A DNA stretch of 64,000 nucleotides from Tistrella mobilis KA081020-065 (GTDB taxonomy: Bacteria; Pseudomonadota; Alphaproteobacteria; Tistrellales; Tistrellaceae): positions 434,001 to 498,000 of the forward strand of contig NC_017958.1 in the NCBI RefSeq assembly GCF_000264455.2, read 5' to 3'. This document shows, in pieces, positions 1 to 64,000 of the stretch. Within the stretch, counting starts at the first letter, position 1, and every line of letters starts with the position of its first letter. The position numbers and the translations under genes are program-made. The notes under the pieces are model-generated. The model worked only from the letters and a program-made list of their open reading frames with translations, was not told where the DNA came from and did not search any database.

Positions 1-92
1 GCGATCACCAGATCGGGGTTCGACACGATGAACAGCGGCGAGCCGATCACCGGCAATTGCAGGCGGCGTGCGAGGCTGTCGGGCAGGCTCAT
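1..92 (-). CDS. Nitronate monooxygenase family protein, N-terminal fragment (runs off left edge)
   Basis: Only the first 30 or so codons are inside the window. The reverse strand starts ATG and reads MSLPDSLARRLQLPVIGSP, then a hydrophobic strand with LFIVSNPDLVIA. This is the usual N-terminus of the FMN-dependent nitronate monooxygenase (2-nitropropane dioxygenase) TIM-barrel family, where the LxLPVIxxPMFxxS strand helps form the FMN pocket. The family oxidises alkyl nitronates and detoxifies nitro compounds. The gene is divergent from the HxlR regulator and shares its control region, so HxlR control of this gene is a reasonable inference. The identification rests on a short piece and could be wrong at subfamily level. 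Confidence 0.7.
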   Translation of the reverse strand, partial: MSLPDSLARRLQLPVIGSPLFIVSNPDLVI

Positions 93-191
93 CTCGAAGC
101 GTCTCCCAGGCGGTTCCCCCAAGGGCGGCCGTCGTTCGATGCGGGCGCCCATGCTGTCGGTTCAGGTCGTTTCCGTCGGTCCGGTTAGTCC

Positions 192-239
192 GTTCCATAT
201 CGGAACCCTGTATTGACAGAGTGCGTTCCAAATCGGAAC
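192..239. promoter_or_regulatory. Twin palindromic operators in the divergent promoter of nitronate monooxygenase and HxlR genes
   Basis: Two near-identical palindromes, GTTCCATATCGGAAC (192-206) and GTTCCAAATCGGAAC (225-239), lie 33 bp apart, about three helical turns. The arms GTTCC/GGAAC are perfect. A TTGACA hexamer (213-218) lies between them and could be a -35 box for the rightward gene. The arrangement fits cooperative binding by the adjacent HxlR-family regulator, which would control itself and the divergent gene. Confidence 0.75.
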
Positions 240-309
240 CTGTCAAGCGCATCAAGGCCGACATCGTCGGCCCCGATGCCCCCCCGAAGCCCCTGGGAGA
301 GCCCGCCCG

Positions 310-867
310 ATGCGGTGGAACGAGTTGGACGAGGAGCATTGCTCGATCGCGCGCACCCTCTCGATCATCGGCGATCGCTGGACGCTGCTGATCCTGAGGG
401 AATGCTTCATGCGCGTGCGCCGGTTCGAGTATTTCCAGAACCGGCTGGGCATCACCCGCCATGTCCTCGCCGACCGGCTGCGCAAGCTGGTCGAGGCGGG
501 GTTGCTGGTGCGCGTGCCCTATCAGGAACGGCCGCTGCGCGAGGAATACCGGCTGACGGAAAAGGGGCTCGACATCTATCCGGTGCTGATGTCGATCCTG
601 AGCTGGGGCGATCGCTGGCGCACCGACAGCGAGGGCGTGCCGGTGCTGCACCGCCATCTGGACTGCGGCCACCACTTCCGTCCGGTGGTCTCGTGCTCGG
701 AATGCGGCGAGCCGCTGGATCCGCGCCGCGTCTCTCCCGAACCCGGCCCCGGCATCACCGACGAGGCGGCGCTGCGCTATTTCACCTTCGGCCGTCACGG
801 CTCGTCAGGTGCCCTGCAGGCACATCCGCAGCCCGCCCCCACAGACGACGACGGGGCGGTGGACTGA
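310..867 (+). CDS. HxlR-family winged-helix transcriptional regulator with C-terminal cysteine/histidine motif
   Basis: A 185-residue DNA-binding regulator. Residues 10-100 form the HxlR winged helix: CSIARTLSIIGDRWTLLILR is the family's opening, followed by the recognition-helix region ITRHVLADRLRKLVEAGLL and the wing YRLTEKG. HxlR proteins usually stop near 110-130 residues; this one continues with a segment containing HLDCGHH and CSECGEP, a possible small zinc ribbon or redox cysteine site that occurs in a subset of the family. The start has GGGAGAG about ten bases upstream. It is divergent from a nitronate monooxygenase gene and sits beside two palindromic operators, so it probably represses that gene and itself in response to a small electrophile. 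The ligand is not known. Confidence 0.88.
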   Translation: MRWNELDEEHCSIARTLSIIGDRWTLLILRECFMRVRRFEYFQNRLGITRHVLADRLRKLVEAGLLVRVPYQERPLREEYRLTEKGLDIYPVLMSILSWGDRWRTDSEGVPVLHRHLDCGHHFRPVVSCSECGEPLDPRRVSPEPGPGITDEAALRYFTFGRHGSSGALQAHPQPAPTDDDGAVD

Positions 868-880
868 CCACCGCCCCGTC
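850..880. terminator. Perfect 13-bp hairpin spanning the HxlR stop codon
   Basis: GACGGGGCGGTGG and CCACCGCCCCGTC form a perfect 13-bp stem with loop ACTGA; the HxlR stop codon TGA is in the loop. No T-run follows, so this is either a weak or factor-assisted terminator, or a 3'-end stabiliser, between convergent genes. Confidence 0.5.
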
Positions 881-892
881 GGGCAGACATGC

Positions 893-930
893 CGGATGCT
901 ATGACGTCAGTCGGATGCTGTAACGTCAGT
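893..930. repeat. Tandem 19-bp duplication at the 3' end of the Mpo1-like gene
   Basis: Two head-to-tail copies of CGGATGCTATGACGTCAGT (893-911) and CGGATGCTGTAACGTCAGT (912-930) differ at two positions. The second copy covers the stop codon of the minus-strand Mpo1-like gene. ACGTCA is CREB-like by chance; the simplest reading is a recent slippage duplication in the convergent intergenic space. Confidence 0.7.
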
Positions 931-1492
931 GCGGCCTCACCGGCCGACGGCGTTCGCGCACCCGCAGCGGGCCGACCCGGGCCTCGATCGCGGCCGCGAC
1001 CTCGCGGCGCAGACCGATCATGAAGGCGGTTTCCGAGACCACGAAGAGCGGGCCGATCAGCAGCCCGGCGACATCGTCCAGAAAGGCGGGCTTGCGGCCT
1101 TCGAAAACATGGCCCACCGCCTGGAAGATCCAGCCCACGACGAACAGGCCCAGCCCCCAGCCCAGCCAGACGCCGGTGCTGCGATCAGCCAGCGCATCGC
1201 CGGTGACCACGGCCGCCGTCAACAGCACGGTCATCACCGCGCCGAAGCGCAGATCCAGGCCCAGATACCAGGCCGCAGCCAGGCCCGCCACCACCATGGC
1301 CGGATTGAGATGGACATCGCCCAGATCCAGCGTCGGCCGCGACAATAGAATCGCGACCGCGACCACGATCATCGGAATGCCGATGAGATGGGTGATCAGA
1401 TTGCGGGCATCACGGTGATAGGCGCCATAGCCGGCCAGCCGGTCGACCAGCCGTTCCAGACCCCGCGGCGCTGCGGGCTCCACGCTGTACAT
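926..1492 (-). CDS. Mpo1-like (DUF962/YGL010w) membrane protein
   Basis: A 188-residue protein of the Mpo1-like family, whose yeast founder is an ER dioxygenase acting on 2-hydroxy fatty acids in phytosphingosine breakdown. The family signature is seen near the N-terminus: YHRDARNLITHLIGIPM, with the conserved Y-H, N and H residues thought to bind iron, followed by about four hydrophobic spans (residues 40-60, 70-85, 90-105 and 115-130) and a second conserved stretch, IFQAVGHVFEGRKPAF, which carries further histidine. The ATG chosen is preceded by GGAGGAGG at ideal spacing; longer upstream in-frame starts lack this. It is divergent from a 2-hydroxyacid dehydrogenase, an interesting pairing given the hydroxy-acid chemistry, though the link is inference. 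Confidence 0.82.
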   Translation of the reverse strand: MYSVEPAAPRGLERLVDRLAGYGAYHRDARNLITHLIGIPMIVVAVAILLSRPTLDLGDVHLNPAMVVAGLAAAWYLGLDLRFGAVMTVLLTAAVVTGDALADRSTGVWLGWGLGLFVVGWIFQAVGHVFEGRKPAFLDDVAGLLIGPLFVVSETAFMIGLRREVAAAIEARVGPLRVRERRRPVRPH

Positions 1493-1712
1493 TGCAACTG
1501 CCTCCTCCACTGCCGCCTGCGGTTGTCCCGCCGGTCGCCATTCTTTGAGTGTCAAGGATATGCCGTCCGGGACGCCGCGTCGCCAGAGGAAATCTCCATG
1601 CAGCATCACCCGTCGGACGCCCCCTCGAAGGGGGTATCGGGAACCCCCGCACAGCGGTAGTCTGCGACCGATCGCTCTACCCGTTCGACACCGCGCCGAG
1701 GAGACGGCCCGC

Positions 1713-2675
1713 ATGCGCATCGCCATCTGGACCCCGAATGCCCGCGACCTGATCGCCGACCGCGTCGCCGCGGCCGGGCACGAGCCGGCGGTGGCCCTGA
1801 ATGGCGAGGATTTCGCCCGCATCCTGGCCGAGGGCGTCGACATGGTGGCGATGATCTCGCAATTCTGGTCGCCCAAGGTGCGCGATCTGGCCGCGGCGGC
1901 GATGCCGCGGCTGAAACTGGTTCAGCTGCTGACGGCCGGTTTCGACCCGCTGGATGCCCATGGCGTGCCCGCCGGGCTGATGGTCGCCAATGCCGGCGGC
2001 TCGTATTCGCCGACCGTCGCCGAACATGCCGTCGCCATGATGCTCGCCCTGCTCCGCCGCCTGCCCCAGGCCGGCATCGCCCAGGCGCATCAGAACTGGG
2101 ATCGGGGCATCCTGCGCGAGATGGGTTCGCTCGAAGGCCGCACCGTCACCATGCTCGGTTTCGGCTCCATCGGCGAAGAGACGGCGAAGCGGCTGAAGCC
2201 CTTCGGCGCCCGCATCATCGCGGTCACCCGCAGCGCCCGGCCGCATGATCTGGCCGACGAGGCCGTGCGGATCGACGATCTGGCGACGGTTCTGCCCCGC
2301 AGCGACGTGCTCTATGCCTGCCTGCCGCTGGGCGATGCCACCCGCGGGCTGATCGGGCGCCAGGTGCTGGCCGCCCTGCCCCGCCATGCACTGGTGATCA
2401 ATGTCGCCCGCGGCCCGGTGATCGACCAGACCGCCCTGCTCGAAGCCCTGCTCTCGGGCTCGATCGCAGGTGCCGGCATCGACGTCGCCGACCCCGAGCC
2501 GCTGCCCGCAGATGCCCCCCTCTGGCGCGCGCCCAACCTGATCATCACCCCCCATGTCGCGGGCGGCGGATCGGGCGCCATCGACGAGCGCCTGGCCGCC
2601 GTCACCATGACCAACCTCGCCCGCCTTCAGGCGGGCGAGGTGATCCTGCATCCGGTGCAGCCGCGGGTCGAGTGA
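1713..2675 (+). CDS. D-isomer-specific 2-hydroxyacid dehydrogenase family protein
   Basis: A 320-residue NAD(P)-dependent dehydrogenase that interconverts a 2-keto acid and a D-2-hydroxy acid in the cytoplasm. The Rossmann motif GFGSIG is at residues 149-154, followed by a basic residue region (VTRSARP) that may favour NADP. The catalytic set is intact: Arg in NVARGP near 232, Glu in DPEP at 262 and His in TPHVAGG at 281. Length is normal for the family. GAGGAG lies just upstream of the chosen ATG; an in-frame extension to about 1545 has no ribosome site. Substrate cannot be read from the sequence; glyoxylate/hydroxypyruvate or a phosphonate-dehydrogenase-like role are both possible. No operon partner on this strand. 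Confidence 0.88.
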   Translation: MRIAIWTPNARDLIADRVAAAGHEPAVALNGEDFARILAEGVDMVAMISQFWSPKVRDLAAAAMPRLKLVQLLTAGFDPLDAHGVPAGLMVANAGGSYSPTVAEHAVAMMLALLRRLPQAGIAQAHQNWDRGILREMGSLEGRTVTMLGFGSIGEETAKRLKPFGARIIAVTRSARPHDLADEAVRIDDLATVLPRSDVLYACLPLGDATRGLIGRQVLAALPRHALVINVARGPVIDQTALLEALLSGSIAGAGIDVADPEPLPADAPLWRAPNLIITPHVAGGGSGAIDERLAAVTMTNLARLQAGEVILHPVQPRVE

Positions 2676-2698
2676 TGTCTTCAGTCGGGCAGACCTGA

Positions 2699-4288
2699 TC
2701 AGCTGCCGAGGCAGATCATCGACCAAGTCGACCCCGTGACCTTGTCAGTACCCACCATGGTACTGGCATCAATCTCGACGGCGCCGCCGCCAGTAACCCG
2801 CGTTTCGAGCCAGACCTCTTCACCAGCGGCAAGACGGTCACTCACATCCCCGCTGACCACCAGCACACCATCGGCATTCGCCACACGGTCGTCGATCAGA
2901 AGCCGGATCCCGGCATCACTCAGGCTGCTGCCCGACTTGACCGCATGAACCTCCACTCGCTGACCGGCCGTAATCCCGGTCAGCAGCAGGTTGGCAGAGA
3001 TCCGGTAGCAGCCAGCCACCACGGCGACGAATTTGCCGCCGACCATCTGCTCGCCCGAAACGGGCGGACTGGGCCGGTCGAACACCTTCACCCATTTTTC
3101 GTCGTCATCATCATCACTGATGTTGACCAGGGATTTCCAGGCGCCATCCGCTGGTACCTGAATGTTCAATTTCAGCATTTCCTCGCCGCCGATCGCCGTC
3201 TCCAGAACCCGCACGTCGGTGCCCGCCTGCAACAGCACCTTGTTGTTCACGATGGTGGTATCCGGGGCGATCTCGATCTTACCGTTGACATAGGTGATCT
3301 GGCCGGTGTTCTCGCGGAAGTGGGCAGCGGGACCAAGGCGCAGCGTGGTATGTGCGGTCGATCCGCTCGGCGCTTCGCCGGTCACGAACAGCGCCGAAGA
3401 GGTCACGCGCCCGCCGATGTCCACGACCCGCGAGCCGGCGGCGACACTGCCGTAGACGTTCAGCCGCACGAAAGCTCCGGACAGCACGCTGAAGCGGGTG
3501 GTGCCACCATCGGTGACGCTTTCCACCGCAAGACCGGTGCCGCCTTCGGGCATCCCGCTCACGGTGCCGATGATGGTGTTGTAGTAGAAGCTGTCGGCGG
3601 TCGAGCCGGCCGCGCGGCGGAAGCGCAGACCCCAGCCGCAATCGGTCGCGCGGATGCCGATCAGGATGTTGCTCTCGTTGAAACCGCTGTCGACATTGAC
3701 GAAGTCGAAGCCGGTGCCGGCGGGCAGCGCGCGGGTCTCGACATTCTCGACCCGGCTGTGGCGGGAATTGCGGAAGACCAGACCCGAGGCGCCGGTGGTA
3801 TCGGTCAGCTGGCCGCCGTCGATCGTCAGCCCCGAGATACCGGTGCCGTCGACCTGGCCCGACAGCGTCACGCCGGCAGCCGTATTCGCAAGCGTCAGGA
3901 CCGAAAGCCCCATGCCGTCGCCGATCAGGCGCTTGCCTTCCAGAACATGCATGTCGGCCAGGCTCCAGCTGCCCACGGGGACGCGGACCACATCGGCCAC
4001 CTCCAGCGCCGCGGCAAGGCCGGGGCTGGCGCTGCCGTCCGCCGCACGGATGAACCAGGGCAGGTCGGCGATCGCCGACCAGATCCGGATCCAGCGCCCG
4101 GTCCCGCCCGCCGTCGGCTGAAAGACGGTGCCACGGTTGGGCGTCGCCGTGCTGGCGGCATCCCACTGAAACACACCACCGCCCCCGTCATTCACCACAT
4201 TGCGCCCCAGAATCTGCGCGGGCCCCCGCCAACCTGCAGGAATCGCCAGAAGATCCGCCAGCGTATCGACCACGATCATGTCAGCCAT
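2699..4288 (-). CDS. Orphan tailspike-like beta-helix (pectin-lyase fold) protein
   Basis: A protein of about 529 residues. The first 70 residues resemble the head-binding/entry part of phage tailspikes (VNDGGGGVFQWDAAST, then FQPTAGGTGRWIRIW). The central 80-340 region has the short repeating hydrophobic turns of a right-handed parallel beta-helix (GISGLTIDGGQL, SRVENVETRA, ESNILIGIRATDCGW). After an acidic run (five consecutive Asp at the linker) the last 130 residues look like a C1q/TNF-like jelly roll (FVAVVAGCYRISANLLLTG, SGDVSDRLAAGEEVWLE), a typical trimerising or receptor-binding tip. The ATG was chosen because GGAG precedes it; an ATG 33 bases upstream has no ribosome site. No other phage gene is nearby, so it may be a surface adhesin or polysaccharide-active protein domesticated from phage. 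No signal peptide is visible. Confidence 0.7.
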   Translation of the reverse strand: MADMIVVDTLADLLAIPAGWRGPAQILGRNVVNDGGGGVFQWDAASTATPNRGTVFQPTAGGTGRWIRIWSAIADLPWFIRAADGSASPGLAAALEVADVVRVPVGSWSLADMHVLEGKRLIGDGMGLSVLTLANTAAGVTLSGQVDGTGISGLTIDGGQLTDTTGASGLVFRNSRHSRVENVETRALPAGTGFDFVNVDSGFNESNILIGIRATDCGWGLRFRRAAGSTADSFYYNTIIGTVSGMPEGGTGLAVESVTDGGTTRFSVLSGAFVRLNVYGSVAAGSRVVDIGGRVTSSALFVTGEAPSGSTAHTTLRLGPAAHFRENTGQITYVNGKIEIAPDTTIVNNKVLLQAGTDVRVLETAIGGEEMLKLNIQVPADGAWKSLVNISDDDDDEKWVKVFDRPSPPVSGEQMVGGKFVAVVAGCYRISANLLLTGITAGQRVEVHAVKSGSSLSDAGIRLLIDDRVANADGVLVVSGDVSDRLAAGEEVWLETRVTGGGAVEIDASTMVGTDKVTGSTWSMICLGS

Positions 4289-4376
4289 GTCTTCGCTCCA
4301 TCTTTCCGGATGCCGATCCATCCGAAATCACGCAGCGAGAATGCCCCGCGGGTTCTATCGTCGGCACGCGATCATC

Positions 4377-4393
4377 TGTTGCAACATGTTGCA
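4377..4393. promoter_or_regulatory. Overlapping palindromes upstream of the tailspike-like gene
   Basis: TGTTGCAACA (4377-4386) and TGCAACATGTTGCA (4380-4393) are each perfect palindromes and overlap, giving TGTTGCA twice in direct orientation. They lie about 90 bases upstream of the minus-strand gene. This is operator-like; the cognate regulator is not identifiable. Confidence 0.5.
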
Positions 4394-4507
4394 GCGCCGC
4401 CGCGGGATCCTCATGACCAGGATCTGAGCGAAAAACAGGCAAAATGACGAGGAATCGGGCAAGCGCATAATTTTTATGCAGTCATTCCCGATGCCGGCCG
4501 CATTTTC

Positions 4508-4521
4508 TGACCAGTTGGTCA
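4508..4521. promoter_or_regulatory. Palindromic operator-like site TGACCAGTTGGTCA
   Basis: Arms TGACCA/TGGTCA are perfect around a 2-base centre. The size and form are typical of TetR or GntR operators. It lies in the AT-rich part of the divergent region and could serve either flanking gene. Confidence 0.45.
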
Positions 4522-4536
4522 GGGTTTCCGCCATCA

Positions 4537-4569
4537 TGCCATGGCAGGGCTGCACCCGTGCCATGGCAC
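4537..4569. promoter_or_regulatory. Two copies of palindrome TGCCATGGCA upstream of the oxygenase gene
   Basis: TGCCATGGCA occurs at 4537-4546 and 4559-4568, 22 bp apart (two helical turns); the second copy extends to GTGCCATGGCAC. Twin spaced palindromes suggest cooperative binding of a dimeric regulator controlling the oxygenase/VOC/nucleoside importer genes. No regulator gene is adjacent. Confidence 0.5.
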
Positions 4570-4774
4570 GGCTTTTGCTAACCTTCCGCACCGCCAGCGC
4601 CCCCGGGGAGACGGGGGTGGTGACGCAATGCCCCCGCATGCGCACACGGCGATGACGATCCGGACCCGGGGCCCAGCCGGGGCCGGTGAGACGTCGCCGC
4701 AACCGCCAAGCAAAGACAGGGCCGGCGCGCGAAGAACGATGCCGGACGGTGGTCCCCGCGTTGTGGAGGCAGTC

Positions 4775-5785
4775 ATGCCACTCGAGAACGTTCCCATCAT
4801 CGATCTTGCGGGCTATTACGACGGCACGCCCGACGGCAAGGCGAAGGTCGCCGCCGAGGTCGGCCGCGCCTGCCGCGATATCGGCTTCATGGTCGTCACC
4901 GGCCATCAGGTGCCGGCGGATCTGGTCGCCTCGACCTACGACATCTCGCGGCAGTTCTTCGACCTGCCCGAACCGGTGAAGCGCAAGGTCGCCCAGCCCT
5001 CGCCCGATCAGGTCCGCGGCTATAGCGGGCTCTGCGAAGAGGGGCTGTCCTACAGCCTGGACGATCCCACCCCGCCCGACCTGAAAGAGAGTTTCTCGGT
5101 CGGCCCGATCGACGTGCCCAGGGATGATCCCTATTTCACCGAGGGATCGGCGGCGGTGCATTTCGCGCCCAATCTCTGGCCCGATCAGGATCTGCCGGCG
5201 CTGCGCCCGATCTGGGAGGCCTATTTCAAGAGCCAGGAGACGCTGGCCGCCGATCTGATGCGGCTGTTCGCGCTGGCGCTCGACCTGCCCGAGGCCTTCT
5301 TCGACGACAAGATCGACCGTCATATCAGCATGTTCCGGGTGCTGAACTATCCCGATCAGAAAGACGAGCCGCTGCCCGGCCAGATGCGCGCCGGTGCCCA
5401 TTCCGACTATGGCAGCCTGACGATCGTGCGTCAGGAAGACCGGCCGGGCGGGCTGCAGGTGCGCAACAAAATGGGCGAATGGGTCGACGTGCCCTTCATC
5501 CCCGGCTCCTTCGTGGTCAATATCGGCGATCTGATGATGCAGTGGACCAACGACACCTGGATTTCGACCATGCACCGGGTGATCAATCCGCCGCGCGACA
5601 AGGCGCTCGACAGCCGGCGCATCTCGCTGGTCTTCTTCCACCAGCCGAATTACGACGCCATGGTGTCGTGCCTGGAAAGCTGCGAAGGGCCCGGCAATCC
5701 GGCGAAATACGCGCCGGTCTCGTCCGGCGATCATCTCTACATGAAGTTCACCAAGCAGACCGCCCAGGGCCGCGACGCCGCCTGA
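4775..5785 (+). CDS. Isopenicillin N synthase-fold Fe(II)/2-oxoglutarate oxygenase
   Basis: A 336-residue non-heme iron oxygenase. Residues 1-110 form the N-terminal DIOX_N part (VPIIDLAGYYDG, RDIGFMVVTGHQV, FFDLPEPVK, GYSGLCEEG). The jelly-roll core carries the iron ligands in HSDYGSLTIV (H-x-D) and STMHRVI (distal H), and the 2-oxoglutarate anchor RRISLVFF (R-x-S). The ATG is preceded by GGAGG. The same superfamily includes thymine 7-hydroxylase, and the gene is followed by a VOC protein and a BMP-type nucleoside importer, so oxidation of a nucleobase or nucleoside is a plausible role, though only by context. Other small-molecule hydroxylations cannot be excluded. Confidence 0.88.
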   Translation: MPLENVPIIDLAGYYDGTPDGKAKVAAEVGRACRDIGFMVVTGHQVPADLVASTYDISRQFFDLPEPVKRKVAQPSPDQVRGYSGLCEEGLSYSLDDPTPPDLKESFSVGPIDVPRDDPYFTEGSAAVHFAPNLWPDQDLPALRPIWEAYFKSQETLAADLMRLFALALDLPEAFFDDKIDRHISMFRVLNYPDQKDEPLPGQMRAGAHSDYGSLTIVRQEDRPGGLQVRNKMGEWVDVPFIPGSFVVNIGDLMMQWTNDTWISTMHRVINPPRDKALDSRRISLVFFHQPNYDAMVSCLESCEGPGNPAKYAPVSSGDHLYMKFTKQTAQGRDAA

Positions 5786-5831
5786 GCGGCGGCGCCCCTC
5801 CCGCATTCGTCCCGAGTTGGAGCGACGCCCG

Positions 5832-6221
5832 ATGGCGCATCTGAGCTATGTGAACGTCTTCGCCCGCGACGTGGTTGCGTTGTCGGGCTTCTATTCCGAG
5901 GTCTTCGGCTTCCCCGAAATCGAGGCGATACGCTCGCCGATTTTCCGGGGCATCGATGCCGGCGGCACCGCGATCGGCTTCAACGCCCTCGACGCCTATG
6001 AACTGCTCAAACTGCAGGATTTTGCCGAAACCAAAGGCGTCAAATTCCTGCTCAACATCGATGTCGACACGGTCGACGAGGTCGATGCCATGGTCCCGAA
6101 GGCCGTCGAAAAGGGTGCCACGCTGATCAAGGCGCCCTATCGCACCTATTACGACTGGTATCAGGCGGTGCTGCTCGATCCCGAAGGCAATGTCTTCCGG
6201 ATCAACAAGATGCTCGACTGA
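5832..6221 (+). CDS. VOC (glyoxalase/bleomycin resistance) family protein
   Basis: A 129-residue single-unit VOC fold protein. It opens with LSYVNVFARDVVALSGFYSEVFGF, the standard first beta-alpha-beta unit, and ends with DWYQAVLLDPEGNVFRINK, where the terminal Glu/Asp region normally supplies a metal ligand. VOC proteins are metal-dependent isomerases, lyases or dioxygenases, or ligand-binding proteins. The start used has TTGGAGC upstream; a TTG 15 bases earlier is possible. It lies 46 bases after the oxygenase and 78 before the BMP-type binding protein, in the same direction, so probably one operon. It may act on the oxygenase product. The first usual His ligand is not obvious, so catalysis is uncertain. 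Confidence 0.82.
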   Translation: MAHLSYVNVFARDVVALSGFYSEVFGFPEIEAIRSPIFRGIDAGGTAIGFNALDAYELLKLQDFAETKGVKFLLNIDVDTVDEVDAMVPKAVEKGATLIKAPYRTYYDWYQAVLLDPEGNVFRINKMLD

Positions 6222-6299
6222 CCGGCAGCCCCCTCTCTCATCCCCCTGACGCTCCCACGATCTTTTCCTCTTCCACGATCTTTCCGAGGATCCGGACAC

Positions 6300-7390
6300 A
6301 TGCGGATACGCGCAGCCCTGACGGCGGCGATGATGGCGCTCGGCCTGATGTCGGCGGTGCCGGCGCCGGCCGATGCGGCGATGGGCATCAAGGGCGACCC
6401 CAAGGTTGCCTTCATCTATATCGCCCCGGTCGGCGATCTGGGCTGGACCTGGGCCCATGATCAGTCGCGCAAGGCGGTCGAAAAGGAACTCGGCGTCCAG
6501 ACCGCCTATACCGAGAGCATCCCCGAGGTCACCGAGCGGGTATCGCAGGTGATCGACCGCTATGTCGGGCGCGGTTTCAACATCATCGTCGGCACCGCCT
6601 TCGGCTATTCCGACGCCTTCAAGGAAGCCGCCGCGCGCCATCCCGAGGTGGTGTTCATGAACGCCGCCGGTTACACCTCGGCGCCCAACCTCGCCTCCTA
6701 TTACGGCAAATCCTACGAATCGCTCTATCTGGCCGGCATGGCGGCGGGCTATGCCACCAAATCGAACAAGCTGGGCTTCGTCGCCGCCTATCCGCTGGGC
6801 CTGGTGCTGTGGAACGCCAATGCCTTCGCGCTGGGCGCGCGATCGGTCAACCCCGCCGCCGAGGTCGCGGTCTCCTTCACCAACACCTGGTATGACCCGG
6901 TGCGGGAAGAGGCCGCCGCCAAGGCGCTGATCGAACAGGGTGCCGACGTCATCGGCCAGCACCAGGACACCCCCGGACCGCAGATCGCGGCCGAACGCGC
7001 CGGCGTGAAGTCGATCGGCTACAACGCCGACATGTCGTCCTCCGCCCCCAACGCCCATATCATGGCCGCCACCTGGAACTGGGGCGCCTTCGTGGTGCCG
7101 CAGATCAAAAAGGCGATCGCCGGCACCTTCGAGGGCGGCAATTATTTCGAAGGGCTGGAAACCGGCCTGGTCGACATCTCCGCCTTCACCGGCACGGCGC
7201 TGACCGACGACCAGAAGGCTAAGATCCTGGAGACCAAGGCCGCCATCGCCGAGGGCAGGCTCGACATCTGGAAGGGTCCGATCAAGGACCAGACCGGCAA
7301 GGTCGTGGTCGCAGACGGCGCCACCCTCGATACCGCCCAGCTCTTCGGCATGGATTTCCTGGTCGAGGGCACCTCGGGCACGCTGCCGAA

Positions 7391-7394
<4 letters not shown>
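6300..7394 (+). CDS. BMP-family (PnrA-like) ABC transporter substrate-binding protein
   Basis: A 364-residue periplasmic binding protein with a clear Sec signal peptide (hydrophobic residues 5-22, cleavage likely after PADA). Mature residues include VAFIYIAPVGDLGWTWAHDQ, the Bmp/PnrA opening where the binding-site Asp and Trp lie, and later GTAFGYSDAF, VFMNAAG and IGQHQDTPG. BMP proteins of this kind bind purine or other nucleosides and feed a permease pair and a duplicated ATPase, exactly the three genes that follow. The stop overlaps the next start by 4 bases. GAGGA lies upstream of the ATG. The substrate is therefore likely a nucleoside or modified nucleobase. Confidence 0.93.
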
Positions 7395-8969
<1,575 letters not shown>

Positions 8970-8977
<8 letters not shown>

Positions 8978-10100
8978 CCTGACCGTTCCCGCCGGCCGCC
9001 GGCCGCGCCTGCCCGTCCGGCTGATCGCCACGCCCCGCCGCGATGTCCGGCCCCGCCACACCCTGCTCGCCCTCGCCGTCGGGCTGGGGGTGGGGCTTGG
9101 GGCGACCGTCGCCATGCTCGCCGCCGCCGGCGTGCCGCCGCGTGACGTGCTGAATGAATTCGTGATCTACACCTTCTTCAGCAGCGAAGGCCTGGCGCTG
9201 ACCATGGTGGCCGCCACCCCGCTGATCGTGGTCGGGCTCGCCGCCGCCGCGGCCCTGCGCATCGGCTTCTGGAACATCGGCATCGAGGGCCAGGCCTGGA
9301 TGGGTGCGATCTGCGCAACCTGGGTCGCCGTCGCCGATATCGGCAGCCCGGGCGCGCGCCTGCTGCTGATGGCCCTGGCCGCCATGGCCGGCGGGGCGCT
9401 GATGGCCCTGCCGCCGCTGATCCTGAAGCGCCGGCTGGGCGTCAACGAGATCATCACCACCCTGCTGCTGAACTATGTGGCCGCCCTGTTCGTGCAGCAT
9501 CTGGTCTTCGGGGTCTGGAAGGATCCCGCCTCCAGCTTCCCCTATTCCGAAAGCTTCGAGCCCGGTGTCGAGCGTCTGGCCGGGCTCGGCTGGGGCAAGG
9601 TTCATGTCGGGCTGATCGTGGCGCTAGCGCTTGCCGCCCTGCTCTGGCTGGTGGCGGAACGCTCGCGCATCGGTGCCTGGGTGGCCGCGGTCGGGGCCGA
9701 TGCCCGGGTCGCCTTCGCCTGCGGCCTGCCGGTCGCGGGCGTGATCGCGGGCGCCGTGCTGCTCTCGGGCGCGCTTGCCGGCCTCGGCGGCTTCATGATC
9801 GCCGCCGGCCAGGAATACCGCCTGACCCAGGCGCTCGCCACCGGCACCGGCTTCTCGGCGATCGTGATCGCCTTCCTCGCCCGCTTCGGCGTCATCCCGG
9901 TGGTGATCGTGGCGATCCTGACTGCCGGTCTCTATGTCGCGGGAGATACCGCCCAGGTCTTCTACCAGCTGCCGCGGGCGGTGGTGCTGCTGATCCAGGG
10001 CGTGATCCTGGTCTCGGTGGTCTCGGCCGACATGCTCGCCCGCTACGGCATCCGCCTGCACCGTGTCGGCCCGCATCCCGCAAGGGGGGACCGGCCATGA
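8970..10100 (+). CDS. Nucleoside-type ABC transporter permease 1
   Basis: A 376-residue inner-membrane permease of the BPD_transp_2 (RbsC/YufP) type, with about nine or ten hydrophobic segments. Family marks include the early loop IGFWNIGIEGQAWMGA and KRRLGVNEIITTLLLNY, and the later GLGGFMIAAGQEYRLTQ. The N-terminus has a basic stretch (residues 8-35) before the first membrane span. It overlaps the ATPase gene by 8 bases and the second permease by 4. It pairs with the next gene to form the heterodimeric channel of the BMP-type importer. Confidence 0.93.
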
Positions 10101-11029
10101 CCGACGCCATCTTCCTGATCAACTGGGCGGCGGCGGCGCTGCCGATGACCATGCCGCTGCTGCTGGCGGCCCTCGGCACAATCCTTGCCGGCCGGGCGGG
10201 TGTGCTCAATCTCGGCACCGAGGGCATGATGATGTGCGGCGCGCTTGCCGGCGCCGTCGCGTCGCTCGCCACCGGCAGCCCGGTCGCCGGCGTCGCGGCC
10301 GCGATCCTGGCCGGGGCCGGCCTCGCCCTGGTCTTCGGCGTCGCCTGCCTGATCTTCAAGGCCGATCAGGTGGTGACCGGCCTCACCCTCGCAGCACTGG
10401 GCGCCGGCATCACCGGGCTCCTTGGCCGCGATTACGCCCAGAAGAGCGTGCCCGGCTTCCCACGGCTGGAAGATCACGCCCTCGCCCATCTGCCCGGCAT
10501 CGGCCCTGTTCTCTTCGCCCAGGACGCCCTGCTCTATGCCTGCCTGCCGCTGGCGGCCCTGGTCTGGTGGTATCTCGCCCGCACAGATGGCGGGCTGAAG
10601 CTGCGGGCGGTGGGCGAGGCGCCGGATGCCGCCGATGCGGCTGGTGTGCCGGTCACCGCCACCCGCATGGGCGCGGTGCTGGCCGGCGGTGCGCTTTCGG
10701 GCCTTGCCGGCGGCTATCTGGCACTGGCCGGCAGCCGGATGTGGATCGAGGGCATGACCAACGGCCGCGGCTGGATCGCGATCGCCGTGGTCATCCTGGC
10801 GCGCTGGAACCCGGTCGCGGCGATCGGCGGCGCGCTGCTCTTCGGCGCGGTCGATGCGCTGGTGCCCCGGTTGCAGGCGGCCGGCGTGGCGGTGCCCACC
10901 TTCATCCTGTTCATGGCGCCCTATCTCGCCGCCCTGGCGGTGCTGGTGGCCACCGCCATCCTGCGCCGCGACGGCGCCATGGGCCCGGCCGCCCTCGGCC
11001 GCCCCTATTCGCGAGAGGATCGGCACTGA
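10097..11029 (+). CDS. Nucleoside-type ABC transporter permease 2
   Basis: A 310-residue permease of the same BPD_transp_2 family (YufQ-like). It has eight or more membrane spans and the family stretches GRAGVLNLGTEGMMMCGAL and KADQVVTGLTLAALGAGITG, plus GGYLALAGSRMWIEGMTNGR. It starts with an ATGA overlap on the preceding permease and has GGGGGA upstream. It completes the binding protein, ATPase, permease, permease importer; the AMP nucleosidase gene follows after 90 bases. Confidence 0.93.
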   Translation: MTDAIFLINWAAAALPMTMPLLLAALGTILAGRAGVLNLGTEGMMMCGALAGAVASLATGSPVAGVAAAILAGAGLALVFGVACLIFKADQVVTGLTLAALGAGITGLLGRDYAQKSVPGFPRLEDHALAHLPGIGPVLFAQDALLYACLPLAALVWWYLARTDGGLKLRAVGEAPDAADAAGVPVTATRMGAVLAGGALSGLAGGYLALAGSRMWIEGMTNGRGWIAIAVVILARWNPVAAIGGALLFGAVDALVPRLQAAGVAVPTFILFMAPYLAALAVLVATAILRRDGAMGPAALGRPYSREDRH

Positions 11030-11119
11030 CACCCCGGACCGTCACGGGCTCTTCCCTTGATACCGGCACCGCCGCACCCGATCTTGCCTGATCATATGGC
11101 GAGAACGGAGACGACCCCC

Positions 11120-12628
11120 GTGCCCTATCCCAAGACCACCGGCCGGGCGACCGGCAGCCGCCCGCTGGAGCTGGCGCCGGCCGCGCCGCTCCAGCCATTC
11201 CGCGACCCCAAGGCGGCGGTGGACCGGCTGGTCGAACTGTTCGAGCGCAACACCCGCTGGCTGCGCGATGCCTTCGCCCGACTGCTCGACGGCAGCCTGG
11301 GCGAGGTGCGGGTGCGTGCCTTCTACCCTCAGATCCGCCTGGTTACCGACAGCCATACCAGGGTCGACAGCCGGCTCTCTTACGGCTTCGTTTCGGGGCC
11401 GGGGGTGCATGCCACCACCGTCACCCGCCCCGACCTGTTCCGCCGCTATCTCACCGAGCAGATCTCACTGCTGATCCGCAATCACGACGTGCCGGTGCTG
11501 ATCGGCGATTCCGAGGTGCCGATCCCGCTGCATTTCGCCTTCTGGGACGGCACCCATGTCGAAGGCGCCGCGGCGCTGCGCATCGACCGGCCGCTGGCCG
11601 ACATCTTCGACCTGCCCGATCTGAAGCTGATGGACGATGCCATCGCCAACGGCACCTATGAAGCGCCCGACGGCGTACTGCCGCTGGCCCCGTTTACCGC
11701 CCCCCGGATCGATTATTCCCTGCACCGCCTGCAGCACTATTCCGCCACCGCTGCCGAGCATTTCCAGAATTTCATCGTCTTCACCAACTACCAGTTCTAT
11801 GTCGATGAATTCTGCCGCATGGCCTCGGAGCTTCTGGCCGACGGCGACAGCGGCTACGAAAGCTTCGTGGCCCCCGGCAACCTGATCACCCGTGCGGGCG
11901 AAACCGGTCGCGGCCTGGCACTGCCCGACGGCAAGCTACCGCAGATGCCGGCCTATCACCTCACCCGCGCCGACCAGTCGGGCATCACCCTGGTCAATAT
12001 CGGCGTCGGCCCCTCCAACGCCAAAACCATCACCGACCATGTGGCGGTGCTGCGCCCCCATGCCTGGCTGATGCTGGGCCACTGCGCCGGCCTCAGGAAC
12101 AGCCAGCGTCTGGGCGATTACGTGCTCGCCCATGGCTATGTCCGCGACGATCACGTTCTGGATCACGACCTGCCGGTCTGGGTGCCGATCCCGCCGCTCG
12201 CCGAGGTCCAGGTGGCGCTGGAACATGCGGTGGCCGATGTCACCGGTCTCGACGGCTATGATCTGAAGCAGGTGATGCGCACCGGCACCGTCGCCTCGAT
12301 CGACAACCGCAACTGGGAACTCTGGAACCAGAGTGCCCTGGTCCAGCGCTTCTCGCAGTCGCGCGCCATCGCGCTCGACATGGAATCGGCCACCATCGCC
12401 GCCAACGGCTTCCGCTTCCGCGTGCCCTACGGCACCCTGCTCTGCGTTTCGGACAAGCCGCTCCATGGCGAGCTGAAGCTGCCGGGCATGGCCACCGATT
12501 TCTACAAGCGCCAGGTCGCCCAGCATCTGGAAATCGGCATCCGCGCCATGGAGGCGCTGCGCGCCATGCCACGCGAACGTCTGCATTCCCGCAAGCTGCG
12601 CAGCTTCACCGAAACCGCATTTCAATAG
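11120..12628 (+). CDS. amn: AMP nucleosidase
   Basis: About 502 residues, close to the usual 480-500 of AMP nucleosidase, which splits AMP to adenine and ribose 5-phosphate. The N-terminal regulatory domain (about 20-190) includes FYPQIRLVTDSHTRVDSRLSYG; the C-terminal phosphorylase-like domain has TLVNIGVGPSNAKTITDHVA, WLMLGHCAGLRNSQRLGDYV (phosphate/ribose site) and ALDMESATIAANGFRFRVPYG, the E-S-A-T ribose-binding motif. GTG at 11120 is preceded by GGAGA at good spacing; an ATG at 11096 in the same frame lacks a ribosome site but is possible. Position just after a nucleoside importer supports a purine salvage role. Confidence 0.93.
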   Translation: MPYPKTTGRATGSRPLELAPAAPLQPFRDPKAAVDRLVELFERNTRWLRDAFARLLDGSLGEVRVRAFYPQIRLVTDSHTRVDSRLSYGFVSGPGVHATTVTRPDLFRRYLTEQISLLIRNHDVPVLIGDSEVPIPLHFAFWDGTHVEGAAALRIDRPLADIFDLPDLKLMDDAIANGTYEAPDGVLPLAPFTAPRIDYSLHRLQHYSATAAEHFQNFIVFTNYQFYVDEFCRMASELLADGDSGYESFVAPGNLITRAGETGRGLALPDGKLPQMPAYHLTRADQSGITLVNIGVGPSNAKTITDHVAVLRPHAWLMLGHCAGLRNSQRLGDYVLAHGYVRDDHVLDHDLPVWVPIPPLAEVQVALEHAVADVTGLDGYDLKQVMRTGTVASIDNRNWELWNQSALVQRFSQSRAIALDMESATIAANGFRFRVPYGTLLCVSDKPLHGELKLPGMATDFYKRQVAQHLEIGIRAMEALRAMPRERLHSRKLRSFTETAFQ

Positions 12629-12710
12629 GGCACCAGATCGGGGTCTCGCGGGTTGTACCTCCGGGCATGCATCGACATATGAGAGGTGCGCCCCCGAACA
12701 GGAGGACCCT

Positions 12711-13028
12711 ATGACCAACCGGAAATCCCCCGCCGACGAGGTTGACGAGACCGCCGCCCGGGCCCATACCGACGAGCGCCTGGACGAGGCGCTTGAGGAG
12801 AGCTTCCCCGCCAGCGACCCGCCGTCCCAGACCGAGCCCGGCAACGCCCGCATCGACGACGATCCCGCCGAAGATGCGGAGACCGAAGCCGAAGAGCACG
12901 AGGAGGAACGGGTCGACGAAGCCCTGGAAGAGACCTTCCCGGCCAGCGACCCGCCCTCGCATTCGGACCCCAATTCCGGTGTGACCCGCAACCGCAAACC
13001 GGCCCCGCCGCCGGACCCGGCCCGCTGA
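12711..13028 (+). CDS. Small acidic protein with two copies of an ESFPASDPPS motif
   Basis: A 105-residue acidic, probably disordered protein of unknown function. A unit is repeated: RLDEALEESFPASDPPS at residues 23-39 and RVDEALEETFPASDPPS at 67-83, a 44-residue period. The motif (D/E)ExxEESFPASDPP appears, usually once, in many small uncharacterised bacterial proteins; here it is duplicated with only conservative changes. AGGAGG sits at ideal distance before the ATG, so the gene is real. Monocistronic, with a good terminator downstream. No membrane span, no signal peptide. The repeat could be a helix followed by a proline-capped binding motif for a partner. Confidence 0.85.
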   Translation: MTNRKSPADEVDETAARAHTDERLDEALEESFPASDPPSQTEPGNARIDDDPAEDAETEAEEHEEERVDEALEETFPASDPPSHSDPNSGVTRNRKPAPPPDPAR

Positions 13029-13046
13029 CCCCACCCGCCCCACCCC

Positions 13047-13094
13047 GGCGGGGACCACCATGCCGCCCCCTCGGCGGCGGGTCCCCGCCCTTTT
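13047..13094 (+). terminator. Rho-independent terminator after the small repeat protein
   Basis: GGCGGGGAC (13047-13055) pairs with GTCCCCGCC (13081-13089), with an inner GCCG/CGGC hairpin, followed by CTTTT. It lies 19 bases past the stop. Confidence 0.8.
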
Positions 13095-13172
13095 GGAGGA
13101 CTGAAGCTGTTTGACTTTTAATCACGCACAGGTTGGTATGCACAGCTGATTTTGACGCTTTCGGGTCATCTC

Positions 13173-13208
13173 CCATGTCGGGAGGCAGCACCATGTCGGG
13201 AGGCAGCA
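13173..13208. repeat. Exact tandem 18-bp repeat before the HicB-like gene
   Basis: CCATGTCGGGAGGCAGCA occurs twice head to tail (13173-13190 and 13191-13208), ending 8 bases before the HicB-like start. A third, diverged copy follows the gene at 13444-13461 (15 of 18 positions match). The core CCCATRTCGGG is nearly palindromic, so it could be an autoregulatory operator. Confidence 0.75.
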
Positions 13209-13216
13209 TCGCCCCC

Positions 13217-13432
13217 ATGAACGACCTTCTTGAGATTGACGGCGAGACGGTGATCGTCACCTTCGATCCCGAGATTCGGATGCTGCGCGGTGCATTCATC
13301 GGCCTGAGCGGTGGCGCCGACTTCTATGCGACGACGATCCCCGACCTGATAGAGGAAGGCCGCAGATCGCTGGCCGTCTATCTCTGCCTCTGCCGGGAGA
13401 GGGGCATTGAACCGCGCCCCAAAGTCGCATGA
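13217..13432 (+). CDS. HicB-like antitoxin-family protein without a HicA partner
   Basis: A 71-residue protein matching the HicB N-terminal fold: MNDLLEIDGETVIVTFDPEI, RGAFIGLSGGADFYATTI, then the helix IPDLIEEGRRSLAVYL. In HicB, the short partial RNase-H-like domain binds the HicA toxin, and a C-terminal ribbon-helix-helix binds DNA. This protein stops at residue 71, directly after the first domain, so the DNA-binding part is short or missing. No ORF resembling the 60-80 residue HicA is seen on either side. The ATG was chosen for the fold boundary; the upstream in-frame repeat region (MSGGS twice) could be a longer N-terminus. Possibly an orphan antitoxin or a remnant. Confidence 0.65.
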   Translation: MNDLLEIDGETVIVTFDPEIRMLRGAFIGLSGGADFYATTIPDLIEEGRRSLAVYLCLCRERGIEPRPKVA

Positions 13433-13443
13433 CTGGCGGTCCC

Positions 13444-13461
13444 CCATATCGGGCGGTAGCA
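13444..13461. repeat. Diverged third copy of the 18-bp repeat, after the HicB-like gene
   Basis: CCATATCGGGCGGTAGCA matches the tandem unit before the gene at 15 of 18 positions and lies 11 bases past the HicB-like stop, in the same orientation. Confidence 0.6.
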
Positions 13462-13501
13462 TGGCAGGCATCCCGTCCACCTGGCCCAAGGATGCGCGCC
13501 C

Positions 13502-14788
13502 ATGGCCTCCCCGCCGCTCCGCCCCGAGATTGCCGGCCGTGACGGCCGGCCGCTGCCGGTTCTGGTCGACCTGCCCGAGGGCGGGGCGGTCACGGCCGGC
13601 TGGGCGATTTTCGCCCATTGCTTCACCTGCTCCGCCGCCAGCACCGCGGCCACCCGCATCGCGCGGGGGCTGGCGGCGGAAGGCTTCGGCGTGCTTCGGG
13701 TGGATTTCACCGGCAGCGGTGAAGGCTGCGAGCCGCCGGCGCCCGATTTCGCCGCCGATGTCGAAGACATCATCCTGGCCGCCGGCTGGCTGGAGCGGAG
13801 CCATGCAGCGCCCGTCCTGCTGATCGGTCACAGCCTGGGCGGCACCGCCGTGCTGGCGGCGGCCCCAAGGCTCGCCGCCGTGCGCGCCGTCGCCACCATC
13901 GGCGCGCCCTCCGCCCCCGAACACATCCTGCACCATCTGGGTCGCGCCGCCGATGACGCGCTCGAAGACGGCCGCGCCGTGCTGCCGCTGGGGTCGGGCA
14001 CCATCACCGTCACCCGCGATTTCGTCCAGGGCGTGCGCGAGGCCGAGGTGCTGCACGGCCTCGGCCGGCTGCACAAGGCGCTGCTGGTGATGCATGCGCC
14101 GCTCGACCAGATCGTCGGCATCGACGAGGCGACCCGGATCTTCGTCGCCGCCCGCCATCCCAAAAGCTTCGTGTCGCTCGACACCGCCGACCATCTGCTG
14201 AACGGCGCCGCCGATGCCGCATATGCCGCCGGCGTCATCGCCGCCTGGGCCGCGCGCTATACCCGCGACGACGACGGCCATCGCCACGGCGCCCGGGCCG
14301 GCGCGCCCGATGCCGCGGCGGTCGATGCCGCCACCGCGGCCGGCGCGCCGCCGCCCGAAGGCCGGGTGGTGGTGGCGGAGAACGGCCGGGGCAGACTCGG
14401 CAACACGGTCCGGGTCGGCCGGCATATCCAACTCGCCGACGAGCCGGTGGCGGTCGGCGGCCAGGATGGCGGCCCGGCACCCTACGACTATCTGCTGGCC
14501 GGACTTGGCGCCTGCACCTCGATGACCATCCGCATGTATGCCGATCGCAAGGGCTGGCCGCTCGCCCGTGTGACCGTCACCCTTGCGCATGCCAAGGTCC
14601 ATGCCCGAGACTGCGCCGAGTGCGAAACCCGCGAGGGCAAGATCGACGTGATCGACCGGGAGATCCTTCTCGACGGTCCGCTCGACGACGACCAGCGCGC
14701 AAAGCTGATGGAGATTGCCGACAAATGCCCGGTTCATCGGACGCTGCATTCAGAGATACTGGTTCGGACGCGCGCGGTGACGGCGTGA
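13502..14788 (+). CDS. Bifunctional alpha/beta hydrolase - OsmC family fusion
   Basis: A 428-residue two-domain protein. Residues 1-255 form an alpha/beta hydrolase with nucleophile motif GHSLGG, an acid in the HAPLDQIVG region and a late catalytic His in DTADHLL. Residues 285-428 are an OsmC/Ohr-like domain: PAPYDYLLAGLGACTSMTIRMYADRKGWPL carries the first peroxidatic-type Cys, and KCPVHRTL the second. OsmC proteins reduce organic hydroperoxides with these two cysteines. This fusion is a known arrangement in Proteobacteria, where the hydrolase may release acyl peroxides or esters for the OsmC part. The next hydrolase gene overlaps it by 4 bases (GTGA). Confidence 0.93.
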   Translation: MASPPLRPEIAGRDGRPLPVLVDLPEGGAVTAGWAIFAHCFTCSAASTAATRIARGLAAEGFGVLRVDFTGSGEGCEPPAPDFAADVEDIILAAGWLERSHAAPVLLIGHSLGGTAVLAAAPRLAAVRAVATIGAPSAPEHILHHLGRAADDALEDGRAVLPLGSGTITVTRDFVQGVREAEVLHGLGRLHKALLVMHAPLDQIVGIDEATRIFVAARHPKSFVSLDTADHLLNGAADAAYAAGVIAAWAARYTRDDDGHRHGARAGAPDAAAVDAATAAGAPPPEGRVVVAENGRGRLGNTVRVGRHIQLADEPVAVGGQDGGPAPYDYLLAGLGACTSMTIRMYADRKGWPLARVTVTLAHAKVHARDCAECETREGKIDVIDREILLDGPLDDDQRAKLMEIADKCPVHRTLHSEILVRTRAVTA

Positions 14789-15744
14789 TCCCCGACGCCT
14801 TCGCCGATGCCGGCTTCACGGTCGAGCGTCTGGTGATGGATGACGGCGTCGCCCTCACCCTCGCCCGGATCGGCCCGCGTTACGCCGAAAGCGGCCGCCG
14901 GCCGGTGATCCTGGGCCATGGCGTCGGCTTTGCCACCCTCGCCTATCGCGGCCTCTGGCAGACCCTGTCGCGGGATCGCGAAGTCGTGGCGGTGGACCTG
15001 CGCGGCCACGGCCTCAACGCCGCCGGCATCGACGCGACCCCGCCCCAGGCCCGGCTTGCCGCCGATCAGGCCGCCATCGCCCGCCATCTTGCGGCCGAGA
15101 CCGGCACGCCCCCGGACGCGGTGTTCCATTCCTATTCCGGCGTGCTGTCGCTGCATGCCGAGCAGGCCGAAGGCCGGCTCTATCACCGTCGGGTGTTCAT
15201 GGAGCCGCCGCTGATCCCGGCCGGCGAGATGGAGGGGGCGACAGAGGCCGCCGCCGGGCGCGATTTCATGGCCGAGCGGATGAAGCGCCGCCGTGACCGT
15301 TTCGCCAGCCTTGAGGATTTCGCCCGCATCTTCCGCGAGCGGCCGGAATTCGCCTGGATGGAGCCGGGCGCCCCCGACGATCTGGCCGCCGCCGTGCTGG
15401 TGCCGGCCGAAGAGGGCGGCTTCCGCCTCGCCTGCGCCCCCGCCGTCGAAAGCGGCTTCTACAGCGGCAACACGCCCGAAGGGCTCTGGGATCTGCTCGC
15501 CCGGGCGAAGCGCGCGCCGGGGCTGGTCGCCCCCAGCCTGATGATCGCCGGCCGCCGCCCCACCGGCATCACCGCCGATCCTTTCACCGCCGCCATCACC
15601 CCGGTAGCCGCCCGCGCCGGCGGTTTCGACCTGCTTCAGCTGGCCGACATCACCCATATGCTGCCGATGGAACGCTCCGCCTTCATCGCCGCGGCAGCCA
15701 CCGCCTTTTTCGACGAACCGGCGCGGGAGGAAAGCGCCACCTGA
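14785..15744 (+). CDS. Alpha/beta-fold hydrolase
   Basis: About 319 residues of the alpha/beta hydrolase superfamily. The oxyanion strand is VILGHGVGFATLAYRGLW, followed by EVVAVDLRGHGLN, and a nucleophile elbow FHSYSG in which the usual first Gly of G-x-S-x-G is replaced by Phe. A late His lies in DITHMLPMER. The chosen GTG overlaps the stop of the fusion gene (GTGA), which suggests translational coupling; an ATG at 14725 would give a longer N-terminus and a 64-base overlap. Substrate unknown; pairing with a hydrolase/OsmC protein hints at lipid or peroxide metabolism. Confidence 0.82.
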   Translation: MIPDAFADAGFTVERLVMDDGVALTLARIGPRYAESGRRPVILGHGVGFATLAYRGLWQTLSRDREVVAVDLRGHGLNAAGIDATPPQARLAADQAAIARHLAAETGTPPDAVFHSYSGVLSLHAEQAEGRLYHRRVFMEPPLIPAGEMEGATEAAAGRDFMAERMKRRRDRFASLEDFARIFRERPEFAWMEPGAPDDLAAAVLVPAEEGGFRLACAPAVESGFYSGNTPEGLWDLLARAKRAPGLVAPSLMIAGRRPTGITADPFTAAITPVAARAGGFDLLQLADITHMLPMERSAFIAAAATAFFDEPAREESAT

Positions 15745-15776
15745 CAGTCATGAGATGACCGTTTAAAGAATCTCAC

Positions 15777-15798
15777 TGACAGATATTGAAATCTGTCA
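15777..15798. promoter_or_regulatory. Palindromic operator TGACAGAT-N6-ATCTGTCA
   Basis: Perfect 8-base arms around ATTGAA, in an AT-rich stretch 50 bases before the aldo/keto reductase ATG. This is a typical TetR-family operator, and a TetR gene follows the reductase, so it is probably the site through which that regulator represses the pair. Confidence 0.75.
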
Positions 15799-15809
15799 TC
15801 GCAAAGCGC

Positions 15810-15841
15810 ATCCTCTCTTCACACCCCGATGAAGAGAGGAT
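15810..15841 (+). promoter_or_regulatory. Perfect 11-bp hairpin burying the Shine-Dalgarno of the aldo/keto reductase
   Basis: ATCCTCTCTTC (15810-15820) and GAAGAGAGGAT (15831-15841) form a perfect stem with a 10-base loop. The 3' arm contains GAGAGGA, the only ribosome-binding site for the ATG at 15848. In the mRNA the site would be closed, so translation should depend on melting, on another RNA structure or on a protein. Confidence 0.65.
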
Positions 15842-15847
15842 GGTGTC

Positions 15848-16882
15848 ATGCCCGTATCCGTTCCCGCCCAGACCTTCACCGGCACCGCCGGCCGGCTCGA
15901 CGACCCGATGACCCTGCCGGCGCTCGGCCTCGGCTGCATGGGCATGTCCGATGCCTATGGCCCGGCCGATCGCGACGAAAGCATCGCGACCGTTCATGCC
16001 GCCCTCGATGCCGGCATCTTCCTGCTCGATACCGGCGATTTCTACGGCCAGGGCCACAATGAACTGCTGATCCGCGAAGCGCTGTGGAGCCGGCGGCGCG
16101 AGGATGTGTTCATTGCGGTCAAATTCGGGGCGCTGCGCGACCCCGAGGGCCGTTTCCTGGGCTTCGACAGCCGCCCGGCCGCGGTCAAGAACGCGCTCGC
16201 CTACACCCTGAAACGGCTCGGTACCGATTATGTCGACCTCTACCAGCCGGCCCGGTTGGATCCCGCCGTGCCGATCGAGGACACGGTCGGCGCCGTCGCC
16301 GAGATGATCCAGGCCGGCTATGTCCGCCATCTGGGCCTCTCGGAAGTCAGCGCCCAGACGCTGGAGCGCGCCGCCGCGGTGCATCCGGTGCGCTGGCTGC
16401 AGATCGAATATTCGGTGCTCGACCGGGGCATCGAAGCCTCGATCCTGCCCGCCGCCCGCCGGCTCGGCACGGTGATCAGCGCCTATGGCGTGCTCGGCCG
16501 GGGCCTGCTTTCGACCGATTGGGCGGCACGCAAGGCGCTGGCGGTGGGCGACTATCGCGCCCATCTGCCGCGTTTCTCGGGCGACAATCTGGAACGCAAT
16601 CTGGCGCTCACCGGCGTGCTGCACGACATCGCGGCCGAATACGAGATGACCGCCACCCAGATCGCCATCGCCTGGGTGCTGGCCCAGGGCCCGGATATCG
16701 TGCCGCTGATCGGTGCCCGCCGGCGTCACCAGTTGGCCGAAGCGATCGGGGCGCTCGACATCCGGCTCTCATCCGGCGATCTTGCCCGGATCCGCAATGC
16801 CATCCCGGCCGATGCCCCGGCCGGGACGCGCTACGCGCCCGAGCAGATGCGGATGCTGGATAGCGAGACCGGGGCCGTCTGA
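15848..16882 (+). CDS. Aldo/keto reductase
   Basis: A 344-residue NADPH-dependent (beta/alpha)8 reductase close to the YajO/Tas-like branch. LPALGLGCMGMSDAYG opens the barrel; the catalytic Asp and Tyr lie in DTGDFYGQGHNE and Lys in FIAVKFGAL. The usual His of the family (DLYQxHRxD) is not present: the sequence reads DLYQPARLDP. The cofactor loop is PLIGARRRHQLAEAI. The start has GAGAGGA upstream, itself held in a hairpin. A TetR regulator gene follows after 27 bases, and a TetR-type palindrome lies upstream, so the pair is probably an inducible detoxification unit for aldehydes or ketones. Confidence 0.92.
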   Translation: MPVSVPAQTFTGTAGRLDDPMTLPALGLGCMGMSDAYGPADRDESIATVHAALDAGIFLLDTGDFYGQGHNELLIREALWSRRREDVFIAVKFGALRDPEGRFLGFDSRPAAVKNALAYTLKRLGTDYVDLYQPARLDPAVPIEDTVGAVAEMIQAGYVRHLGLSEVSAQTLERAAAVHPVRWLQIEYSVLDRGIEASILPAARRLGTVISAYGVLGRGLLSTDWAARKALAVGDYRAHLPRFSGDNLERNLALTGVLHDIAAEYEMTATQIAIAWVLAQGPDIVPLIGARRRHQLAEAIGALDIRLSSGDLARIRNAIPADAPAGTRYAPEQMRMLDSETGAV

Positions 16883-16909
16883 CGCCCCGGCCCCCCGGGG
16901 AGAGATGGA

Positions 16910-17506
16910 TTGGCCGACGGCGCGCTCACGCCCGAACAGATTCTGGACACGGCGGAGGATGTCCTCCGCCGGTTCGGGCTTCAGAAAACCACTGTCGTCG
17001 ACGTGGCCCGTGCGCTTGGCGTCAGCCATGGCAGCATCTACCGCCATTTCCCCAGCAAGACCGCCCTGCGCGAGGCGGTGGCCAGCCGCTGGCTCGCCCG
17101 GGTCTCGGAACCGCTGGGCGAGATTGCCGCCGAAACCGGCCCGGCCCTGCCGCGCCTGCGCCGCTGGCTGGAGCAGCTGATCAGGATCAAGCGCGGCAAG
17201 GTGCTCGACGATCCCGAGCTGTTCGCGGTCTATCACGCGCTGGCAGACGAGGCCGATGCCGTGGTTCAGGAGCATGTCGGCAAGCTGGTCGACCAGATCT
17301 CGCGCATGTTGAGCGACGGCATGGTCACGGGCGAGGTGCGGTTCAGCGACCCGCGCGCCATGGCCTGGGCGGTGCTGCGCACCACCATGGTCTTCCATCA
17401 CCCCGCCCATGTCGGCCACTGGTCGCTGCCCGAAGCCGATGTCGACCGCGCCTTCGACGACATCTTCGATCTGATCACCCGCGGCCTGACCCCGACCGAG
17501 GCGTGA
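16910..17506 (+). CDS. TetR-family transcriptional regulator
   Basis: A 198-residue regulator. The N-terminal helix-turn-helix is clear: ILDTAEDVLRRFGLQKTTVVDVARALGVSHGSIYRHFPSKTALREAV, with the YRHFPSK recognition end. The C-terminal ligand domain (60-198) resembles the TetR_C_7-type domain in AefR/YcdC-like proteins. No ATG is available near the N-terminus; the start is TTG with GGGGAGAGA upstream. Same direction as and 27 bases behind the aldo/keto reductase, so it probably represses its own operon through the upstream TGACAGAT palindrome. A TTG start suggests low translation. Confidence 0.9.
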   Translation: MADGALTPEQILDTAEDVLRRFGLQKTTVVDVARALGVSHGSIYRHFPSKTALREAVASRWLARVSEPLGEIAAETGPALPRLRRWLEQLIRIKRGKVLDDPELFAVYHALADEADAVVQEHVGKLVDQISRMLSDGMVTGEVRFSDPRAMAWAVLRTTMVFHHPAHVGHWSLPEADVDRAFDDIFDLITRGLTPTEA

Positions 17507-17522
17507 ATCTCCGCCCCTATTT

Positions 17523-17541
17523 GCGAATCACTATCAATCTC
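17523..17541. promoter_or_regulatory. Fur-box-like site upstream of the AraC/MFS/TonB/methyltransferase genes
   Basis: On the minus strand GAGATTGATAGTGATTCGC matches the 19-bp Fur consensus (GATAATGATAATCATTATC) at 13 of 19 positions. It is an island of AT-rich sequence 54 bases before the AraC start and supports iron repression of the whole four-gene run. Confidence 0.6.
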
Positions 17542-17594
17542 ATAACATGATCTGCTAGTCTGACGGCACTCCGCCACTGCCGGATCCGCCGCCG

Positions 17595-18563
17595 ATGACC
17601 GACCGCCCCGCTTCGCTTCACCCCGCCGAGACCGAGTTCCGTGCCGGCAAGGAATTCCGTGTGGGGCCGCGCCTGCTCGACCGGCTGTCGGCCGGCCGCC
17701 CCGACTGGCAGGATCACGCCCTTGGCGTCGGCCGCGGCGCGGTGCGTTTCCGGACGGCGCGCCCCGGCCCCGGCCTGACGCTCACGACCAGTTCCTGCCG
17801 GCTGGAGGCAGACTACCGCTCGCACATCGATCATGGTGGTGCGGTCGGTGTGCTCGCCTTCGGGCTCTCGGGCACCAGCCTGTTCGGCTGCGGCCGCCCC
17901 GATCTCACCCACAAGGTTCAGGCCGGTGATGTCTGGCTGTTCCGGCTGGACGATGCGCCGATCACCCGTCTCACCCCGGCCCAGGACCAGGCCTCGATGT
18001 TCGCGGTCAAGTTCGACCTCGACCGCATCGCCACGGCACTGGCCGAGGCGGGGATCGCGCGCCAGGGCACCGGGGCGCGGCGCCTGGGGCGGCTGGATGA
18101 TCGCAGCCCCCTTTCCGCCCTCACCGGCAATCCGCTGGCCTCTGCCCTCGATCGGCTCCGGGCCGAGAGTGCCGCCCTCGGCCTGCTTGCCGACTGGCTC
18201 GGCCCAGGCCACGCCCCGGAGCCGCCAAATGGCCTGCTCGCGCCCGAAGACCGCCGCGCGGTCGCCCGGGTTGCCGACCGCCTGCTGGCCGACATGGCCG
18301 AACCGCCCTCGCTCGACGAGTTGGCGGCGCTCGCCGGCATGAGCCATGTCCGCCTCAACCGCTGCTTCCGCAAGGCCTATGGCGCCACGGTCTTCGCCTG
18401 GCTGCGCGACCGCCGGCTGGATCAGGCCCGCCGCGCGCTGGAACGGGGCGAGGCGAGCGTCACCGAAATCGCCTTTCTCTGCGGCTTCAGCAGCTCCAGC
18501 CATTTTGCTGCCGCCTTCCGCGCCCGCCACGGCACCAGCCCGGCGGCGTTCCGGCGCGGATAG
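17595..18563 (+). CDS. AraC-family regulator (PchR-like), probable iron/siderophore regulator
   Basis: A 322-residue regulator. The C-terminal 100 residues hold the two AraC helix-turn-helices: SLDELAALAGMSHVRLNRCFRKAYGATVFAWL and SVTEIAFLCGFSSSSHFAAAFRARHGTSPAAFR. The N-terminal 200 residues are the sensing part, with CGRPDLTHKVQAGDVWLFRL as a beta-barrel-like stretch as in PchR. PchR-type activators bind a ferri-siderophore and turn on their TonB receptor; a receptor gene lies two genes downstream. A Fur-box-like site lies in the promoter. It starts the run AraC-MFS-TonB receptor-methyltransferase. Confidence 0.88.
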   Translation: MTDRPASLHPAETEFRAGKEFRVGPRLLDRLSAGRPDWQDHALGVGRGAVRFRTARPGPGLTLTTSSCRLEADYRSHIDHGGAVGVLAFGLSGTSLFGCGRPDLTHKVQAGDVWLFRLDDAPITRLTPAQDQASMFAVKFDLDRIATALAEAGIARQGTGARRLGRLDDRSPLSALTGNPLASALDRLRAESAALGLLADWLGPGHAPEPPNGLLAPEDRRAVARVADRLLADMAEPPSLDELAALAGMSHVRLNRCFRKAYGATVFAWLRDRRLDQARRALERGEASVTEIAFLCGFSSSSHFAAAFRARHGTSPAAFRRG

Positions 18564-18651
18564 GCCCCCGCCCTTTCGCCAGATGACGGCACGCCGCCGC
18601 CGGACCGGGCATGGTCATCCACAGACCGCCCATCCGGAGCCCGCTGCCCCC

Positions 18652-19845
18652 ATGTCCACCCGTCCCGCGATCGCCGCCCTGCTTGCCGCCCTCACCGCCA
18701 ACGGCGCCGGCCATGCCTTTCTGCTGATCACCCTGCCGCCGCTTGGCCGCGCCCGCGGTTTCGGCGATGTCGAAACCGGGCTGCTGCTCGGCCTCTCCGC
18801 CCTGCTGATGGTGGTGGCGGGCCCCGTCTGGGGGCATGTCGCCGACCGGATCGGGCGCCGGCCGGTGCTGGTGGCGGGGCTTGCCGCCGCGGCGCTCTTC
18901 CCCGCCCTGCTCGCCGCGGTTCTCGACGCCCTCGATGCCGGCCGGCTCGATGCCGGCCGCGCCTATATCCTGCTGCTCGCGGCCCGGCTGGTTCAGGCCG
19001 CCCTGTCGGCCGGGATCATGCCCGCAGCCCAGGGGTTCCTGGCCGATGTCACCGCCCGCGACCGACGCGCAGGCGGCATGGGGATGATGGGCGCCGCCTT
19101 CGGGTTGGGCTCGATCCTGGGCGGCATGACCGCCTGGCGGCTGGGCGGCGCCTCGCCGGTCGCGGCACTGCTGATCCTCTGCCTTGCCATCGCCGCCGGC
19201 ACGCTTCTGGTTGCGCTGCTGCTGCGGGCGGCGCCGCGTCCGGCACCTGCCCTTGCAACCGCACCCGCCGCGCCGCGCCCGCCGCTCGGGGGGCTTCTGC
19301 CCTTTCTTGCCGTCACCTTCGCCGGGCTCGCCGCCTATGCCCAGCTTCAGCAGGTGACGGCGCTTCGCCTCCAGGATCAGTTCGGCCTGGGCGCTGCCGC
19401 CTCGATCGAGCGCGGCGGCGCGCTCCTCGCCCTCACCACCCTCGCCATGGTCGCAACCCAAGGCCTGGTGATCGGCCGTCTGGCCTGGGCACCCGGCCGT
19501 CTGGTGCAGACGGGTGCGCTGCTCGGCCTCTTGGCCATGACGGCTGCCGCCGCCGCCCCCACCATCCTCTGGCTGCAGCTCGCCATGGTGCTGCTCGGCG
19601 CCGGTTTCGGCCTGCTGCTGCCCGGCAACCTCGCCGGGCTCAGCCTCGCGACCCCTGCGGGCGGCCAGGCCCGCGCCGCCGGCATCAACGGCATGGCCCA
19701 GGGCCTCGCCATGGCGGCGGGGCCGATGCTCGGCGCCACGCTGCACCAGCTCTCCCCCACCGCCCCCTGGTGGGCGGGCGCGGCCCTGCTCGCGGCCATT
19801 GCAGGCCTCGCCTTCCGCCGCCGCACCGAAGCTTTCGCCGGATGA
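18652..19845 (+). CDS. Major facilitator superfamily transporter (siderophore operon)
   Basis: A 397-residue, 12-span inner-membrane transporter. The MFS signature loop is at the 2-3 junction: GHVADRIGRRPVLVAGL. A second family motif, GFGLLLPGNLAGLSLATP, lies in span 10-11. The central loop is short and rich in Ala/Pro (about residues 195-215). It sits between a PchR-like regulator and a TonB receptor in the same direction, so its cargo is most likely a siderophore, exported after synthesis or imported after periplasmic passage. The ATG has GGAG 13 bases upstream, slightly far. Confidence 0.9.
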   Translation: MSTRPAIAALLAALTANGAGHAFLLITLPPLGRARGFGDVETGLLLGLSALLMVVAGPVWGHVADRIGRRPVLVAGLAAAALFPALLAAVLDALDAGRLDAGRAYILLLAARLVQAALSAGIMPAAQGFLADVTARDRRAGGMGMMGAAFGLGSILGGMTAWRLGGASPVAALLILCLAIAAGTLLVALLLRAAPRPAPALATAPAAPRPPLGGLLPFLAVTFAGLAAYAQLQQVTALRLQDQFGLGAAASIERGGALLALTTLAMVATQGLVIGRLAWAPGRLVQTGALLGLLAMTAAAAAPTILWLQLAMVLLGAGFGLLLPGNLAGLSLATPAGGQARAAGINGMAQGLAMAAGPMLGATLHQLSPTAPWWAGAALLAAIAGLAFRRRTEAFAG

Positions 19846-19930
19846 CGGCGGGCGTTCGCCATAAGGGCGCCCGCGGCGCTCTCGGGCGCTAGCCTCGCCC
19901 CATCTCATCCAGCGCCTTCCGGAGACGCCC

Positions 19931-22051
19931 ATGACCACGCATCGCAGGGTCCGCACCCGCCTGCTCGCCTCCGCCGTCCCCATGCTGCTGGCCGGCGGCA
20001 CGACGCTCGTCACGGGGGCGGCCCGGGCCGACGAGGACGAGACCATCACCCGCCTCGCCCCCGTGATGGTCGAGGCACGCCAGTGGACCGAGGATGTCCG
20101 CCGCACCCCCGGCACCGTCGAGCTGCTGACACCCGAGGATCAGGCGGGCCCCCTCGCCGACGGCCTCGCCGGCATCGCCCGCCGCTCGCCCAATGTGCTG
20201 ATCGAACAGTCCTCGGTGCAGACGCGGGTGGTGATGCGCGGCATGACCGTCGCCAACACCGCCCTGCAGGATCCGCTCGGCTTCACGGTCAACGACGTGG
20301 CCCTGCCCCATGGCGCGGTGCAGGCGCCGCGCCTGCCCGATCCCGGCACCATGGAGATCCTGAAAGGCCCCCAGGGCAGTCTGTACGGCCGCAACACCGA
20401 GGCCGGGCTGATCCGCACCGGCACCGCCGATCCCGACTGGCAGCCGGCGGCCGAAGCCCGCGCCATTCTGGGCTTCGAAGACGGCGCCGACGGCTGGAGC
20501 CCGGCCTGGACGATCAGCGGCCGGGTCTCGGGCGCCATCGCGCCCGACAAGGCGGCGGCGTCGCTCGCGCTTCGGGCAGAACAGGCCCGCGGCCCCGGCC
20601 TCAACCTCGCCGACGGCGCCGATGACGGCGCCTCAACCGACCGGCTGACCGTTTCGGGCGGGCTGACCCTGCTGCCCGACGACGACACCGACATCTCGCT
20701 CAAAAGCGTCGTGGAGCGGGCCGATCTCGGCAAGCAGCGGCTGCGCTTCCTGACCGGCCCCTATGCCACGCCGCGCCACGTCACCAATTACGACGCCGCC
20801 TCGTGGGACGACACGGTGACCGCCATCCAGTCGCTGCGCATCGACCATCGCGCCGGGCCGGTCGACGTCACCGCCATCACCGGCTGGACGCATTACACCC
20901 GCGATTTCCGGATGGATCTGGACGGCACGCCGCTCCCCACCCTGCCGACTCTCTCCTCCCACAAGGACGACACCGTCTCGCAGGAACTGCGCATCGCCTC
21001 GCCCGACGACGGCGCGCGGCTGCGCTGGCTCGCCGGGCTTTACGGCTATGTCAGCCGCACCGATCTCGATTTCCGCATCGGCACGCCGCGGGTGGCACGC
21101 GAGACCTCGATCGACCAGACCGGCATCGCCGGCTTCGGTCAGGCGGAATACGGCCTGACACAGGATCTGCGCGTCACCCTGGGCGCGCGGGTGGAGCGGA
21201 TCGACCAGAGCGGCCGGATGCGGCTGACCAACAGCGCCGGCAGCTCCACCTTCGACGCCGACATCACCGATACCACGCTTCTGCCGAAGATCTCGCTCGC
21301 CTGGGATGTGGCGCCCGAGACGATGCTGCATGCGTCCTACGCCCGCGGCTATCTGCCGGGCGGCTACAATTACGGCAACGCCACCGGGTCCGACAGCCTG
21401 ACCTATGGCGCCGAACACAGCTGGACGGCCGAGGCGGGGGTCAAGACCGCCCTCTTCGCCGGCCGGGTTCTGGCCGATCTCACCCTCTTCCACACCACCT
21501 CGACCGATCGCCAGATCCTCGATCTGGAACCGGGTGGCGTCACCACCATCAGCAATGCCGCAGAGGCCCGCATCTACGGCGCCGAACTCGCCCTCGACGG
21601 CCGGATCGACGAGGTCTGGGGCTGGTTCGCCACCGGCGGCCTCCAGAAGGCCGAGGCCACCTCGTATCGCACCACCGTCAACCGCGGCGGCACGCTGGTC
21701 CCGGTCGACTATTCCGGCAACCGCCTGCCGATGGCGGCAGAGGCCACCTGGTCGGCCGGGCTCCGCTACGACCAGGGCGGCCCCGCCGGCGGCGACGGCT
21801 GGTTCGGCCTGATCGCCGCCAACGGCTCCGGCCCCTATTACTTCGACGGCGCCAACAGCCTGTCGCAGGACGCCTTCGCCCTGGCCGATGCCGCCCTCGG
21901 CTACCGTTTCGGCACCATCGAGATCTCGCTTCAGGCCAGCAACATCTTCGACCGCAATGTCTATGCCCGCGCCGTCGGCGTGCCGCTCGGCCAGCTGGTC
22001 GAAGACGGCACCGGCCGCGAGGTCAGCCTTCAGGTAAAGGCCAGCTGGTGA
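19931..22051 (+). CDS. TonB-dependent outer-membrane receptor (probable siderophore receptor)
   Basis: A 706-residue receptor. A signal peptide (residues 1-36, ending in AARA) precedes a TonB-box-like start (ITRLAPVMVEARQ). The plug domain (about 50-165) includes VLIEQSSVQTRVVMRGM and MEILKGPQGSLYGRNTEAGLI, the hallmark of the family. The barrel follows (170-706), with PETMLHASYARGYLPGGYN and a final strand ending in an aromatic residue (VSLQVKASW) needed for BAM assembly. It resembles FyuA/pyochelin-type receptors by overall layout. GGAGA precedes the ATG. The stop overlaps the next gene's start (TGATG), which links the receptor to the methyltransferase. Confidence 0.93.
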   Translation: MTTHRRVRTRLLASAVPMLLAGGTTLVTGAARADEDETITRLAPVMVEARQWTEDVRRTPGTVELLTPEDQAGPLADGLAGIARRSPNVLIEQSSVQTRVVMRGMTVANTALQDPLGFTVNDVALPHGAVQAPRLPDPGTMEILKGPQGSLYGRNTEAGLIRTGTADPDWQPAAEARAILGFEDGADGWSPAWTISGRVSGAIAPDKAAASLALRAEQARGPGLNLADGADDGASTDRLTVSGGLTLLPDDDTDISLKSVVERADLGKQRLRFLTGPYATPRHVTNYDAASWDDTVTAIQSLRIDHRAGPVDVTAITGWTHYTRDFRMDLDGTPLPTLPTLSSHKDDTVSQELRIASPDDGARLRWLAGLYGYVSRTDLDFRIGTPRVARETSIDQTGIAGFGQAEYGLTQDLRVTLGARVERIDQSGRMRLTNSAGSSTFDADITDTTLLPKISLAWDVAPETMLHASYARGYLPGGYNYGNATGSDSLTYGAEHSWTAEAGVKTALFAGRVLADLTLFHTTSTDRQILDLEPGGVTTISNAAEARIYGAELALDGRIDEVWGWFATGGLQKAEATSYRTTVNRGGTLVPVDYSGNRLPMAAEATWSAGLRYDQGGPAGGDGWFGLIAANGSGPYYFDGANSLSQDAFALADAALGYRFGTIEISLQASNIFDRNVYARAVGVPLGQLVEDGTGREVSLQVKASW

Positions 22052-23061
22052 TGCGCAATCGCACGCTCCCCGTCGTCGAGACCCCCGGCCGCGACGGCCT
22101 CGCCGGCCGGCTGTTCGACCTGATCCAAGCGCCGCTGCGCTGGCAGCTGCTTGCGGCGGGGCTCGATCTCGGCCTCTTCGATCGGCTCGACCCGCCGGCC
22201 ACCGCAGCGGATCTCGCAGGCTCCCTCGGCCTGGATGCCACCCGTCTCGGCCGCGTGCTCGACGCGCTCGCCGCCATGAGCCTGCTCGACAAAACCCGCG
22301 GCCGCTACGGCCTGACGGCAGAGGCCGCGCCGCTGCTCAGGGCCGATGGCACGCGGTCGATGCGCGACCTGCTGCTCACCCTGCCGCGGCTCCGCCATGG
22401 CGACGTCGCCGGTCTGCTTAAGGATCCGGGCCCGGCGCCCGCCCCCGATATGGCGGCACCCGCCTTCTGGGACGGCTCGGCCAACAGCCTCAGGGCCTTC
22501 CACCGGGCGATGGGGGCCGAGACCGCCCGCCATCTGCTCAGCCTCCTGCCCGAATGGCCGGCGGCGCGCCGCCTGCTCGATCTGGGGGCCGGGTCCGAGG
22601 TGCTGGCCTGCCGCCTGGCCGACCGGCACCCGCAGCTCGACATCACCGTCTTCGACCTGCCGCCGATGGCAGACCGCATCCGCGCCCGGCTGAACGGCCG
22701 CCCGGTCACCGTCATCGCCGGCGACATGAACGAGACCGATTTCGGCACCGGCTACGACATGATCTGGACGGCGATGACGCTCTACTATGCCCGTGATCTG
22801 GCGGGCGTGCTGGCCCGCATCAGGGGGGCTCTCGCCCCCGGCGGGGTCTTCGTCACCCTGCACGAGGCGCTGACCGGCGAACGCACCGCCCCCGAAACCC
22901 ATGTCACCGGCCGCCTCGTCCCGGCGCTCCGCGGCCAGGACCGCTCCTTCGACGACGGCACCATCGCCGCCGCCATGACCGAGGCCGGATTCACCCGGAT
23001 CGACAGCCGGCTGGTCGAGACCGCCTTCGGTCCGTTCAGGATGGATTGCGGGCGGGGGTGA
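22051..23061 (+). CDS. SAM-dependent methyltransferase (O-methyltransferase type) coupled to the TonB receptor
   Basis: A 336-residue class I methyltransferase of the plant/bacterial O-methyltransferase type. Residues 15-95 are the winged-helix dimerisation domain (LLAAGLDLGLFDRL, LGLDATRLGRVLDALAAMSLL). The SAM-binding core starts at LLDLGAGSEVLACRLADRHP, then ITVFDLPPM (ribose-binding acidic strand) and GDMNETDFG; WTAMTLYYARD and GGVFVTLHEAL are the later motifs. It overlaps the TonB receptor stop, so the two are co-translated. In this context it may methylate a siderophore or metallophore, either in synthesis or to change it after uptake. Confidence 0.88.
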   Translation: MRNRTLPVVETPGRDGLAGRLFDLIQAPLRWQLLAAGLDLGLFDRLDPPATAADLAGSLGLDATRLGRVLDALAAMSLLDKTRGRYGLTAEAAPLLRADGTRSMRDLLLTLPRLRHGDVAGLLKDPGPAPAPDMAAPAFWDGSANSLRAFHRAMGAETARHLLSLLPEWPAARRLLDLGAGSEVLACRLADRHPQLDITVFDLPPMADRIRARLNGRPVTVIAGDMNETDFGTGYDMIWTAMTLYYARDLAGVLARIRGALAPGGVFVTLHEALTGERTAPETHVTGRLVPALRGQDRSFDDGTIAAAMTEAGFTRIDSRLVETAFGPFRMDCGRG

Positions 23062-23087
23062 TGCCCGTCTGCCCCCCACCCGCCCCC

Positions 23088-23981
23088 TCACCCCGCCGCA
23101 AACAGCCGCGTGCCCACGAAATCCACGAACACCCTGACCTTGGGCGACAGATGGCGGCTTGACGGCCAGAGCAGGTGGAACTGGCCGGGCAGGTCCAGAT
23201 GCCCGGTCAGCACCGGCACCAGCCGGCCTTCGGCGATCGGGGCGGCGGCCAGGAAATCGGGCATGCAGCCGATGCCCAGGCCGCCGGTCACCGCCCCTTT
23301 CAGCGCCTCCATGTTGTTGCAGACCATCACCGTCCGCGGCCGCGGCTCCGCCGCCCCCGCGGGCAGTCTCAGCGGCCAGGGCTGCAACCGGCCGCTGTTC
23401 GGAAAACGGAAGCGCACCGCCCGGTGGCCGTCCAGGTCGCGCGGGCATTCGGGCTGCCCTGCCGCCGCCAGATAGGCGGGTGCCGCGCACAGCAGCAACT
23501 GAAAGGGGCGCAGCGCCCGGGTCATCAGGCGGGAATCCGGCAGCTCGCCGCTGCGGATCGCCACGTCGACGCCCTCGTCGATCAGGTCAACCAGCCGGTC
23601 GTTGAAATCCAGCTCCAGCTCGATCTCCGGATGGGCGGCCACGAAATCCGGCAGCACCGGCATCAGCAGATGATAGGTCACGATCGGCAGGCTGACCTTC
23701 AGCCGGCCGCGCGGCACCTCCCGCGACCGCGACAGAACCGCCCGTGCATCGTCCAGATCATCCAGGATCCGCCGGCAGCGCTCGTGAAAGACCCGTCCCT
23801 CGTCGGTCAGGGCGAGCGCGCGGGTCGACCGGGCCAGCAGCCGCACCCCCATCTCCTGCTCCAGCCGCGTCACCGCCTTGCCCACGGCAGAGGCCGACAG
23901 CCCCAGCACCCGGCCGGCGGCGGCGAAACTGCCCAGATCGGCGGTGCGCACGAAAGCCGTCAGGCTGCCCAACCGGTCCAT
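23088..23981 (-). CDS. LysR-family regulator of the divergent efflux pump
   Basis: A 297-residue LysR-type regulator. The N-terminal helix-turn-helix reads LTAFVRTADLGSFAAAGRVLGLSASAVGKAVTRLEQEMG, and the effector-binding domain covers 90-295 (GRLKVSLPIVTYHLLMPVL, VDVAIRSGELPDS, the last typical of the CrgA/DmlR-like branch). It is divergent from a DHA2-type transporter 141 bases away, with two perfect palindromes between, so it very likely controls that gene. AAGGG precedes the ATG. Confidence 0.92.
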   Translation of the reverse strand: MDRLGSLTAFVRTADLGSFAAAGRVLGLSASAVGKAVTRLEQEMGVRLLARSTRALALTDEGRVFHERCRRILDDLDDARAVLSRSREVPRGRLKVSLPIVTYHLLMPVLPDFVAAHPEIELELDFNDRLVDLIDEGVDVAIRSGELPDSRLMTRALRPFQLLLCAAPAYLAAAGQPECPRDLDGHRAVRFRFPNSGRLQPWPLRLPAGAAEPRPRTVMVCNNMEALKGAVTGGLGIGCMPDFLAAAPIAEGRLVPVLTGHLDLPGQFHLLWPSSRHLSPKVRVFVDFVGTRLFAAG

Positions 23982-23995
23982 GGCATCAACCCTTC

Positions 23996-24024
23996 AATTC
24001 CGGAATTTTCGTCCAGTCTGGACG
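23996..24024. promoter_or_regulatory. Two perfect palindromes in the LysR/MFS divergent promoter
   Basis: AATTCCGGAATT (23996-24007) and CGTCCAG-T-CTGGACG (24010-24024) lie side by side just upstream of the LysR start. They are good candidates for the LysR recognition and activation sites. Confidence 0.6.
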
Positions 24025-24122
24025 GAAACCAGGCCCGCTTCCAGCATCAACCGATCCGGATCATCCTGCCTCTTCCCTCGCTCACCTTCTTCCACGCATG
24101 GGATCCGACAGGAATGAGCCGT

Positions 24123-25625
24123 ATGATCAACCCGCCGGGCCGCCATCCCGGGGCAGCCCTTCTCGCCGTCTGTCTTGCGGCGGCGGCTATGCCGCTCACC
24201 TTCACCGGCACGGCAGTGGCGCTGCCGGCGATCGCCCGCGATCTCGGCGGCTCGCCGGTCGCCCTCGCCTGGGTGACCAATGCCTTCATGCTCACCTTCG
24301 GCGCCTGTCTGATGGCGGCCGGTGCGCTCGCCGATGCCCATGGCCGCCGGCGCGTATTTCTTGCCGGCACCGGCGGTTTCGCCCTCGCCTCGCTGGCGGC
24401 CGGGCTCGCTCCCGACATCCTCACCCTCGATCTCGCCCGCGCCGCCCAGGGGCTGGCGGCGGCCGCCGCCTTCTCGGGCGGCATGGCGGCCCTCGCCCAG
24501 ACGGTCGAGGGGCCCGCGCGGCTCAGGGCCTTCAGCCTGGTCGGCACCGCCTTCGGCGTCGGTCTCGCCTTCGGCCCCATCGCCTCGGGTACGATTATCG
24601 ATGCCGCGGGCTGGCGGATGATCTTCGCGCTGGTGGCGGCACTCGGCCTCGCCGCCTGTCTCGCCGGCGCCCGGGCGCTTACCGAAAGCCGTGATCCCGC
24701 CGCCACCGGGCTCGATCGGGCGGGGGCGGTCGTCTTCACCCTCACCCTCACGCTTCTGACCTTCGCAACCCTCCGGGCGCCGGAAACCGGCTGGAGCGAT
24801 CCGCTGGTGATCCTGCTGCTGGCCGGCACGCTGGCGGGCATCTGGGGCTTCATCCGCATCGAAGCCCGGCAGGCGCGACCAATGCTCGATCTGTCGCTGT
24901 TCCGCAACCCGCGCTTTGCCGGCGTGCAGCTGCTCGCCGCCGCCCCGGCCTATGGCTTCGTGGTGCTGCTGGTGCTGCTGCCGGTGCGCTTCGTCGGCCT
25001 CGACGGCATGACCGCGACAGAAGCCGGCCGGATGATGATCGCGCTGTCGGCGCCGCTGCTGGTGGTGCCGCTGCTCGCCGGCCGGGCGGCGCGGTGGATC
25101 TCTCCCGCCCGGCTCTGCGGCGGCGGGCTGGTGATCAACGCTGCCGGCCTCGCCTGGGCCGCCCTCCTGCCGGCCGATGCCCCGCCCGCGGCCCTGATCG
25201 GCCCGCTGCTCACCATCGGTATCGGCATCGGCCTGCCCTGGGGGCTGATGGACGGGCTCGCGGTCAGCGTGGTCGCCAGCGACCGGGCCGGCATGGCGAC
25301 CGGCATCTTCTCGACCATCCGGGTGGCGGGCGAAGGCATCGCGCTCGCCGTGGTCGGCGCCCTGCTCTCGGGCCTCACCCTTGCACAGCTGGCGGGCGCC
25401 GGGCCGATGGATGCCACCCGCCTCGCCGCCCGCCGGCTGGTGGCGGGCGACGCCGCCGCCGCCCTCGCAGCCCTGCCCGGGCAGAGCCACGCGGCCCTGC
25501 TCGCGCATTTCGATGCCGCCTTCGACCTGCTGCTGCTGATCCTGGCCGCGGTCACGCTCGCAACCGCCCTTGTGGTCTTCGTGATGCTGGGCCGCAGCCG
25601 CGACCGCGCCGCCGCCTGCGCCTGA
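24123..25625 (+). CDS. DHA2-family (14-span) MFS drug efflux transporter
   Basis: A 500-residue transporter of the QacA/EmrB-like DHA2 branch, with about 14 hydrophobic segments. The first spans carry MPLTFTGTAVALPAIARDLG, the N-terminal family mark, and AGALADAHGRRRVFLAGTGGFALASL, the signature loop. Proton-antiport motif C is represented by GTAFGVGLAFGPIASGTII. AGGA lies nine bases upstream of the chosen ATG; an in-frame ATG nine bases earlier is too close to it. Divergent from a LysR regulator. Likely exports amphipathic toxic compounds with proton antiport; the cargo is unknown. Confidence 0.92.
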   Translation: MINPPGRHPGAALLAVCLAAAAMPLTFTGTAVALPAIARDLGGSPVALAWVTNAFMLTFGACLMAAGALADAHGRRRVFLAGTGGFALASLAAGLAPDILTLDLARAAQGLAAAAAFSGGMAALAQTVEGPARLRAFSLVGTAFGVGLAFGPIASGTIIDAAGWRMIFALVAALGLAACLAGARALTESRDPAATGLDRAGAVVFTLTLTLLTFATLRAPETGWSDPLVILLLAGTLAGIWGFIRIEARQARPMLDLSLFRNPRFAGVQLLAAAPAYGFVVLLVLLPVRFVGLDGMTATEAGRMMIALSAPLLVVPLLAGRAARWISPARLCGGGLVINAAGLAWAALLPADAPPAALIGPLLTIGIGIGLPWGLMDGLAVSVVASDRAGMATGIFSTIRVAGEGIALAVVGALLSGLTLAQLAGAGPMDATRLAARRLVAGDAAAALAALPGQSHAALLAHFDAAFDLLLLILAAVTLATALVVFVMLGRSRDRAAACA

Positions 25626-25653
25626 CCAGGATCTGGAGCTGACCGGAGCCGGA

Positions 25654-26322
25654 TCAGTACCGCCCGGCGCCCTCGGGCGTCTCCGTCCCGATCCTCGCCA
25701 GCCGCGCCGCCCAGCCGTCCAGCGCCGCCATCCGCTCCGCCTCCGTCAGCCGGGCCGGCTGCCAGACCACTTCCGAAGCGAGCACGTCGAAGCCGACGAA
25801 TTCCAGAATACCGCGGCGGATCGGCCGGAGCACGCCGTCGAGATCGCCATGCAGCCCCTCGGGCGTATAGCCGGCCGGCGCCCCGCCCGTGGTCAGCGAC
25901 AGCAGCGCCCGCCGGCCGCGGAACCGGCCGGCCTCGTACATTCGCCCGTCGCCATAGATCCGGCCCATGGCGAAGCTGCGATCCACCCAGCCCTTGAGCA
26001 TCGCCGGCAGGCCGAACCACCAGAGCGGAAACTGCAGGATCAGCAGATCCGCCGCCTCCAGCCGGGCGATCTGGCGCTCCAGATCGGGCGCGAAGCCGCC
26101 TGCACCGGTGGCTTGCATCTCTTCCGCCTGAAGTTTCAGATAGGTGGGGTCGGCCGTGGTGGTGAAATTCCGCCGGTCCGAGACCGGATCGAAGCCTTCG
26201 GCATGCAGATCGGCCAGATCGACCGTATGGCCGGCCTGGGTCAGCGCGGCGGCGGCCTGCCGCGCCATGGCCGCGTTGAAGCTCTGCGGTTCGGGATGGG
26301 AGAGGACGATGAGGGCATGCAT
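25654..26322 (-). CDS. NAD(P)H dehydrogenase (quinone), flavodoxin-like fold
   Basis: A 222-residue FMN/FAD-binding reductase of the MdaB/NQO1/KefF type. ALIVLSHPEPQSFN is the phosphate loop, LILQFPLWWFGLPAMLKGWVDR the flavin/quinone-site strand-helix and LSLTTGGAPAGYTPEG the second flavin loop. Such enzymes reduce quinones by two electrons and avoid semiquinone radicals. It is divergent from a LysR gene 98 bases away, the classic arrangement for induction by electrophiles. Its 3' end converges on the efflux pump gene 28 bases away. An alternative role is an ancillary subunit of a K+ efflux system, but no kef gene is near. Confidence 0.92.
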   Translation of the reverse strand: MHALIVLSHPEPQSFNAAMARQAAAALTQAGHTVDLADLHAEGFDPVSDRRNFTTTADPTYLKLQAEEMQATGAGGFAPDLERQIARLEAADLLILQFPLWWFGLPAMLKGWVDRSFAMGRIYGDGRMYEAGRFRGRRALLSLTTGGAPAGYTPEGLHGDLDGVLRPIRRGILEFVGFDVLASEVVWQPARLTEAERMAALDGWAARLARIGTETPEGAGRY

Positions 26323-26397
26323 GGGGAGCGGTCTCCGGTTGCGGCAGTTTGCCGGCGGCTGGCCCGCCGGTCCTTCAAGGTGTAGAACCGGAGAAAG

Positions 26398-26424
26398 ATG
26401 AACCCCACCGAAATGGCTTCATGA
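26398..26424 (+). CDS. Putative 8-codon leader ORF coupled to the LysR start
   Basis: GGAGAAAG precedes ATG AAC CCC ACC GAA ATG GCT TCA TGA, encoding MNPTEMAS. Its stop TGA overlaps the LysR start as ATGA. The LysR ATG has no ribosome site of its own, so initiation there probably depends on ribosomes ending this leader. Confidence 0.5.
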   Translation: MNPTEMAS

Positions 26425-27374
26425 CCGATTTCGATCCTGTTCAACTCCGCAGACTGGATCCGACCCTGCTGCTGGTGCTCGACGAAGCGCTGAAGCACCG
26501 CCGGCTGACCCTTGTGGCCGAGCGGCTGGGCCTCACCCCCTCGGCCATCAGCCATGCGCTGGGGCGGCTGCGCGACATCTATGGCGACCCGCTCTTCCTG
26601 CGCCGCGCGGGCGGGATCGAGCCCACCCCCGTGGCCCTGGCCCTGGCCGGCCCGGTGCGCGCCGCGCTGGAAGCGCTTGCCGCCACCATCGGCACGGCAC
26701 GCGGCTTCGACCCCCGGACCGCGCAGCGGGTGTTCCGGGTGGCCGCCTTCGACAACACGGTGTCGGTGATCGGCCCGCGGCTGGTCGCGGGGCTCGCCGC
26801 CGAGGCGCCGGGCCTCGGCCTCGCCTTCCTCAGCTTCGGCCGCGCCCGGGCGGTCCGCGCCCTGCTGGAGGGCGAGGTGGATCTGATGATCGGGCTGGCC
26901 AGCCACGATCCCGGCCGGCTGATCTGCCGGGTATTGTTCCACGAAGGCTATGTGCTGGCCGCGCGCCACGGCCATCCGGCCTTCGCCGACGGCCCGCCCG
27001 ACCTCGCCACCTATACCGCCCTCGCCCATATCCTGGTCTCGGCCGCAGGCGACCTCGCCGGCACCATCGACGAGGAGCTGGCGGAGCGCGGCCTGTCGCG
27101 CCGGGTGGTGGCGGCCGTGCCGCATTTCATGGGCGCGCTTGCCGTCGTCGCCGACAGCGATCTGGTCGCCACCCTGCCCGAGCGCGTGGCCCGCCGCCAT
27201 GCCGCGCGGTTCGGCGTGGCGCTCTGCCCGCCGCCGCTGCCGCTGGCGGGCTATGACCTCGGCATCATGCGCCGGGCCGCGTCCGCGCCCGATCCGGGCC
27301 TCGACTGGCTCGAAGCCCGGATCGATGCCGCGATCAGTTCCGCGCCGGATCCATCTCCTGGCCCGGATCGTTGA
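26421..27374 (+). CDS. LysR-family regulator of the divergent quinone reductase
   Basis: A 317-residue LysR-type regulator. It begins LRRLDPTLLLVLDEALKHRRLTLVAERLGLTPSAISHALGRLRDIYGDPLFLRR, the NodD/LinR-like subclass of the family helix-turn-helix. The effector domain covers about 95-310 (VFRVAAFDNTVSVIGPRL, VDLMIGLASHDPG). Divergent from the quinone reductase. The start lacks its own ribosome site and overlaps a short leader ORF. Its last 41 bases overlap, on the opposite strand, the end of the YebE-like gene. Confidence 0.92.
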   Translation: MTDFDPVQLRRLDPTLLLVLDEALKHRRLTLVAERLGLTPSAISHALGRLRDIYGDPLFLRRAGGIEPTPVALALAGPVRAALEALAATIGTARGFDPRTAQRVFRVAAFDNTVSVIGPRLVAGLAAEAPGLGLAFLSFGRARAVRALLEGEVDLMIGLASHDPGRLICRVLFHEGYVLAARHGHPAFADGPPDLATYTALAHILVSAAGDLAGTIDEELAERGLSRRVVAAVPHFMGALAVVADSDLVATLPERVARRHAARFGVALCPPPLPLAGYDLGIMRRAASAPDPGLDWLEARIDAAISSAPDPSPGPDR

Positions 27375-28176
27375 GGCCGATCACCGCCTGACGGTCCAGA
27401 TGCTCCACCAGCGGCGCCGGCAGTTTCAGCCCATGGGCCAGCGCGTCCAGCCAGACCCGTTCGGCCGGATGGTCGACATCCACCGCCAGCCGCGCCGCCA
27501 GCCAGATCTCGGCCGACCGGGCCTCGTCGGTGCCGGCGGCGGCGATGTCGGGGATCGAGACCGGCGCATCGAGCACCTGGAAGATCGCCGCCTTGGTCTC
27601 GGGGTCGAAATCGCGGCGCTCCACCTCTGCGAAGATCCGGCCGCGCTCGTCGGCATCGATATGGCCGTCGGCCTTGGCCGCGCCGATCATCGCCTTCAGC
27701 ACCGCCATCGCGAAGCCTTCGGCCTCGGCCGGGTCGGTGATCGTGTCGAGCGGCCGGAAAGCGGGCTCTGCCGCCGCCGCATCATCGGGCCGGGCCGGCA
27801 CCGCGGCTTCGGGCGCCTTGCCCGACCGCCAGTCGGCCCAGGCCCGATAGGCCAGCGCACCCAACACCGCGGCGCCGCCATAGCCGAGCGCACCGCCGCC
27901 GAACTTCTTCATGGTCTTGCGGGCCTTCTTGCTGCCGAACAAGAGCCCCACCAGCCCGCCGGTCACGGCGCCGCCGCCGAACCCGCCCATCATCGACCCG
28001 AGTCCACCGGCACCGGCACCGCCGCCACCCCTGGCACCGCCGGTCACCTTGCCCAGCATGTCGCCCAGCCCCGAAGGAAGCCCCCCGGAGGAACGGCCCG
28101 AGGGCAGCCTGCCGCCCTGCGCGCTGCGGGACGACGCCGCCCCCATCACCTGGTCGAGCAGCTTTCTGGCATCCAT
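27334..28176 (-). CDS. YebE-like (DUF533) inner-membrane protein with TerB-like domain
   Basis: A 280-residue protein. The first 75 residues are a low-complexity Gly/Ser/Ala/Met stretch; residues 75-120 hold a Gly-rich hydrophobic segment split by a basic SKKARKTMKKF loop, probably a membrane hairpin. The last 130 residues are a TerB-like/DUF533 helical domain: FAMAVLKAMIGAAKADGHIDADERGRIFAEV, with the acidic DGHIDADE cluster that binds metal in TerB, and IWLAARLAVDVDHPAERVWLDALA. E. coli YebE has the same layout and is induced by envelope stress, but its job is unknown. The start has GGGAGA upstream. The 3' end overlaps the LysR gene tail by 41 bases in convergent orientation. Confidence 0.87.
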   Translation of the reverse strand: MDARKLLDQVMGAASSRSAQGGRLPSGRSSGGLPSGLGDMLGKVTGGARGGGGAGAGGLGSMMGGFGGGAVTGGLVGLLFGSKKARKTMKKFGGGALGYGGAAVLGALAYRAWADWRSGKAPEAAVPARPDDAAAAEPAFRPLDTITDPAEAEGFAMAVLKAMIGAAKADGHIDADERGRIFAEVERRDFDPETKAAIFQVLDAPVSIPDIAAAGTDEARSAEIWLAARLAVDVDHPAERVWLDALAHGLKLPAPLVEHLDRQAVIGLNDPGQEMDPARN

Positions 28177-28380
28177 GGTCGTGTCTCCCTGCGAACAGAT
28201 CCGGCACCGGCCGTGTGGTCTTCGGCACATGGCCCGCCTGAAGACACGGTTCAAGGCGTGGATCTCCTATGGCATGGCAAGGACACGGGGCGCGAGCGGC
28301 GGCGGAAAACGGTGCCCCCTGGATCCGGGGGCACGCCGCTCCCATCTGGTCAGGACACCGTCCCCGAAGGAGAGTTCGAG

Positions 28381-29019
28381 ATGAGCCTGCTCGACGGCAT
28401 CCTCGGCCGCAATCGCGGTCCCTCCGCCGGCCCCTTCCCGGAGCCACCGCCCGCCTCCCCGCTCGAAGCCGGCACCACCGAACAGGAGATCATCCTGGCC
28501 GGCGGCTGCTTCTGGTGTGTGGAAGCGGTCTATCGCGAGCTGGCCGGGGTGGTCGAGGTCACCTCGGGCTATAGCGGCGGCACGGCCGACACCGCCAATT
28601 ACCCCGCGGTCTGCGGCGGTGACACCGATCATGCCGAGGCGGTGCGGATCCGCTATGATCCGCGGGTGATCGATCTGGGACAGATCCTGAAGATCTTCTT
28701 CTCGGTCGCCCACGACCCGACCCAGGTGAACCGCCAGGGCAACGATGTCGGCCGCCAGTACCGCTCGGCGATCTTCTATGCCGATGACGGCCAGAAAGCG
28801 GTGGCAGAGGCCTATATCAAGGCGATCGACGAGGCCGGGGTCTTCGACCGCCCGGTCGCCACCGAACTCGTCCCCCTCGACCTCTTCCACGAGGCCGAGG
28901 CCTATCACCAGGACTATGCGGCACGGAACCCCAACCAGCCCTATATCGCCCATGTCTCGGCGCCCAAGGTGGCCAAGCTCAAAGCGGTCTATCCGGAAAA
29001 GCTGAAACCGCGCGGCTGA
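28381..29019 (+). CDS. msrA: Peptide-methionine (S)-S-oxide reductase MsrA
   Basis: A 212-residue methionine sulfoxide reductase, which repairs the S-epimer of oxidised Met in proteins. The catalytic motif GGCFWCVEA puts the active Cys at residue 43, and the family stretches [21 protein letters not shown]-like [37 protein letters not shown] and the late [16 protein letters not shown] are all present. Residues 1-35 form an extra proline-rich N-terminus without a signal peptide. The later recycling Cys pair near the C-terminus is absent, so it probably relies on a simple two-Cys or single-Cys cycle. The ATG has GGAG upstream. Confidence 0.96.
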
Positions 29020-29025
29020 CGGCGG

Positions 29026-29049
29026 CCGTCACCGCCGCGGTGGTGACGG
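29026..29049. terminator. Hairpin between convergent MsrA and Na/Pi cotransporter genes
   Basis: CCGTCACC and GGTGACGG pair around a CCGCGG-containing centre, making a nearly perfect 24-base palindrome across the cotransporter stop codon. TTCTGTCCTT follows on the plus strand. It may work as a bidirectional terminator, mainly for msrA. Confidence 0.45.
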
Positions 29050-30741
29050 TTCTGTCCTTACGGTCTCGCCTTCATTCTCGTCTTCGTCCGTCTCTTCGCC
29101 GGCAACCCGGCTCGCCAGCAGCTCGCCCGCACGGTTCAGCACCGGATAGGCGGCGGCGGCGACGATCTGGGAATTGATCAGCTTGATGTCGCGCAACAGG
29201 TCCAGATGCTGCGCACTGGTCAGCGCCGTCTCGGGCCGGCCGCTGCGCAGGCGGCGGAAATGGGCCAGCGTCGCCTCGGTCTCCAGCCGCCGGAACACCG
29301 CCTTTTCCGCCGCCAGCAGCCGGGCGGCGCGCAGGTCGCGGGTCATCAGCAGGGCCGCCGCCTGGGCCAGATTGTCGCGCAGCCGGTCGAGCAGGCGCAG
29401 CAGCTCCCCCTGTCCCTCTTTCGACAGCCGCACCCCGCGCTTGTGGCATTTGCCGAGCGTCGGCAGCAGCCCGCGATCGACGGCATCCCCCGCCTGTTCC
29501 AGCCTTGTGGCGAAGGCCAGAAGATCGGTCAGCCGGCGCTCGTCGGCCGGGCCCAGCCGCGCGGGCTCGATGCCGGCGAGATAGGTCTTGAGCGCGCGGT
29601 TGACGTGGTCGAGCACATCGTCCAACCCTTTCAGCGCCGCGATCGGCCCCGGCTCGCCGCTGCGCAGCGCCGCGCGCGCACCGGCCAGCATGTCGTCCAG
29701 CACATCGGCCATGCGCAGCACCTCGCGCGTGGCGAGCCCCAGCGCGACTTCCGGCGTCTCCCGCGCCTCTTCGTCCAGATACAGCGTGCGGGCCGGATCG
29801 GCCGGCACCGCCCGCACCGGCAGCAGCCGGGCGAGCAGCCCGGCATAATGGCGCAGCACCGGCAGGAACACCGCCGCGACCGTCAGATTGAACAGGGTGT
29901 GGAAGACCGCGACCATCCTCACCGGGTCTTCGACCAGCCGCCCCATCGCGCCCGCCACCGGCTCGATCAGGATCAGTGCCGCCACCACGCCGATAACCCG
30001 GTTGATCAAATTGCCGAGCGGCAGCCGCCGCGCCTGCGGGTCGTCGCCGCCCGCCCCCTCCAGCACCGGATTGATCGCGGTGCCCAGATTGGCGCCCAGC
30101 ACCAGGGCGATCGCCATCGGCCCCGCCACCAGGCCCTGGCCCGCCATCGACATCACCAGCAGCACCACCGCCACGCTGGAATGCGCCATCCAGGTCAGTG
30201 CGGCGGCCAGCATCACCGCCGCCACCGGTGCCGCCTGCAGCAGGCCGATCAGGGTCCGCACCGCCTGGCTGTCGGCCAGCGGCGCCAGGCTGCCGCTCAG
30301 ATGGTCCAGCGCCAGCAGCATCAGCCCCAGCCCGATCGCCACCCGCCCCAGATCGTGCAGCCGGCCGCGTTCCAGCCGCCGGAACACCACCACACCGATC
30401 AGCACCAGCAGCGGTGCCGCCAGCTGCACATCGAAGGCCAGAAGCTGCACGATCAGCGTGGTGCCGACATTCGCCCCCAGCATCACCGCCAGCGCCGGCA
30501 CCAGGGCCAGCAGGCCGGTCGCCGCGAAACCGGTCACCATCAGCCCGGTGGCGGTGCTGCTCTGCAGCAGGGCGGTCACGCCGATCCCGGCGGCGAAGGC
30601 GCTCAACCGGCCGCGGAGGGCATGCCCCAACCACAGCTTCAGCCGGGCGCCCGCCGCCCGCTGCACCCCCGTCTGCACCATATGCGTCCCCCACAGCAGC
30701 AGGGCGACGAAACCGGCGAAATCGATGAGGGTGGCGGTCAT
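29029..30741 (-). CDS. Na/Pi cotransporter family protein with C-terminal PhoU-like domain
   Basis: A 570-residue protein. The N-terminal 330 residues contain eight or nine hydrophobic spans with two inverted Na_Pi_cotrans repeats, marked by the paired LQSSTATGLMVTGF and AHSSVAVVLLVMSM (Q/H-S-S-x-x) and LGANVGTTLIVQLLA and LGANLGTAINPVL. The C-terminal 210 residues are helical and PhoU-like (VLRMADVLDDMLAGARAAL, LTDLLAFATRLEQAGDAVDRGLL), as in YjbB-type proteins that export or exchange phosphate. It is last in a minus-strand run of NDUFS4-like and two unknown genes, with a 55-base gap before it, so co-transcription is possible. The chosen ATG fits the start of span 1. Confidence 0.93.
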   Translation of the reverse strand: MTATLIDFAGFVALLLWGTHMVQTGVQRAAGARLKLWLGHALRGRLSAFAAGIGVTALLQSSTATGLMVTGFAATGLLALVPALAVMLGANVGTTLIVQLLAFDVQLAAPLLVLIGVVVFRRLERGRLHDLGRVAIGLGLMLLALDHLSGSLAPLADSQAVRTLIGLLQAAPVAAVMLAAALTWMAHSSVAVVLLVMSMAGQGLVAGPMAIALVLGANLGTAINPVLEGAGGDDPQARRLPLGNLINRVIGVVAALILIEPVAGAMGRLVEDPVRMVAVFHTLFNLTVAAVFLPVLRHYAGLLARLLPVRAVPADPARTLYLDEEARETPEVALGLATREVLRMADVLDDMLAGARAALRSGEPGPIAALKGLDDVLDHVNRALKTYLAGIEPARLGPADERRLTDLLAFATRLEQAGDAVDRGLLPTLGKCHKRGVRLSKEGQGELLRLLDRLRDNLAQAAALLMTRDLRAARLLAAEKAVFRRLETEATLAHFRRLRSGRPETALTSAQHLDLLRDIKLINSQIVAAAAYPVLNRAGELLASRVAGEETDEDENEGETVRTEPSPPRR

Positions 30742-30796
30742 GACGGGACGGGCTTCCGGGGGCTGATCTGAAGGCCGCGGTATGCGGCCCGAGGGA

Positions 30797-31354
30797 TCAA
30801 CCGGCGGGGTCGTCTCCCGGTTCCCCCATGCCGTCCGCATCGAGTGCCGCCTGATCCGGGGCATCCACGACATCCGGATCGCCCGGCGCATGCGCGGCCT
30901 GCCAGGCCTCCAGGAAAACCGCCCAGTGCTGGTCGAACTGCTCCAGCCAGGCCGCCAGGGTGGTGGCATCGGCCTCGCGCCCGTCCGCCCGCCAGCGACG
31001 CAGGCAGAGTTCGTTGAAGGCGCGGATATAGTCGCGCACCGGTGCCAGATCCTCGCGGCCGATCCCTGCCACCTGCATGGCATAGATCACCGCGCGCAGC
31101 CCCAGAAAACCGCCGGCGGTCGGCACCATGCCCGACATGCCCGATGCCAGCCAGTCCAGCTGCAGGCTTTCCACCTCGTCGATGCTCATATCGGCGAAGA
31201 CGGTCAGCAGGCCCAGCGCCACCTCTTCCGCCTCCTGCTCGTCGGGGGCGATCAGCTGGCGCACTTCGTACTGGTCGAAAGGATTGTCCGGCAGATCGTC
31301 ACGCAGCTCCCACACCTCGACCGCCAGCGGGGTCAGGGGACAGGGCAGCAGCAT
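30797..31354 (-). CDS. Conserved-looking protein of unknown function (185 residues)
   Basis: Not recognised. The protein is acidic, soluble and probably all-helical: a short N-terminus with LTPLAVEVWELRDDLPDNPFDQYEVRQLIAP, then an acidic helix (DEQEAEEVALGLLTVFADM), a middle part GMSGMVPTAGGFLGLRAVIYAMQVAG and several Trp-rich helices (LCLRRWRADG, AWLEQFDQHWAVFLEAWQAA), ending in an acidic Pro/Asp tail. Third-position G/C bias is strong, supporting expression. ATG at 31354 has GGAAGG nine bases upstream; an ATG at 31372 is the alternative. It overlaps the preceding unknown gene by 56 bases in another frame and precedes the Na/Pi cotransporter, so the four genes may be one operon. Confidence 0.78.
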   Translation of the reverse strand: MLLPCPLTPLAVEVWELRDDLPDNPFDQYEVRQLIAPDEQEAEEVALGLLTVFADMSIDEVESLQLDWLASGMSGMVPTAGGFLGLRAVIYAMQVAGIGREDLAPVRDYIRAFNELCLRRWRADGREADATTLAAWLEQFDQHWAVFLEAWQAAHAPGDPDVVDAPDQAALDADGMGEPGDDPAG

Positions 31355-31715
31355 GCGTGGACTGCCTTCCATGGGGCTCGGCAACTCCGTTGCGGTGGTT
31401 GTCGGTGCAGAGTTCCATGAAGCCCGGCCATGCACAATGCTTCAGATCAAAGCGCGCAACCTCCGGCATGATCCGCGGGCGCCAGTCACGAGGGGTCAGG
31501 GCGACAAGAACCACCATCGGCAGGCAGCCGAGAACCGGCGCCGCGGTCGCGAATGCCCCGCCGGCCGCCATCGCCTGCCACAGCCCGGCCGGCGTCCACC
31601 TCTTCGACCACCGCGGCCCGTCGTCCACGCCGCCGTCGTCCACGCCGCTGGCATCCACCCCCCGGGCATCCGGACCGGCCGTCTTCGGCGCCCGCACTGC
31701 GTCCTCAAGCCGCAT
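31299..31715 (-). CDS. Small putative membrane protein of unknown function
   Basis: Not recognised. A 138-residue ORF whose ATG overlaps the stop of the NDUFS4-like gene by 11 bases and has AGGAGGAGAGG upstream, an excellent ribosome site. The first 100 residues have normal G/C-biased codons; the last 40 lose that bias where the next gene begins, so the C-terminus may be a run-on. Features: an Asp/Gly repeat at 19-33 (VDASGVDDGGVDDG), one likely membrane span (GAFATAAPVLGCLPMVVLVAL) and a basic patch after it. Coupling to the complex I subunit is clear; a functional link is only inferred. Confidence 0.6.
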   Translation of the reverse strand: MRLEDAVRAPKTAGPDARGVDASGVDDGGVDDGPRWSKRWTPAGLWQAMAAGGAFATAAPVLGCLPMVVLVALTPRDWRPRIMPEVARFDLKHCAWPGFMELCTDNHRNGVAEPHGRQSTHAAALSPDPAGGRGVGAA

Positions 31716-32049
31716 GGCGCCTCTCCTCCTTCATGATGTTCGCCGCCCATGCCGCACCGGTATCCACCGGTTCCCTTGCCACATCACGATCCAGGATCAG
31801 TTCGACATTCCAGCCATTCCGCCGTGCAAATTCGACTGCCGAAGCGGGATTGGGGAAGCGGAGGCTGATCTGTGCCCGGGTGTCGGCGCTGCCGGTCCAG
31901 CCGGTCAGCGGATCGATCCATGGGGCGCTTTCGGGTTCGAATTCCAGGATCCAGTCCCGGCTGCGAGGCGCGCTTCGGGTCACCGGCCGTGCGGGCCGCC
32001 AGATCCTGACCGTCGGTGCAGACGCACGGGACATGCAGCATGCCGTCAT
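31705..32049 (-). CDS. NDUFS4-type (ETC complex I subunit) family protein
   Basis: A 114-residue protein of the ETC_C1_NDUFA4/NDUFS4 family, an accessory subunit at the NADH-dehydrogenase arm of complex I found in Alphaproteobacteria and mitochondria. The diagnostic run is VRIWRPARPVTRSA, then DWILEFEPESAPWIDPLTGWTGSADTRAQISLRFPNPASAVEFARRNGWNVEL. Length is typical of bacterial forms. AGGAGGTG precedes the ATG. No other nuo gene is in the window; a detached NDUFS4 gene is common in Alphaproteobacteria. It heads a minus-strand run with two unknown genes and a Na/Pi cotransporter. Confidence 0.88.
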   Translation of the reverse strand: MTACCMSRASAPTVRIWRPARPVTRSAPRSRDWILEFEPESAPWIDPLTGWTGSADTRAQISLRFPNPASAVEFARRNGWNVELILDRDVAREPVDTGAAWAANIMKEERRHAA

Positions 32050-32205
32050 GGCTCACCACCTCCTCATGCATGAGACGCGCCAGCGCATTCCACTCCGACA
32101 TCGGATGTCAGCCACGGCGCCGGGCGTCTGCCACAGGCGCCCGGCCATCTGGGATGGCACTCCCTTTCCGTCAACCCCCATAGGATCCCCTGCCGCCAGA
32201 CATGC

Positions 32206-32238
32206 AAAACCGCCCGGCGGGTCTCCCCGCCGGGCGGT
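32206..32238 (-). terminator. Rho-independent terminator of the thiolase gene
   Basis: ACCGCCCGGCGGG (32209-32221) and CCCGCCGGGCGGT (32226-32238) form a perfect 13-bp stem with a TCTC loop on the plus strand (GAGA on the minus strand). The AAAA at 32206-32209 gives the T-run on the minus strand, 30 bases after the thiolase stop. Confidence 0.85.
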
Positions 32239-32268
32239 TCCGGATCAGCCCGGACACGGCGCTCGGGA

Positions 32269-33453
32269 TCAGACGATCTCGAACAGACCCGCGCCGCCCA
32301 TGCCGCCGCCGATGCACATGGTCACCACCACATACTTCACGCCGCGGCGCTTGCCTTCGATCATCGCATGGCCGGCCAGCCGCGCGCCCGACATGCCATA
32401 GGGGTGGCCGACCGAGATCGCGCCGCCGTCGACATTCAGCTTCGCGGGGTCGATGCCCAGCTTGTCGCGGCAATAGAGCACCTGCACCGCGAAGGCCTCG
32501 TTCAGCTCCCAGAGGCCGATATCGTCGATCTTCAGGCCGTTCCGCTCCAGAAGGCGCGGGATCGCGAAGACCGGACCGATGCCCATCTCATCGGGCTCGC
32601 AGCCGGCGACCTGGAAGCCGCGGAAGATGCCCAGCGGCTGCAGGCCCTTCTGCTCGGCCAGCTTGGCATTCATCAGCACATGGGCCGAGGCGCCGTCCGA
32701 CAGCTGGCTGGCATTGCCGGCGGTGACGGTCTTGCCCTCGCCGCGCACGGGCTTCAGCGACGACAGGCCTTCCAGCGTGGTCTCGCCGCGCATGCCCTCG
32801 TCACGGTCCAGGGTCACTTCGCGCTTCGAAATCTCGCCGGTCTGCTTGTCGGCCACCAGCATCGTGGTGGTCATCGGCACGATCTCGTCCTTGAAGCGGC
32901 CGGCCTCGAAGGCGGCGAAGGTGCGGCGCTGGCTTTCCAGCCCGTACTCGTCCTGCGCCTCGCGGCTGATGCCGTAGCGGGCGGCCACCACCTCGGCGGT
33001 GTCGATCATCGGCAGATAGAGTTCCGGCTTCATGCGCAGGATCTCTTCGTCGGCCGCGCGGTAGGTGTTCATCTTGTCGTTCTGCACCAGGCTGATCGAC
33101 TCGACGCCACCGGCCACCGCGACCGGCACCTTGTCGTACATGATCGCGCGGGCGGCCAGCGCCATCGACTGCAGGCCCGAGCTGCACTGGCGGTCGATGG
33201 TGGTGCCCGAGGTGGTCACCGGCAGGCCGGCGAGGATCGCCGCCTGACGCGCCACATTGCCGCCGGTCGAGCCCTGCTGCAGCGCCGAGCCCAGCACCAC
33301 GTCCTCGACCTCGGCCGGGTCGATGCCGGCACGGGCGACCGCATGGCGGATGGCATGGGCGGCAAGCTGCTGGCCGCTGGTGTCGTTGAAGGCACCACGA
33401 TAGGCTTTGCCGATCGGCGTGCGGGCGGTGGAGACGATGACGGCTTCGGTCAT
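32269..33453 (-). CDS. Acetyl-CoA acyltransferase (thiolase, FadA-like)
   Basis: A 394-residue thiolase. The acyl-accepting Cys90 lies in [18 protein letters not shown]; the second half has [20 protein letters not shown] (catalytic His) and [18 protein letters not shown] (proton-donor Cys), with NEAF before it. The pattern, with [18 protein letters not shown], is that of the trifunctional-type degradative thiolases that cleave 3-ketoacyl-CoA in beta-oxidation. A TetR-type palindrome lies upstream, and it has its own promoter region of 206 bases after the Liv-type importer genes. A biosynthetic role cannot be excluded but is less likely, since no phaB or phaC is near. Confidence 0.95.
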
Positions 33454-33573
33454 AGGAGCGCTTCCTCGGACGGGCATCCCGGTTCGCGGGTATGCGGGGC
33501 TGATCTGCACGCAGGCGGGCGCCGCCGGCCCCCTCCCGGCCGTGGCACCTTCTCTCGGAAACAAGGCTCTTTC

Positions 33574-33589
33574 ATACGAACGTTTGTGT
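33574..33589. promoter_or_regulatory. Operator-like imperfect palindrome ATACGAAC-GTTTGTGT upstream of the thiolase gene
   Basis: The arms match at 6 of 8 positions and centre on ACGT. On the coding strand it reads ACACAAACGTTCGTAT, similar in style to sites of TetR regulators of fatty-acid catabolism. It lies about 120 bases before the thiolase start. Confidence 0.4.
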
Positions 33590-33659
33590 CAACAGGCCCG
33601 GGCGAACATTCCGCAGGGCGGTATCGGCCTCAACCGTGGGGAGGGGCGGCAGCCGCGGC

Positions 33660-34382
33660 CTAGACCGCCAGATAGGCATCCCTCACATCCGGCCGTGCGT
33701 CCAGCTCGGCCATCGTGCCGGTAAAGCGCACCCGGCCCTTCTCCATCACATAGACCCGGTCGGCCAGCGCGCGGGCGACGGCGAGATTCTGTTCCGACAG
33801 CAGCAGCGCCAGCCCTTCGCGCTTTAGCGTCGCCAGCATCCGGGTCATCTCTTCCACGATCCGCGGCGCCAGCCCCTCGGAGGGCTCGTCCAGCAGCACC
33901 AGCGACGGGTTGCCCATCAGCGTGCGGGCGATGGTCAGCATCTGCTGTTCGCCGCCACTCATCCGCCCCGCCGGCCGGTCGGCCAGTTCGGCCAGGTTGG
34001 GGAACAGCCGGATCAGCGCTTCCACGGTCCAGTGCGGGGCGCCGGGGCGGGCGTCGCGCCGGCCGACTTCCAGATTTTCCAGCGTCGTCAGTTCGGTAAA
34101 GATCCGCCGGTCCTCGGGCACCCAGCCGATGCCGCGGCGGACGATTTCATGGGTCGGCAGCCGCGAGATGTCGGCGCCCTCGAAGGTCACCCGGCCCAGC
34201 CGGCGAGGCACCAGCCCCAGCACCGCCTTCAGCACGGTCGACTTGCCGGCGCCGTTGCGGCCCAGCAGCGCCACCACCTCTCCCGGTGCGACCGAAAGCG
34301 ACAGCCCGTCCAGAATCAGCGCCGAACCATAGAAGGCGCTCAGCTCCTCCACTGCCAGAAGAGCGGCGGGCCCGTCGGTCAT
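33660..34382 (-). CDS. Branched-chain amino acid-type ABC transporter ATP-binding protein (LivF-like)
   Basis: A 240-residue ABC ATPase of the LivF subgroup. Walker A is GRNGAGKST near residue 43, the Q-loop is followed by GWVPEDRRIFTELTTLENL (the LivF mark), the signature is MSGGEQQMLTIARTLM and Walker B is LVLLDEPSEGLAPRIVEEM. It is the last gene of a minus-strand importer: binding protein, fused permease, LivG, LivF. It overlaps LivG by 4 bases. Confidence 0.95.
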   Translation of the reverse strand: MTDGPAALLAVEELSAFYGSALILDGLSLSVAPGEVVALLGRNGAGKSTVLKAVLGLVPRRLGRVTFEGADISRLPTHEIVRRGIGWVPEDRRIFTELTTLENLEVGRRDARPGAPHWTVEALIRLFPNLAELADRPAGRMSGGEQQMLTIARTLMGNPSLVLLDEPSEGLAPRIVEEMTRMLATLKREGLALLLSEQNLAVARALADRVYVMEKGRVRFTGTMAELDARPDVRDAYLAV

Positions 34383-35152
34383 CTCGTCTTATCCCTCCCG
34401 TCCGGCGGCGTGGCGCCACCAAGATAGACCTCGCGCACCCGCGGGTCGGTCCTCACCTCGTCGGGCCGCCCCTCGGCCAGCACCCGGCCGCGATGCAGCA
34501 CCATCAGCCGGTCGGCATGGCCGAAAACGGCATCCATGTCGTGCTCGGTGAACAGCACGCCCATGCCGGTCTCGCGCACCAGCGCCGACACCAGCTGCAT
34601 CAGCCCGGCCCGTTCCGCAGGCGCCATGCCGGCAGTGGGCTCGTCCATCAGCAGCAGTTTCGGCCGGTTGGCGATGGCGATCGCCAGTTCCAGCCGCTTG
34701 ACGTCGCCATAGGCCAGCTCGCCCGCCGCCCGCCCGGCCTGCTCCCCCAGGCCGATCCGATCCAGCAAGGCATTTGCATCGTCCATATGCCGCCGGTCGG
34801 CGCGGCCGAACAAGCGGAAACTCTCTCTGCGGGCCGCAATCAGCGCCGCCTGCACGTTCTCGCGCACGGTCATGGAGCCGAAAACCTCGGTGATCTGGAA
34901 GGTGCGCCCCACCCCCAGCCGCCGGATCCGCCGCGGCGGCCAGCCGGTCACCTCGGTGCCCAGCATCACCACCCGCCCGGCATCGGGGGCAAGCTCGCCG
35001 TTCAGCAGGTTGAAGCAGGTCGATTTGCCGGCGCCGTTGGGGCCGATCAGCGCCAGCATCCGCCCGGCCTCGACCCGGATCGACACCTGGTCGACGGCGC
35101 GTACCCCGCCCCAGGCCTTGACCAGCCCGTCTGCCTCCAGCACCGGCGTCAC
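34379..35152 (-). CDS. Branched-chain amino acid-type ABC transporter ATP-binding protein (LivG-like)
   Basis: About 257 residues. Walker A is GPNGAGKSTCFNLLNGELAP, Walker B LLLMDEPTAGMAPAERAGLM and the LivG-specific stretches are GVGRTFQITEVFGSMTVRENV and TEHDMDAVFGHADRLMVLHRG. The signature is weakened: ELAYGDVKRLELAIAI instead of LSxGxxR, as in other LivG proteins. The start is GTG in a GTGA overlap with the fused permease stop, so the genes are translationally coupled. It pairs with LivF on the fused permease. Confidence 0.93.
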   Translation of the reverse strand: MTPVLEADGLVKAWGGVRAVDQVSIRVEAGRMLALIGPNGAGKSTCFNLLNGELAPDAGRVVMLGTEVTGWPPRRIRRLGVGRTFQITEVFGSMTVRENVQAALIAARRESFRLFGRADRRHMDDANALLDRIGLGEQAGRAAGELAYGDVKRLELAIAIANRPKLLLMDEPTAGMAPAERAGLMQLVSALVRETGMGVLFTEHDMDAVFGHADRLMVLHRGRVLAEGRPDEVRTDPRVREVYLGGATPPDGRDKTR

Positions 35153-36993
35153 CGGCCGTGCCTCCGTGGCAGCAGGGCGGGCAGACCGCCCAGCCCGCGC
35201 GGCACCAGGGCGGCCACCACCACGATCAGCAGGCCCAGAACCAGCTTGGAAAGATCGGTGCTGGCGGTCAGCCAGATCGACAGGCCGCGGAACACGCCCG
35301 CCCCCAGCACGGCGCCCGACACCGTCTCCACACCGCCCAGCAGCACCATCGCAAGCGCATCGACCGACAGCGGAATGGCCAGCACGTCCGGAAACACGCT
35401 GCCCTTCAGATAGGCGTGGAGCACGCCGGCAAGCCCCGCCATCACGCCCGCGACCACGAAGGCCGCCCATTGCATCCGCCGCCGGTCCAGCCCGATCGCC
35501 TCGGCCCGGCGCGGTGCATCGGCCAGGGCGCGCAGCGCCTGGCCGAAGGGCGCGAAGGTGATCATGCGCAGCAGCGCCACGCCCGCGATCGCCACCACCG
35601 CCGCCAGCCGGAAGAATGCTGCGGGGTCGGAAACGGCCCGAGGCGGCCAGACCCCCAGAATGCCGTTGTCGCCGCCGGTGACCGACACCCATTGAAAGGC
35701 GATCGACCAGGCGATCTGGGCGAAGGCGAGCGTCAGCATGGCCAGATAGACGCCCGAAAGCCTGACGCAGAACCAGCCGAACACCACCGCCCCGGCACCG
35801 GCCAGCGCCACGCCCGCCGCAGCCGCCGGCCCCATCGCCAGGCCGAAACCGGTCGCGGCCAGCGCCGTGCCATAGGCCCCCAGCCCGAAATAGGCGGCAT
35901 GGCCGAACGACACCACGCCCGCCGTGCTCATCAGGAATTGCAGGCTCTGGGCGAAAAGCGCGAAGATCGCGATCTCGGCCGCCACCCCCAGCACATAGCC
36001 GCCGGTCACGACGGGCAGGCCCGCCAGCAGCACCACCAGCCCCGCGATCACGGCCGCCCGCACGGGCACCGGCCAGGGGGCCCAGGGCTTGCGCACGAAG
36101 CCGGCCGCGGCCCCGCGTGCCGGCGCCTCGGCCCGCCCCAGCAGGCCCTGCGGCCGCACCACCAGCACCACCGCCATCACCAGGAAGGCGATGACCAGAG
36201 AGATTTCGGGCAGGACCAGAATGCCGAAGGCGTTCAGCTCCGACACGATCACCGCCGCCAGGAAGGCGCCGGTGATGCTGCCCAGCCCGCCGATCACCAC
36301 CACCACGAAGATCTCGACGATGATCCCGAGATCCATGGCGTGAGAAACGGCCGCCCGCGGCAGTTGCAGCGCGCCGCCGAGCCCGGCCAGGAACACGCCC
36401 AGCGCAAACACGCCGGTGAACAGCAGCCGCTGGTCCACGCCCAGCGCCGCCACCATGTCGCGGTCCTGGGTCGCCGCCCGGACCAGAATGCCGAAACGGG
36501 TGCGGCGGAAGATCAGGAACAGCCCCGCCAACACGATCGGTCCAGCGGCGATCAGCACCACATCATAGACCGGCAGCGCCTGCCCCATGATCGTGACCGC
36601 CCCGTCGAGCCCGGGGGCGCGCGGGCCCACCAGATCCTCGGGCCCCCAGATCAGCACCACGATGTCCTGCACCGCCAGCGTCAGCCCGAAGGTCGCCAGC
36701 AGCTGGAACAGTTCCGGCACGCGATAGAGCCGGCGCAGCAGGACGATCTCGGTGATCGCACCCAAGGCCGCGGTCACGGCCGCTGCCGCCAGGATCGCCG
36801 CCCACCAGCCCAGCGCACCCGCCCAGAGCCCGGCGAAGGTCCAGGCCAGATAGGCGCCCAGCATGTAGAAGGCACCATGGGCGAAGTTCACGATCCGGGT
36901 CACGCCGAAGATGATCGACAGCCCCGACGCCGCCAGGAACAGCGAGGATGCACTGGCGAGGCCGGTGAGGAACTGGGCGAGGATCAGGTCCAA
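35149..36993 (-). CDS. Fused LivH-LivM-type ABC transporter permease
   Basis: A 614-residue permease that joins two proteins normally encoded separately. Residues 1-290 are the LivH half (ASGLSIIFGVTRIVNFAHGAFYMLGAYLA, then VVVVIGGLGSITGAF). Residues 320-610 are the LivM half (LGVAAEIAIFALFAQSLQFLMSTAGVVSFGHAAYFGLGAY, VFPDVLAIPLSVDALAMVLLGG). A linker of about 30 residues, rich in Ala/Arg/Pro, connects them. Each half has about eight membrane spans, and both halves keep the EAA-like loop. No ATG is available; the start is TTG. Fusions of this sort occur in some Proteobacteria. The importer probably takes an amino acid, amide or acidic small molecule. Confidence 0.93.
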   Translation of the reverse strand: MDLILAQFLTGLASASSLFLAASGLSIIFGVTRIVNFAHGAFYMLGAYLAWTFAGLWAGALGWWAAILAAAAVTAALGAITEIVLLRRLYRVPELFQLLATFGLTLAVQDIVVLIWGPEDLVGPRAPGLDGAVTIMGQALPVYDVVLIAAGPIVLAGLFLIFRRTRFGILVRAATQDRDMVAALGVDQRLLFTGVFALGVFLAGLGGALQLPRAAVSHAMDLGIIVEIFVVVVIGGLGSITGAFLAAVIVSELNAFGILVLPEISLVIAFLVMAVVLVVRPQGLLGRAEAPARGAAAGFVRKPWAPWPVPVRAAVIAGLVVLLAGLPVVTGGYVLGVAAEIAIFALFAQSLQFLMSTAGVVSFGHAAYFGLGAYGTALAATGFGLAMGPAAAAGVALAGAGAVVFGWFCVRLSGVYLAMLTLAFAQIAWSIAFQWVSVTGGDNGILGVWPPRAVSDPAAFFRLAAVVAIAGVALLRMITFAPFGQALRALADAPRRAEAIGLDRRRMQWAAFVVAGVMAGLAGVLHAYLKGSVFPDVLAIPLSVDALAMVLLGGVETVSGAVLGAGVFRGLSIWLTASTDLSKLVLGLLIVVVAALVPRGLGGLPALLPRRHGR

Positions 36994-37104
36994 GCAGAGG
37001 ATCCGCTAAAGCTGGGGCCGGGCAGCAGACAGGGGGTGCGGGCGATCAGGTGCATCAGTCTACACCGGATGCCCGCGCATGTGCGAGGACGGCGGAAGGA
37101 CGGC

Positions 37105-38322
37105 TCAGCCGCCCGGCCGGAGCTTCGCCGCCTCGGCCTCGGCCGGCAGATAGTCGGCGCCGTTGCGATAGACCGCGTCGACCATCCGCCCCTTGCCGTC
37201 GACCACCGCCGTGCGGCCGACGAAGGCGCCCAGCGTCGACTGATGATCGGCTGCGCGATAGGTGATGGGTCCGAAGGGCGTGTCCACCGCCACCCCCTTC
37301 GCCGCCTCGACCAGGGCCGCGGTATCGGTGGAGCCAGCCTTGGCGATGATCGCCGCGATCGACTTGACCGTCACATAGCCCACGATCGACCCCAGCCGCG
37401 GATGATCGTTCCAGCGCGCCTGATAGGCCTCCAGGAACGTCTTGTGCTCGGGCGTGTCGATCGCATACCAGGGGTAGCCGGTCACGATCCAGCCCTCCGG
37501 CGCCTCGGCGCCCAGCGGGTCCAGATATTCAGGCTCGCCGGTCAGGAAGCTGACCACCGACCGGCTCTTGAACAGGCCGCGGGTCGTCCCCTCCCGGACC
37601 AGCTTCACCAGATCCGGGCCGAAGGTGACGTTCAGGATCGCCTCGGGCTCCGCTGCCGCGATCGCCTGCACCACCGGGCCGGCATCGATCTTGCCCTGCG
37701 GCGGCCACTGCTCCGCCACCCATTCGATATCGGGACGCTTTTCCGACAGCAGCTTGCGGAACTCGGCCACGGCCGACTGGCCGTATTCGTAGTTGGGCGC
37801 GATGGTCGCCCAGCGCTTCGCCGGCAGCTTCGCCGCCTCTTCGGCCAGCATCGCCGCCTGCATATGATTGCTGGGCCGCAGGCGGAAGGTGACGTCATTG
37901 CCCTTCGACCAGACCAGCGCATCGGTCAGCGGCTCGGCGGCCAGGAAGAACACCTCGCGCCGCGCGGCATAGTCGGCGACCGCGAGACCGACATGGGAGA
38001 AGAAGGTGCCGGCGACCAGCGCCACCTCTTCGCGGGTCACCAGCTCGTTCACCGCATTCAGCGCATCGGCCGGCTTGCCGGCATCATCGCGCGAGACGAA
38101 TTCCAGCGGCCGCCCCAGCACGCCGCCCGCCGCATTCACCTCGTCCAGCGCCAGCTGCCAACCCTTGCGATAGGGCTCGGTGAAGGCCGGCAGCGCCGAA
38201 TAGCTGTTGACCTCGCCCACCCGGATCGACTCGGCAGCCCGCAGGGGCGCCCCCGCCGCCGCCATCCCGGCAACGATACCAAGCGCCGCCAGCACGGCGC
38301 GGGAAAGCTGGATCCTGGTCAT
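37105..38322 (-). CDS. Branched-chain amino acid-type ABC transporter substrate-binding protein
   Basis: A 405-residue periplasmic binding protein (Peripla_BP_6 family). A signal peptide occupies residues 1-30 (RIQLSRAVLAALGIVAG..., cleavage after LRAA). The core opens IRVGEVNSYSALPAFTEPYRKGW and has DEVNAAGGVLGRPLEFVSRDDAG, the family's nucleophile-free ligand lobe, then KRWATIAPNYEYGQSAVAEF. The ATG is preceded by GGAGAGAG. It is first in the importer run, 111 bases before the fused permease. Ligand not deducible; the absence of the usual ALTLPGSA-type serine loop for Leu/Ile/Val suggests something other than a branched-chain amino acid. Confidence 0.93.
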   Translation of the reverse strand: MTRIQLSRAVLAALGIVAGMAAAGAPLRAAESIRVGEVNSYSALPAFTEPYRKGWQLALDEVNAAGGVLGRPLEFVSRDDAGKPADALNAVNELVTREEVALVAGTFFSHVGLAVADYAARREVFFLAAEPLTDALVWSKGNDVTFRLRPSNHMQAAMLAEEAAKLPAKRWATIAPNYEYGQSAVAEFRKLLSEKRPDIEWVAEQWPPQGKIDAGPVVQAIAAAEPEAILNVTFGPDLVKLVREGTTRGLFKSRSVVSFLTGEPEYLDPLGAEAPEGWIVTGYPWYAIDTPEHKTFLEAYQARWNDHPRLGSIVGYVTVKSIAAIIAKAGSTDTAALVEAAKGVAVDTPFGPITYRAADHQSTLGAFVGRTAVVDGKGRMVDAVYRNGADYLPAEAEAAKLRPGG

Positions 38323-38479
38323 GAGCAAACTCTCTCCGCAACGGGCCCGCAGATCTGGCCGCGGGCGCCGGAATGTCCTGTCCCGCACAGGTAATGCTTA
38401 TCCGGAGCAAAAGTCCACCGCTTCGATCAGATCCGCCGGCCAGGGAGGCATGCGGGCATGCCGCATGCCGGTCGCCCTC

Positions 38480-39394
38480 CTAGCCGAAGCGGACCTGTGT
38501 CAGGTCCTGCGAAACCTCCCACAATCGCGCCGCGGTCTTGTGATCCTCCGCCTGCGGCGGGAGCAGGGCCGGGGCCGGGAAGCCGCGGAGTTCGCTCATC
38601 CTGTCAGGGCCGTAATAGCCGCCACCCGTCGCCTCGGGTGAGGTCGCCGCGTAAAGCGTGGGCAGGGCACCCCGTTCTGCGGGCTGAAACAGGAACCACA
38701 GATACCTCCTCGCCATGCCGGACAGGCTCTGCCGGCCGGGGCCGTCGCGCAGCAGCCCGGTGCGGGAGACGCCCGGATGAGCGGCCATGCTCGTGATGCC
38801 CCAGCCGGCAGCCTCACTGCGTCTCTGCAGTTCAAGCGCGAACATCAGGCAGGCGAGCTTCGACTGACTGTAGGCCGGCATCGGTCTGTAGCCGCGCGCC
38901 GCGTTCAGATCGTCGAAATCGATCGTGCCGGTGCGGGCGGCGATGCTCGACAGGCTGACCACCCGGGGATGACTGCCATTCCTGAGCAATGGCAGGAGAT
39001 GCGCCGTCAGCGCGAAATGACCGAGATAATTGACGCCCCATTGCAGCTCGAAGCCATCCGCCGTCTGCTGTCGTCTGGGCGGGACCATCACACCGGCATT
39101 GTTGATGAGCAGATCGAGCCTTCCCCACGTCGCGCCCAGCCGCACGCCGAAATCGGCAACCGAGTCGAGGCTGGCGAGATCGAGACGTTCGAAGGCGATC
39201 CTGGCGCCGGGCGTGGCCGCCCGGATCCGTCCGACGGCGTCTGCCCCCTTTGCCGCATTGCGCCCGGCCAGGATCACCTGCACCCCGGCGCGGGCAAGCG
39301 CGCGAGCCGTTTCGTAGCCGAGGCCGCCGGTGCCGGTGATGACGGCCGTGCGTCCGTTCTGGAAAAGGATGTCGTCCATGGTCCATCTGGTCAT
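38480..39394 (-). CDS. Short-chain dehydrogenase/reductase of the retinol dehydrogenase-like type
   Basis: A 304-residue SDR. The cofactor loop is ITGTGGLGYETARALARAG, one residue shorter than the normal T-G-x-x-x-G-x-G, followed by LAGRNAAKG (the Arg favours NADP). Other motifs are LDLLINNAGVM (N-N-A-G), SLSSIAARTG (catalytic Ser) and AYSQSKLACLMFALEL (Y-x-x-x-K), then AAHPGVSRTGL. The length and layout match the WWOX/retinol-dehydrogenase branch of SDRs. AGGA lies upstream of the chosen ATG. It is the last gene of a minus-strand operon after a methyltransferase and a molybdenum hydroxylase. Substrate not known. Confidence 0.9.
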   Translation of the reverse strand: MTRWTMDDILFQNGRTAVITGTGGLGYETARALARAGVQVILAGRNAAKGADAVGRIRAATPGARIAFERLDLASLDSVADFGVRLGATWGRLDLLINNAGVMVPPRRQQTADGFELQWGVNYLGHFALTAHLLPLLRNGSHPRVVSLSSIAARTGTIDFDDLNAARGYRPMPAYSQSKLACLMFALELQRRSEAAGWGITSMAAHPGVSRTGLLRDGPGRQSLSGMARRYLWFLFQPAERGALPTLYAATSPEATGGGYYGPDRMSELRGFPAPALLPPQAEDHKTAARLWEVSQDLTQVRFG

Positions 39395-39444
39395 CTGTCG
39401 GATCCTTCGATCTCGCGGCCCGCATCGCGGCCATGAATTGACCA

Positions 39445-40041
39445 CTACGCAGGCAGCGCATCGCGCCGGGCGACACGATAGACCGCGGCCGGCGGAAGGT
39501 TGCGCAGCGTGCCGCCCAGGCGTCGCGCCTCAAGACCGAGCCGATCGAGGATCGGCCGCTCGACCGGGCATCGCGGGACATAGGTGAACTGGTAGAACGC
39601 CCCTGACGGACCCAGGCTGGCGAACGCACCCGCAAGAATGGCGAACACCATCCGGGTGGACATCGACAGCAGACCGAGGCCACTGACGACGGCGCCGGCT
39701 TCCGCACCGGGAAACAGTCTCAACCCTGAGAGACGCACGGCACTGGCATGGACGATGTTCGCCCGTGGGAACCGTCTCTTCAGAAGTGTGACGAACGCCG
39801 CGTCGAATTCGACCAGCGTCAGATCCCGCTCGTCGATCCCGCGATCGATCAGGGCTTGGGTGAAGACGCCGGTCCCGGGGCCGAGTTCCAGGATCGGGGC
39901 GTGAGAGGCCCCGATTTCGCTGGTGATCAGCCGTGCCAGTGCGGCGCCCGAAGGTGCCAGCGCCGCGACCCGCAACGGGTTCGCCATCCAGGCGCGAAAA
40001 AAACGGGCTTGGTCGGAGAGCATGGATGCATTCCGTTTCAT
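39445..40041 (-). CDS. Class I SAM-dependent methyltransferase, PmtA-like
   Basis: A protein of about 198 residues resembling rRNA-dimethyladenosine-like small methyltransferases and phospholipid N-methyltransferase PmtA. FFRAWMANPLRVAALAPSG opens the protein, followed by the SAM motif ILELGPGTGVFTQALIDRG, the acidic strand LTLVEFDAAFVTLL, and VVSGLGLLSM at motif IV. The ending has FYQFTYVPRCPVERPIL, the PmtA-like loop. Starts at 40062, 40041 or 40023 are possible; none has a strong ribosome site. It follows the molybdenum hydroxylase large subunit by 40 bases and precedes an SDR by 50, so all four are probably one transcript. A phospholipid or small-molecule substrate is possible. Confidence 0.8.
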   Translation of the reverse strand: MKRNASMLSDQARFFRAWMANPLRVAALAPSGAALARLITSEIGASHAPILELGPGTGVFTQALIDRGIDERDLTLVEFDAAFVTLLKRRFPRANIVHASAVRLSGLRLFPGAEAGAVVSGLGLLSMSTRMVFAILAGAFASLGPSGAFYQFTYVPRCPVERPILDRLGLEARRLGGTLRNLPPAAVYRVARRDALPA

Positions 40042-40081
40042 GAACGAGGGTCCCGGGACCATCGGATCTGATGCGATCGTG

Positions 40082-42400
40082 TCAGGCTTGGGTCGTGCGC
40101 AGGATCGTCCGTGTGCGCCCGTCCCCCACGGTCTCGGTGGTGGCGAGCGGCAGGGAGCGCAGGCGCAGGCCGGTCGCTGCGCGAACCGCATTTGCAATCG
40201 CTGCCGCGACGGGGACGATGCCGGGTTCCCCCGCGCCGCCCGGGGGCAGGTCGCTCCCGACGATCTCGACCGTCACGGCGGGGGCGTTGTGCAGGCGCTG
40301 CATGGGAAAGTCGTGGAAGTTCGACTGCATCACCGCACCGTTTTCCAGCGTGATCATGCTGTTCAATGCGGAGGTGACGCCGAAGATAATGCCGCCCTCC
40401 ATCTGGGCCATCACCGCATCGGGATTGATCACCAGCCCCGCATCGATCGCACAGAACACCCGATCCACGGTGATCTCGCCATCCCCGGCAACCGTGACCT
40501 CGGCCACCTGAGCCACCACGCTTTGATAGCAGTCCTCGATGGCGATGCCGCGCCCGCGCCCCGGCGCCATGGAACTGCCCCAGCCGGCCATCCCGGCCAC
40601 GCGCTCCAGGACGCGCAGATGGCGGGGATTGTCGCGCAGAAGTACCCGGCGATAGTCCACAGGATCGATCCGCGCGGTCAGCGCGCAGTCGTCGATGAAG
40701 CTTTCCGTGAAGAAGGTGTTGAAGGAAAACCCGTTCGATCGCCACAGACCGATCGGCACATGGCTGGGAACGTTCTGGCTGCGCACCCGCCGGTTCGGGA
40801 TGGCATAACAGGGTTTTTCCAGCCCTTCGATCGCCAGGCGATCGCCGTCGGGACCGGGCGTGAACGGCAGGTTCCGGCCGGCGACCGAATGTATGACCGA
40901 CTGCGTCGCGACCAGCGCATCCCAGGCGACGGGCAGGCCGTCCGCGCCCAGCACCGCGCGCAGCCGTGCAGCCGCATGGCTGCGGAACAGGCCGCGACCG
41001 ATATCCTCTTCACGCGGCCAGACCAGTTTGACCGGCCTTCCGCGATGGCGTGCCGCAAGATACGCGGCCTGCGCGACCACATCCTGGTCGCTGCGGCGCC
41101 CGAATCCGCCGCCGTTCATCGTGATGTTGCAGGTGATGTCGGCGACGCTGACGCCGGCGCGGCCGGCGCCGCTGCGTATCCCGGTCCGCACGCTCATGGG
41201 CGATTGCGACGGCACCCAGGCTTCGGCCGACCCGTCCGGCCGGATGATCACCGTCGCGTTCATCGGCTCCATGCAGGCATGGGCCACGAAAGGCGCGTCA
41301 CAGGTGGCCTCGACCAGGGTTGCCGGGTTGGCCGCGATGACCGCATCCACATCTCCCATCTCGACGTTTTCATAGGGCGTCTCGCTGCGCAGCCCGGCCC
41401 TGAGTGCTGCGGACAGCGTGCTGTCGGACACGTGATCCGCGTCGGTCGGCGTCCACGCGATCTCCAGGCGTCGGGCAGCGCTCTCGGCCTGCCACCACTG
41501 ATCACCAACCACCGCGACACTCTTGCCGTCGATGACCACGACATCTACGATTCCGGGTTCGCGACGCACCTCGGCGGCATTGATGACGCGTGCGACACCT
41601 GCCCCAAACACGGGAGCCTGGCGGATCGTGGCGTGCAGCATCTCGGGGCGTACGACATCGATGCCGAAGACGGGCTCGCCTCTGACCTTGGCCGGCACGT
41701 CGACCCGGGGCTGGTACCTGCCCATCACCCGCCATTCGGCCGCCGGCTTCAGCGGCGGATCGTCGGGCGGCGGCATGAAGGCGGCGTCACGCGCAAGGTC
41801 GCCATAGGACAGGCTGCGACCGGACGCGTCGTGCCGGACCTTGCCGTCGCCGGTCGAAAGCTGGGCAACGGGCACGCCGAGCCGGGCCGCGCCGGCCGCG
41901 AGCAGCATGTGGCGCGCCGACGCGCCCGCAACCCGCATGGGATGCCACAGCGCCATGGTCGACGCCGACGCGCCGGTGGCGATGAAGCCCGCCAGGCCGA
42001 GCACGCGCCGCCCGACCCAGACCACCGGCCCGCTCGCCTCTTCCGGGCGCACGCGCAGAATATTGAACCAGTTGGAATAGGCCGGCAGCGGCTCGACCGG
42101 GAACTCCACCCGGATGCGATCGTCGAAGGGAATGTCCAGCTCTTCCGCCACGACCATGGCGAGCCCGGTATGGATGCCCTGCCCCATCTCGGTCTTCGGA
42201 ACCCGGATGACCACGCGACCGTCGCCATGGATGGTCAGGAAGGCGTTGAGTGCGGCACCGTCGTCGTCGACGGAGCTTGCGCGCCCGTCCACATCGATGG
42301 TCGCAAGATAGCCGGCACCACCGACGGCGGCGACCAGCGCCGTGCCGCCGAGCGCGGCGCCGGTCCACAGGAAAGTGCGTCGGGACAGAAGACGGGGCAT
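40082..42400 (-). CDS. Molybdenum hydroxylase large subunit (IorB-like, molybdopterin-binding), Tat-exported
   Basis: A 772-residue molybdopterin oxidoreductase of the aldehyde/isoquinoline oxidoreductase beta-subunit type. A twin-arginine signal is at the N-terminus (SRRTFLWTGAALGGTALVAAV). The core has the split aldehyde-oxidase domains with GFGRRSDQDVVAQAAYLA and GGAGEPGIVPVAAAIANAV, the latter the Moco-ligating region with the catalytic Glu (G-E-P-G-I), plus PMNATVIIRPDGSAEAWVPSQ. The operon has no FAD-binding middle subunit, as in Ior-type enzymes that pass electrons to a cytochrome or other acceptor in the periplasm. It starts 10 bases after the small subunit stop. Substrate could be an N-heterocycle or an aldehyde. 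Confidence 0.92.
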   Translation of the reverse strand: MPRLLSRRTFLWTGAALGGTALVAAVGGAGYLATIDVDGRASSVDDDGAALNAFLTIHGDGRVVIRVPKTEMGQGIHTGLAMVVAEELDIPFDDRIRVEFPVEPLPAYSNWFNILRVRPEEASGPVVWVGRRVLGLAGFIATGASASTMALWHPMRVAGASARHMLLAAGAARLGVPVAQLSTGDGKVRHDASGRSLSYGDLARDAAFMPPPDDPPLKPAAEWRVMGRYQPRVDVPAKVRGEPVFGIDVVRPEMLHATIRQAPVFGAGVARVINAAEVRREPGIVDVVVIDGKSVAVVGDQWWQAESAARRLEIAWTPTDADHVSDSTLSAALRAGLRSETPYENVEMGDVDAVIAANPATLVEATCDAPFVAHACMEPMNATVIIRPDGSAEAWVPSQSPMSVRTGIRSGAGRAGVSVADITCNITMNGGGFGRRSDQDVVAQAAYLAARHRGRPVKLVWPREEDIGRGLFRSHAAARLRAVLGADGLPVAWDALVATQSVIHSVAGRNLPFTPGPDGDRLAIEGLEKPCYAIPNRRVRSQNVPSHVPIGLWRSNGFSFNTFFTESFIDDCALTARIDPVDYRRVLLRDNPRHLRVLERVAGMAGWGSSMAPGRGRGIAIEDCYQSVVAQVAEVTVAGDGEITVDRVFCAIDAGLVINPDAVMAQMEGGIIFGVTSALNSMITLENGAVMQSNFHDFPMQRLHNAPAVTVEIVGSDLPPGGAGEPGIVPVAAAIANAVRAATGLRLRSLPLATTETVGDGRTRTILRTTQA

Positions 42401-42409
42401 GGGAACACC

Positions 42410-42874
42410 TTACGTCCGGGTCATCATGGAGGCGGCACGGTGGATCGCGCGGCGGATGCGCGGATAGGTGCCACAGCGACAGATGTTGGTGATCGCCTCG
42501 TCGATCTCGGCATCGGTGGGCGCGGGGGTCCGGGCCAGAAGTTCCGTTGCGGCGATGATGAAGCCCGGCTGGCAGTACCCGCATTGGGGAACCTGCTCGT
42601 CGATCCATGCCTGCTGGACGACCGACAGCCTGCCGTCCGGATCCGCGAGCCCTTCGATCGTGACCACCGAAGCGCCGCCGAGGCTGCCGATCGGATGCAT
42701 GCAGGACCGTATCGCCTCGCCATCGACGAGCACCCGGCAGGCGCCGCACTGCCCCACGCCGCAGCCATATTTGGGGCCGAGCACCCCCAGATCCTCGCGC
42801 AGCACCCAGAGCAGCGGCTTGTGATCCGGTGCCGCGACCTCGACCCGGCGGCCGTTCACCGTCAGCGCGACCAT
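42410..42874 (-). CDS. Molybdenum hydroxylase small subunit, [2Fe-2S] (IorA-like)
   Basis: A 154-residue two-cluster ferredoxin-type subunit. The plant-type [2Fe-2S] ligands are in KYGCGVGQCGACRVLVDG and the following SCMHP; the second cluster ligands are CGYCQPG and CRCGTY, as in the xanthine-dehydrogenase family. The start is supported by GGAGG. It has no signal peptide, so it is probably exported while bound to its Tat-tagged partner. The gene is followed by the large subunit after 9 bases. Divergent from an AraC regulator 239 bases away. Confidence 0.94.
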   Translation of the reverse strand: MVALTVNGRRVEVAAPDHKPLLWVLREDLGVLGPKYGCGVGQCGACRVLVDGEAIRSCMHPIGSLGGASVVTIEGLADPDGRLSVVQQAWIDEQVPQCGYCQPGFIIAATELLARTPAPTDAEIDEAITNICRCGTYPRIRRAIHRAASMMTRT

Positions 42875-43113
42875 CCGACGCCTCCACGACCGGTTCCCGC
42901 CACGGCCGGGCTGACCCTGATCTGCGGCGCACATCCGACATCTCTGCCCGTCATCATCGACCTCCAGCCTGTTGCATCTCTGGAAGATGAAAACGAAGGC
43001 CAGGCCCTTCATGCCGGAACGCGCAAAAAACTTGCCCGATTCTCCAAGGTGCTGGTGCGGTGCGGAATTCGTGCCTAGGCTTTTTCCGTATCGACACCGG
43101 CGGGAGCAGCACG

Positions 43114-44010
43114 ATGCGGCAGGAATTGAGGGAAGTTGTGGCGCGCTATGTTGCAAGCCATGGCGGCCCGGACGCGGTCTCGCGGACAGCGGTTCAGGAC
43201 GTCATCCTCATGTGCAGCACGAAAGAGCGCATGCCCTTCCGCAAGGCTTACAAGCCGTCGCTCTGCGTGGTCGTTCAGGGCGCCAAGCGCATCGAGCTTG
43301 AAGATCGGAGCTTCGACTATTCGGCCGGCAGCGCACTGATCATCAGTATCGGCCTGCCGGGCTTCGGCAGCGTGACGCAGGCGACGAAGGCGGAGCCCTT
43401 CCTCGGCATGACCATCGAATTCGACATCGCCCTGCTGCGCGAGGTTCTCGATCAGATGCCCTCGCCTCCGCGGCCGGCGGAAGAACGGCTCGGCGTCTTT
43501 GTCGAGGAGCTGTCGGACCCGGTTCAGGATTGCCTTATCCGGCTCGTACAGCTGTTCGAAACCCCCGATGCGGTTCCCGTTCTCTACCCCGCAACCGTCA
43601 GGGAATTGTATTACCGGCTTCTGTCGGGCCCGAATGGCGGCGAGATCTGCAAGATCGCGCGTGCCGGCAGCCACACCCAGCGCATCGCGGAAGCGATCCA
43701 TCTGATGCGCGGGAATGTCGGGCAGCCACTCAGCATCGAGGAGCTGGCACATGCCGCCGGCATGGGTGTGTCGTCCTTCCATCAGCACTTCAAGACGCTG
43801 ACCTCGATGACACCGCTGCAATATCACAAGCAGCTGCGGCTTCTGGAAGCGCGGCGCCTGATGGTGGCGGAAGCCGCCAGCGTGACCAGCGCCGCCTTCC
43901 GCGTCGGCTATGAAAGCCCCTCGCAATTCAGCCGGGAATACACGCGGCTGTTCGGGACTGCGCCCAAGAAGGATGCCATGTTCCTGAAGAGTCTGCCCGT
44001 GCAGCTTTGA
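43114..44010 (+). CDS. AraC-family regulator divergent from the molybdenum hydroxylase operon
   Basis: A 298-residue AraC regulator with the AraC_N sensing domain of the YqhC-like type: CSTKERMPFRKAYKPSLCVVVQGAKRIELEDRSFDYSAGSALIISIGLPGFG. The C-terminal two helix-turn-helices are SIEELAHAAGMGVSSFHQHFKTLTSMTPLQYHKQLRLLEARRLM and VTSAAFRVGYESPSQFSREYTRLFGTAP. YqhC-like regulators sense aldehydes and activate a reductase, which fits an oxidoreductase operon in divergent position. GGGAG precedes the ATG. Its codons are slightly less G/C-rich than those of its far neighbours. Confidence 0.92.
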   Translation: MRQELREVVARYVASHGGPDAVSRTAVQDVILMCSTKERMPFRKAYKPSLCVVVQGAKRIELEDRSFDYSAGSALIISIGLPGFGSVTQATKAEPFLGMTIEFDIALLREVLDQMPSPPRPAEERLGVFVEELSDPVQDCLIRLVQLFETPDAVPVLYPATVRELYYRLLSGPNGGEICKIARAGSHTQRIAEAIHLMRGNVGQPLSIEELAHAAGMGVSSFHQHFKTLTSMTPLQYHKQLRLLEARRLMVAEAASVTSAAFRVGYESPSQFSREYTRLFGTAPKKDAMFLKSLPVQL

Positions 44011-44110
44011 CCGTCTGCACCGCCGCGATCTGGTCACTGCCCTCCGGTCGCAGGGCATGATATGAACAGCCGGTGAATCACCGTCCGGAGGGGCCGCGCG
44101 TCCTCGATCC

Positions 44111-44704
44111 ATGCCGCAATCCATCGTCGATCTGCTGATGTCCGCCGGTCTCGCCGGGGTTGCCTTTCTGGCCTTCGCCGAGAAATACGTGCCGATCATC
44201 CCCTCCTATGTGATGCTCGCCGCTTTCGGTGCGCTGGGCGATCAGATGGAAGGCGGCATCGTCGCGACCGTCGTGGCGGCCACGATCGGGTCGGTGATCG
44301 GCGCGGTCGGCTGGTACTGGGTCGGCCGGGTGCTGTCGGAACGCGCCGAGCGCTTCGTCGCCCGCCGCGGCCGCTATATCCTGCTCACCCCTAAGCTCTA
44401 TACCCGGATGCGCGACGCCTATGGCCGCCGCCCCTTCCTGGTGACGCTGATCGCCCAGACCATTCCCACGGTCCGGATTTTCATCGGCCTGCCGGCCGGC
44501 GTGATGCGCATGCCCTTCCGGCCCTATCTCGCCGCCACCATCGTCGGCACCGCGCTCTGGAACACGCCGCTGGTGGTGCTGGGCGACGTGCTCGCCGAAA
44601 GCCGGATGGACACCACCCAGGTGATGATGTGGTTCGCGGCCGCCGTGCTCGCGGTGGAAGTCACCGCCTTCCTGGTCTGGCGGCTGATGCGGCGGCCCGG
44701 CTGA
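44111..44704 (+). CDS. DedA/SNARE-associated (YqjA-like) family membrane protein
   Basis: A 197-residue DedA-family inner-membrane protein with four or five hydrophobic spans. The family marks are the acidic-proline stretch FAEKYVPIIPSYVMLAAFGAL near the N-terminus, GWYWVGRVL and the amphipathic region TLIAQTIPTVRIFIGLPAGVMRMPFRPYLAATIVGTALWNT, where the conserved R and G-x-x-R/P motif lies. DedA proteins help flip or recycle lipid carriers and keep proton motive force. No coding neighbour is obviously linked; sbcD follows after 108 bases. Confidence 0.92.
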   Translation: MPQSIVDLLMSAGLAGVAFLAFAEKYVPIIPSYVMLAAFGALGDQMEGGIVATVVAATIGSVIGAVGWYWVGRVLSERAERFVARRGRYILLTPKLYTRMRDAYGRRPFLVTLIAQTIPTVRIFIGLPAGVMRMPFRPYLAATIVGTALWNTPLVVLGDVLAESRMDTTQVMMWFAAAVLAVEVTAFLVWRLMRRPG

Positions 44705-44812
44705 TCCGCCTCCGGGCCGCAGCCTCTTCCGCTCCCCCATCGGCCGCGTGTATCTTCCGCTCTTCCACTTCCCGCCGCGGGCGAGACCGCCCCGGCGCAG
44801 ACCGGAACGGGC

Positions 44813-46060
44813 ATGCGCATCCTCCACACCGCCGACTGGCATCTGGGTCAGGAGCTGCACGGTTTCGACCGCGGCGCCGAGCACGACCGTTTCCTCGTCT
44901 GGCTGCTCGACACGCTGGACGAAGACGCGATCGATGCGCTGGTGGTGGCGGGCGATGTCTACGACACGGTCAACCCGCCGGTCGCCGCCCAGCAGCGGCT
45001 CTACCGCTTCCTGAACACCGCCCTGGCCCGCCGGCCCGGGCTCGACATCGTGATCGTCGGCGGCAATCACGACGGGCCCAGCCGGCTGGAACTGCCGGCG
45101 CCACTGCTCGACCGGTCGCGGATCTCGATTTTCGGCGCCCTGCCCCGCAGCGACGGCCGGCCCGATCCCGCCCGCACGCTGGTGCCGCTCACCGATGAAG
45201 CCGGACAGGTGGCCGCCGTGGTCGCCGCCATCGCCTATCCCCGCCCGGGGGATCTGCCGGTCGACGGCGGCGGTGCCGCGGCGCTGGCCGCGATCTATGC
45301 CGAGGCTCTCGCCGCCGCCCGCGAGCGCTTCCCCGGCCTGCCGGTGATCGCGACCGGCCATCTCCACGTCACCGGCGGCGACGTTTCGGCCGAAAGCGAA
45401 CGGCCGGTGATGATCGGCGGCGAGGAGGCGCTGTCGCCCGACCTCTTCCCCGAGGGCTATGCCTATGTCGCCCTCGGCCATCTGCACCGCGCCCAGGGGC
45501 TGAAAGCCGCCATGCCGCTGCGCTATGCCGGCGCCCCCTTCCCGATGTCGATGGCGGAACGCAGCTACCGCCATTCGGTGGTGCTGGTCGAAACCGACGG
45601 GTGCGGCCCCGCAACCCACCGGCTGATCCCGGTGCCGCGCCCGGTCGCCTTTCTGCGCGTGCCCGAAACCGGGGCGCTCGACCCCGAGGCGGCGCTCGCC
45701 GCGGTCGCAGCCCTCGACATCGCCCCACCCGAAAGCCCCGATCTCCGCCCCTATCTGGAGGTCGTGGTCGCGATCGACGCCCCCGTCCCCGATCTCCGCC
45801 GCCGGGTCGCCGAGGCGCTGGGCGATACGCCGGTGCGCCTTGCCCGGGTGCGTTCGCTCAGCCGCGGCAGCGGCGGCAGCCTCGCCGACGGCGCCAGCCT
45901 GCCGCCCGCCCTCGACGAGATCGATCCGGCCGACGTCTTCGCCCGGCTGCACCGCCAGCGTTTCGATACCGACCCGCCCGACGCACTGGCCCGCGCCTTC
46001 GCCGAACTGCTCGCCGACGCCCATGCCGGCCCCGACACCGATGCCGGGGAGACCGCCTGA
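44813..46060 (+). CDS. sbcD: Exonuclease subunit SbcD
   Basis: A 415-residue nuclease subunit of SbcCD (Mre11-like), which cuts hairpins and protein-blocked DNA ends. All five calcineurin-like phosphoesterase motifs are present: ILHTADWHLGQ, VVAGDVYDTVNPP, VIVGGNHDGPSRLE, TGHLHVTGGD and VALGHLHRAQG. The C-terminal 120 residues form the capping and SbcC-binding part. Its stop TGA overlaps the sbcC start (TGATG), so the two subunits are coupled. Upstream is a DedA gene. Confidence 0.96.
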   Translation: MRILHTADWHLGQELHGFDRGAEHDRFLVWLLDTLDEDAIDALVVAGDVYDTVNPPVAAQQRLYRFLNTALARRPGLDIVIVGGNHDGPSRLELPAPLLDRSRISIFGALPRSDGRPDPARTLVPLTDEAGQVAAVVAAIAYPRPGDLPVDGGGAAALAAIYAEALAAARERFPGLPVIATGHLHVTGGDVSAESERPVMIGGEEALSPDLFPEGYAYVALGHLHRAQGLKAAMPLRYAGAPFPMSMAERSYRHSVVLVETDGCGPATHRLIPVPRPVAFLRVPETGALDPEAALAAVAALDIAPPESPDLRPYLEVVVAIDAPVPDLRRRVAEALGDTPVRLARVRSLSRGSGGSLADGASLPPALDEIDPADVFARLHRQRFDTDPPDALARAFAELLADAHAGPDTDAGETA

Positions 46061-49000
46061 TGCGCCTGCTCCGGATCCGCGGCCGCAACCTCGCCAGCCT
46101 TCAGGACGATTTCATCATCGATTTCGAGGCCCCACCGCTCGCCCATGCCGGCATCCTCGCGATCACCGGCCCGACCGGCGCCGGCAAGTCGACCCTGCTC
46201 GATGCCGTCTGCCTGGCGCTCTACGATGCCCTGCCGCGCACCGCCGGCGCTGGTGCCCGCGGTGAGACCCGCGACCTCGCCCTCAATGACGGCCGCCGGA
46301 TCCTCAGCCATGGCGCGGGTGAGGCCGAGGCCGAAATCGATTTCATCGGCCGCGACGGCCGCCGCTACCGGGCGGGCTGGAGCGTGCGTCGCGCCCGGGG
46401 CAGGGCCACCGGTACGCTGCAGGCGGCAAAGCGGGTGCTGATCGATCTGGAGGCCGGCCAGGTGGTCGCCGACGGCAAGCGCGATGTCGGTATCGAAATC
46501 GCGGCCCGGATCGGGCTCGATTTCGACCAGTTCCGCCGGTCGGTCCTGCTCGCCCAGGGCGATTTCGACGCCTTTCTGCGCGCCGATGCCCGCGACCGCG
46601 CCGATCTGCTGGAGAAGATCACCGGCACCGGCATCTATGGCCGGCTGTCGCGTGCAGCCTTCGAGCGCAACAAGGCCGCCCAGGCCGAGATCGAGCGCAT
46701 CCGTCTTCAGCTTGGGGAGCACCAGCCGCTCGACGACGCAGCCCGGGCCGAGGCCCAGGCCGCCGCGGAGGCGGCGCGTCATGCCCTCGCCGCCGCCCGT
46801 GCCCGGCAGGAGGCCGCCGCCGAAACCCTGCGCCGCATCGATCGCCGCCTGTCGCTGGAGGCGGCCCGGACCGCCGCGGCAGAAGCCCTGGAAGCCGCCC
46901 GCCTTGCCAATGACGCCGCCTCCCCCGACCGCGACCGGCTGGCCCGCAACCGCCAGGCCCTGGCCGCTCGGGCCGAACTGGCGGCGGCGGATGCCGCCAC
47001 CGCCGGGCTGGCCCGGACCCGCGAGCGGCTTGGCGCGGCCACCGGCGCCCTTGCCCGGGCCGAGGCCGATCACGAAGCCGCACGCACTGCCCGGACCGAG
47101 GCCGAAGCCGCCGTCGGCCGCTGCCGGGACGAAGACGCCGCCCGCGCCCCGCATCTGGCCGAGGCGCGACGGCTGGACGAACAGCTTGGTGCCGCCGCCC
47201 GGGCCCTCGCCCAGGCCCGCCGCGACGCCGAAGCGGCCGCCGACATCGCCACCGGCCATCAGGCCGCCTCCGACCGGCTGGCCGCCGTCATCGCTGCCGC
47301 CGAGGCCCGTGAGACCGCCGCCCTGGCCCGACTGGCAGCGCTGGCGGCAGCCGCCCCGCCGGTCGCCGATCCGGAGGCCGCGGCCGAAACCATCCTGGAG
47401 CGTGCGCCCCTCGGTGACGAACTGCGTCGGCTGACCGTCGGGCTCGACGATCTTCAGGCGCGCGACCGCGCCGATGCCGCAGAGGCCGACCGCCTCGCCG
47501 CCGCCCGCGACGATGCCGCCCGCCGCATGACCGGCCTTGCCGAGGCGATCACCGCCGCCGAGGCCGAGGCCGACCAGGCGGAGGCACGGGCACTGCGCCG
47601 CCGCCGCGACCGGCTGGTCGAGATCGGCCATCACCTCGACGACCTCTCCGAGGTGATGGTTGCAGCGCTTGAGGCCACGCGCGCCCGCGACGCCCATGCC
47701 GCCACGGCCGAAGACGCGATGCAGGCTGCTGCAGCCGCAACTGCCGAGGCCGAACGCCACCGCGCCGCCCTGCCGGTGGTCGAAGCGAAGCTCGAAGAGG
47801 CCGGCCGCGCCGCCGACCTGTCATCGGCCGCGGCCGAGGAACATGCCGGCCGGCTGCGTGCTCTGCTGATCCCGGGTGCGCCCTGCCCGGTCTGCGGTTC
47901 GACCGATCATCCGACCCGTGCGATCGACGACCTGCTCGCCCGACGGCTCGACACCGACCGCGCCCGGCTGGCCGATCTCAAGGCCGAGCTTGGCGCCCTC
48001 ACCACCGCCCTCGCCCGGGCGGAAGAACGGGCGCGCGCCGAAACCCGCCGCGCTGCCGACGCAGCCACCGCCCGTGAGGACTCGGCGGAAACCCTCGCCG
48101 CTGCGACGGCCGACCACGAGGCACTGCTCACCCGGCTGGCAGATGAAGCGGCCGAGGCCGGGCTCGATGCCCTGCCGCCCCTGCCCGCCGCCGAAGCCGC
48201 TCACGAAACGACCGACCATCGGCCGCCGGCTGCCCGCCTCGCCGGCTGGCGCGAGGCCGTCACCGATGCAATCGAGGCGGCCGAGGTTCGGATCACGACG
48301 ATCGACGCCGCCGCCGCCCGGGCCGCCAGCCTCCGCCGCGACCACACTGCCGCCACCCGCGATCGGGATGCGGCCGCCGAAGCGCTCGCCCGCCTGGCCG
48401 CGCGCCGGGCCGAAGCCGGGGCCGCGATCGCCCGCGGCGAGCAGCGCCGCACCGATCTCGCCGCCCGCATCGCCCGGCTGGACGAGCGGCTGGCCACCCT
48501 GCTCGATGCCGCCTGTCCCGACTGGCGGAACAGCCTCGCCGCCGACGCCGCGGGCTTCGCCGCCCTGATCCGACGCCGGGCCGCCGAACTGGCCGAAGCG
48601 CAGAGCACCGCCGAAGCCGCACGGGCCGAGCGCATTCGCCTCGCCCCTGACCATGCCGCCGCCCGGGTCCGCGCCGAAACCGCCGCCGACGCCGCCAGCC
48701 ACGCCACGACACTTGCCGAGGAGTGCGCCCGCAGCCATGCGGCCCTTCAGGACGCCCGCACCATGCTGCTCGACGGCCGGTCGGTCGCGGCGGTCGAGGC
48801 CGGGGCAGAGGCCGCCCGCAACACCGCGCGCATGGCCCTCGATGCCGCCCTCACCCGCCTCACCGAGGCTGCGACCGCCCGCGCCCGGGCGATGGAAGCC
48901 CGCCATCAGGCAGAGGTGGCGGTGACTGCCGCGGCAGAAACATCCACCGCTGCCGATGCCGCGCTCGAGACCGCCCGCGCGGCGCTCGACATGGATCCGG

Positions 49001-49848
49001 ACACCCTGCGCGCGGTGATCACGGCCGGTGCACCGGCGCTTGATGCCGAGGCCCGGCGGCTCGACGCGCTCGCCCGCAGCCTGGCCGAGGCCGAGGCGAC
49101 GCTCCGCGCCCGGCAGGAGGATCTGGCCCGCCATCTCGCCGATCCGGACACCATCGCCTCGGGGGCCGACACCGCCCTGCGAGAGGTCGCGGAGGCCGCA
49201 CATGCCGAAGCGGCCACATCCTGCACCGCAGCGGAGGCCGCCTGCCGCAAGGCTGAACAGCGCCTCGCCGAAGACGACAGCCGCCGCCTGGCCGCAGGCC
49301 GGCTTGCCGCCGCACTCGCCGATGCCCGGGCCGCGGCGGACGTCTGGGCGCAGCTGAACGAGCTGATCGGCGCCGCCGACGGCACGAAATTCCGCCGCTT
49401 CGCCCAGTCGCTCACCCTCGACCGGCTGGTCGCCGGCGCCAACCGCCATCTGGGCGAGCTGCACCCGCGCTATGCGCTGCGTCGCATGGAGGGCGCTGAG
49501 ATGGCGCTGGAGGTGGTCGACCACGACATGGCCGACGAGGCGCGCGCGGTGCACAACCTCTCGGGCGGCGAACGCTTCCTGGTCAGCCTGGCGCTGGCCC
49601 TGGGCCTCGCCGATATTTCCGCCGGCCGCGGGCTCGCCATCGAAAGCCTGTTCATCGACGAAGGCTTCGGCGCGCTCGACCCGGACGCACTCGCCATGGC
49701 GATCTCGATGCTCGAACGCCTGCAGGCCACCGGCCGCCGGGTCGCGGTGATCAGCCATGTCGAGGCACTGAAGGACCGCATCCCGGTCCAGATCCGCGTC
49801 ACCCCCCGGGGCGCCGGGCGCTCTGGGGTAGAGGTGGTCTCGGGCTAG
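46060..49848 (+). CDS. sbcC: Exonuclease subunit SbcC (SMC-like ATPase)
   Basis: A 1262-residue Rad50-like ATPase partner of SbcD. Walker A GPTGAGKSTLLDAVCLALY lies near residue 34-50, and the C-terminal lobe has the signature LSGGERFLVSLALALGLAD and Walker B LFIDEGFGALDPDALAMA. Between them run about 950 residues of Ala/Arg/Glu-rich coiled coil. The zinc-hook CxxC motif is CPVCG at about residues 608-612, in the middle of the coil. The extreme alanine and G/C content of the coil opens long false reading frames on the other strands. Length is at the long end for the family (E. coli 1048). Confidence 0.96.
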   Translation: MRLLRIRGRNLASLQDDFIIDFEAPPLAHAGILAITGPTGAGKSTLLDAVCLALYDALPRTAGAGARGETRDLALNDGRRILSHGAGEAEAEIDFIGRDGRRYRAGWSVRRARGRATGTLQAAKRVLIDLEAGQVVADGKRDVGIEIAARIGLDFDQFRRSVLLAQGDFDAFLRADARDRADLLEKITGTGIYGRLSRAAFERNKAAQAEIERIRLQLGEHQPLDDAARAEAQAAAEAARHALAAARARQEAAAETLRRIDRRLSLEAARTAAAEALEAARLANDAASPDRDRLARNRQALAARAELAAADAATAGLARTRERLGAATGALARAEADHEAARTARTEAEAAVGRCRDEDAARAPHLAEARRLDEQLGAAARALAQARRDAEAAADIATGHQAASDRLAAVIAAAEARETAALARLAALAAAAPPVADPEAAAETILERAPLGDELRRLTVGLDDLQARDRADAAEADRLAAARDDAARRMTGLAEAITAAEAEADQAEARALRRRRDRLVEIGHHLDDLSEVMVAALEATRARDAHAATAEDAMQAAAAATAEAERHRAALPVVEAKLEEAGRAADLSSAAAEEHAGRLRALLIPGAPCPVCGSTDHPTRAIDDLLARRLDTDRARLADLKAELGALTTALARAEERARAETRRAADAATAREDSAETLAAATADHEALLTRLADEAAEAGLDALPPLPAAEAAHETTDHRPPAARLAGWREAVTDAIEAAEVRITTIDAAAARAASLRRDHTAATRDRDAAAEALARLAARRAEAGAAIARGEQRRTDLAARIARLDERLATLLDAACPDWRNSLAADAAGFAALIRRRAAELAEAQSTAEAARAERIRLAPDHAAARVRAETAADAASHATTLAEECARSHAALQDARTMLLDGRSVAAVEAGAEAARNTARMALDAALTRLTEAATARARAMEARHQAEVAVTAAAETSTAADAALETARAALDMDPDTLRAVITAGAPALDAEARRLDALARSLAEAEATLRARQEDLARHLADPDTIASGADTALREVAEAAHAEAATSCTAAEAACRKAEQRLAEDDSRRLAAGRLAAALADARAAADVWAQLNELIGAADGTKFRRFAQSLTLDRLVAGANRHLGELHPRYALRRMEGAEMALEVVDHDMADEARAVHNLSGGERFLVSLALALGLADISAGRGLAIESLFIDEGFGALDPDALAMAISMLERLQATGRRVAVISHVEALKDRIPVQIRVTPRGAGRSGVEVVSG

Positions 49849-49864
49849 GCACGGCTTCCGCGCA

Positions 49865-49894
49865 TAAAAAAGGGGCCGCCCGCGGGCGACCCCT
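49865..49894 (-). terminator. Rho-independent terminator of the taurine-type aminotransferase gene
   Basis: AGGGGCCGCCCG and CGGGCGACCCCT form a 12-bp stem with one mismatch (49871-49894). The A-tract 49866-49871 is a T-run on the minus strand. It lies 40 bases past the aminotransferase stop and also just after sbcC in convergent orientation. Confidence 0.8.
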
Positions 49895-49933
49895 CTTCAG
49901 TCTGCCGGCCAGCCGTCGGTCACCAGCCGCCGG

Positions 49934-51304
49934 TCAGGCCGCCGCGACCCTGGTCAGCGCGCCGTCCACCGTCGCCAGGATGTGGTCGATATCGTCGGCG
50001 GTCGCGATCAGCGCCGGGCTGAAGCACAGCGTGTTGTTGAAGCCGGGCAGAGAACGGTTGGTCATGCCGACCAGCACGCCCTCGGCATCGCAGGCCGCGA
50101 TCACCGCCTGGACGCGGGCTTCCGCCAGCGGCTCGCGGGTCTCGCGGTCGGCGACCAGCTCGGCACCGGCGAACAGGCCGGCCCCGCGGACATCGCCCAC
50201 CATGGCGTGCTTGTCCTTCAGCGCCTGCAAGCCCTCCATCAGCCGCGCGCCCATGACCTGGGTGTTCTCCAGCAGGCCCTCGTCCTCGATGATCCGCATG
50301 TTCTCCAGCGCCGCCGCGGGCCCCGCAGTGCAGCCGCCGAAGGTGGAGATGTCGCGGAAATAGGACATCGGGTCGGCGGCATCCTCGCGGAACATGTCGA
50401 ACACCGCCTCGGTGGTCACCAGGCAGGCGATCGCGGCATAGCCCGAAGCCACGCCCTTGGCCATGGTCACCATGTCGGGCTCGATGCCGTAATTCTGATA
50501 GCCGAACCACTTGCCGGTCCGGCCGACGCCGCAGACCACCTCGTCGATATGCAGCAGCACGTCGTATTTCCGGCAGATCTCCTGCACCCGCTGCCAATAG
50601 CCCTCGGGCGGGGTGATCACGCCGCCGCCGGCGGTGATCGGCTCCAGGCAGATGGCGCCGACGGTGTCGGGGCCCTCGCGCAGGATCACCTCTTCAATCG
50701 CATCGGCCGCGCGCTCGCCGTAATTCTCCACATCCCACTGCTTGCGATATTCCAGGCAGTGCGGCACCTCGACGAAGCCGGGGGTGAACGGCCCGTACTG
50801 CTCGGCGCGCTGGGGCTGGCCGCAGGCGGACAGCGCCGTGATGGTGGTGCCGTGATAGTCGCGCTCGCGGAACAGGATCTTGTGCTTCTTGCCGCCATAG
50901 CGGCGGGCCGCGATCTGGCGCACCATCTTGAACGCCTTCTCGTTCGCCTCGCTGCCCGAATTGCAGTAATAGACCCGGCTCATGCCCGGCATCTTGGAAA
51001 TCAACCGTTCGGCGAAGCGCGCGCCGGGGATCGAGCCCGCGGAGCCGGCGAAATAGTTGATCTTCATCAGCTGGTCGCGCACCGCATTCGCGATGCTCTC
51101 GCGGCCATAGCCGACATTCACCGTCCACACGCCGCCCGACAGCGCATCCAGGAACTGGCGGCCGTTCTGGTCCCAGACCGACATGCCCTTGCCCTCGACG
51201 ATGATCCGCGGGTCGCGGGCATCGAAGACCCGATGTTGCACGAGATGGTGCCAGACATGGGCGCGATCGGCTTCGACGATATGGGACAGGTCGTTTTCAG
51301 ACAT
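49934..51304 (-). CDS. tpa: Class III aminotransferase, taurine-pyruvate aminotransferase-like
   Basis: A 456-residue PLP enzyme. The N-terminal half closely follows the pattern of taurine:pyruvate aminotransferase: VWHHLVQHRVF, LDALSGGVWTVNVGYGRESIANAV, INYFAGSAGSIPGARFAERL and RVYYCNSGSEANEKAFKMVRQI. Class III marks are IDEVVCGVGRTGKWFG and MAKGVASGYA, where the Schiff-base Lys is about residue 283. Tpa moves the amino group of taurine to pyruvate, giving sulfoacetaldehyde and alanine. It is divergent from a MocR regulator of the TauR kind, which supports this use; no xsc or tau transporter gene is in the window, but a TauE-type exporter lies 9 kb away. A related omega-aminotransferase is the alternative. 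Confidence 0.85.
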   Translation of the reverse strand: MSENDLSHIVEADRAHVWHHLVQHRVFDARDPRIIVEGKGMSVWDQNGRQFLDALSGGVWTVNVGYGRESIANAVRDQLMKINYFAGSAGSIPGARFAERLISKMPGMSRVYYCNSGSEANEKAFKMVRQIAARRYGGKKHKILFRERDYHGTTITALSACGQPQRAEQYGPFTPGFVEVPHCLEYRKQWDVENYGERAADAIEEVILREGPDTVGAICLEPITAGGGVITPPEGYWQRVQEICRKYDVLLHIDEVVCGVGRTGKWFGYQNYGIEPDMVTMAKGVASGYAAIACLVTTEAVFDMFREDAADPMSYFRDISTFGGCTAGPAAALENMRIIEDEGLLENTQVMGARLMEGLQALKDKHAMVGDVRGAGLFAGAELVADRETREPLAEARVQAVIAACDAEGVLVGMTNRSLPGFNNTLCFSPALIATADDIDHILATVDGALTRVAAA

Positions 51305-51328
51305 CGTGACGGCTCCGGTTCGGTCGGG

Positions 51329-51342
51329 CCTGTGGCAACAGG
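51329..51342. promoter_or_regulatory. Palindrome in the Tpa/MocR divergent promoter
   Basis: CCTGTGGCAACAGG has 5-base perfect arms (CCTGT/ACAGG) and lies 25 bases from the aminotransferase start. It could be part of the MocR recognition region; known TauR sites are direct repeats, so the assignment is weak. Confidence 0.3.
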
Positions 51343-51525
51343 TCCGTGATCATCCATCGAGCTACGCCGTTTCGCGCGGCCGCGACAGGTCCACGGCCCG
51401 TCATTCTATGGAACCACGACCAACGTCCTCTGCCGCTCCCGCCGGCACAATGTCCGGACTGCTGGCTTTCCTGCCCGGCTTTCGTGCAATACTGACCGGG
51501 TACGACCTCCCAGGAAGGCCCCCGC

Positions 51526-52989
51526 ATGTCGATATCCGTCCTCGAACGGCAGAGCGACGAATCGATCCAGTCGCAGTTGCGCCGCTCGATCATCGCGGCC
51601 ATTCACGCCGGGCAGATGACCCCGGGGCAGAAGCTGCTGCCCTCGCGCCGGCTGGCCGAACAGCTCGGCATCGCCCGCAACACGGTCACCGCCGTCTACG
51701 AGGAACTGGTCGCCCGCGGCTATCTCGACGCCCTGCCCCGCCAGGGCTATTTCGTCGGCCGCGGCCTGCCGGCGGATGCCGGCCAGATCCGGAAAGAGGC
51801 GCAGGCGCCGCTGCGCGGTGGGGCGATCGACTGGCAGGGCCGGCTGAAACAGGCCCCGTCGACGCTCCGCCACATCGTCAAGCCGTCGAACTGGCAGGAT
51901 TTCGACTATCCCTTCATCTACGGTCAGGTCGATCCCAACCTCTTCCCGATCAACACCTGGCGCACCTGTTCCCGCGATGCGCTGGGCCGGGCCGCCATCG
52001 ACTGGTGGACCGCCGATCGCGCTGTCGAAGACGACCCGCTGCTGATCGAGCAGATCCGCACCCAGATCCTGCCCCAGCGCGGCATCTTCGTGCGCGAAGA
52101 CCAGATCCTGGTGACGCTGGGCACCCAGCAGGGCATCTATCTGCTTGCCCGCCTTCTCGCCCGCCACGGCACGCGGGTCGGTATCGAGGTGCCGGGCTAT
52201 CCCGACGGCCGCAACATCTTCGCGGCCGAACAGGCCGAGATCGTCGACCTGCCGGTCGATGCCGAAGGCGCCGATCTTTCTGCAGCCGGCCCGCTCGACC
52301 TCGCCGTTCTCACCCCCGCCCATCAATGCCCGACCATGGTTTCGATGAGCGAGCGCCGCCGCGACCGGGTCTACGCCACCGCCCGCGCCCATGGCACGAT
52401 CCTGATCGAGGATGATTTCGAAGGCGAACTCTCAGGATCGGGAGAGGCGGGCACGCTCAAATCCCGCGACACCGACGGCCGGGTGGTCTATCTCGGCACC
52501 ATGTCCAAGGTGCTGGCGCCGGGGGTGCGGATCGGCTTTATGGTCGCCGATGCGGCGCTGATCCGCGAGGCGCTGTGGTTGCGCCGGCTGATGCACCGCT
52601 CCACGCCGCTCAACAACCAGCGCACCGCCGGCATCTTCCTGGCAGAGGGCCATTACACCGCCCTGCTCCGCTCGCTGCGCACCGCCCATGAACTCCGCTG
52701 GCGCCGGATGGCCGACGGCTGCGACCGCCACCTCCCCGGCTTCCGCCGATCCCCCGCCACTGGCGGTTCCTGCCTCTGGCTCGAATGCCCGCCTGAAATC
52801 GACGGCCGCACGCTGGCCGAGCGCGCCGCCGGCCTCGGCGTGCTGATCGAATCCGGCGACCCCTTCATGCCCGAAGCCCAGGCCGGCCGCTTCATCCGCC
52901 TCGGCATCTCCTACATCTCGGAACGCCGGATCGATCCGGGGCTGGAAAGGCTGGGGCGGGCGGCGCGGGAGATCGGGCGCATGACCTGA
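51526..52989 (+). CDS. MocR-type regulator (GntR helix-turn-helix fused to aminotransferase fold), TauR-like
   Basis: A 487-residue MocR/PdxR-like regulator. Residues 10-78 are a GntR winged helix (SIQSQLRRSIIAAIHAGQMTPGQKLLPSRRLAEQLGIARNTVTAVYEEL). Residues 115-480 are a class I aminotransferase fold with IEDDFEGEL and the PLP lysine in VVYLGTMSKVLAPGVRIGF. TauR activates taurine-aminotransferase genes on binding PLP and an amino donor. The divergent neighbour is a Tpa-like enzyme, so control of that gene is likely. AGGAAGG precedes the ATG. Confidence 0.92.
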   Translation: MSISVLERQSDESIQSQLRRSIIAAIHAGQMTPGQKLLPSRRLAEQLGIARNTVTAVYEELVARGYLDALPRQGYFVGRGLPADAGQIRKEAQAPLRGGAIDWQGRLKQAPSTLRHIVKPSNWQDFDYPFIYGQVDPNLFPINTWRTCSRDALGRAAIDWWTADRAVEDDPLLIEQIRTQILPQRGIFVREDQILVTLGTQQGIYLLARLLARHGTRVGIEVPGYPDGRNIFAAEQAEIVDLPVDAEGADLSAAGPLDLAVLTPAHQCPTMVSMSERRRDRVYATARAHGTILIEDDFEGELSGSGEAGTLKSRDTDGRVVYLGTMSKVLAPGVRIGFMVADAALIREALWLRRLMHRSTPLNNQRTAGIFLAEGHYTALLRSLRTAHELRWRRMADGCDRHLPGFRRSPATGGSCLWLECPPEIDGRTLAERAAGLGVLIESGDPFMPEAQAGRFIRLGISYISERRIDPGLERLGRAAREIGRMT

Positions 52990-53030
52990 TGTGATGCGAC
53001 GGGTGCCCGCGACCGGCAAAAGGCCTCAGA

Positions 53031-54524
53031 TCACCTTTGCTGGCCGCGCAGTTCGGCAACCGCTTCCGACAGGCGTTGGATGCCTTCAGGGATCAGCGCC
53101 TTGTCGATGCAGGAATACCCGATGCGCATCCACGAGCGACCGTCTTCGGGGTTTTCAAAATTCTTGCTCAATTCTTCAAAATACACGGATCGACGCGCCG
53201 CCGCTTCCTGCAAGGCCAGAGTGTCCAGCATGTCGGCAAAACTGAGGGAGCAACTGCTCCCGCCAAAGCGCACACGATCGTCCAGTTCCGGCAGCCAGGT
53301 GTGCAGCGCCTTGCGCATAATGTCCGAGCGGGCAATGTATTCCTGTCGCAGCCGTGCGATGAACCTGTCGAAATGCCCGCGCTCCAGAAAAAGCCCCACG
53401 GAATTCTGGTTGTTGATCGGCGGATGCCGCAGAATATGGTGACGGAAAGAGCGCGCCTCGGTCACGAAATCGCGATCGGCCACCAGGAACCCGATCCGCA
53501 GGCCCGGCATCAAAGACTTTGTCAGGCTGCCGACATAGATGACGTTGCCATAGCGATCGAGCGCCTTCAGCGCCGGCACGGCTTTCTCGTCGAAGGTCGT
53601 CTCTGCCTCATAGTCATCTTCAATGATGAAGATGCCCTTCTCGCGTGTTTTTTCCAGGAACGCATGGCGGCGCGGTTCCGACATGGTGATCGTCGTCGGA
53701 TGCTGATGGGTGGTCGTCACGTAAAGACAGCCACACTCCAATGCTTCGGGCGAAAGTATCAGGCCCTCTTCATCCATGGGAAGGTGGCGTACCCGATGCC
53801 CGTCCATCCGGGCAATATTCGCGGCCTCGGGATATCCGGGATTTTCCACGCCCAGAACGCCGCGTCTGCTCAGCAAAAGCTTCAGTGCGATGTAAAGCGC
53901 GTTCTGGCCGCCCACGGTGATCAGAACCTCGTCCGGATTGGCATAGATCCCGCGCGGCTGAAGAACACGCAAGATCAGCTGCTGAACCAGAAGCGGGTCG
54001 TCCACGGTAGAAAAATCCATCGCCCAATTGCGGATCTGGAGGGAGTTCACCGAATCGCGCACGCATTCCCGCCAGGCACCGACAGGGAATATGTTCGGAT
54101 CCACATGCCCGCAAATGAAAGGGAAACGGAAACGGACAAGCGCATCATGCGGCTTGGTCGTACGCGGCTGGTCATAGGTCGCGCCACGAAAATGCGCCTT
54201 GAAATCAAATCGATCGGCATCTTCGCGGGCGGCATCCCGCATAACCGCTGCGTCGCGGATCGCGTGGGCATCCGGTGAAATGTAATAGCCGGACCGGTTC
54301 TTGCTGGCGATGAACCCATCCTGCCGCAGCGCGTCATAGGCCAGAGAGACCGTGTTGTTGCTCACATTGAGCCGCTGCGCGAACCCTCTGACCGACGGCA
54401 ATGCATAATTCGGCGGAAATCGGCCGGAGACCACGGCGATGGCGATCTGGCGGCGAATCTGCATCTGCAGACTCTCCGTCGAATGACGGTCGAGCCGGAT
54501 GAAGTTTTCGATCATTTGGCTCAC
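53031..54524 (-). CDS. MocR-type regulator divergent from an amidase
   Basis: A 497-residue MocR-like protein. The GntR domain (about 15-85) reads LQMQIRRQIAIAVVSGRFPPNYALPSVRGFAQRLNVSNNTVSLAYDAL. The aminotransferase-like domain has IEDDYEAETTFDE and the PLP lysine in VIYVGSLTKSLMPGLRIGF. GTG at 54524 has GGAAG upstream; ATG nine bases later is also possible. Codon use and base composition are less G/C-biased than in the first MocR, so the two are not a recent duplication, and this one may have been acquired together with the amidase opposite it. Confidence 0.92.
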   Translation of the reverse strand: MSQMIENFIRLDRHSTESLQMQIRRQIAIAVVSGRFPPNYALPSVRGFAQRLNVSNNTVSLAYDALRQDGFIASKNRSGYYISPDAHAIRDAAVMRDAAREDADRFDFKAHFRGATYDQPRTTKPHDALVRFRFPFICGHVDPNIFPVGAWRECVRDSVNSLQIRNWAMDFSTVDDPLLVQQLILRVLQPRGIYANPDEVLITVGGQNALYIALKLLLSRRGVLGVENPGYPEAANIARMDGHRVRHLPMDEEGLILSPEALECGCLYVTTTHQHPTTITMSEPRRHAFLEKTREKGIFIIEDDYEAETTFDEKAVPALKALDRYGNVIYVGSLTKSLMPGLRIGFLVADRDFVTEARSFRHHILRHPPINNQNSVGLFLERGHFDRFIARLRQEYIARSDIMRKALHTWLPELDDRVRFGGSSCSLSFADMLDTLALQEAAARRSVYFEELSKNFENPEDGRSWMRIGYSCIDKALIPEGIQRLSEAVAELRGQQR

Positions 54525-54832
54525 CCCAGACTTCCGCAGCTCTGCCTGCAGGGGAGCGGCCGGAAAGATGGGCTGAATTTAACGTCGCCCTGCGGGGATC
54601 ACCAGTGTTTTGGCCCGGGGCAACGGGCCGCAGACGGCACCGATCGGGCGGGCTGTAGCCATGGATAGATGCCATCTGCACCTATGCAAGCGTTTCCTGC
54701 TCCAGTAGCGATTCATGTGACGCATTCTGCAAACGTCCGGGGCCGGGCTTCACGGTCTCCGACGATGGCCTGGATGCACCCGCTTCGCTTCGTTGAAACA
54801 AAGAAACCTTGAATAACAGAGGAACAGGAAGC
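54525..54832. other. 308-base divergent intergenic region between MocR and amidase genes
   Basis: No gene seen. It is AT-richer than the genome average near the amidase (TTGAAACAAAGAAACCTTGA just before the ribosome site). A short direct repeat GCTTCGCTTCG (54782-54792) lies in the likely promoter. It should contain the MocR binding site, but no clear paired repeat could be fixed by eye. Confidence 0.5.
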
Positions 54833-56233
54833 ATGACGTCGGACATCTGGAAACTTTCCGCAGTCGACATCGCCACCGCCGTCCGCGCCGGGACGTTCAC
54901 GGCGGTCGAGGCGACGCAATCGGCACTTCAGCGGCTGGAAGCGGTCAACCCGCTGATCAATGCCATCGTCGACTACAACCCCGAGCGATCGCTGGCACGC
55001 GCTGCCGAGATTGACGCCATGATCCTGGCGGGTCGCGATCCCGGACCGCTGGCAGGTGTGCCGGTGACGATCAAAGTCACCAATGACGAGGCCGGCTTCG
55101 CCACGACCTTTGGCGTGGTCGCCTACAAAAACAACATCGCGGCTGAAAACGGCCCGGTTGTCGACAATCTCGAACGCGCCGGTGCCGTGTCGATCGGACG
55201 TTCGAACATGCCCTCCTTCGGGGTCCGATGGTTCACCACCTCCCGGCTTTATCCCGACAATTACAACCCGTTCGACAAGGGCATCACCCCCGGCGGTTCC
55301 TCCGGCGGAGCGGCATCGGCCGTGGCGAGTGGCATTGGTGCCATCGCGCATGGGACGGATATTGGTGGATCGGTGCGCTACCCGGCCTATGCCTGCGGTG
55401 TGCATGGGCTGCGGCCGACGCTGGGCAGGGTGCCGAACTACAATCCCAGCCTCCCCGAACGCGGGATTTCGGGCCAGCTCATGTCGGTGTCCGGCCCGCT
55501 GGCGCGCACCATCGACGACCTGCGCCTGGCTTTCGAGGCGATGGCACAGCCCGACCCGCGCGACCCCTGGTATGCGCCCGTCCCGCTGAAAGGGCCGGAT
55601 GTCCCCCGCCGGGTGGCTCTGTCACTGCGACCGGACGGGCTGGATACGCAGGATGCCATCGTCGAAGCCCTGCTTGACGCGGCGGAACGGCTGCGCGACG
55701 CAGACTGGCAGGTCGACGAGATCGACACCATCCCGCCCCTGAAAGAGGCCGGCGAGGCCCAGGTCAAACTCTGGCTCTCCGAGGATTTCGACGGCACGCT
55801 CGCCGCGGCCGAGGCCGATGGCGATCCGGGCGTGATCGCCATGCTGCGCGGTCAGGAGAAACTGGCCCGCTCCATAGGCTTGCCCGAACTTCACGGCCTG
55901 CTGAAGACCCGTGCCACGCTTGCGCGCAAATGGCAGATGTTCTTCCAGGATTATCCGATCCTGCTGATGCCGAATTCGGCCGAATTGCCCTTCCCCTTCA
56001 ATGAAGACCTGAAGGACGCAGAGGCCTATCTTCGCGTCTGGGATGCCCAGCTTCCCCAGCTCGGCATTCCCTTCCTGGCCCTGCCGGGCCTTTCGGTTGC
56101 AACCGGCATGAAAGGCCGGTCGCCGGTCGGCGTCCAGCTCATCGCCGCCCGCTTCCGCGAGGATCTGCTTCTGGATGCCGGAGCCGACATCGCCGCGCGG
56201 GGCGGCCCTGCGGTTCCGATTGATCCGCGTTGA
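54833..56233 (+). CDS. Amidase (amidase-signature family)
   Basis: A 466-residue serine amidase with a Ser-cisSer-Lys triad: Lys81 in VTIKVTND, cis-Ser at 156/157 in TPGGSSGGAASAVASG, and nucleophile Ser180 in GTDIGGSVR. The C-terminal region GLSVATGMKGRSPVGVQLIAARFREDLLLDAG is the usual closing segment. GAGGAACAGGA precedes the ATG. Divergent from a MocR regulator, and followed after 229 bases by an amidohydrolase and further catabolic genes. Substrate unknown; arylamides or N-acyl compounds are typical. Less G/C-rich codons than the downstream genes. Confidence 0.93.
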   Translation: MTSDIWKLSAVDIATAVRAGTFTAVEATQSALQRLEAVNPLINAIVDYNPERSLARAAEIDAMILAGRDPGPLAGVPVTIKVTNDEAGFATTFGVVAYKNNIAAENGPVVDNLERAGAVSIGRSNMPSFGVRWFTTSRLYPDNYNPFDKGITPGGSSGGAASAVASGIGAIAHGTDIGGSVRYPAYACGVHGLRPTLGRVPNYNPSLPERGISGQLMSVSGPLARTIDDLRLAFEAMAQPDPRDPWYAPVPLKGPDVPRRVALSLRPDGLDTQDAIVEALLDAAERLRDADWQVDEIDTIPPLKEAGEAQVKLWLSEDFDGTLAAAEADGDPGVIAMLRGQEKLARSIGLPELHGLLKTRATLARKWQMFFQDYPILLMPNSAELPFPFNEDLKDAEAYLRVWDAQLPQLGIPFLALPGLSVATGMKGRSPVGVQLIAARFREDLLLDAGADIAARGGPAVPIDPR

Positions 56234-56270
56234 CGGATCCGTCGCCTGAAACGCCGGTCTGACGGCAGCA

Positions 56271-56303
56271 GCCACACCAGCTCCCGCGAGGCGCTGGTGT
56301 GGC
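56271..56303. terminator. Perfect 11-bp hairpin 38 bases after the amidase
   Basis: GCCACACCAGC and GCTGGTGTGGC pair perfectly around an 11-base loop. There is no T-run, so it may be a processing or stabilising element, or a factor-dependent stop, between the amidase and the amidohydrolase. Confidence 0.45.
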
Positions 56304-56462
56304 CATGCCACCTGTACCAGGGGCTGACCGGCATCCTCAGACGCCCGGGCCAGGACATACCGGCCGGACAATCCTGGCCCATCCCAACCTCCCCCCCTGG
56401 CCCTGTCCCCCTTTGCCCCACCCTCATAGCGTCGGAAAGACCGCTGCTGATGAGGGAAGCCG

Positions 56463-58109
56463 ATGTCCGAACCGATCAAGGTCTTCCGCGCCCGGAAAAT
56501 CCTGACCATGGCGCGCAACCGCCCCGTCGCCACCCATGTGGCGCTGCGCGAGGGGCGGATCCTGGCGGTCGGTGATGCCGAAGATGCGGCCGGCTGGGGG
56601 GCGCCGATCGATGATCGCTTTGCCGACAAGGTGCTGATGCCCGGCCTGGTCGAGGCACATTGCCATGCGATGGAAGGTGCCGTCTGGGCCGATACCTTCC
56701 TCGGCTTCTTCCCGCGCCATTCCCCCGAAGGCAGCCTGGAAGGCGGGATCAGATCCATCGAAGACGCGGTCCAGCGCCTGCAGCGGGCCGAAGCAGCACT
56801 CACCGATCCCGATCAACCGCTGCTCGCCTGGGGCTTCGATCCGATCTATTACGGCGGCGCGCGGATGACCCGCCATGATCTGGACCGGGTGTCGACCACC
56901 CGGCCGGTGCTGGTCATGCATGCCAGCTTCCACATCATGAACGTCAACACGGTGGTGCTGGACAAGGGCGGCCTCTTCCAGGTCACCGGCGTCGAGGGCA
57001 TCCTGCGCGACGGCCAGGGCGACGTCACCGGCGAGTTGCAGGAAATGGCGGCGATGCAGTATGCCCGCCAGGCCGTGGGTGCGAAATTCGCCCTCACCGA
57101 AACCAGCATCGCCTCGCTCCGCCGTTTCGGCCGCTCTGCCACCAATGCCGGCGTCACCACCTGCACCGATCTGTATGCGCCGCTCGACGATGCCGCACTC
57201 GATGCCTATGTCGCCGCCACCGCGGCCGAGGATTTCCCGGTGCGCATCGCCCCGGCCATGGCCGCCGCCGCCTGGGCGCCCGAGACTGGCATCGCCCGCA
57301 TGGCGGTTCTGAAAGAGCGCGCCAACGACAAATTCCGCCCGGGCCTCGTCAAGGTGATGACCGACGGCTCGATCCAGGGCTTCACCGCCCGGCTGAAATG
57401 GCCCGGCTATCACAACGGCGCCCCCAACGGCATCTGGAACCAGCCGCCGGCCGTGCTGAAGGCGCAGATGAAGGCCTATAACGCCGCCGGCATCCAGATG
57501 CACATCCATGTCAATGGCGACCAGGCCTCGGAATTCGCCATCGACTGCCTGGCCGAAGCGCTGACCGAGGCCCCCTTCCCCGATCATCGCCACGTGCTTC
57601 AGCACTGCCAGATGGCCGATGCCGCGCAGTTCCGGCGCATGGCGGCGCTCGGCATCGCCGCCAATCTGTTCGCCAACCACATCTATTACTGGGGCGATCA
57701 GCACGCCGCCCTGACCATGGGCCCCGATCGCGCCCGGCGGATGGATGCCTGCGGCACCGCGAAGGCCGAAGGCGTGCGCTTCGCCATGCATTCCGACGCG
57801 CCGATCACCCCGCTCGCCCCCCTCTTCACCGCCTGGTGTGCGGTCAACCGACAGACGGCCACCGGCCGCGAACTTGGCCCGGAAGAAAAGATCAGCGTCG
57901 CCGACGCGCTCCACGCCATCACGCTGGGCGCCGCCTGGCAGCTGCGTCTCGACCATGTGGTCGGCTCGATCGAGGTCGGGAAATATGCCGATTTCGCGGT
58001 GCTGGAGGACGACCCCACCGGGATCGCGCCCCAGGCACTGAAAGATGTCCGGGTCTGGGGCACCATCCTGGGCGGCATGCCGCACCAGAGCGCGATCGGG
58101 GCCGCGTGA
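56463..58109 (+). CDS. Amidohydrolase family protein (YtcJ/exoenzyme regulatory AepA-like)
   Basis: A 548-residue metal-dependent hydrolase of the Amidohydro_3/YtcJ type. The metal-binding motif LMPGLVEAHCHAMEG lies near residue 60 (H-x-H), later metal or substrate histidines occur in HIHVNGDQASE and HVLQHCQM, and the closing Asp in FAMHSDAPITPLAPLF. A small barrel of residues 1-60 and 490-548 forms the usual second domain (LTMARNRPVATHVALREGRILAVG; GSIEVGKYADFAVLEDDP). The family hydrolyses cyclic or acyl amides with Zn2+. The stop overlaps the CobW-like GTPase start, TGATG. GAGGGA lies upstream of the ATG. Confidence 0.92.
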   Translation: MSEPIKVFRARKILTMARNRPVATHVALREGRILAVGDAEDAAGWGAPIDDRFADKVLMPGLVEAHCHAMEGAVWADTFLGFFPRHSPEGSLEGGIRSIEDAVQRLQRAEAALTDPDQPLLAWGFDPIYYGGARMTRHDLDRVSTTRPVLVMHASFHIMNVNTVVLDKGGLFQVTGVEGILRDGQGDVTGELQEMAAMQYARQAVGAKFALTETSIASLRRFGRSATNAGVTTCTDLYAPLDDAALDAYVAATAAEDFPVRIAPAMAAAAWAPETGIARMAVLKERANDKFRPGLVKVMTDGSIQGFTARLKWPGYHNGAPNGIWNQPPAVLKAQMKAYNAAGIQMHIHVNGDQASEFAIDCLAEALTEAPFPDHRHVLQHCQMADAAQFRRMAALGIAANLFANHIYYWGDQHAALTMGPDRARRMDACGTAKAEGVRFAMHSDAPITPLAPLFTAWCAVNRQTATGRELGPEEKISVADALHAITLGAAWQLRLDHVVGSIEVGKYADFAVLEDDPTGIAPQALKDVRVWGTILGGMPHQSAIGAA

Positions 58110-59038
58110 TGGCGTCCCCCGGTGCGCCCGATGCACGGCCCACCATCCCGGTCTCGGTGATCGGCGGCTTTCTCGGCAGCGGCAAGACCACGCTGATGAA
58201 CCGGCTGCTGGCCGAAAGCCCGGCCCGCACCGCGGTTCTGGTCAATGATTTCGGCGAAATCAACGTCGATGCCGCCGTCCTCAACTCCGGCGACGGCCTC
58301 ACCTTCGAACTCGCCAATGGCTGCATCTGCTGTTCCATGGCCGACGGGCTCGCTTCCGCCATCGCACGGGCGGTCGCGGCCGGCCCCGCGCGGATCCTGA
58401 TCGAGACCAGCGGTGTGGGAGAGCCGCGGCGGGTGGCCGAATACGCCCTGCTCGACCCGGCCCTGCATCTGGATCTGGTGGTGACGCTCGCCGATGCCGC
58501 CAACCTGCCCGACCAGCTGGAAGATCCGCTGGTCGGCGACACCGTCGCCCGCCAGTTCGACGGCGCCGATCTTATCCTGCTCAACCGCGTTGACATGGCC
58601 GGCCCGCAGGCGCGCGATGCCGCCCGGGCGGCGCTGCGCCGCCTGGCCCCCGGCCGGCCGGTGATCGAAACGGTGCGCGCCGAGATCCCGGCCGCGCTGC
58701 TGGTGCGCGACGAGATCACCGTCTTCGCGGCCGCCCCGCACGGTCATCATCACGCCGGCCACGACCGCATCTTCCATCCGCTGACGCTGACCGACCCGCG
58801 GCCCTTCGACCGTGCCGCCCTGAACCGGGCGCTCGGCCGCCTGCCGCGCAGCCTGCTGCGCCTGAAGGGCTGGGTGCAGTTCACCGATGCGCCCCGCCCC
58901 CAGCTGCTGCAATGGGTGCAGGGGCAGTGGGAATTCGGCCCCGAGGCGGCGGACCAGACATCCGCCACCCGGCTGATGGCCATCGCCAGCGCCCCCGGCC
59001 TCGATCTCGCCGCCCTGCTGCGCGGCGACGCAGACTGA
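58109..59038 (+). CDS. CobW/COG0523-family GTPase, probable metallochaperone for the coupled amidohydrolase
   Basis: A 309-residue G3E-family GTPase. Walker A is GGFLGSGKTT (residues 19-28), the metal-binding CxCC motif is GCICCSM (Cys72, Cys74, Cys75), and switch regions are NDFGEINVDA and IETSGVGEPRRVAE. The G4 motif is LNRVD instead of N-K-x-D. The C-terminal CobW_C domain has a His-rich insert HGHHHAGHD likely to bind Zn. These proteins insert metals, mostly Zn2+ or Co, into partner enzymes. The gene overlaps the amidohydrolase stop (TGATG), which points to that enzyme as the client. The next gene is an aldehyde dehydrogenase. Confidence 0.9.
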   Translation: MASPGAPDARPTIPVSVIGGFLGSGKTTLMNRLLAESPARTAVLVNDFGEINVDAAVLNSGDGLTFELANGCICCSMADGLASAIARAVAAGPARILIETSGVGEPRRVAEYALLDPALHLDLVVTLADAANLPDQLEDPLVGDTVARQFDGADLILLNRVDMAGPQARDAARAALRRLAPGRPVIETVRAEIPAALLVRDEITVFAAAPHGHHHAGHDRIFHPLTLTDPRPFDRAALNRALGRLPRSLLRLKGWVQFTDAPRPQLLQWVQGQWEFGPEAADQTSATRLMAIASAPGLDLAALLRGDAD

Positions 59039-59081
59039 TGGCCGCCCCCTTCTTCATTCTCGCCCCCCGGAGCCCCGCATC

Positions 59082-60605
59082 ATGACCGTGCAGACGTCCA
59101 CAGCCCAGGCCGCCCCCATAACTCCAACTGCCCCCACAGCTCCGGCCGCCGACGCCATCATCGCCGCCTGGCAGGGCCTGAACCTGATCGGCGGCGAGCG
59201 GCTTGCCGCCGCAGCGACCCTGCCGGTGATCGCGCCTGCCACCGGCGCAGAAATCGGCGTCACCGCCGCATCGGGCCCGGCCGAGGTCGATGCCGCCGTC
59301 GCGGCGGCCCGGGCGGCCTGGCCCGGCTGGGCGGCGATGCCGGCACGGGATCGCGGCCGCCGGGTCGCCGCCGCCGGCCGTGCCATCCTCGACGAGCTGG
59401 AGGATCTGGCCCGGGTGCTGGCGCTGGAAACCGGCAAGGCGATCCGCACCGAATGCCGCGGCGAGCTGCGCACCGCCGCCGACATCCTGGAATTCTATGG
59501 CGGGCTCGGATCGGAACTGAAGGGTGAGACCGTCCCCTTCAACCCGCGCATGCTGACCATGACCACCCGCGAGCCGCTGGGCGTCGTCGCCGCGATCCTG
59601 CCCTGGAACGTGCCGCTGGTGCTGATGATGCTGAAGATCGCGCCGGCCCTCGTCGCCGGCAACACGGTGGTGGTGAAGGCATCGGAAGAAGCCCCCTACG
59701 CCACCTTCGCCGCCGCCGCGATCCTTGCCCGCCATCTGCCGGCCGGCGTGGTCAACGTGGTCTCGGGCACCGGCGCCGTCTGCGGCGCGGCGCTCACCGC
59801 CCACCCCGATGTCGCCAAGATCACCTTCACCGGATCGGAAGCGGTCGGCCAGGCGGTCTACGAGGCCGGCGCCGCCCGCATCGTGCCGGTCAGCCTGGAG
59901 CTGGGCGGCAAGAGCCCGATGATCGTCTGCGCCGATGCCGATCTGGCCAAGGCTGTCGAGGGCGCGGTTTCGGGCATGCGATTCACCCGCCAGGGCCAGA
60001 GCTGCACCGCCTCCAGCCGGATCTATGTCCATCAGGACCTTTACGACGCCTTCCTGGGGGCGCTCACCGCCCGGCTCGACCAGCTGGTGATCGGCGATCC
60101 GCTCGACGAGGCGACCGATGTCGGCACGATCATTTCGGCGAGGCAGATGGCGACCATCCGCCGCTATCTGGATCTGGCCGAGGCCGATGGCGCCCGCGTC
60201 ATCCGCTGCGGCCGTCTGCCGGAAGATCCGGCCCTTGATCCTGCGCTGTTCATGCAGCCCACCCTGCTCACCGACATCGCCGATGATCACCCCTGCGTGC
60301 AGGAAGAGATCTTCGGTCCCGTGGCGGTGATCCAGCCCTGGGCCGATTACGACGCGGTGATCGCCCGCGCCAATGCCACTCATTACGGGCTTGCGGCCAC
60401 GGTCTGGACTGCCTCGCTCTCGACCGCGCTCGATGCCACACAGCGCATCGATGCCGGCTATGTGCAGGTGAACCAGAACCTGACCATCCAGCCCAACGTC
60501 TCCTATGGCGGCTTCGGCCGCTCGGGGCTCGGCAAGGAGGCCTCGCTGGAGGCGATGCTGGAGCACTTCACCCGCAAGAAGACCATCGTCATCAATTTCG
60601 ACTGA
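59082..60605 (+). CDS. Aldehyde dehydrogenase family protein
   Basis: A 507-residue NAD(P)-dependent aldehyde dehydrogenase. The general base Glu273 is in SLELGGKSP, the catalytic Cys308 in RQGQSCTASS, and PWNVPLVLMMLKIAPALVAGN and FTGSEAVGQAV mark the cofactor fold. EEIFGPVAVIQPW is the usual late motif. The N-terminal 20 residues are a Thr/Pro/Ala-rich extension. It follows the CobW-type GTPase and precedes a TauE exporter in the same direction. Likely oxidises the aldehyde produced from the amide or amine in this catabolic cluster; betaine-, amino- or sulfoaldehydes are all possible. Confidence 0.95.
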   Translation: MTVQTSTAQAAPITPTAPTAPAADAIIAAWQGLNLIGGERLAAAATLPVIAPATGAEIGVTAASGPAEVDAAVAAARAAWPGWAAMPARDRGRRVAAAGRAILDELEDLARVLALETGKAIRTECRGELRTAADILEFYGGLGSELKGETVPFNPRMLTMTTREPLGVVAAILPWNVPLVLMMLKIAPALVAGNTVVVKASEEAPYATFAAAAILARHLPAGVVNVVSGTGAVCGAALTAHPDVAKITFTGSEAVGQAVYEAGAARIVPVSLELGGKSPMIVCADADLAKAVEGAVSGMRFTRQGQSCTASSRIYVHQDLYDAFLGALTARLDQLVIGDPLDEATDVGTIISARQMATIRRYLDLAEADGARVIRCGRLPEDPALDPALFMQPTLLTDIADDHPCVQEEIFGPVAVIQPWADYDAVIARANATHYGLAATVWTASLSTALDATQRIDAGYVQVNQNLTIQPNVSYGGFGRSGLGKEASLEAMLEHFTRKKTIVINFD

Positions 60606-60616
60606 GCCGGAGCCGG

Positions 60617-61354
60617 ATGTCGGGCACCCTTCTTATCGTCGTTCCGGCCGTCTTCGCGGCGGCCATCCTTCGCGGGATCACCGGCTTCGGCTTCGCGCTG
60701 GCCGCCGTGCCGCTGATGAGTCTGGCCGTTCCCCCCGCCCAGGCCGTCGCGGTGGCGCTGCTGCTGCAAAGCTTCGTCGGCCTGCGCGACGTGGTGGCGC
60801 TCAGGGCCGATACCGACCATCGCACCCTCGCCTTCCTGTCGCTGGGCGCGGTTCTGGGCACCATGCCCGGCATCTGGCTGCTCGACCGGTTGAGCCCGGA
60901 TGTGATGCGCATCGTGATCGCCGGCGTGGTGATGCTCGGCCTGGCCGTGCTGATCGGCCGCCCCCAGGGGCTGCTGCGCCCGGGCCGCGGCAGCGCGGTC
61001 GGCGCCGGCCTGGTGGCCGGCCTGTTCTCGGGCCTCGCCGCCATGCCGGGGCCGCCGGCGATCGCGTATTTCCTCGGCACCGCCACCCCGGCGAAACGGG
61101 TGCGCGCCTCGCTGATGGTCTTCTTCTTCTTCACCTCGCTCATGGCTCTGCCGGGCCTCGCCCTGGCCGGCCAGCTGCATCGCGACCAGGTGATCGCAGC
61201 CCTGGTGGCGCTGCCGGCGCTGCTCGTCGGCACCTGGGCCGGCGGCCGGGTCTTCGCCCGGTTGAGCGAGGGCAATTACCGCCGCGCCGCGATCGGCCTG
61301 CTTGCGATCACGGCCGGCATCTCCGCCTTGCGGGGGCTGAACGGTCTGCCCTGA
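60617..61354 (+). CDS. TauE/SafE family sulfite/organic acid exporter
   Basis: A 245-residue membrane protein of the TauE/SafE family, with about seven or eight hydrophobic spans. The start is AAILRGITGFGFALAAVPLMSLAVPP, and the second repeat GAGLVAGLFSGLAAMPGPPAIAYFLGTATP; this inverted-repeat pair is the family mark. The family exports sulfite or sulfoacetate after taurine breakdown, and other members export other anions. It lies 11 bases after the aldehyde dehydrogenase, so it is in the same operon. A Tpa-like enzyme 9 kb upstream makes a sulfonate theme possible. Confidence 0.92.
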   Translation: MSGTLLIVVPAVFAAAILRGITGFGFALAAVPLMSLAVPPAQAVAVALLLQSFVGLRDVVALRADTDHRTLAFLSLGAVLGTMPGIWLLDRLSPDVMRIVIAGVVMLGLAVLIGRPQGLLRPGRGSAVGAGLVAGLFSGLAAMPGPPAIAYFLGTATPAKRVRASLMVFFFFTSLMALPGLALAGQLHRDQVIAALVALPALLVGTWAGGRVFARLSEGNYRRAAIGLLAITAGISALRGLNGLP

Positions 61355-61475
61355 CCGCGGCCCTCCCGACCACACACCAGACGACCACGAGACAGACGAC
61401 CCAAAAACAAGACCAGAGCTGACAGAGAGGCCGAAACGGCCAGATCGACCTGACAAGAACGGGGGACGGCATCAC

Positions 61476-63071
61476 ATGCTGAACAGACTGAAGCAGTTCA
61501 CGCTCGCGGCCGCGGTCGCACTCGCCCTCGGGGCAACGGCACTCGGCGGGACAGGTGCGCAGGCAGCACCCGAAGACGGCGGCACGCTGGTGGTCGGCAC
61601 CACCCAGGTGCCGCGCCATTTCAACGGCGCCATTCAGTCCGGCCAGGCGACGGCGCTTGCCTCGACCCAGATCTTCGCCAGCCCGCTGCGCTATGACGCC
61701 AACTGGACCCCTCAGCCCTATCTGGCCAAAAGCTGGGAGGTGGCGGCCGACGGCCTGTCGGTGACGCTGCATCTGGTGGAGGGTGCCACCTTCCATGACG
61801 GCCAGCCGATCACGTCGGAAGACGTGAAATTCTCGATCATGACGATCAAGAAGAACCACCCCTTCACCACCATGCTGGCGCCGGTCACCGACGTCGAGAC
61901 GCCGGACCCGCAGACCGCGGTCATCAAACTCGCCCATCCGCATCCGGCGTTGCTGCTGGCGATGTCGCCGGCGCTGATGCCGATCCTGCCCGAACACGTC
62001 TATGGCCAGGGCGACATCCAGTCCAACCCCGCCAACCTGAAGCCGGTCGGCTCGGGCCCCTTCATGTTCGAGGAATACAAGCAGGGCGAATACTATAAGC
62101 TGAAGAAGAATCCGAACTTCTTCATCAAGGGCCGCCCCTATCTGGACGAGGTGATCGTCCAGATCATCGGCGACCCGACCAGCATGGTGCTGTCGATGCG
62201 CCGGGGTGATCTGGACCTGGTGCCCTATGTCTCGGCCGTCCGCGACATCCAGATGCTGCAGAAGACCGAGGGGCTGACCGTCTCGGACAAGGGCTCCGAC
62301 GGCTTCGGCGCGCTCAACTGGCTGGCCTTCAACACGAAGAAGCCGCCCTTCGACAACCCGGATGTGCGCCGCGCCATCGGCTATGCCATCGACAAGAAAT
62401 TCATCCTGGAGCGCCTGCTCGGCGGCGTCGCCCAGCGGGCCTATGGGCCGATCGTGCCCTCCTCGCCGCTCGCCACCGATCAGGTCGAGCACTACGACCT
62501 CGATCTCGCCAAGGCGAAAGAGCTGCTCGACAAGGCCGGCCTCAAGCCCGGTGCCGATGGCGTGCGCCTGAAGATGACCGCCGACTACATCCCCGGCTTC
62601 ACCGATCAGGGCCGCAACATCGTTGAATATCTGCGCACCCAGCTCCGCCAGGTCGGCATCGAGGTCGAAGTCCGTAACTCGCCCGACTTCCCGACCTGGG
62701 CACAGCGCATCTCGAACTATGATTTCGACGTCACCGAAGACAACGTCTACAACTGGGGCGACCCGGTCATCGGCGTGAACCGCACCTATCTGTCGTCGAA
62801 CATCCGCAAGGGTGTGATCTGGTCCAACACCCAGCAGTACAGCAACCCGGAAGTCGACCGCATTCTGGAACAGGCCGGCCAGGAGATGGATCCGGCGAAG
62901 CGCGCGGCGCTCTATGCCGAGTTCCAGAAGATCGTCGTCGACGACGCGCCGATCCTGTTCCTGAACGTCACGCCGTTCAACACGGTCTACAAATCCAACC
63001 TGAAGAACCCGCCGCTCACCATCTGGGGTGCCGCCTCGCCCATGGACGAGGTCTACTGGGACAAGAAGTAA
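61476..63071 (+). CDS. Peptide/nickel-type ABC transporter substrate-binding protein (SBP_bac_5)
   Basis: A 531-residue periplasmic binding protein of the DppA/OppA family. A signal peptide spans 1-29 (LNRLKQFTLAAAVALALGATALG..., cleavage after AQA). The fold opens with GGTLVVGTTQVPRHFNGAIQSG, then AKSWEVAADGLSVTLHLVEGATFHDGQPITSEDVKFS, the family signature, and ends GAASPMDEVYWDKK. GGGGGA precedes the ATG. The permease gene follows after 106 bases with a strong hairpin in the gap. The gene directly follows the amidohydrolase/aldehyde dehydrogenase/TauE genes, so its ligand is probably a peptide-like or N-acyl substrate of that pathway. Confidence 0.94.
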   Translation: MLNRLKQFTLAAAVALALGATALGGTGAQAAPEDGGTLVVGTTQVPRHFNGAIQSGQATALASTQIFASPLRYDANWTPQPYLAKSWEVAADGLSVTLHLVEGATFHDGQPITSEDVKFSIMTIKKNHPFTTMLAPVTDVETPDPQTAVIKLAHPHPALLLAMSPALMPILPEHVYGQGDIQSNPANLKPVGSGPFMFEEYKQGEYYKLKKNPNFFIKGRPYLDEVIVQIIGDPTSMVLSMRRGDLDLVPYVSAVRDIQMLQKTEGLTVSDKGSDGFGALNWLAFNTKKPPFDNPDVRRAIGYAIDKKFILERLLGGVAQRAYGPIVPSSPLATDQVEHYDLDLAKAKELLDKAGLKPGADGVRLKMTADYIPGFTDQGRNIVEYLRTQLRQVGIEVEVRNSPDFPTWAQRISNYDFDVTEDNVYNWGDPVIGVNRTYLSSNIRKGVIWSNTQQYSNPEVDRILEQAGQEMDPAKRAALYAEFQKIVVDDAPILFLNVTPFNTVYKSNLKNPPLTIWGAASPMDEVYWDKK

Positions 63072-63089
63072 CCGTCTCTGCCGGCGCGT

Positions 63090-63122
63090 GGGTGGTGCGG
63101 CCTGCCCGGGCCGCATCCACCC
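63090..63122 (+). other. Hairpin between the binding protein and permease genes
   Basis: GGGTGG-TGCGGCC and GGCCGCATCCACCC pair with a single bulged A around TGCCCG. In binding-protein/permease operons such structures stabilise the upstream mRNA and give more binding protein than permease. No T-run is present, so full termination is unlikely. Confidence 0.6.
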
Positions 63123-63177
63123 CCATCCATTCCCCCGCGCCCGCCCGTCCCACCCGATCCACGAGCCGGGGCACGAC

Positions 63178-64000
63178 ATGAAACGCCTGCTTCCCCTTTT
63201 CAGCCGCCTGGCATCGACCCTCGGCCTGCTGCTGGCGGTGGTGGTGCTGAACTTCCTGCTGATCCAGATGGCGCCGGGTGATCCGGTCTCGGTCATCGTC
63301 GGCGAGATGGGCGGCGCCTCGGAAGAGCTGATCGCCCGCATGCGGGCGGAATACGGGCTCGACCAGCCGCTGCACGTCCAGCTCGGGGTCTATGTCTGGA
63401 AGATCCTCCACGGCGATTTCGGCTTCTCCTATTATTTCAAGGAACCGGTGCTGTCGCTGATCCTCCAGCGGCTGCCGGCCACCATCCTGCTGGTGGTGAC
63501 GGCACTTGCGGTCGCGGTGCTGGTCGGCACCCTGCTCGGCATCTTCTCCGCCCGCCGGCCGCGCGGCCCGCTCAACTATCTGGTGACGCTGGTCTCTCTC
63601 GCCGGGTATTCGGCGCCGGTGTTCTGGACCGGGCTGATGCTGGTCATCCTGTTCTCGTCGATCCTGCCGCTGTTCCCGGTCTCAGGCATGGCCGATGTCC
63701 GCGGCGCCGAAACCTTCCTCGGCAGCGTGGCCGATGTCGCCCACCATCTGGTGCTGCCGGCGGTGACGCTCGCCTCGATCTACATCGCGATCTATTCCCG
63801 GCTGTCGCGCGCCACCATGCTCGACGTGCTGGGGGCCGATTACATCCGCACCGCCCGCGCCAAAGGGTTGAGCGAGCGTCGCGTGGTCTATGGCCATGCG
63901 CTGCGCAATGCGCTGATCCCGGTGGTGACCATGGTCGGGCTGCAATTCGGCCAGCTCTTCGCCGGCGCCGTGCTGGTCGAGACGGTGTTCAACTGGCCGG
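63178..64000 (+). CDS. Peptide/nickel-type ABC transporter permease (DppB-like), 3' end beyond the window
   Basis: The first 274 residues are visible; the usual length is about 310-330, so only the end is missing. The protein opens LFSRLASTLGLLLAVVVLNFLLIQMAPGDPV, the DppB signature with span 1 and the periplasmic P-G-D-P turn, followed by YGLDQPLHVQLGVYVWKILHGDFGFSY and spans near 100-130, 135-160, 190-205 and 240-270. The EAA loop ADYIRTARAKGLSERRVVYGHALRNALIPV contacts the ATPase. It follows the binding protein in the same direction and probably heads the second permease and ATPases. Confidence 0.94.
   Translation, partial: MKRLLPLFSRLASTLGLLLAVVVLNFLLIQMAPGDPVSVIVGEMGGASEELIARMRAEYGLDQPLHVQLGVYVWKILHGDFGFSYYFKEPVLSLILQRLPATILLVVTALAVAVLVGTLLGIFSARRPRGPLNYLVTLVSLAGYSAPVFWTGLMLVILFSSILPLFPVSGMADVRGAETFLGSVADVAHHLVLPAVTLASIYIAIYSRLSRATMLDVLGADYIRTARAKGLSERRVVYGHALRNALIPVVTMVGLQFGQLFAGAVLVETVFNWP

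Follow-up and report, generated by a model that had tools for sequence, protein, structure and literature searches.

A recurring gene set joining a putative periplasmic molybdenum hydroxylase to a PmtA-like methyltransferase in Tistrella mobilis

A gene set that brings together a molybdenum (Mo) hydroxylase of the IorAB kind, a PmtA-like methyltransferase (MT) and an SDR oxidoreductase was found in a 64,000-nucleotide stretch of Tistrella mobilis KA081020-065 (contig NC_017958.1; hereafter the window), and its conservation is well supported by sequence comparison. By using tblastn, on which all locus counts rest, 23 loci with the IorB subfamily of the window were compared. The IorA gene adjoins IorB at all 23, an SDR ortholog is present at 21, and an MT is also present at 21, two of these MTs being in broken frames; the locus L016 has neither MT nor SDR within the flanks covered. 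At least six gene orders occur, and the strand is also reshuffled while the content is kept. The original prediction had regarded the MT and the SDR as unusual partners of such an enzyme and had named a search for their co-occurrence elsewhere as a check; this co-occurrence was found, and both are instead regular companions of this IorB subfamily. Because they recur beside it in different gene orders, more than chance is involved, and a chance operon of unusual partners is ruled out by the 23-locus comparison. The set, recurring in reshuffled order in related bacteria, therefore looks like one real system.

In the window, four genes lie on the minus strand, separated by 9, 40, and 50 bases, and encode an IorA-like subunit with two [2Fe-2S] clusters (154 aa, 42410..42874), an IorB-like Mo-cofactor subunit (772 aa, 40082..42400), the MT (198 aa, 39445..40041), and the SDR (304 aa, 38480..39394). 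The predicted co-directional unit was recovered at all its positions, with the gaps of 40 and 50 bases exact, and the cluster has no FAD-subunit gene, as had been claimed. A terminator or promoter between the Mo hydroxylase and MT genes, named beforehand as evidence against the prediction, was looked for and neither kind of site was seen: a consensus scan of 38300-44200 returned zero sigma-70-like promoters anywhere, including between the four genes, and none of the 4 terminator-like sites in this interval (located at 42993-43075 and 44145-44157; 2.6 expected by shuffling) falls between these genes. A divergent intergenic region (42875..43113), presumed to hold the promoters of both units, separates the four genes from an AraC_N-type transcription factor gene on the plus strand (43114..44010).

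Judged by its sequence, IorAB is a two-subunit, FAD-less enzyme of the xanthine-oxidase family with a Tat motif. The small subunit contains Fer2 and Fer2_2 domains, and its eight cluster cysteines are kept in 22 of 22 aligned rows (L027 left out); the large subunit contains MoCoBD_1 and MoCoBD_2, and in the same rows R7 and R8 of its N-terminal twin-arginine motif (SRRxFL), as well as Glu725 of GAGEPG, which we take to be the catalytic glutamate, are invariant. The two-cluster ferredoxin subunit and the Tat-motif large subunit of the original prediction are thus borne out. The large subunit is probably exported, which would make IorAB a periplasmic Mo hydroxylase. The IorB subfamily is discrete, with members sharing 64-100% identity and other IorB matches reaching at most 44% among the matches listed. 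Both subunits score below the NCBIfam equivalogs of the family (IorA at best 139 bits, cut-off 217; IorB at best 140, cut-off 780), and the structure model of IorB was poor (pLDDT 62) and was left out of the evidence.

The best PDB matches of both subunits come from a single structure, namely 8gy3_B, the small subunit of an aldehyde dehydrogenase, for IorA (9e-48) and 8gy3_C for IorB (4.3e-54); we take 8gy3 to be the membrane-bound aldehyde dehydrogenase of Gluconobacter oxydans. A two-cluster small subunit and an Mo subunit without an FAD subunit are features shared with this enzyme and with isoquinoline 1-oxidoreductase IorAB. The acetic-acid-bacterial aldehyde dehydrogenase carries a haem-c subunit. 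Unlike the 8gy3 (AldFGH) enzyme, the present set has the MT, the SDR, and DedA as partners, and no haem-c gene was found by a six-frame CxxCH scan within 3 kb of IorB at the 23 loci. The scan gave nine frames in 8 of the 23 loci. Eight overlap IorB or AraC but run in a different frame or on the opposite strand, and the ninth, an ambiguous one (L023), starts 2.6 kb off, across other called genes. The scan recovers the di-haem subunit of the control locus L112, and is blind to distant cytochromes and to those without CxxCH, such as the annotated c-type cytochrome of L109. PaoABC of Escherichia coli has an FAD subunit, unlike the cluster described here, and is a weaker IorB match (3.3e-17). It is similar in being a periplasmic enzyme of the xanthine-oxidase family (the location being predicted here from the Tat motif), and the accessible part of one report assigns it to aldehyde detoxification (PMC3958847).

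The MT is marginal in Pfam (RrnaAD, 24.2 bits against 24; Methyltransf_25, 26.8 against 27, just short) and reaches 91 bits with NCBIfam PmtA, under the cut-off of 250. Its structure model (pLDDT 85.8) has Agrobacterium PmtA (AtPmtA, 9ko3) as best match, with three 9ko3 chains on top of the search (E 7.9e-16 to 6.8e-15; next 3.6e-9) and 28-29% identity in the structural match. The SAM motif E/DxGxGxG (E52, G54, G56, G58) and the groove residue Y154 are present in 21 of 22 rows, all but a degenerate second copy in L019. The MT resembles AtPmtA and BdPmtA in fold, SAM motif, and catalytic tyrosine, and differs from them in its sub-equivalog score, in its limited identity to AtPmtA, and in sitting in a Mo-hydroxylase operon. 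G121, F152, and Y154 reproduce the Gly/Phe/Tyr groove pattern of BdPmtA, which, in the accessible part of its description, makes mainly monomethyl-phosphatidylethanolamine (monomethyl-PE; PMC12139422). At the N-terminus, where PmtA enzymes have an amphipathic helix, the model has a helix at residues 4-20 with a pLDDT of about 50, and the hydrophobic moment, calculated without a control, is 0.30-0.58 in 11-residue windows starting at residues 1-16. Because of the PmtA fold, the catalytic tyrosine, and the head-group groove, together with the presence of DedA at 16 of the 23 loci, a membrane lipid appears more likely as the substrate than a hydroxylated small molecule. A rough tree (bootstrap unsettled, many open forks), relied on for this statement only, indicates that two different MT lineages are in use. 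A paralogue in the same genome (64%) adjoins a MerR gene and a heavy-metal ATPase, and MT relatives were also found in other gene contexts.

A DedA/VTT membrane protein gene (44111..44704, plus strand), which was absent from the original prediction, recurs with the set and is a probable further member. Its VTT domain scores 77.9 bits against a gathering cut-off of 33.9. It shares this domain with PetA and with UptA, a transporter of undecaprenyl phosphate, and differs from them in that its best NCBIfam matches, the UptA models, reach 95 bits, far under the cut-off of 300, and in that the DedAs of the module form one supported subclade of their own, in a tree whose background was picked by similarity to them and whose long branches were flagged. 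The accessible part of one study describes PetA, a DedA protein, as a transporter of PE (PMC12893004). DedA and MT genes overlap by 4 bases in L021, L022, L026, L110, L111, and L112. In addition, Shinella, Agrobacterium, and a Rhizobium have ortholog sets of SDR, DedA, MT, and MFS without this IorB, joined by an AraC gene wherever the sequence covered extends far enough. DedA may be an old neighbour in the window genome, since it is absent from 6 of 22 assessable loci and was left behind in the closest relative (G033). A universal MT-DedA pair was considered and rejected: when 64 of the 81 genomes holding an MT relative were surveyed, 14 held a DedA of this kind, and a comparison of positions between two tables placed it beside the MT in 0 of the 12 without the module; therefore, the class as a whole does not keep the two together. 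The pair is commoner on plasmids, occurring at 7 of 19 MT loci examined (from 40 among 101 matched records), which were chosen for variety rather than at random and are in some cases closely related to each other.

The SDR contains an adh_short domain and scores above the NCBIfam cut-off for PRK05854/PRK06197 (on a slightly longer reading frame), and its ortholog in the congener is 88% identical; outside the genus, 19 of 21 loci have one of 61-69% identity. It proved unspecific as a module marker: four class genomes have the ortholog, of which 2 carry the module, and around the ortholog in the other two (G360 and G276) no MT, DedA, or IorAB was found. Among four SDR plasmid loci examined, those of A. 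fabrum C58, Agrobacterium T29, and Paracoccus had no MT or VTT gene, and that of R. etli IE4771 had a VTT gene with no MT seen. With regard to regulation, the gene predicted as a divergent YqhC-like AraC is indeed divergent and contains AraC_N and HTH_18 in Pfam, domains that YqhC has too; the likeness to YqhC goes as far as the AraC_N domain only. An AraC of at least 40% identity lies within 9 kb at 9 of the 23 loci, the window included. A two-component pair of at least 60% identity, OmpR/EnvZ-like and under equivalog cut-offs, lies near the set at 9 of the 23 loci, two of which (L020 and L016) match by construction as sources of the HK and RR queries. By these matches, AraC is one of two regulator kinds near the set.

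Comparison with close relatives revealed that AraC, IorA, IorB, MT, and SDR are missing from G033 as one block (38420..44018, edges accurate to within a few tens of bases), with the flanks and DedA retained; in L088 of this genome, 57 bases separate the flank 32209-38419 from the flank 44019-53945. Since the block is collinear, at 91.5%, in G162, a more distant genome of the same genus, loss in G033 appears more parsimonious than gain twice.

The favoured reading, held tentatively and at somewhat less than even confidence, is a cell-envelope module in which the periplasmic Mo hydroxylase and the SDR would act against a reactive compound and the MT, with DedA, would alter PE. IorAB would oxidise the compound, most likely an aldehyde, in the periplasm and pass the electrons to some acceptor, and the SDR would act in the cytosol on the compound as a carbonyl or alcohol. 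The MT would bind the inner membrane face and methylate PE, with monomethyl-PE as the main product to judge from the groove residues, and DedA would even out the altered lipid between the leaflets, so that the compound would be removed and the membrane made less open to it. This reading draws on the recurrence at 23 loci, the DedA/MT overlaps, the SDR-DedA-MT sets without IorB, the block absence in G033, and the fold and groove of the MT. Also in its favour are the aldehyde dehydrogenase that is the closest solved structure for IorA and IorB, the response of YqhC to aldehydes, as given in the accessible parts of two reports (PMC6115493, PMC8262776), and the PE transport ascribed to PetA. Against it stand the scores of MT, IorA, IorB, and DedA, all under NCBIfam equivalog cut-offs, as well as the DedA gaps, the two broken-frame MTs, L016, the SDR ortholog and MT relatives in other contexts, and the lack of a haem-c partner in the scan.

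It is possible but rather doubtful that the genes form one small-molecule pathway, as originally proposed: a heterocycle would be hydroxylated, or an aldehyde oxidised, by IorAB, and the product would be methylated by the MT, oxidised or reduced by the SDR, and sensed by AraC. The same-strand unit fits such a pathway, and a catabolic flavour is given by SDRs, AKRs, an intradiol dioxygenase, and MBL hydrolases near several relatives and by protocatechuate genes near the Palleronia locus; however, the MT is like PmtA in its fold, its tyrosine, and its groove, accompanies DedA even where this IorAB is absent, and would be separated by the membrane from IorAB, which the Tat motif places outside. 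That MT and DedA are central to a locus for envelope stress in general, whether from cationic peptides, copper, or solvents, with the Mo hydroxylase as an optional extra, seems quite unlikely. The SDR-DedA-MT sets without this IorAB, the OmpR/EnvZ-like regulators, the paralogue beside the heavy-metal ATPase, and, in accessible parts of the literature, a tie of DedA proteins to polymyxin or colistin resistance would agree with it, whereas MT relatives have other Mo-hydroxylase genes in their vicinity as well (L080, L109, L112, and L116, with XdhC in L083), and IorAB and MT are jointly missing from G033.

Hitch-hiking of neighbours on co-moving plasmids or islands, with no joint function, is improbable: the set is carried on plasmids or in sporadic genomes, and the 1.13 Mb contig of the window may itself be a megaplasmid by its size, but the content is kept while order and strand are reshuffled, and two MT lineages are in use according to the rough tree.

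Within the envelope, an unlikely but specific arrangement would be a two-arm carbonyl defence, in which the Mo hydroxylase in the periplasm and the SDR in the cytosol destroy the compound while N-methylation and DedA movement mask the free amine of PE, a major target in the membrane. According to the accessible part of one report, MprF alters the head group of an inner-leaflet lipid and then moves the lipid across (PMC11980842). The likeness would be that of a functional analogue only, since a head-group change followed by transbilayer movement is proposed here as well, and the difference is that MprF aminoacylates as a single protein, whereas methylation and any movement would here fall to two. 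If true, the two-arm defence would correspond to MprF, but with two proteins and with methylation replacing aminoacylation.

To our knowledge, most of the many Mo hydroxylases of this kind have no known substrate. Among the titles and abstract starts listed by searches of open-licence PMC papers, none joins a Mo hydroxylase, DedA, and a phospholipid N-methyltransferase. The envelope module would thus be the first link, within the literature searched, between such a hydroxylase and membrane-lipid modification, and the question of what the hydroxylase is for becomes testable through lipid and aldehyde-growth assays, for which two close genomes, with and without the block, provide a natural comparison.

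In the 64 kb window, part of a 1.13 Mb contig of the 6.5 Mb, five-contig Tistrella mobilis genome (G000), an IorA-like gene (42874-42410), an IorB-like gene (42400-40082), a PmtA-like methyltransferase gene (MT; 40041-39445) and an SDR gene (39394-38480) follow one another on the minus strand with gaps of 9, 40 and 50 bases. A divergent AraC gene (43114-44010) is followed on its own strand by a DedA/VTT gene (44111-44704). The original prediction of four co-directional genes, with the MT and SDR at 40 and 50 bases, agrees with these positions and gaps, and the domain content that it assigned matches a domain search. It had also treated the genes as one operon; a consensus scan found no terminator-like or promoter-like site between the Mo hydroxylase and MT genes or elsewhere between the four, the sigma-70 consensus being a weak test at 63-75% G+C. 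Directly downstream lie ABC transporter genes of the branched-chain-amino-acid/urea type (33660-38322), in which two permease domains share one 614-residue reading frame (35149-36993), and beyond DedA are two adjoining genes (44813-49848) that we take to resemble sbcD and sbcC.

The closest solved relatives of IorA and IorB are the small and large subunits of the aldehyde dehydrogenase 8gy3 (9e-48 and 4.3e-54, respectively), and the eight cluster cysteines, the Mo domains, the GAGEPG glutamate and the Tat arginines are conserved. By identity, IorB relatives split into two classes, with the window type forming a discrete subfamily. A peptide-pattern scan of 84,980 species, a method that misses members, detected 18 loci of 65-75% identity to the window IorB (a nineteenth match, at 28%, was left out). 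Three of 107 matched plasmid records showed 64-74% identity, the other 104 being below 60% (37-42% among the matches listed). Among 385 genomes of the class, including three of the order, the subfamily was found only in G000 and its congener G162, and the remaining 12 matches at E 1e-150 or better had 37-44% identity. With the window and G162 added, the subfamily comprises 23 loci from Rhizobiaceae, Phyllobacteriaceae, Aurantimonadaceae, Pleomorphomonadaceae, Acetobacteraceae and relatives, Azospirillaceae (Skermanella) and Roseobacteraceae (Palleronia). When all six frames were scanned for CxxCH up to 3 kb from IorB, nine frames turned up in 8 of these loci. Eight overlap IorB or AraC in a different frame or on the other strand; the ninth (locus L023) begins 2.6 kb from IorB, across other called genes. 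Applied to L112, which encodes another Mo hydroxylase, this method does recover a di-haem subunit. Thus no clear haem-c partner of IorAB was found in this range.

Co-occurrence of the Mo hydroxylase with the MT and SDR, on which the original prediction depended, was examined by tblastn within 9 kb of the 23 loci (L numbers denote individual loci). IorA adjoins IorB in all of them, and an SDR of at least 60% identity is present in 21, being missing in L016 and in L085 (Rhizobium etli 8C-3), whose SDR lies elsewhere on the same plasmid. The MT is likewise found in 21 loci; it is absent in L016, and L014 is not assessable because its contig ends after the SDR. These 21 include L085 (10242-10777) and the Palleronia plasmid L086 (9380-9933), where the MT is split into two reading frames and no CDS is listed. 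DedA occurs in 16 of the 23 (absent in L011, L012, L013, L023, L086 and L087; L014 not assessable). The regulators are more variable: AraC of at least 40% identity accompanies nine loci (the window, L074, L013, L015, L017, L021, L025, L028 and L085, where the copy beside the MFS gene is fragmented and a further one is found at a distance of 8.7 kb), and an OmpR/EnvZ-like pair of at least 60% accompanies nine (L011, L012, L014, L016, L018, L020, L024, L027 and L086). In L087 a kinase of 84% runs off the end of the stretch, a two-component pair of lower similarity is present in L021, L022 and L026, and neither type occurs in L019 and L023.

Gene order is reshuffled among these loci. IorAB-MT-SDR is seen in the window, L074, L023, L087 and, with the split MT, L086; IorAB-SDR-MT in L011 and L012; and IorAB-SDR-DedA-MT in L018, L020, L024 and L027. 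In L015, L017, L025 and L028 the order is IorAB-DedA-MT, and the SDR lies upstream on the far side of AraC and an MFS gene, an arrangement that L013 repeats without DedA and L085 with a split MT and no SDR. Further arrangements are DedA-MT-IorAB-SDR (L022), SDR-IorAB-MT-MT-DedA (L019), IorAB-SDR facing MT-DedA (L021 and L026), IorAB-DedA only (L016) and IorAB-SDR as far as the contig end (L014). Gene content kept despite such reshuffling speaks for joint function of the putative module; the loci are related and do not represent 23 independent events.

Against solved structures, the sole strong sequence match of the MT is Agrobacterium tumefaciens PmtA (9ko3/9ko5, 1.4e-16). The structural model (pLDDT 85.8) matches best the three listed 9ko3 chains (TM 0.86-0.90 on target), the E-value of the next entry being worse by over five orders of magnitude. 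The PmtA equivalog score of the MT, 91, is well under the cut-off of 250, hence the name PmtA-like. In PMC12139422, whose numbering is used here, AtPmtA has Ala128, Ile159 and Tyr161, whereas BdPmtA, with monomethyl-PE as main product, has Gly130, Phe161 and Tyr163; AtPmtA Ile159Phe moved products likewise toward monomethyl-PE. By alignment, the window MT resembles BdPmtA at this groove (Gly121, Phe152 and Tyr154), and a single numbering offset of 23 suits all three AtPmtA positions. All 22 aligned MTs (two non-module paralogues among them, L085 and L086 excluded) carry Gly121, and 21 also carry Phe152 and Tyr154, all except a degenerate second copy in L019. Mainly monomethyl-PE should thus be produced if PE is the substrate. 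In a tree of 51 MTs, whose bootstrap had not settled, 17 of 20 module MTs fall into one 25-row group (96/96), and those of L021 and L026 and the degenerate L019 copy into a 9-row group (99/96) with L076, another G000 MT. On this topology, PmtA-like MTs would have entered the module on two or more occasions.

Members of the set also occur outside it. MFS, SDR, DedA and MT orthologs are grouped without window-type IorB in Shinella (L111, L121), Agrobacterium (L112) and Rhizobium SU303 (L118, with DedA in two overlapping pieces), and an AraC gene cut by the stretch edge is present in L111, L118 and L121. In the rhizobial loci, the MFS protein matches 6e8j best (3.4e-43) and the SPNS1 and SPNS2 transporters more weakly. 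Among 19 plasmid MT loci, chosen for variety, DedA lies beside the MT in 7 and an SDR ortholog is found in 6. Mo-enzyme genes are near MT relatives in L080, L083, L109, L112 and L116: the relative directly follows a three-subunit Mo hydroxylase in L080 (G135:C21:1-12000, 1364-5742) and lies end to end with an XdhC gene and a MobA-like nucleotidyltransferase gene in L083 (G216:C47:13000-22475, 5952-9245). As judged by gene neighbourhood, these two loci are a link of the MT family to Mo enzymes outside the module. A second G000 paralogue, 64% identical to the window MT (L073, G000:C4:796000-814000, 5802-9395), adjoins a MerR-type regulator and a divergent heavy-metal P-type ATPase, a layout repeated, from gene positions, in G033 (L079) and G162 (L075), with a similar ATPase-MerR-MT set in G015 (L081). 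Other MT relatives have cell-wall genes as neighbours (L115, L120), lie near pseudoazurin/DsbA genes (L113) or have no recognised module gene around them (L107, L122, L123), and the SDR ortholog stands without other module genes in several places. Such varied contexts and lone SDR orthologs count against a single role.

Two further features were observed on plasmids. In Pararhizobium qamdonense plasmid p2 (L116, 4385-4486), a 34-residue stretch resembling the start of DedA immediately precedes the MT, as a deletion of DedA might have left it. A second recurrent set, comprising an intradiol dioxygenase and an MBL hydrolase, plus an aldo/keto reductase (L114 showed none) and, at some loci, a LysR gene, is found near IorAB, SDR, DedA or MT genes on Rhizobium, Shinella and Martelella plasmids (L085, L111, L114, L118, L128).

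The closest relative, G033, called the same species as G000, is without the IorB subfamily and an SDR ortholog, and its MTs are only 64% and 41% paralogues. At its locus (L088), matches to window 32209-38419 (96%) and 44019-53945 (93%) are neighbours 57 bases apart; SDR, MT, IorB, IorA and AraC are missing, and DedA and the ABC-transporter operon are retained. Since G162 is collinear across the whole block (91.5% identity), loss in G033 appears the simpler story. The missing block stops at AraC, so within this genus the link of DedA to the other genes is not a strict one. In a DedA tree with flagged long branches, a 100/100 branch sets 22 rows (16 DedAs of IorB loci, 4 of plasmid MT loci and one each of G033 and G159) apart from 9 background rows.

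The enzyme families, conserved motifs, conserved set and block absence are established at the sequence level. From family knowledge, IorAB would perform Mo hydroxylation in the periplasm and the SDR would act in the cytosol, while the MT would methylate lipid head groups and DedA may move lipids; according to PMC12893004, PetA is a transporter of PE, and undecaprenyl phosphate is bound or moved by PA4029 and UptA. An aldehyde-type compound is our guess for the trigger, based on the 8gy3 match, on the AraC_N regulator (YqhC is reported to be linked to aldehydes) and on aldo/keto reductases close by in relatives; it may also be guessed that MT methylation serves protection. The individual parts are already known, and nothing on the combined set was found in the open-licence literature searched, partly by title or abstract opening. 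We regard the set as a Mo-hydroxylase operon that would, unexpectedly, also involve lipids.
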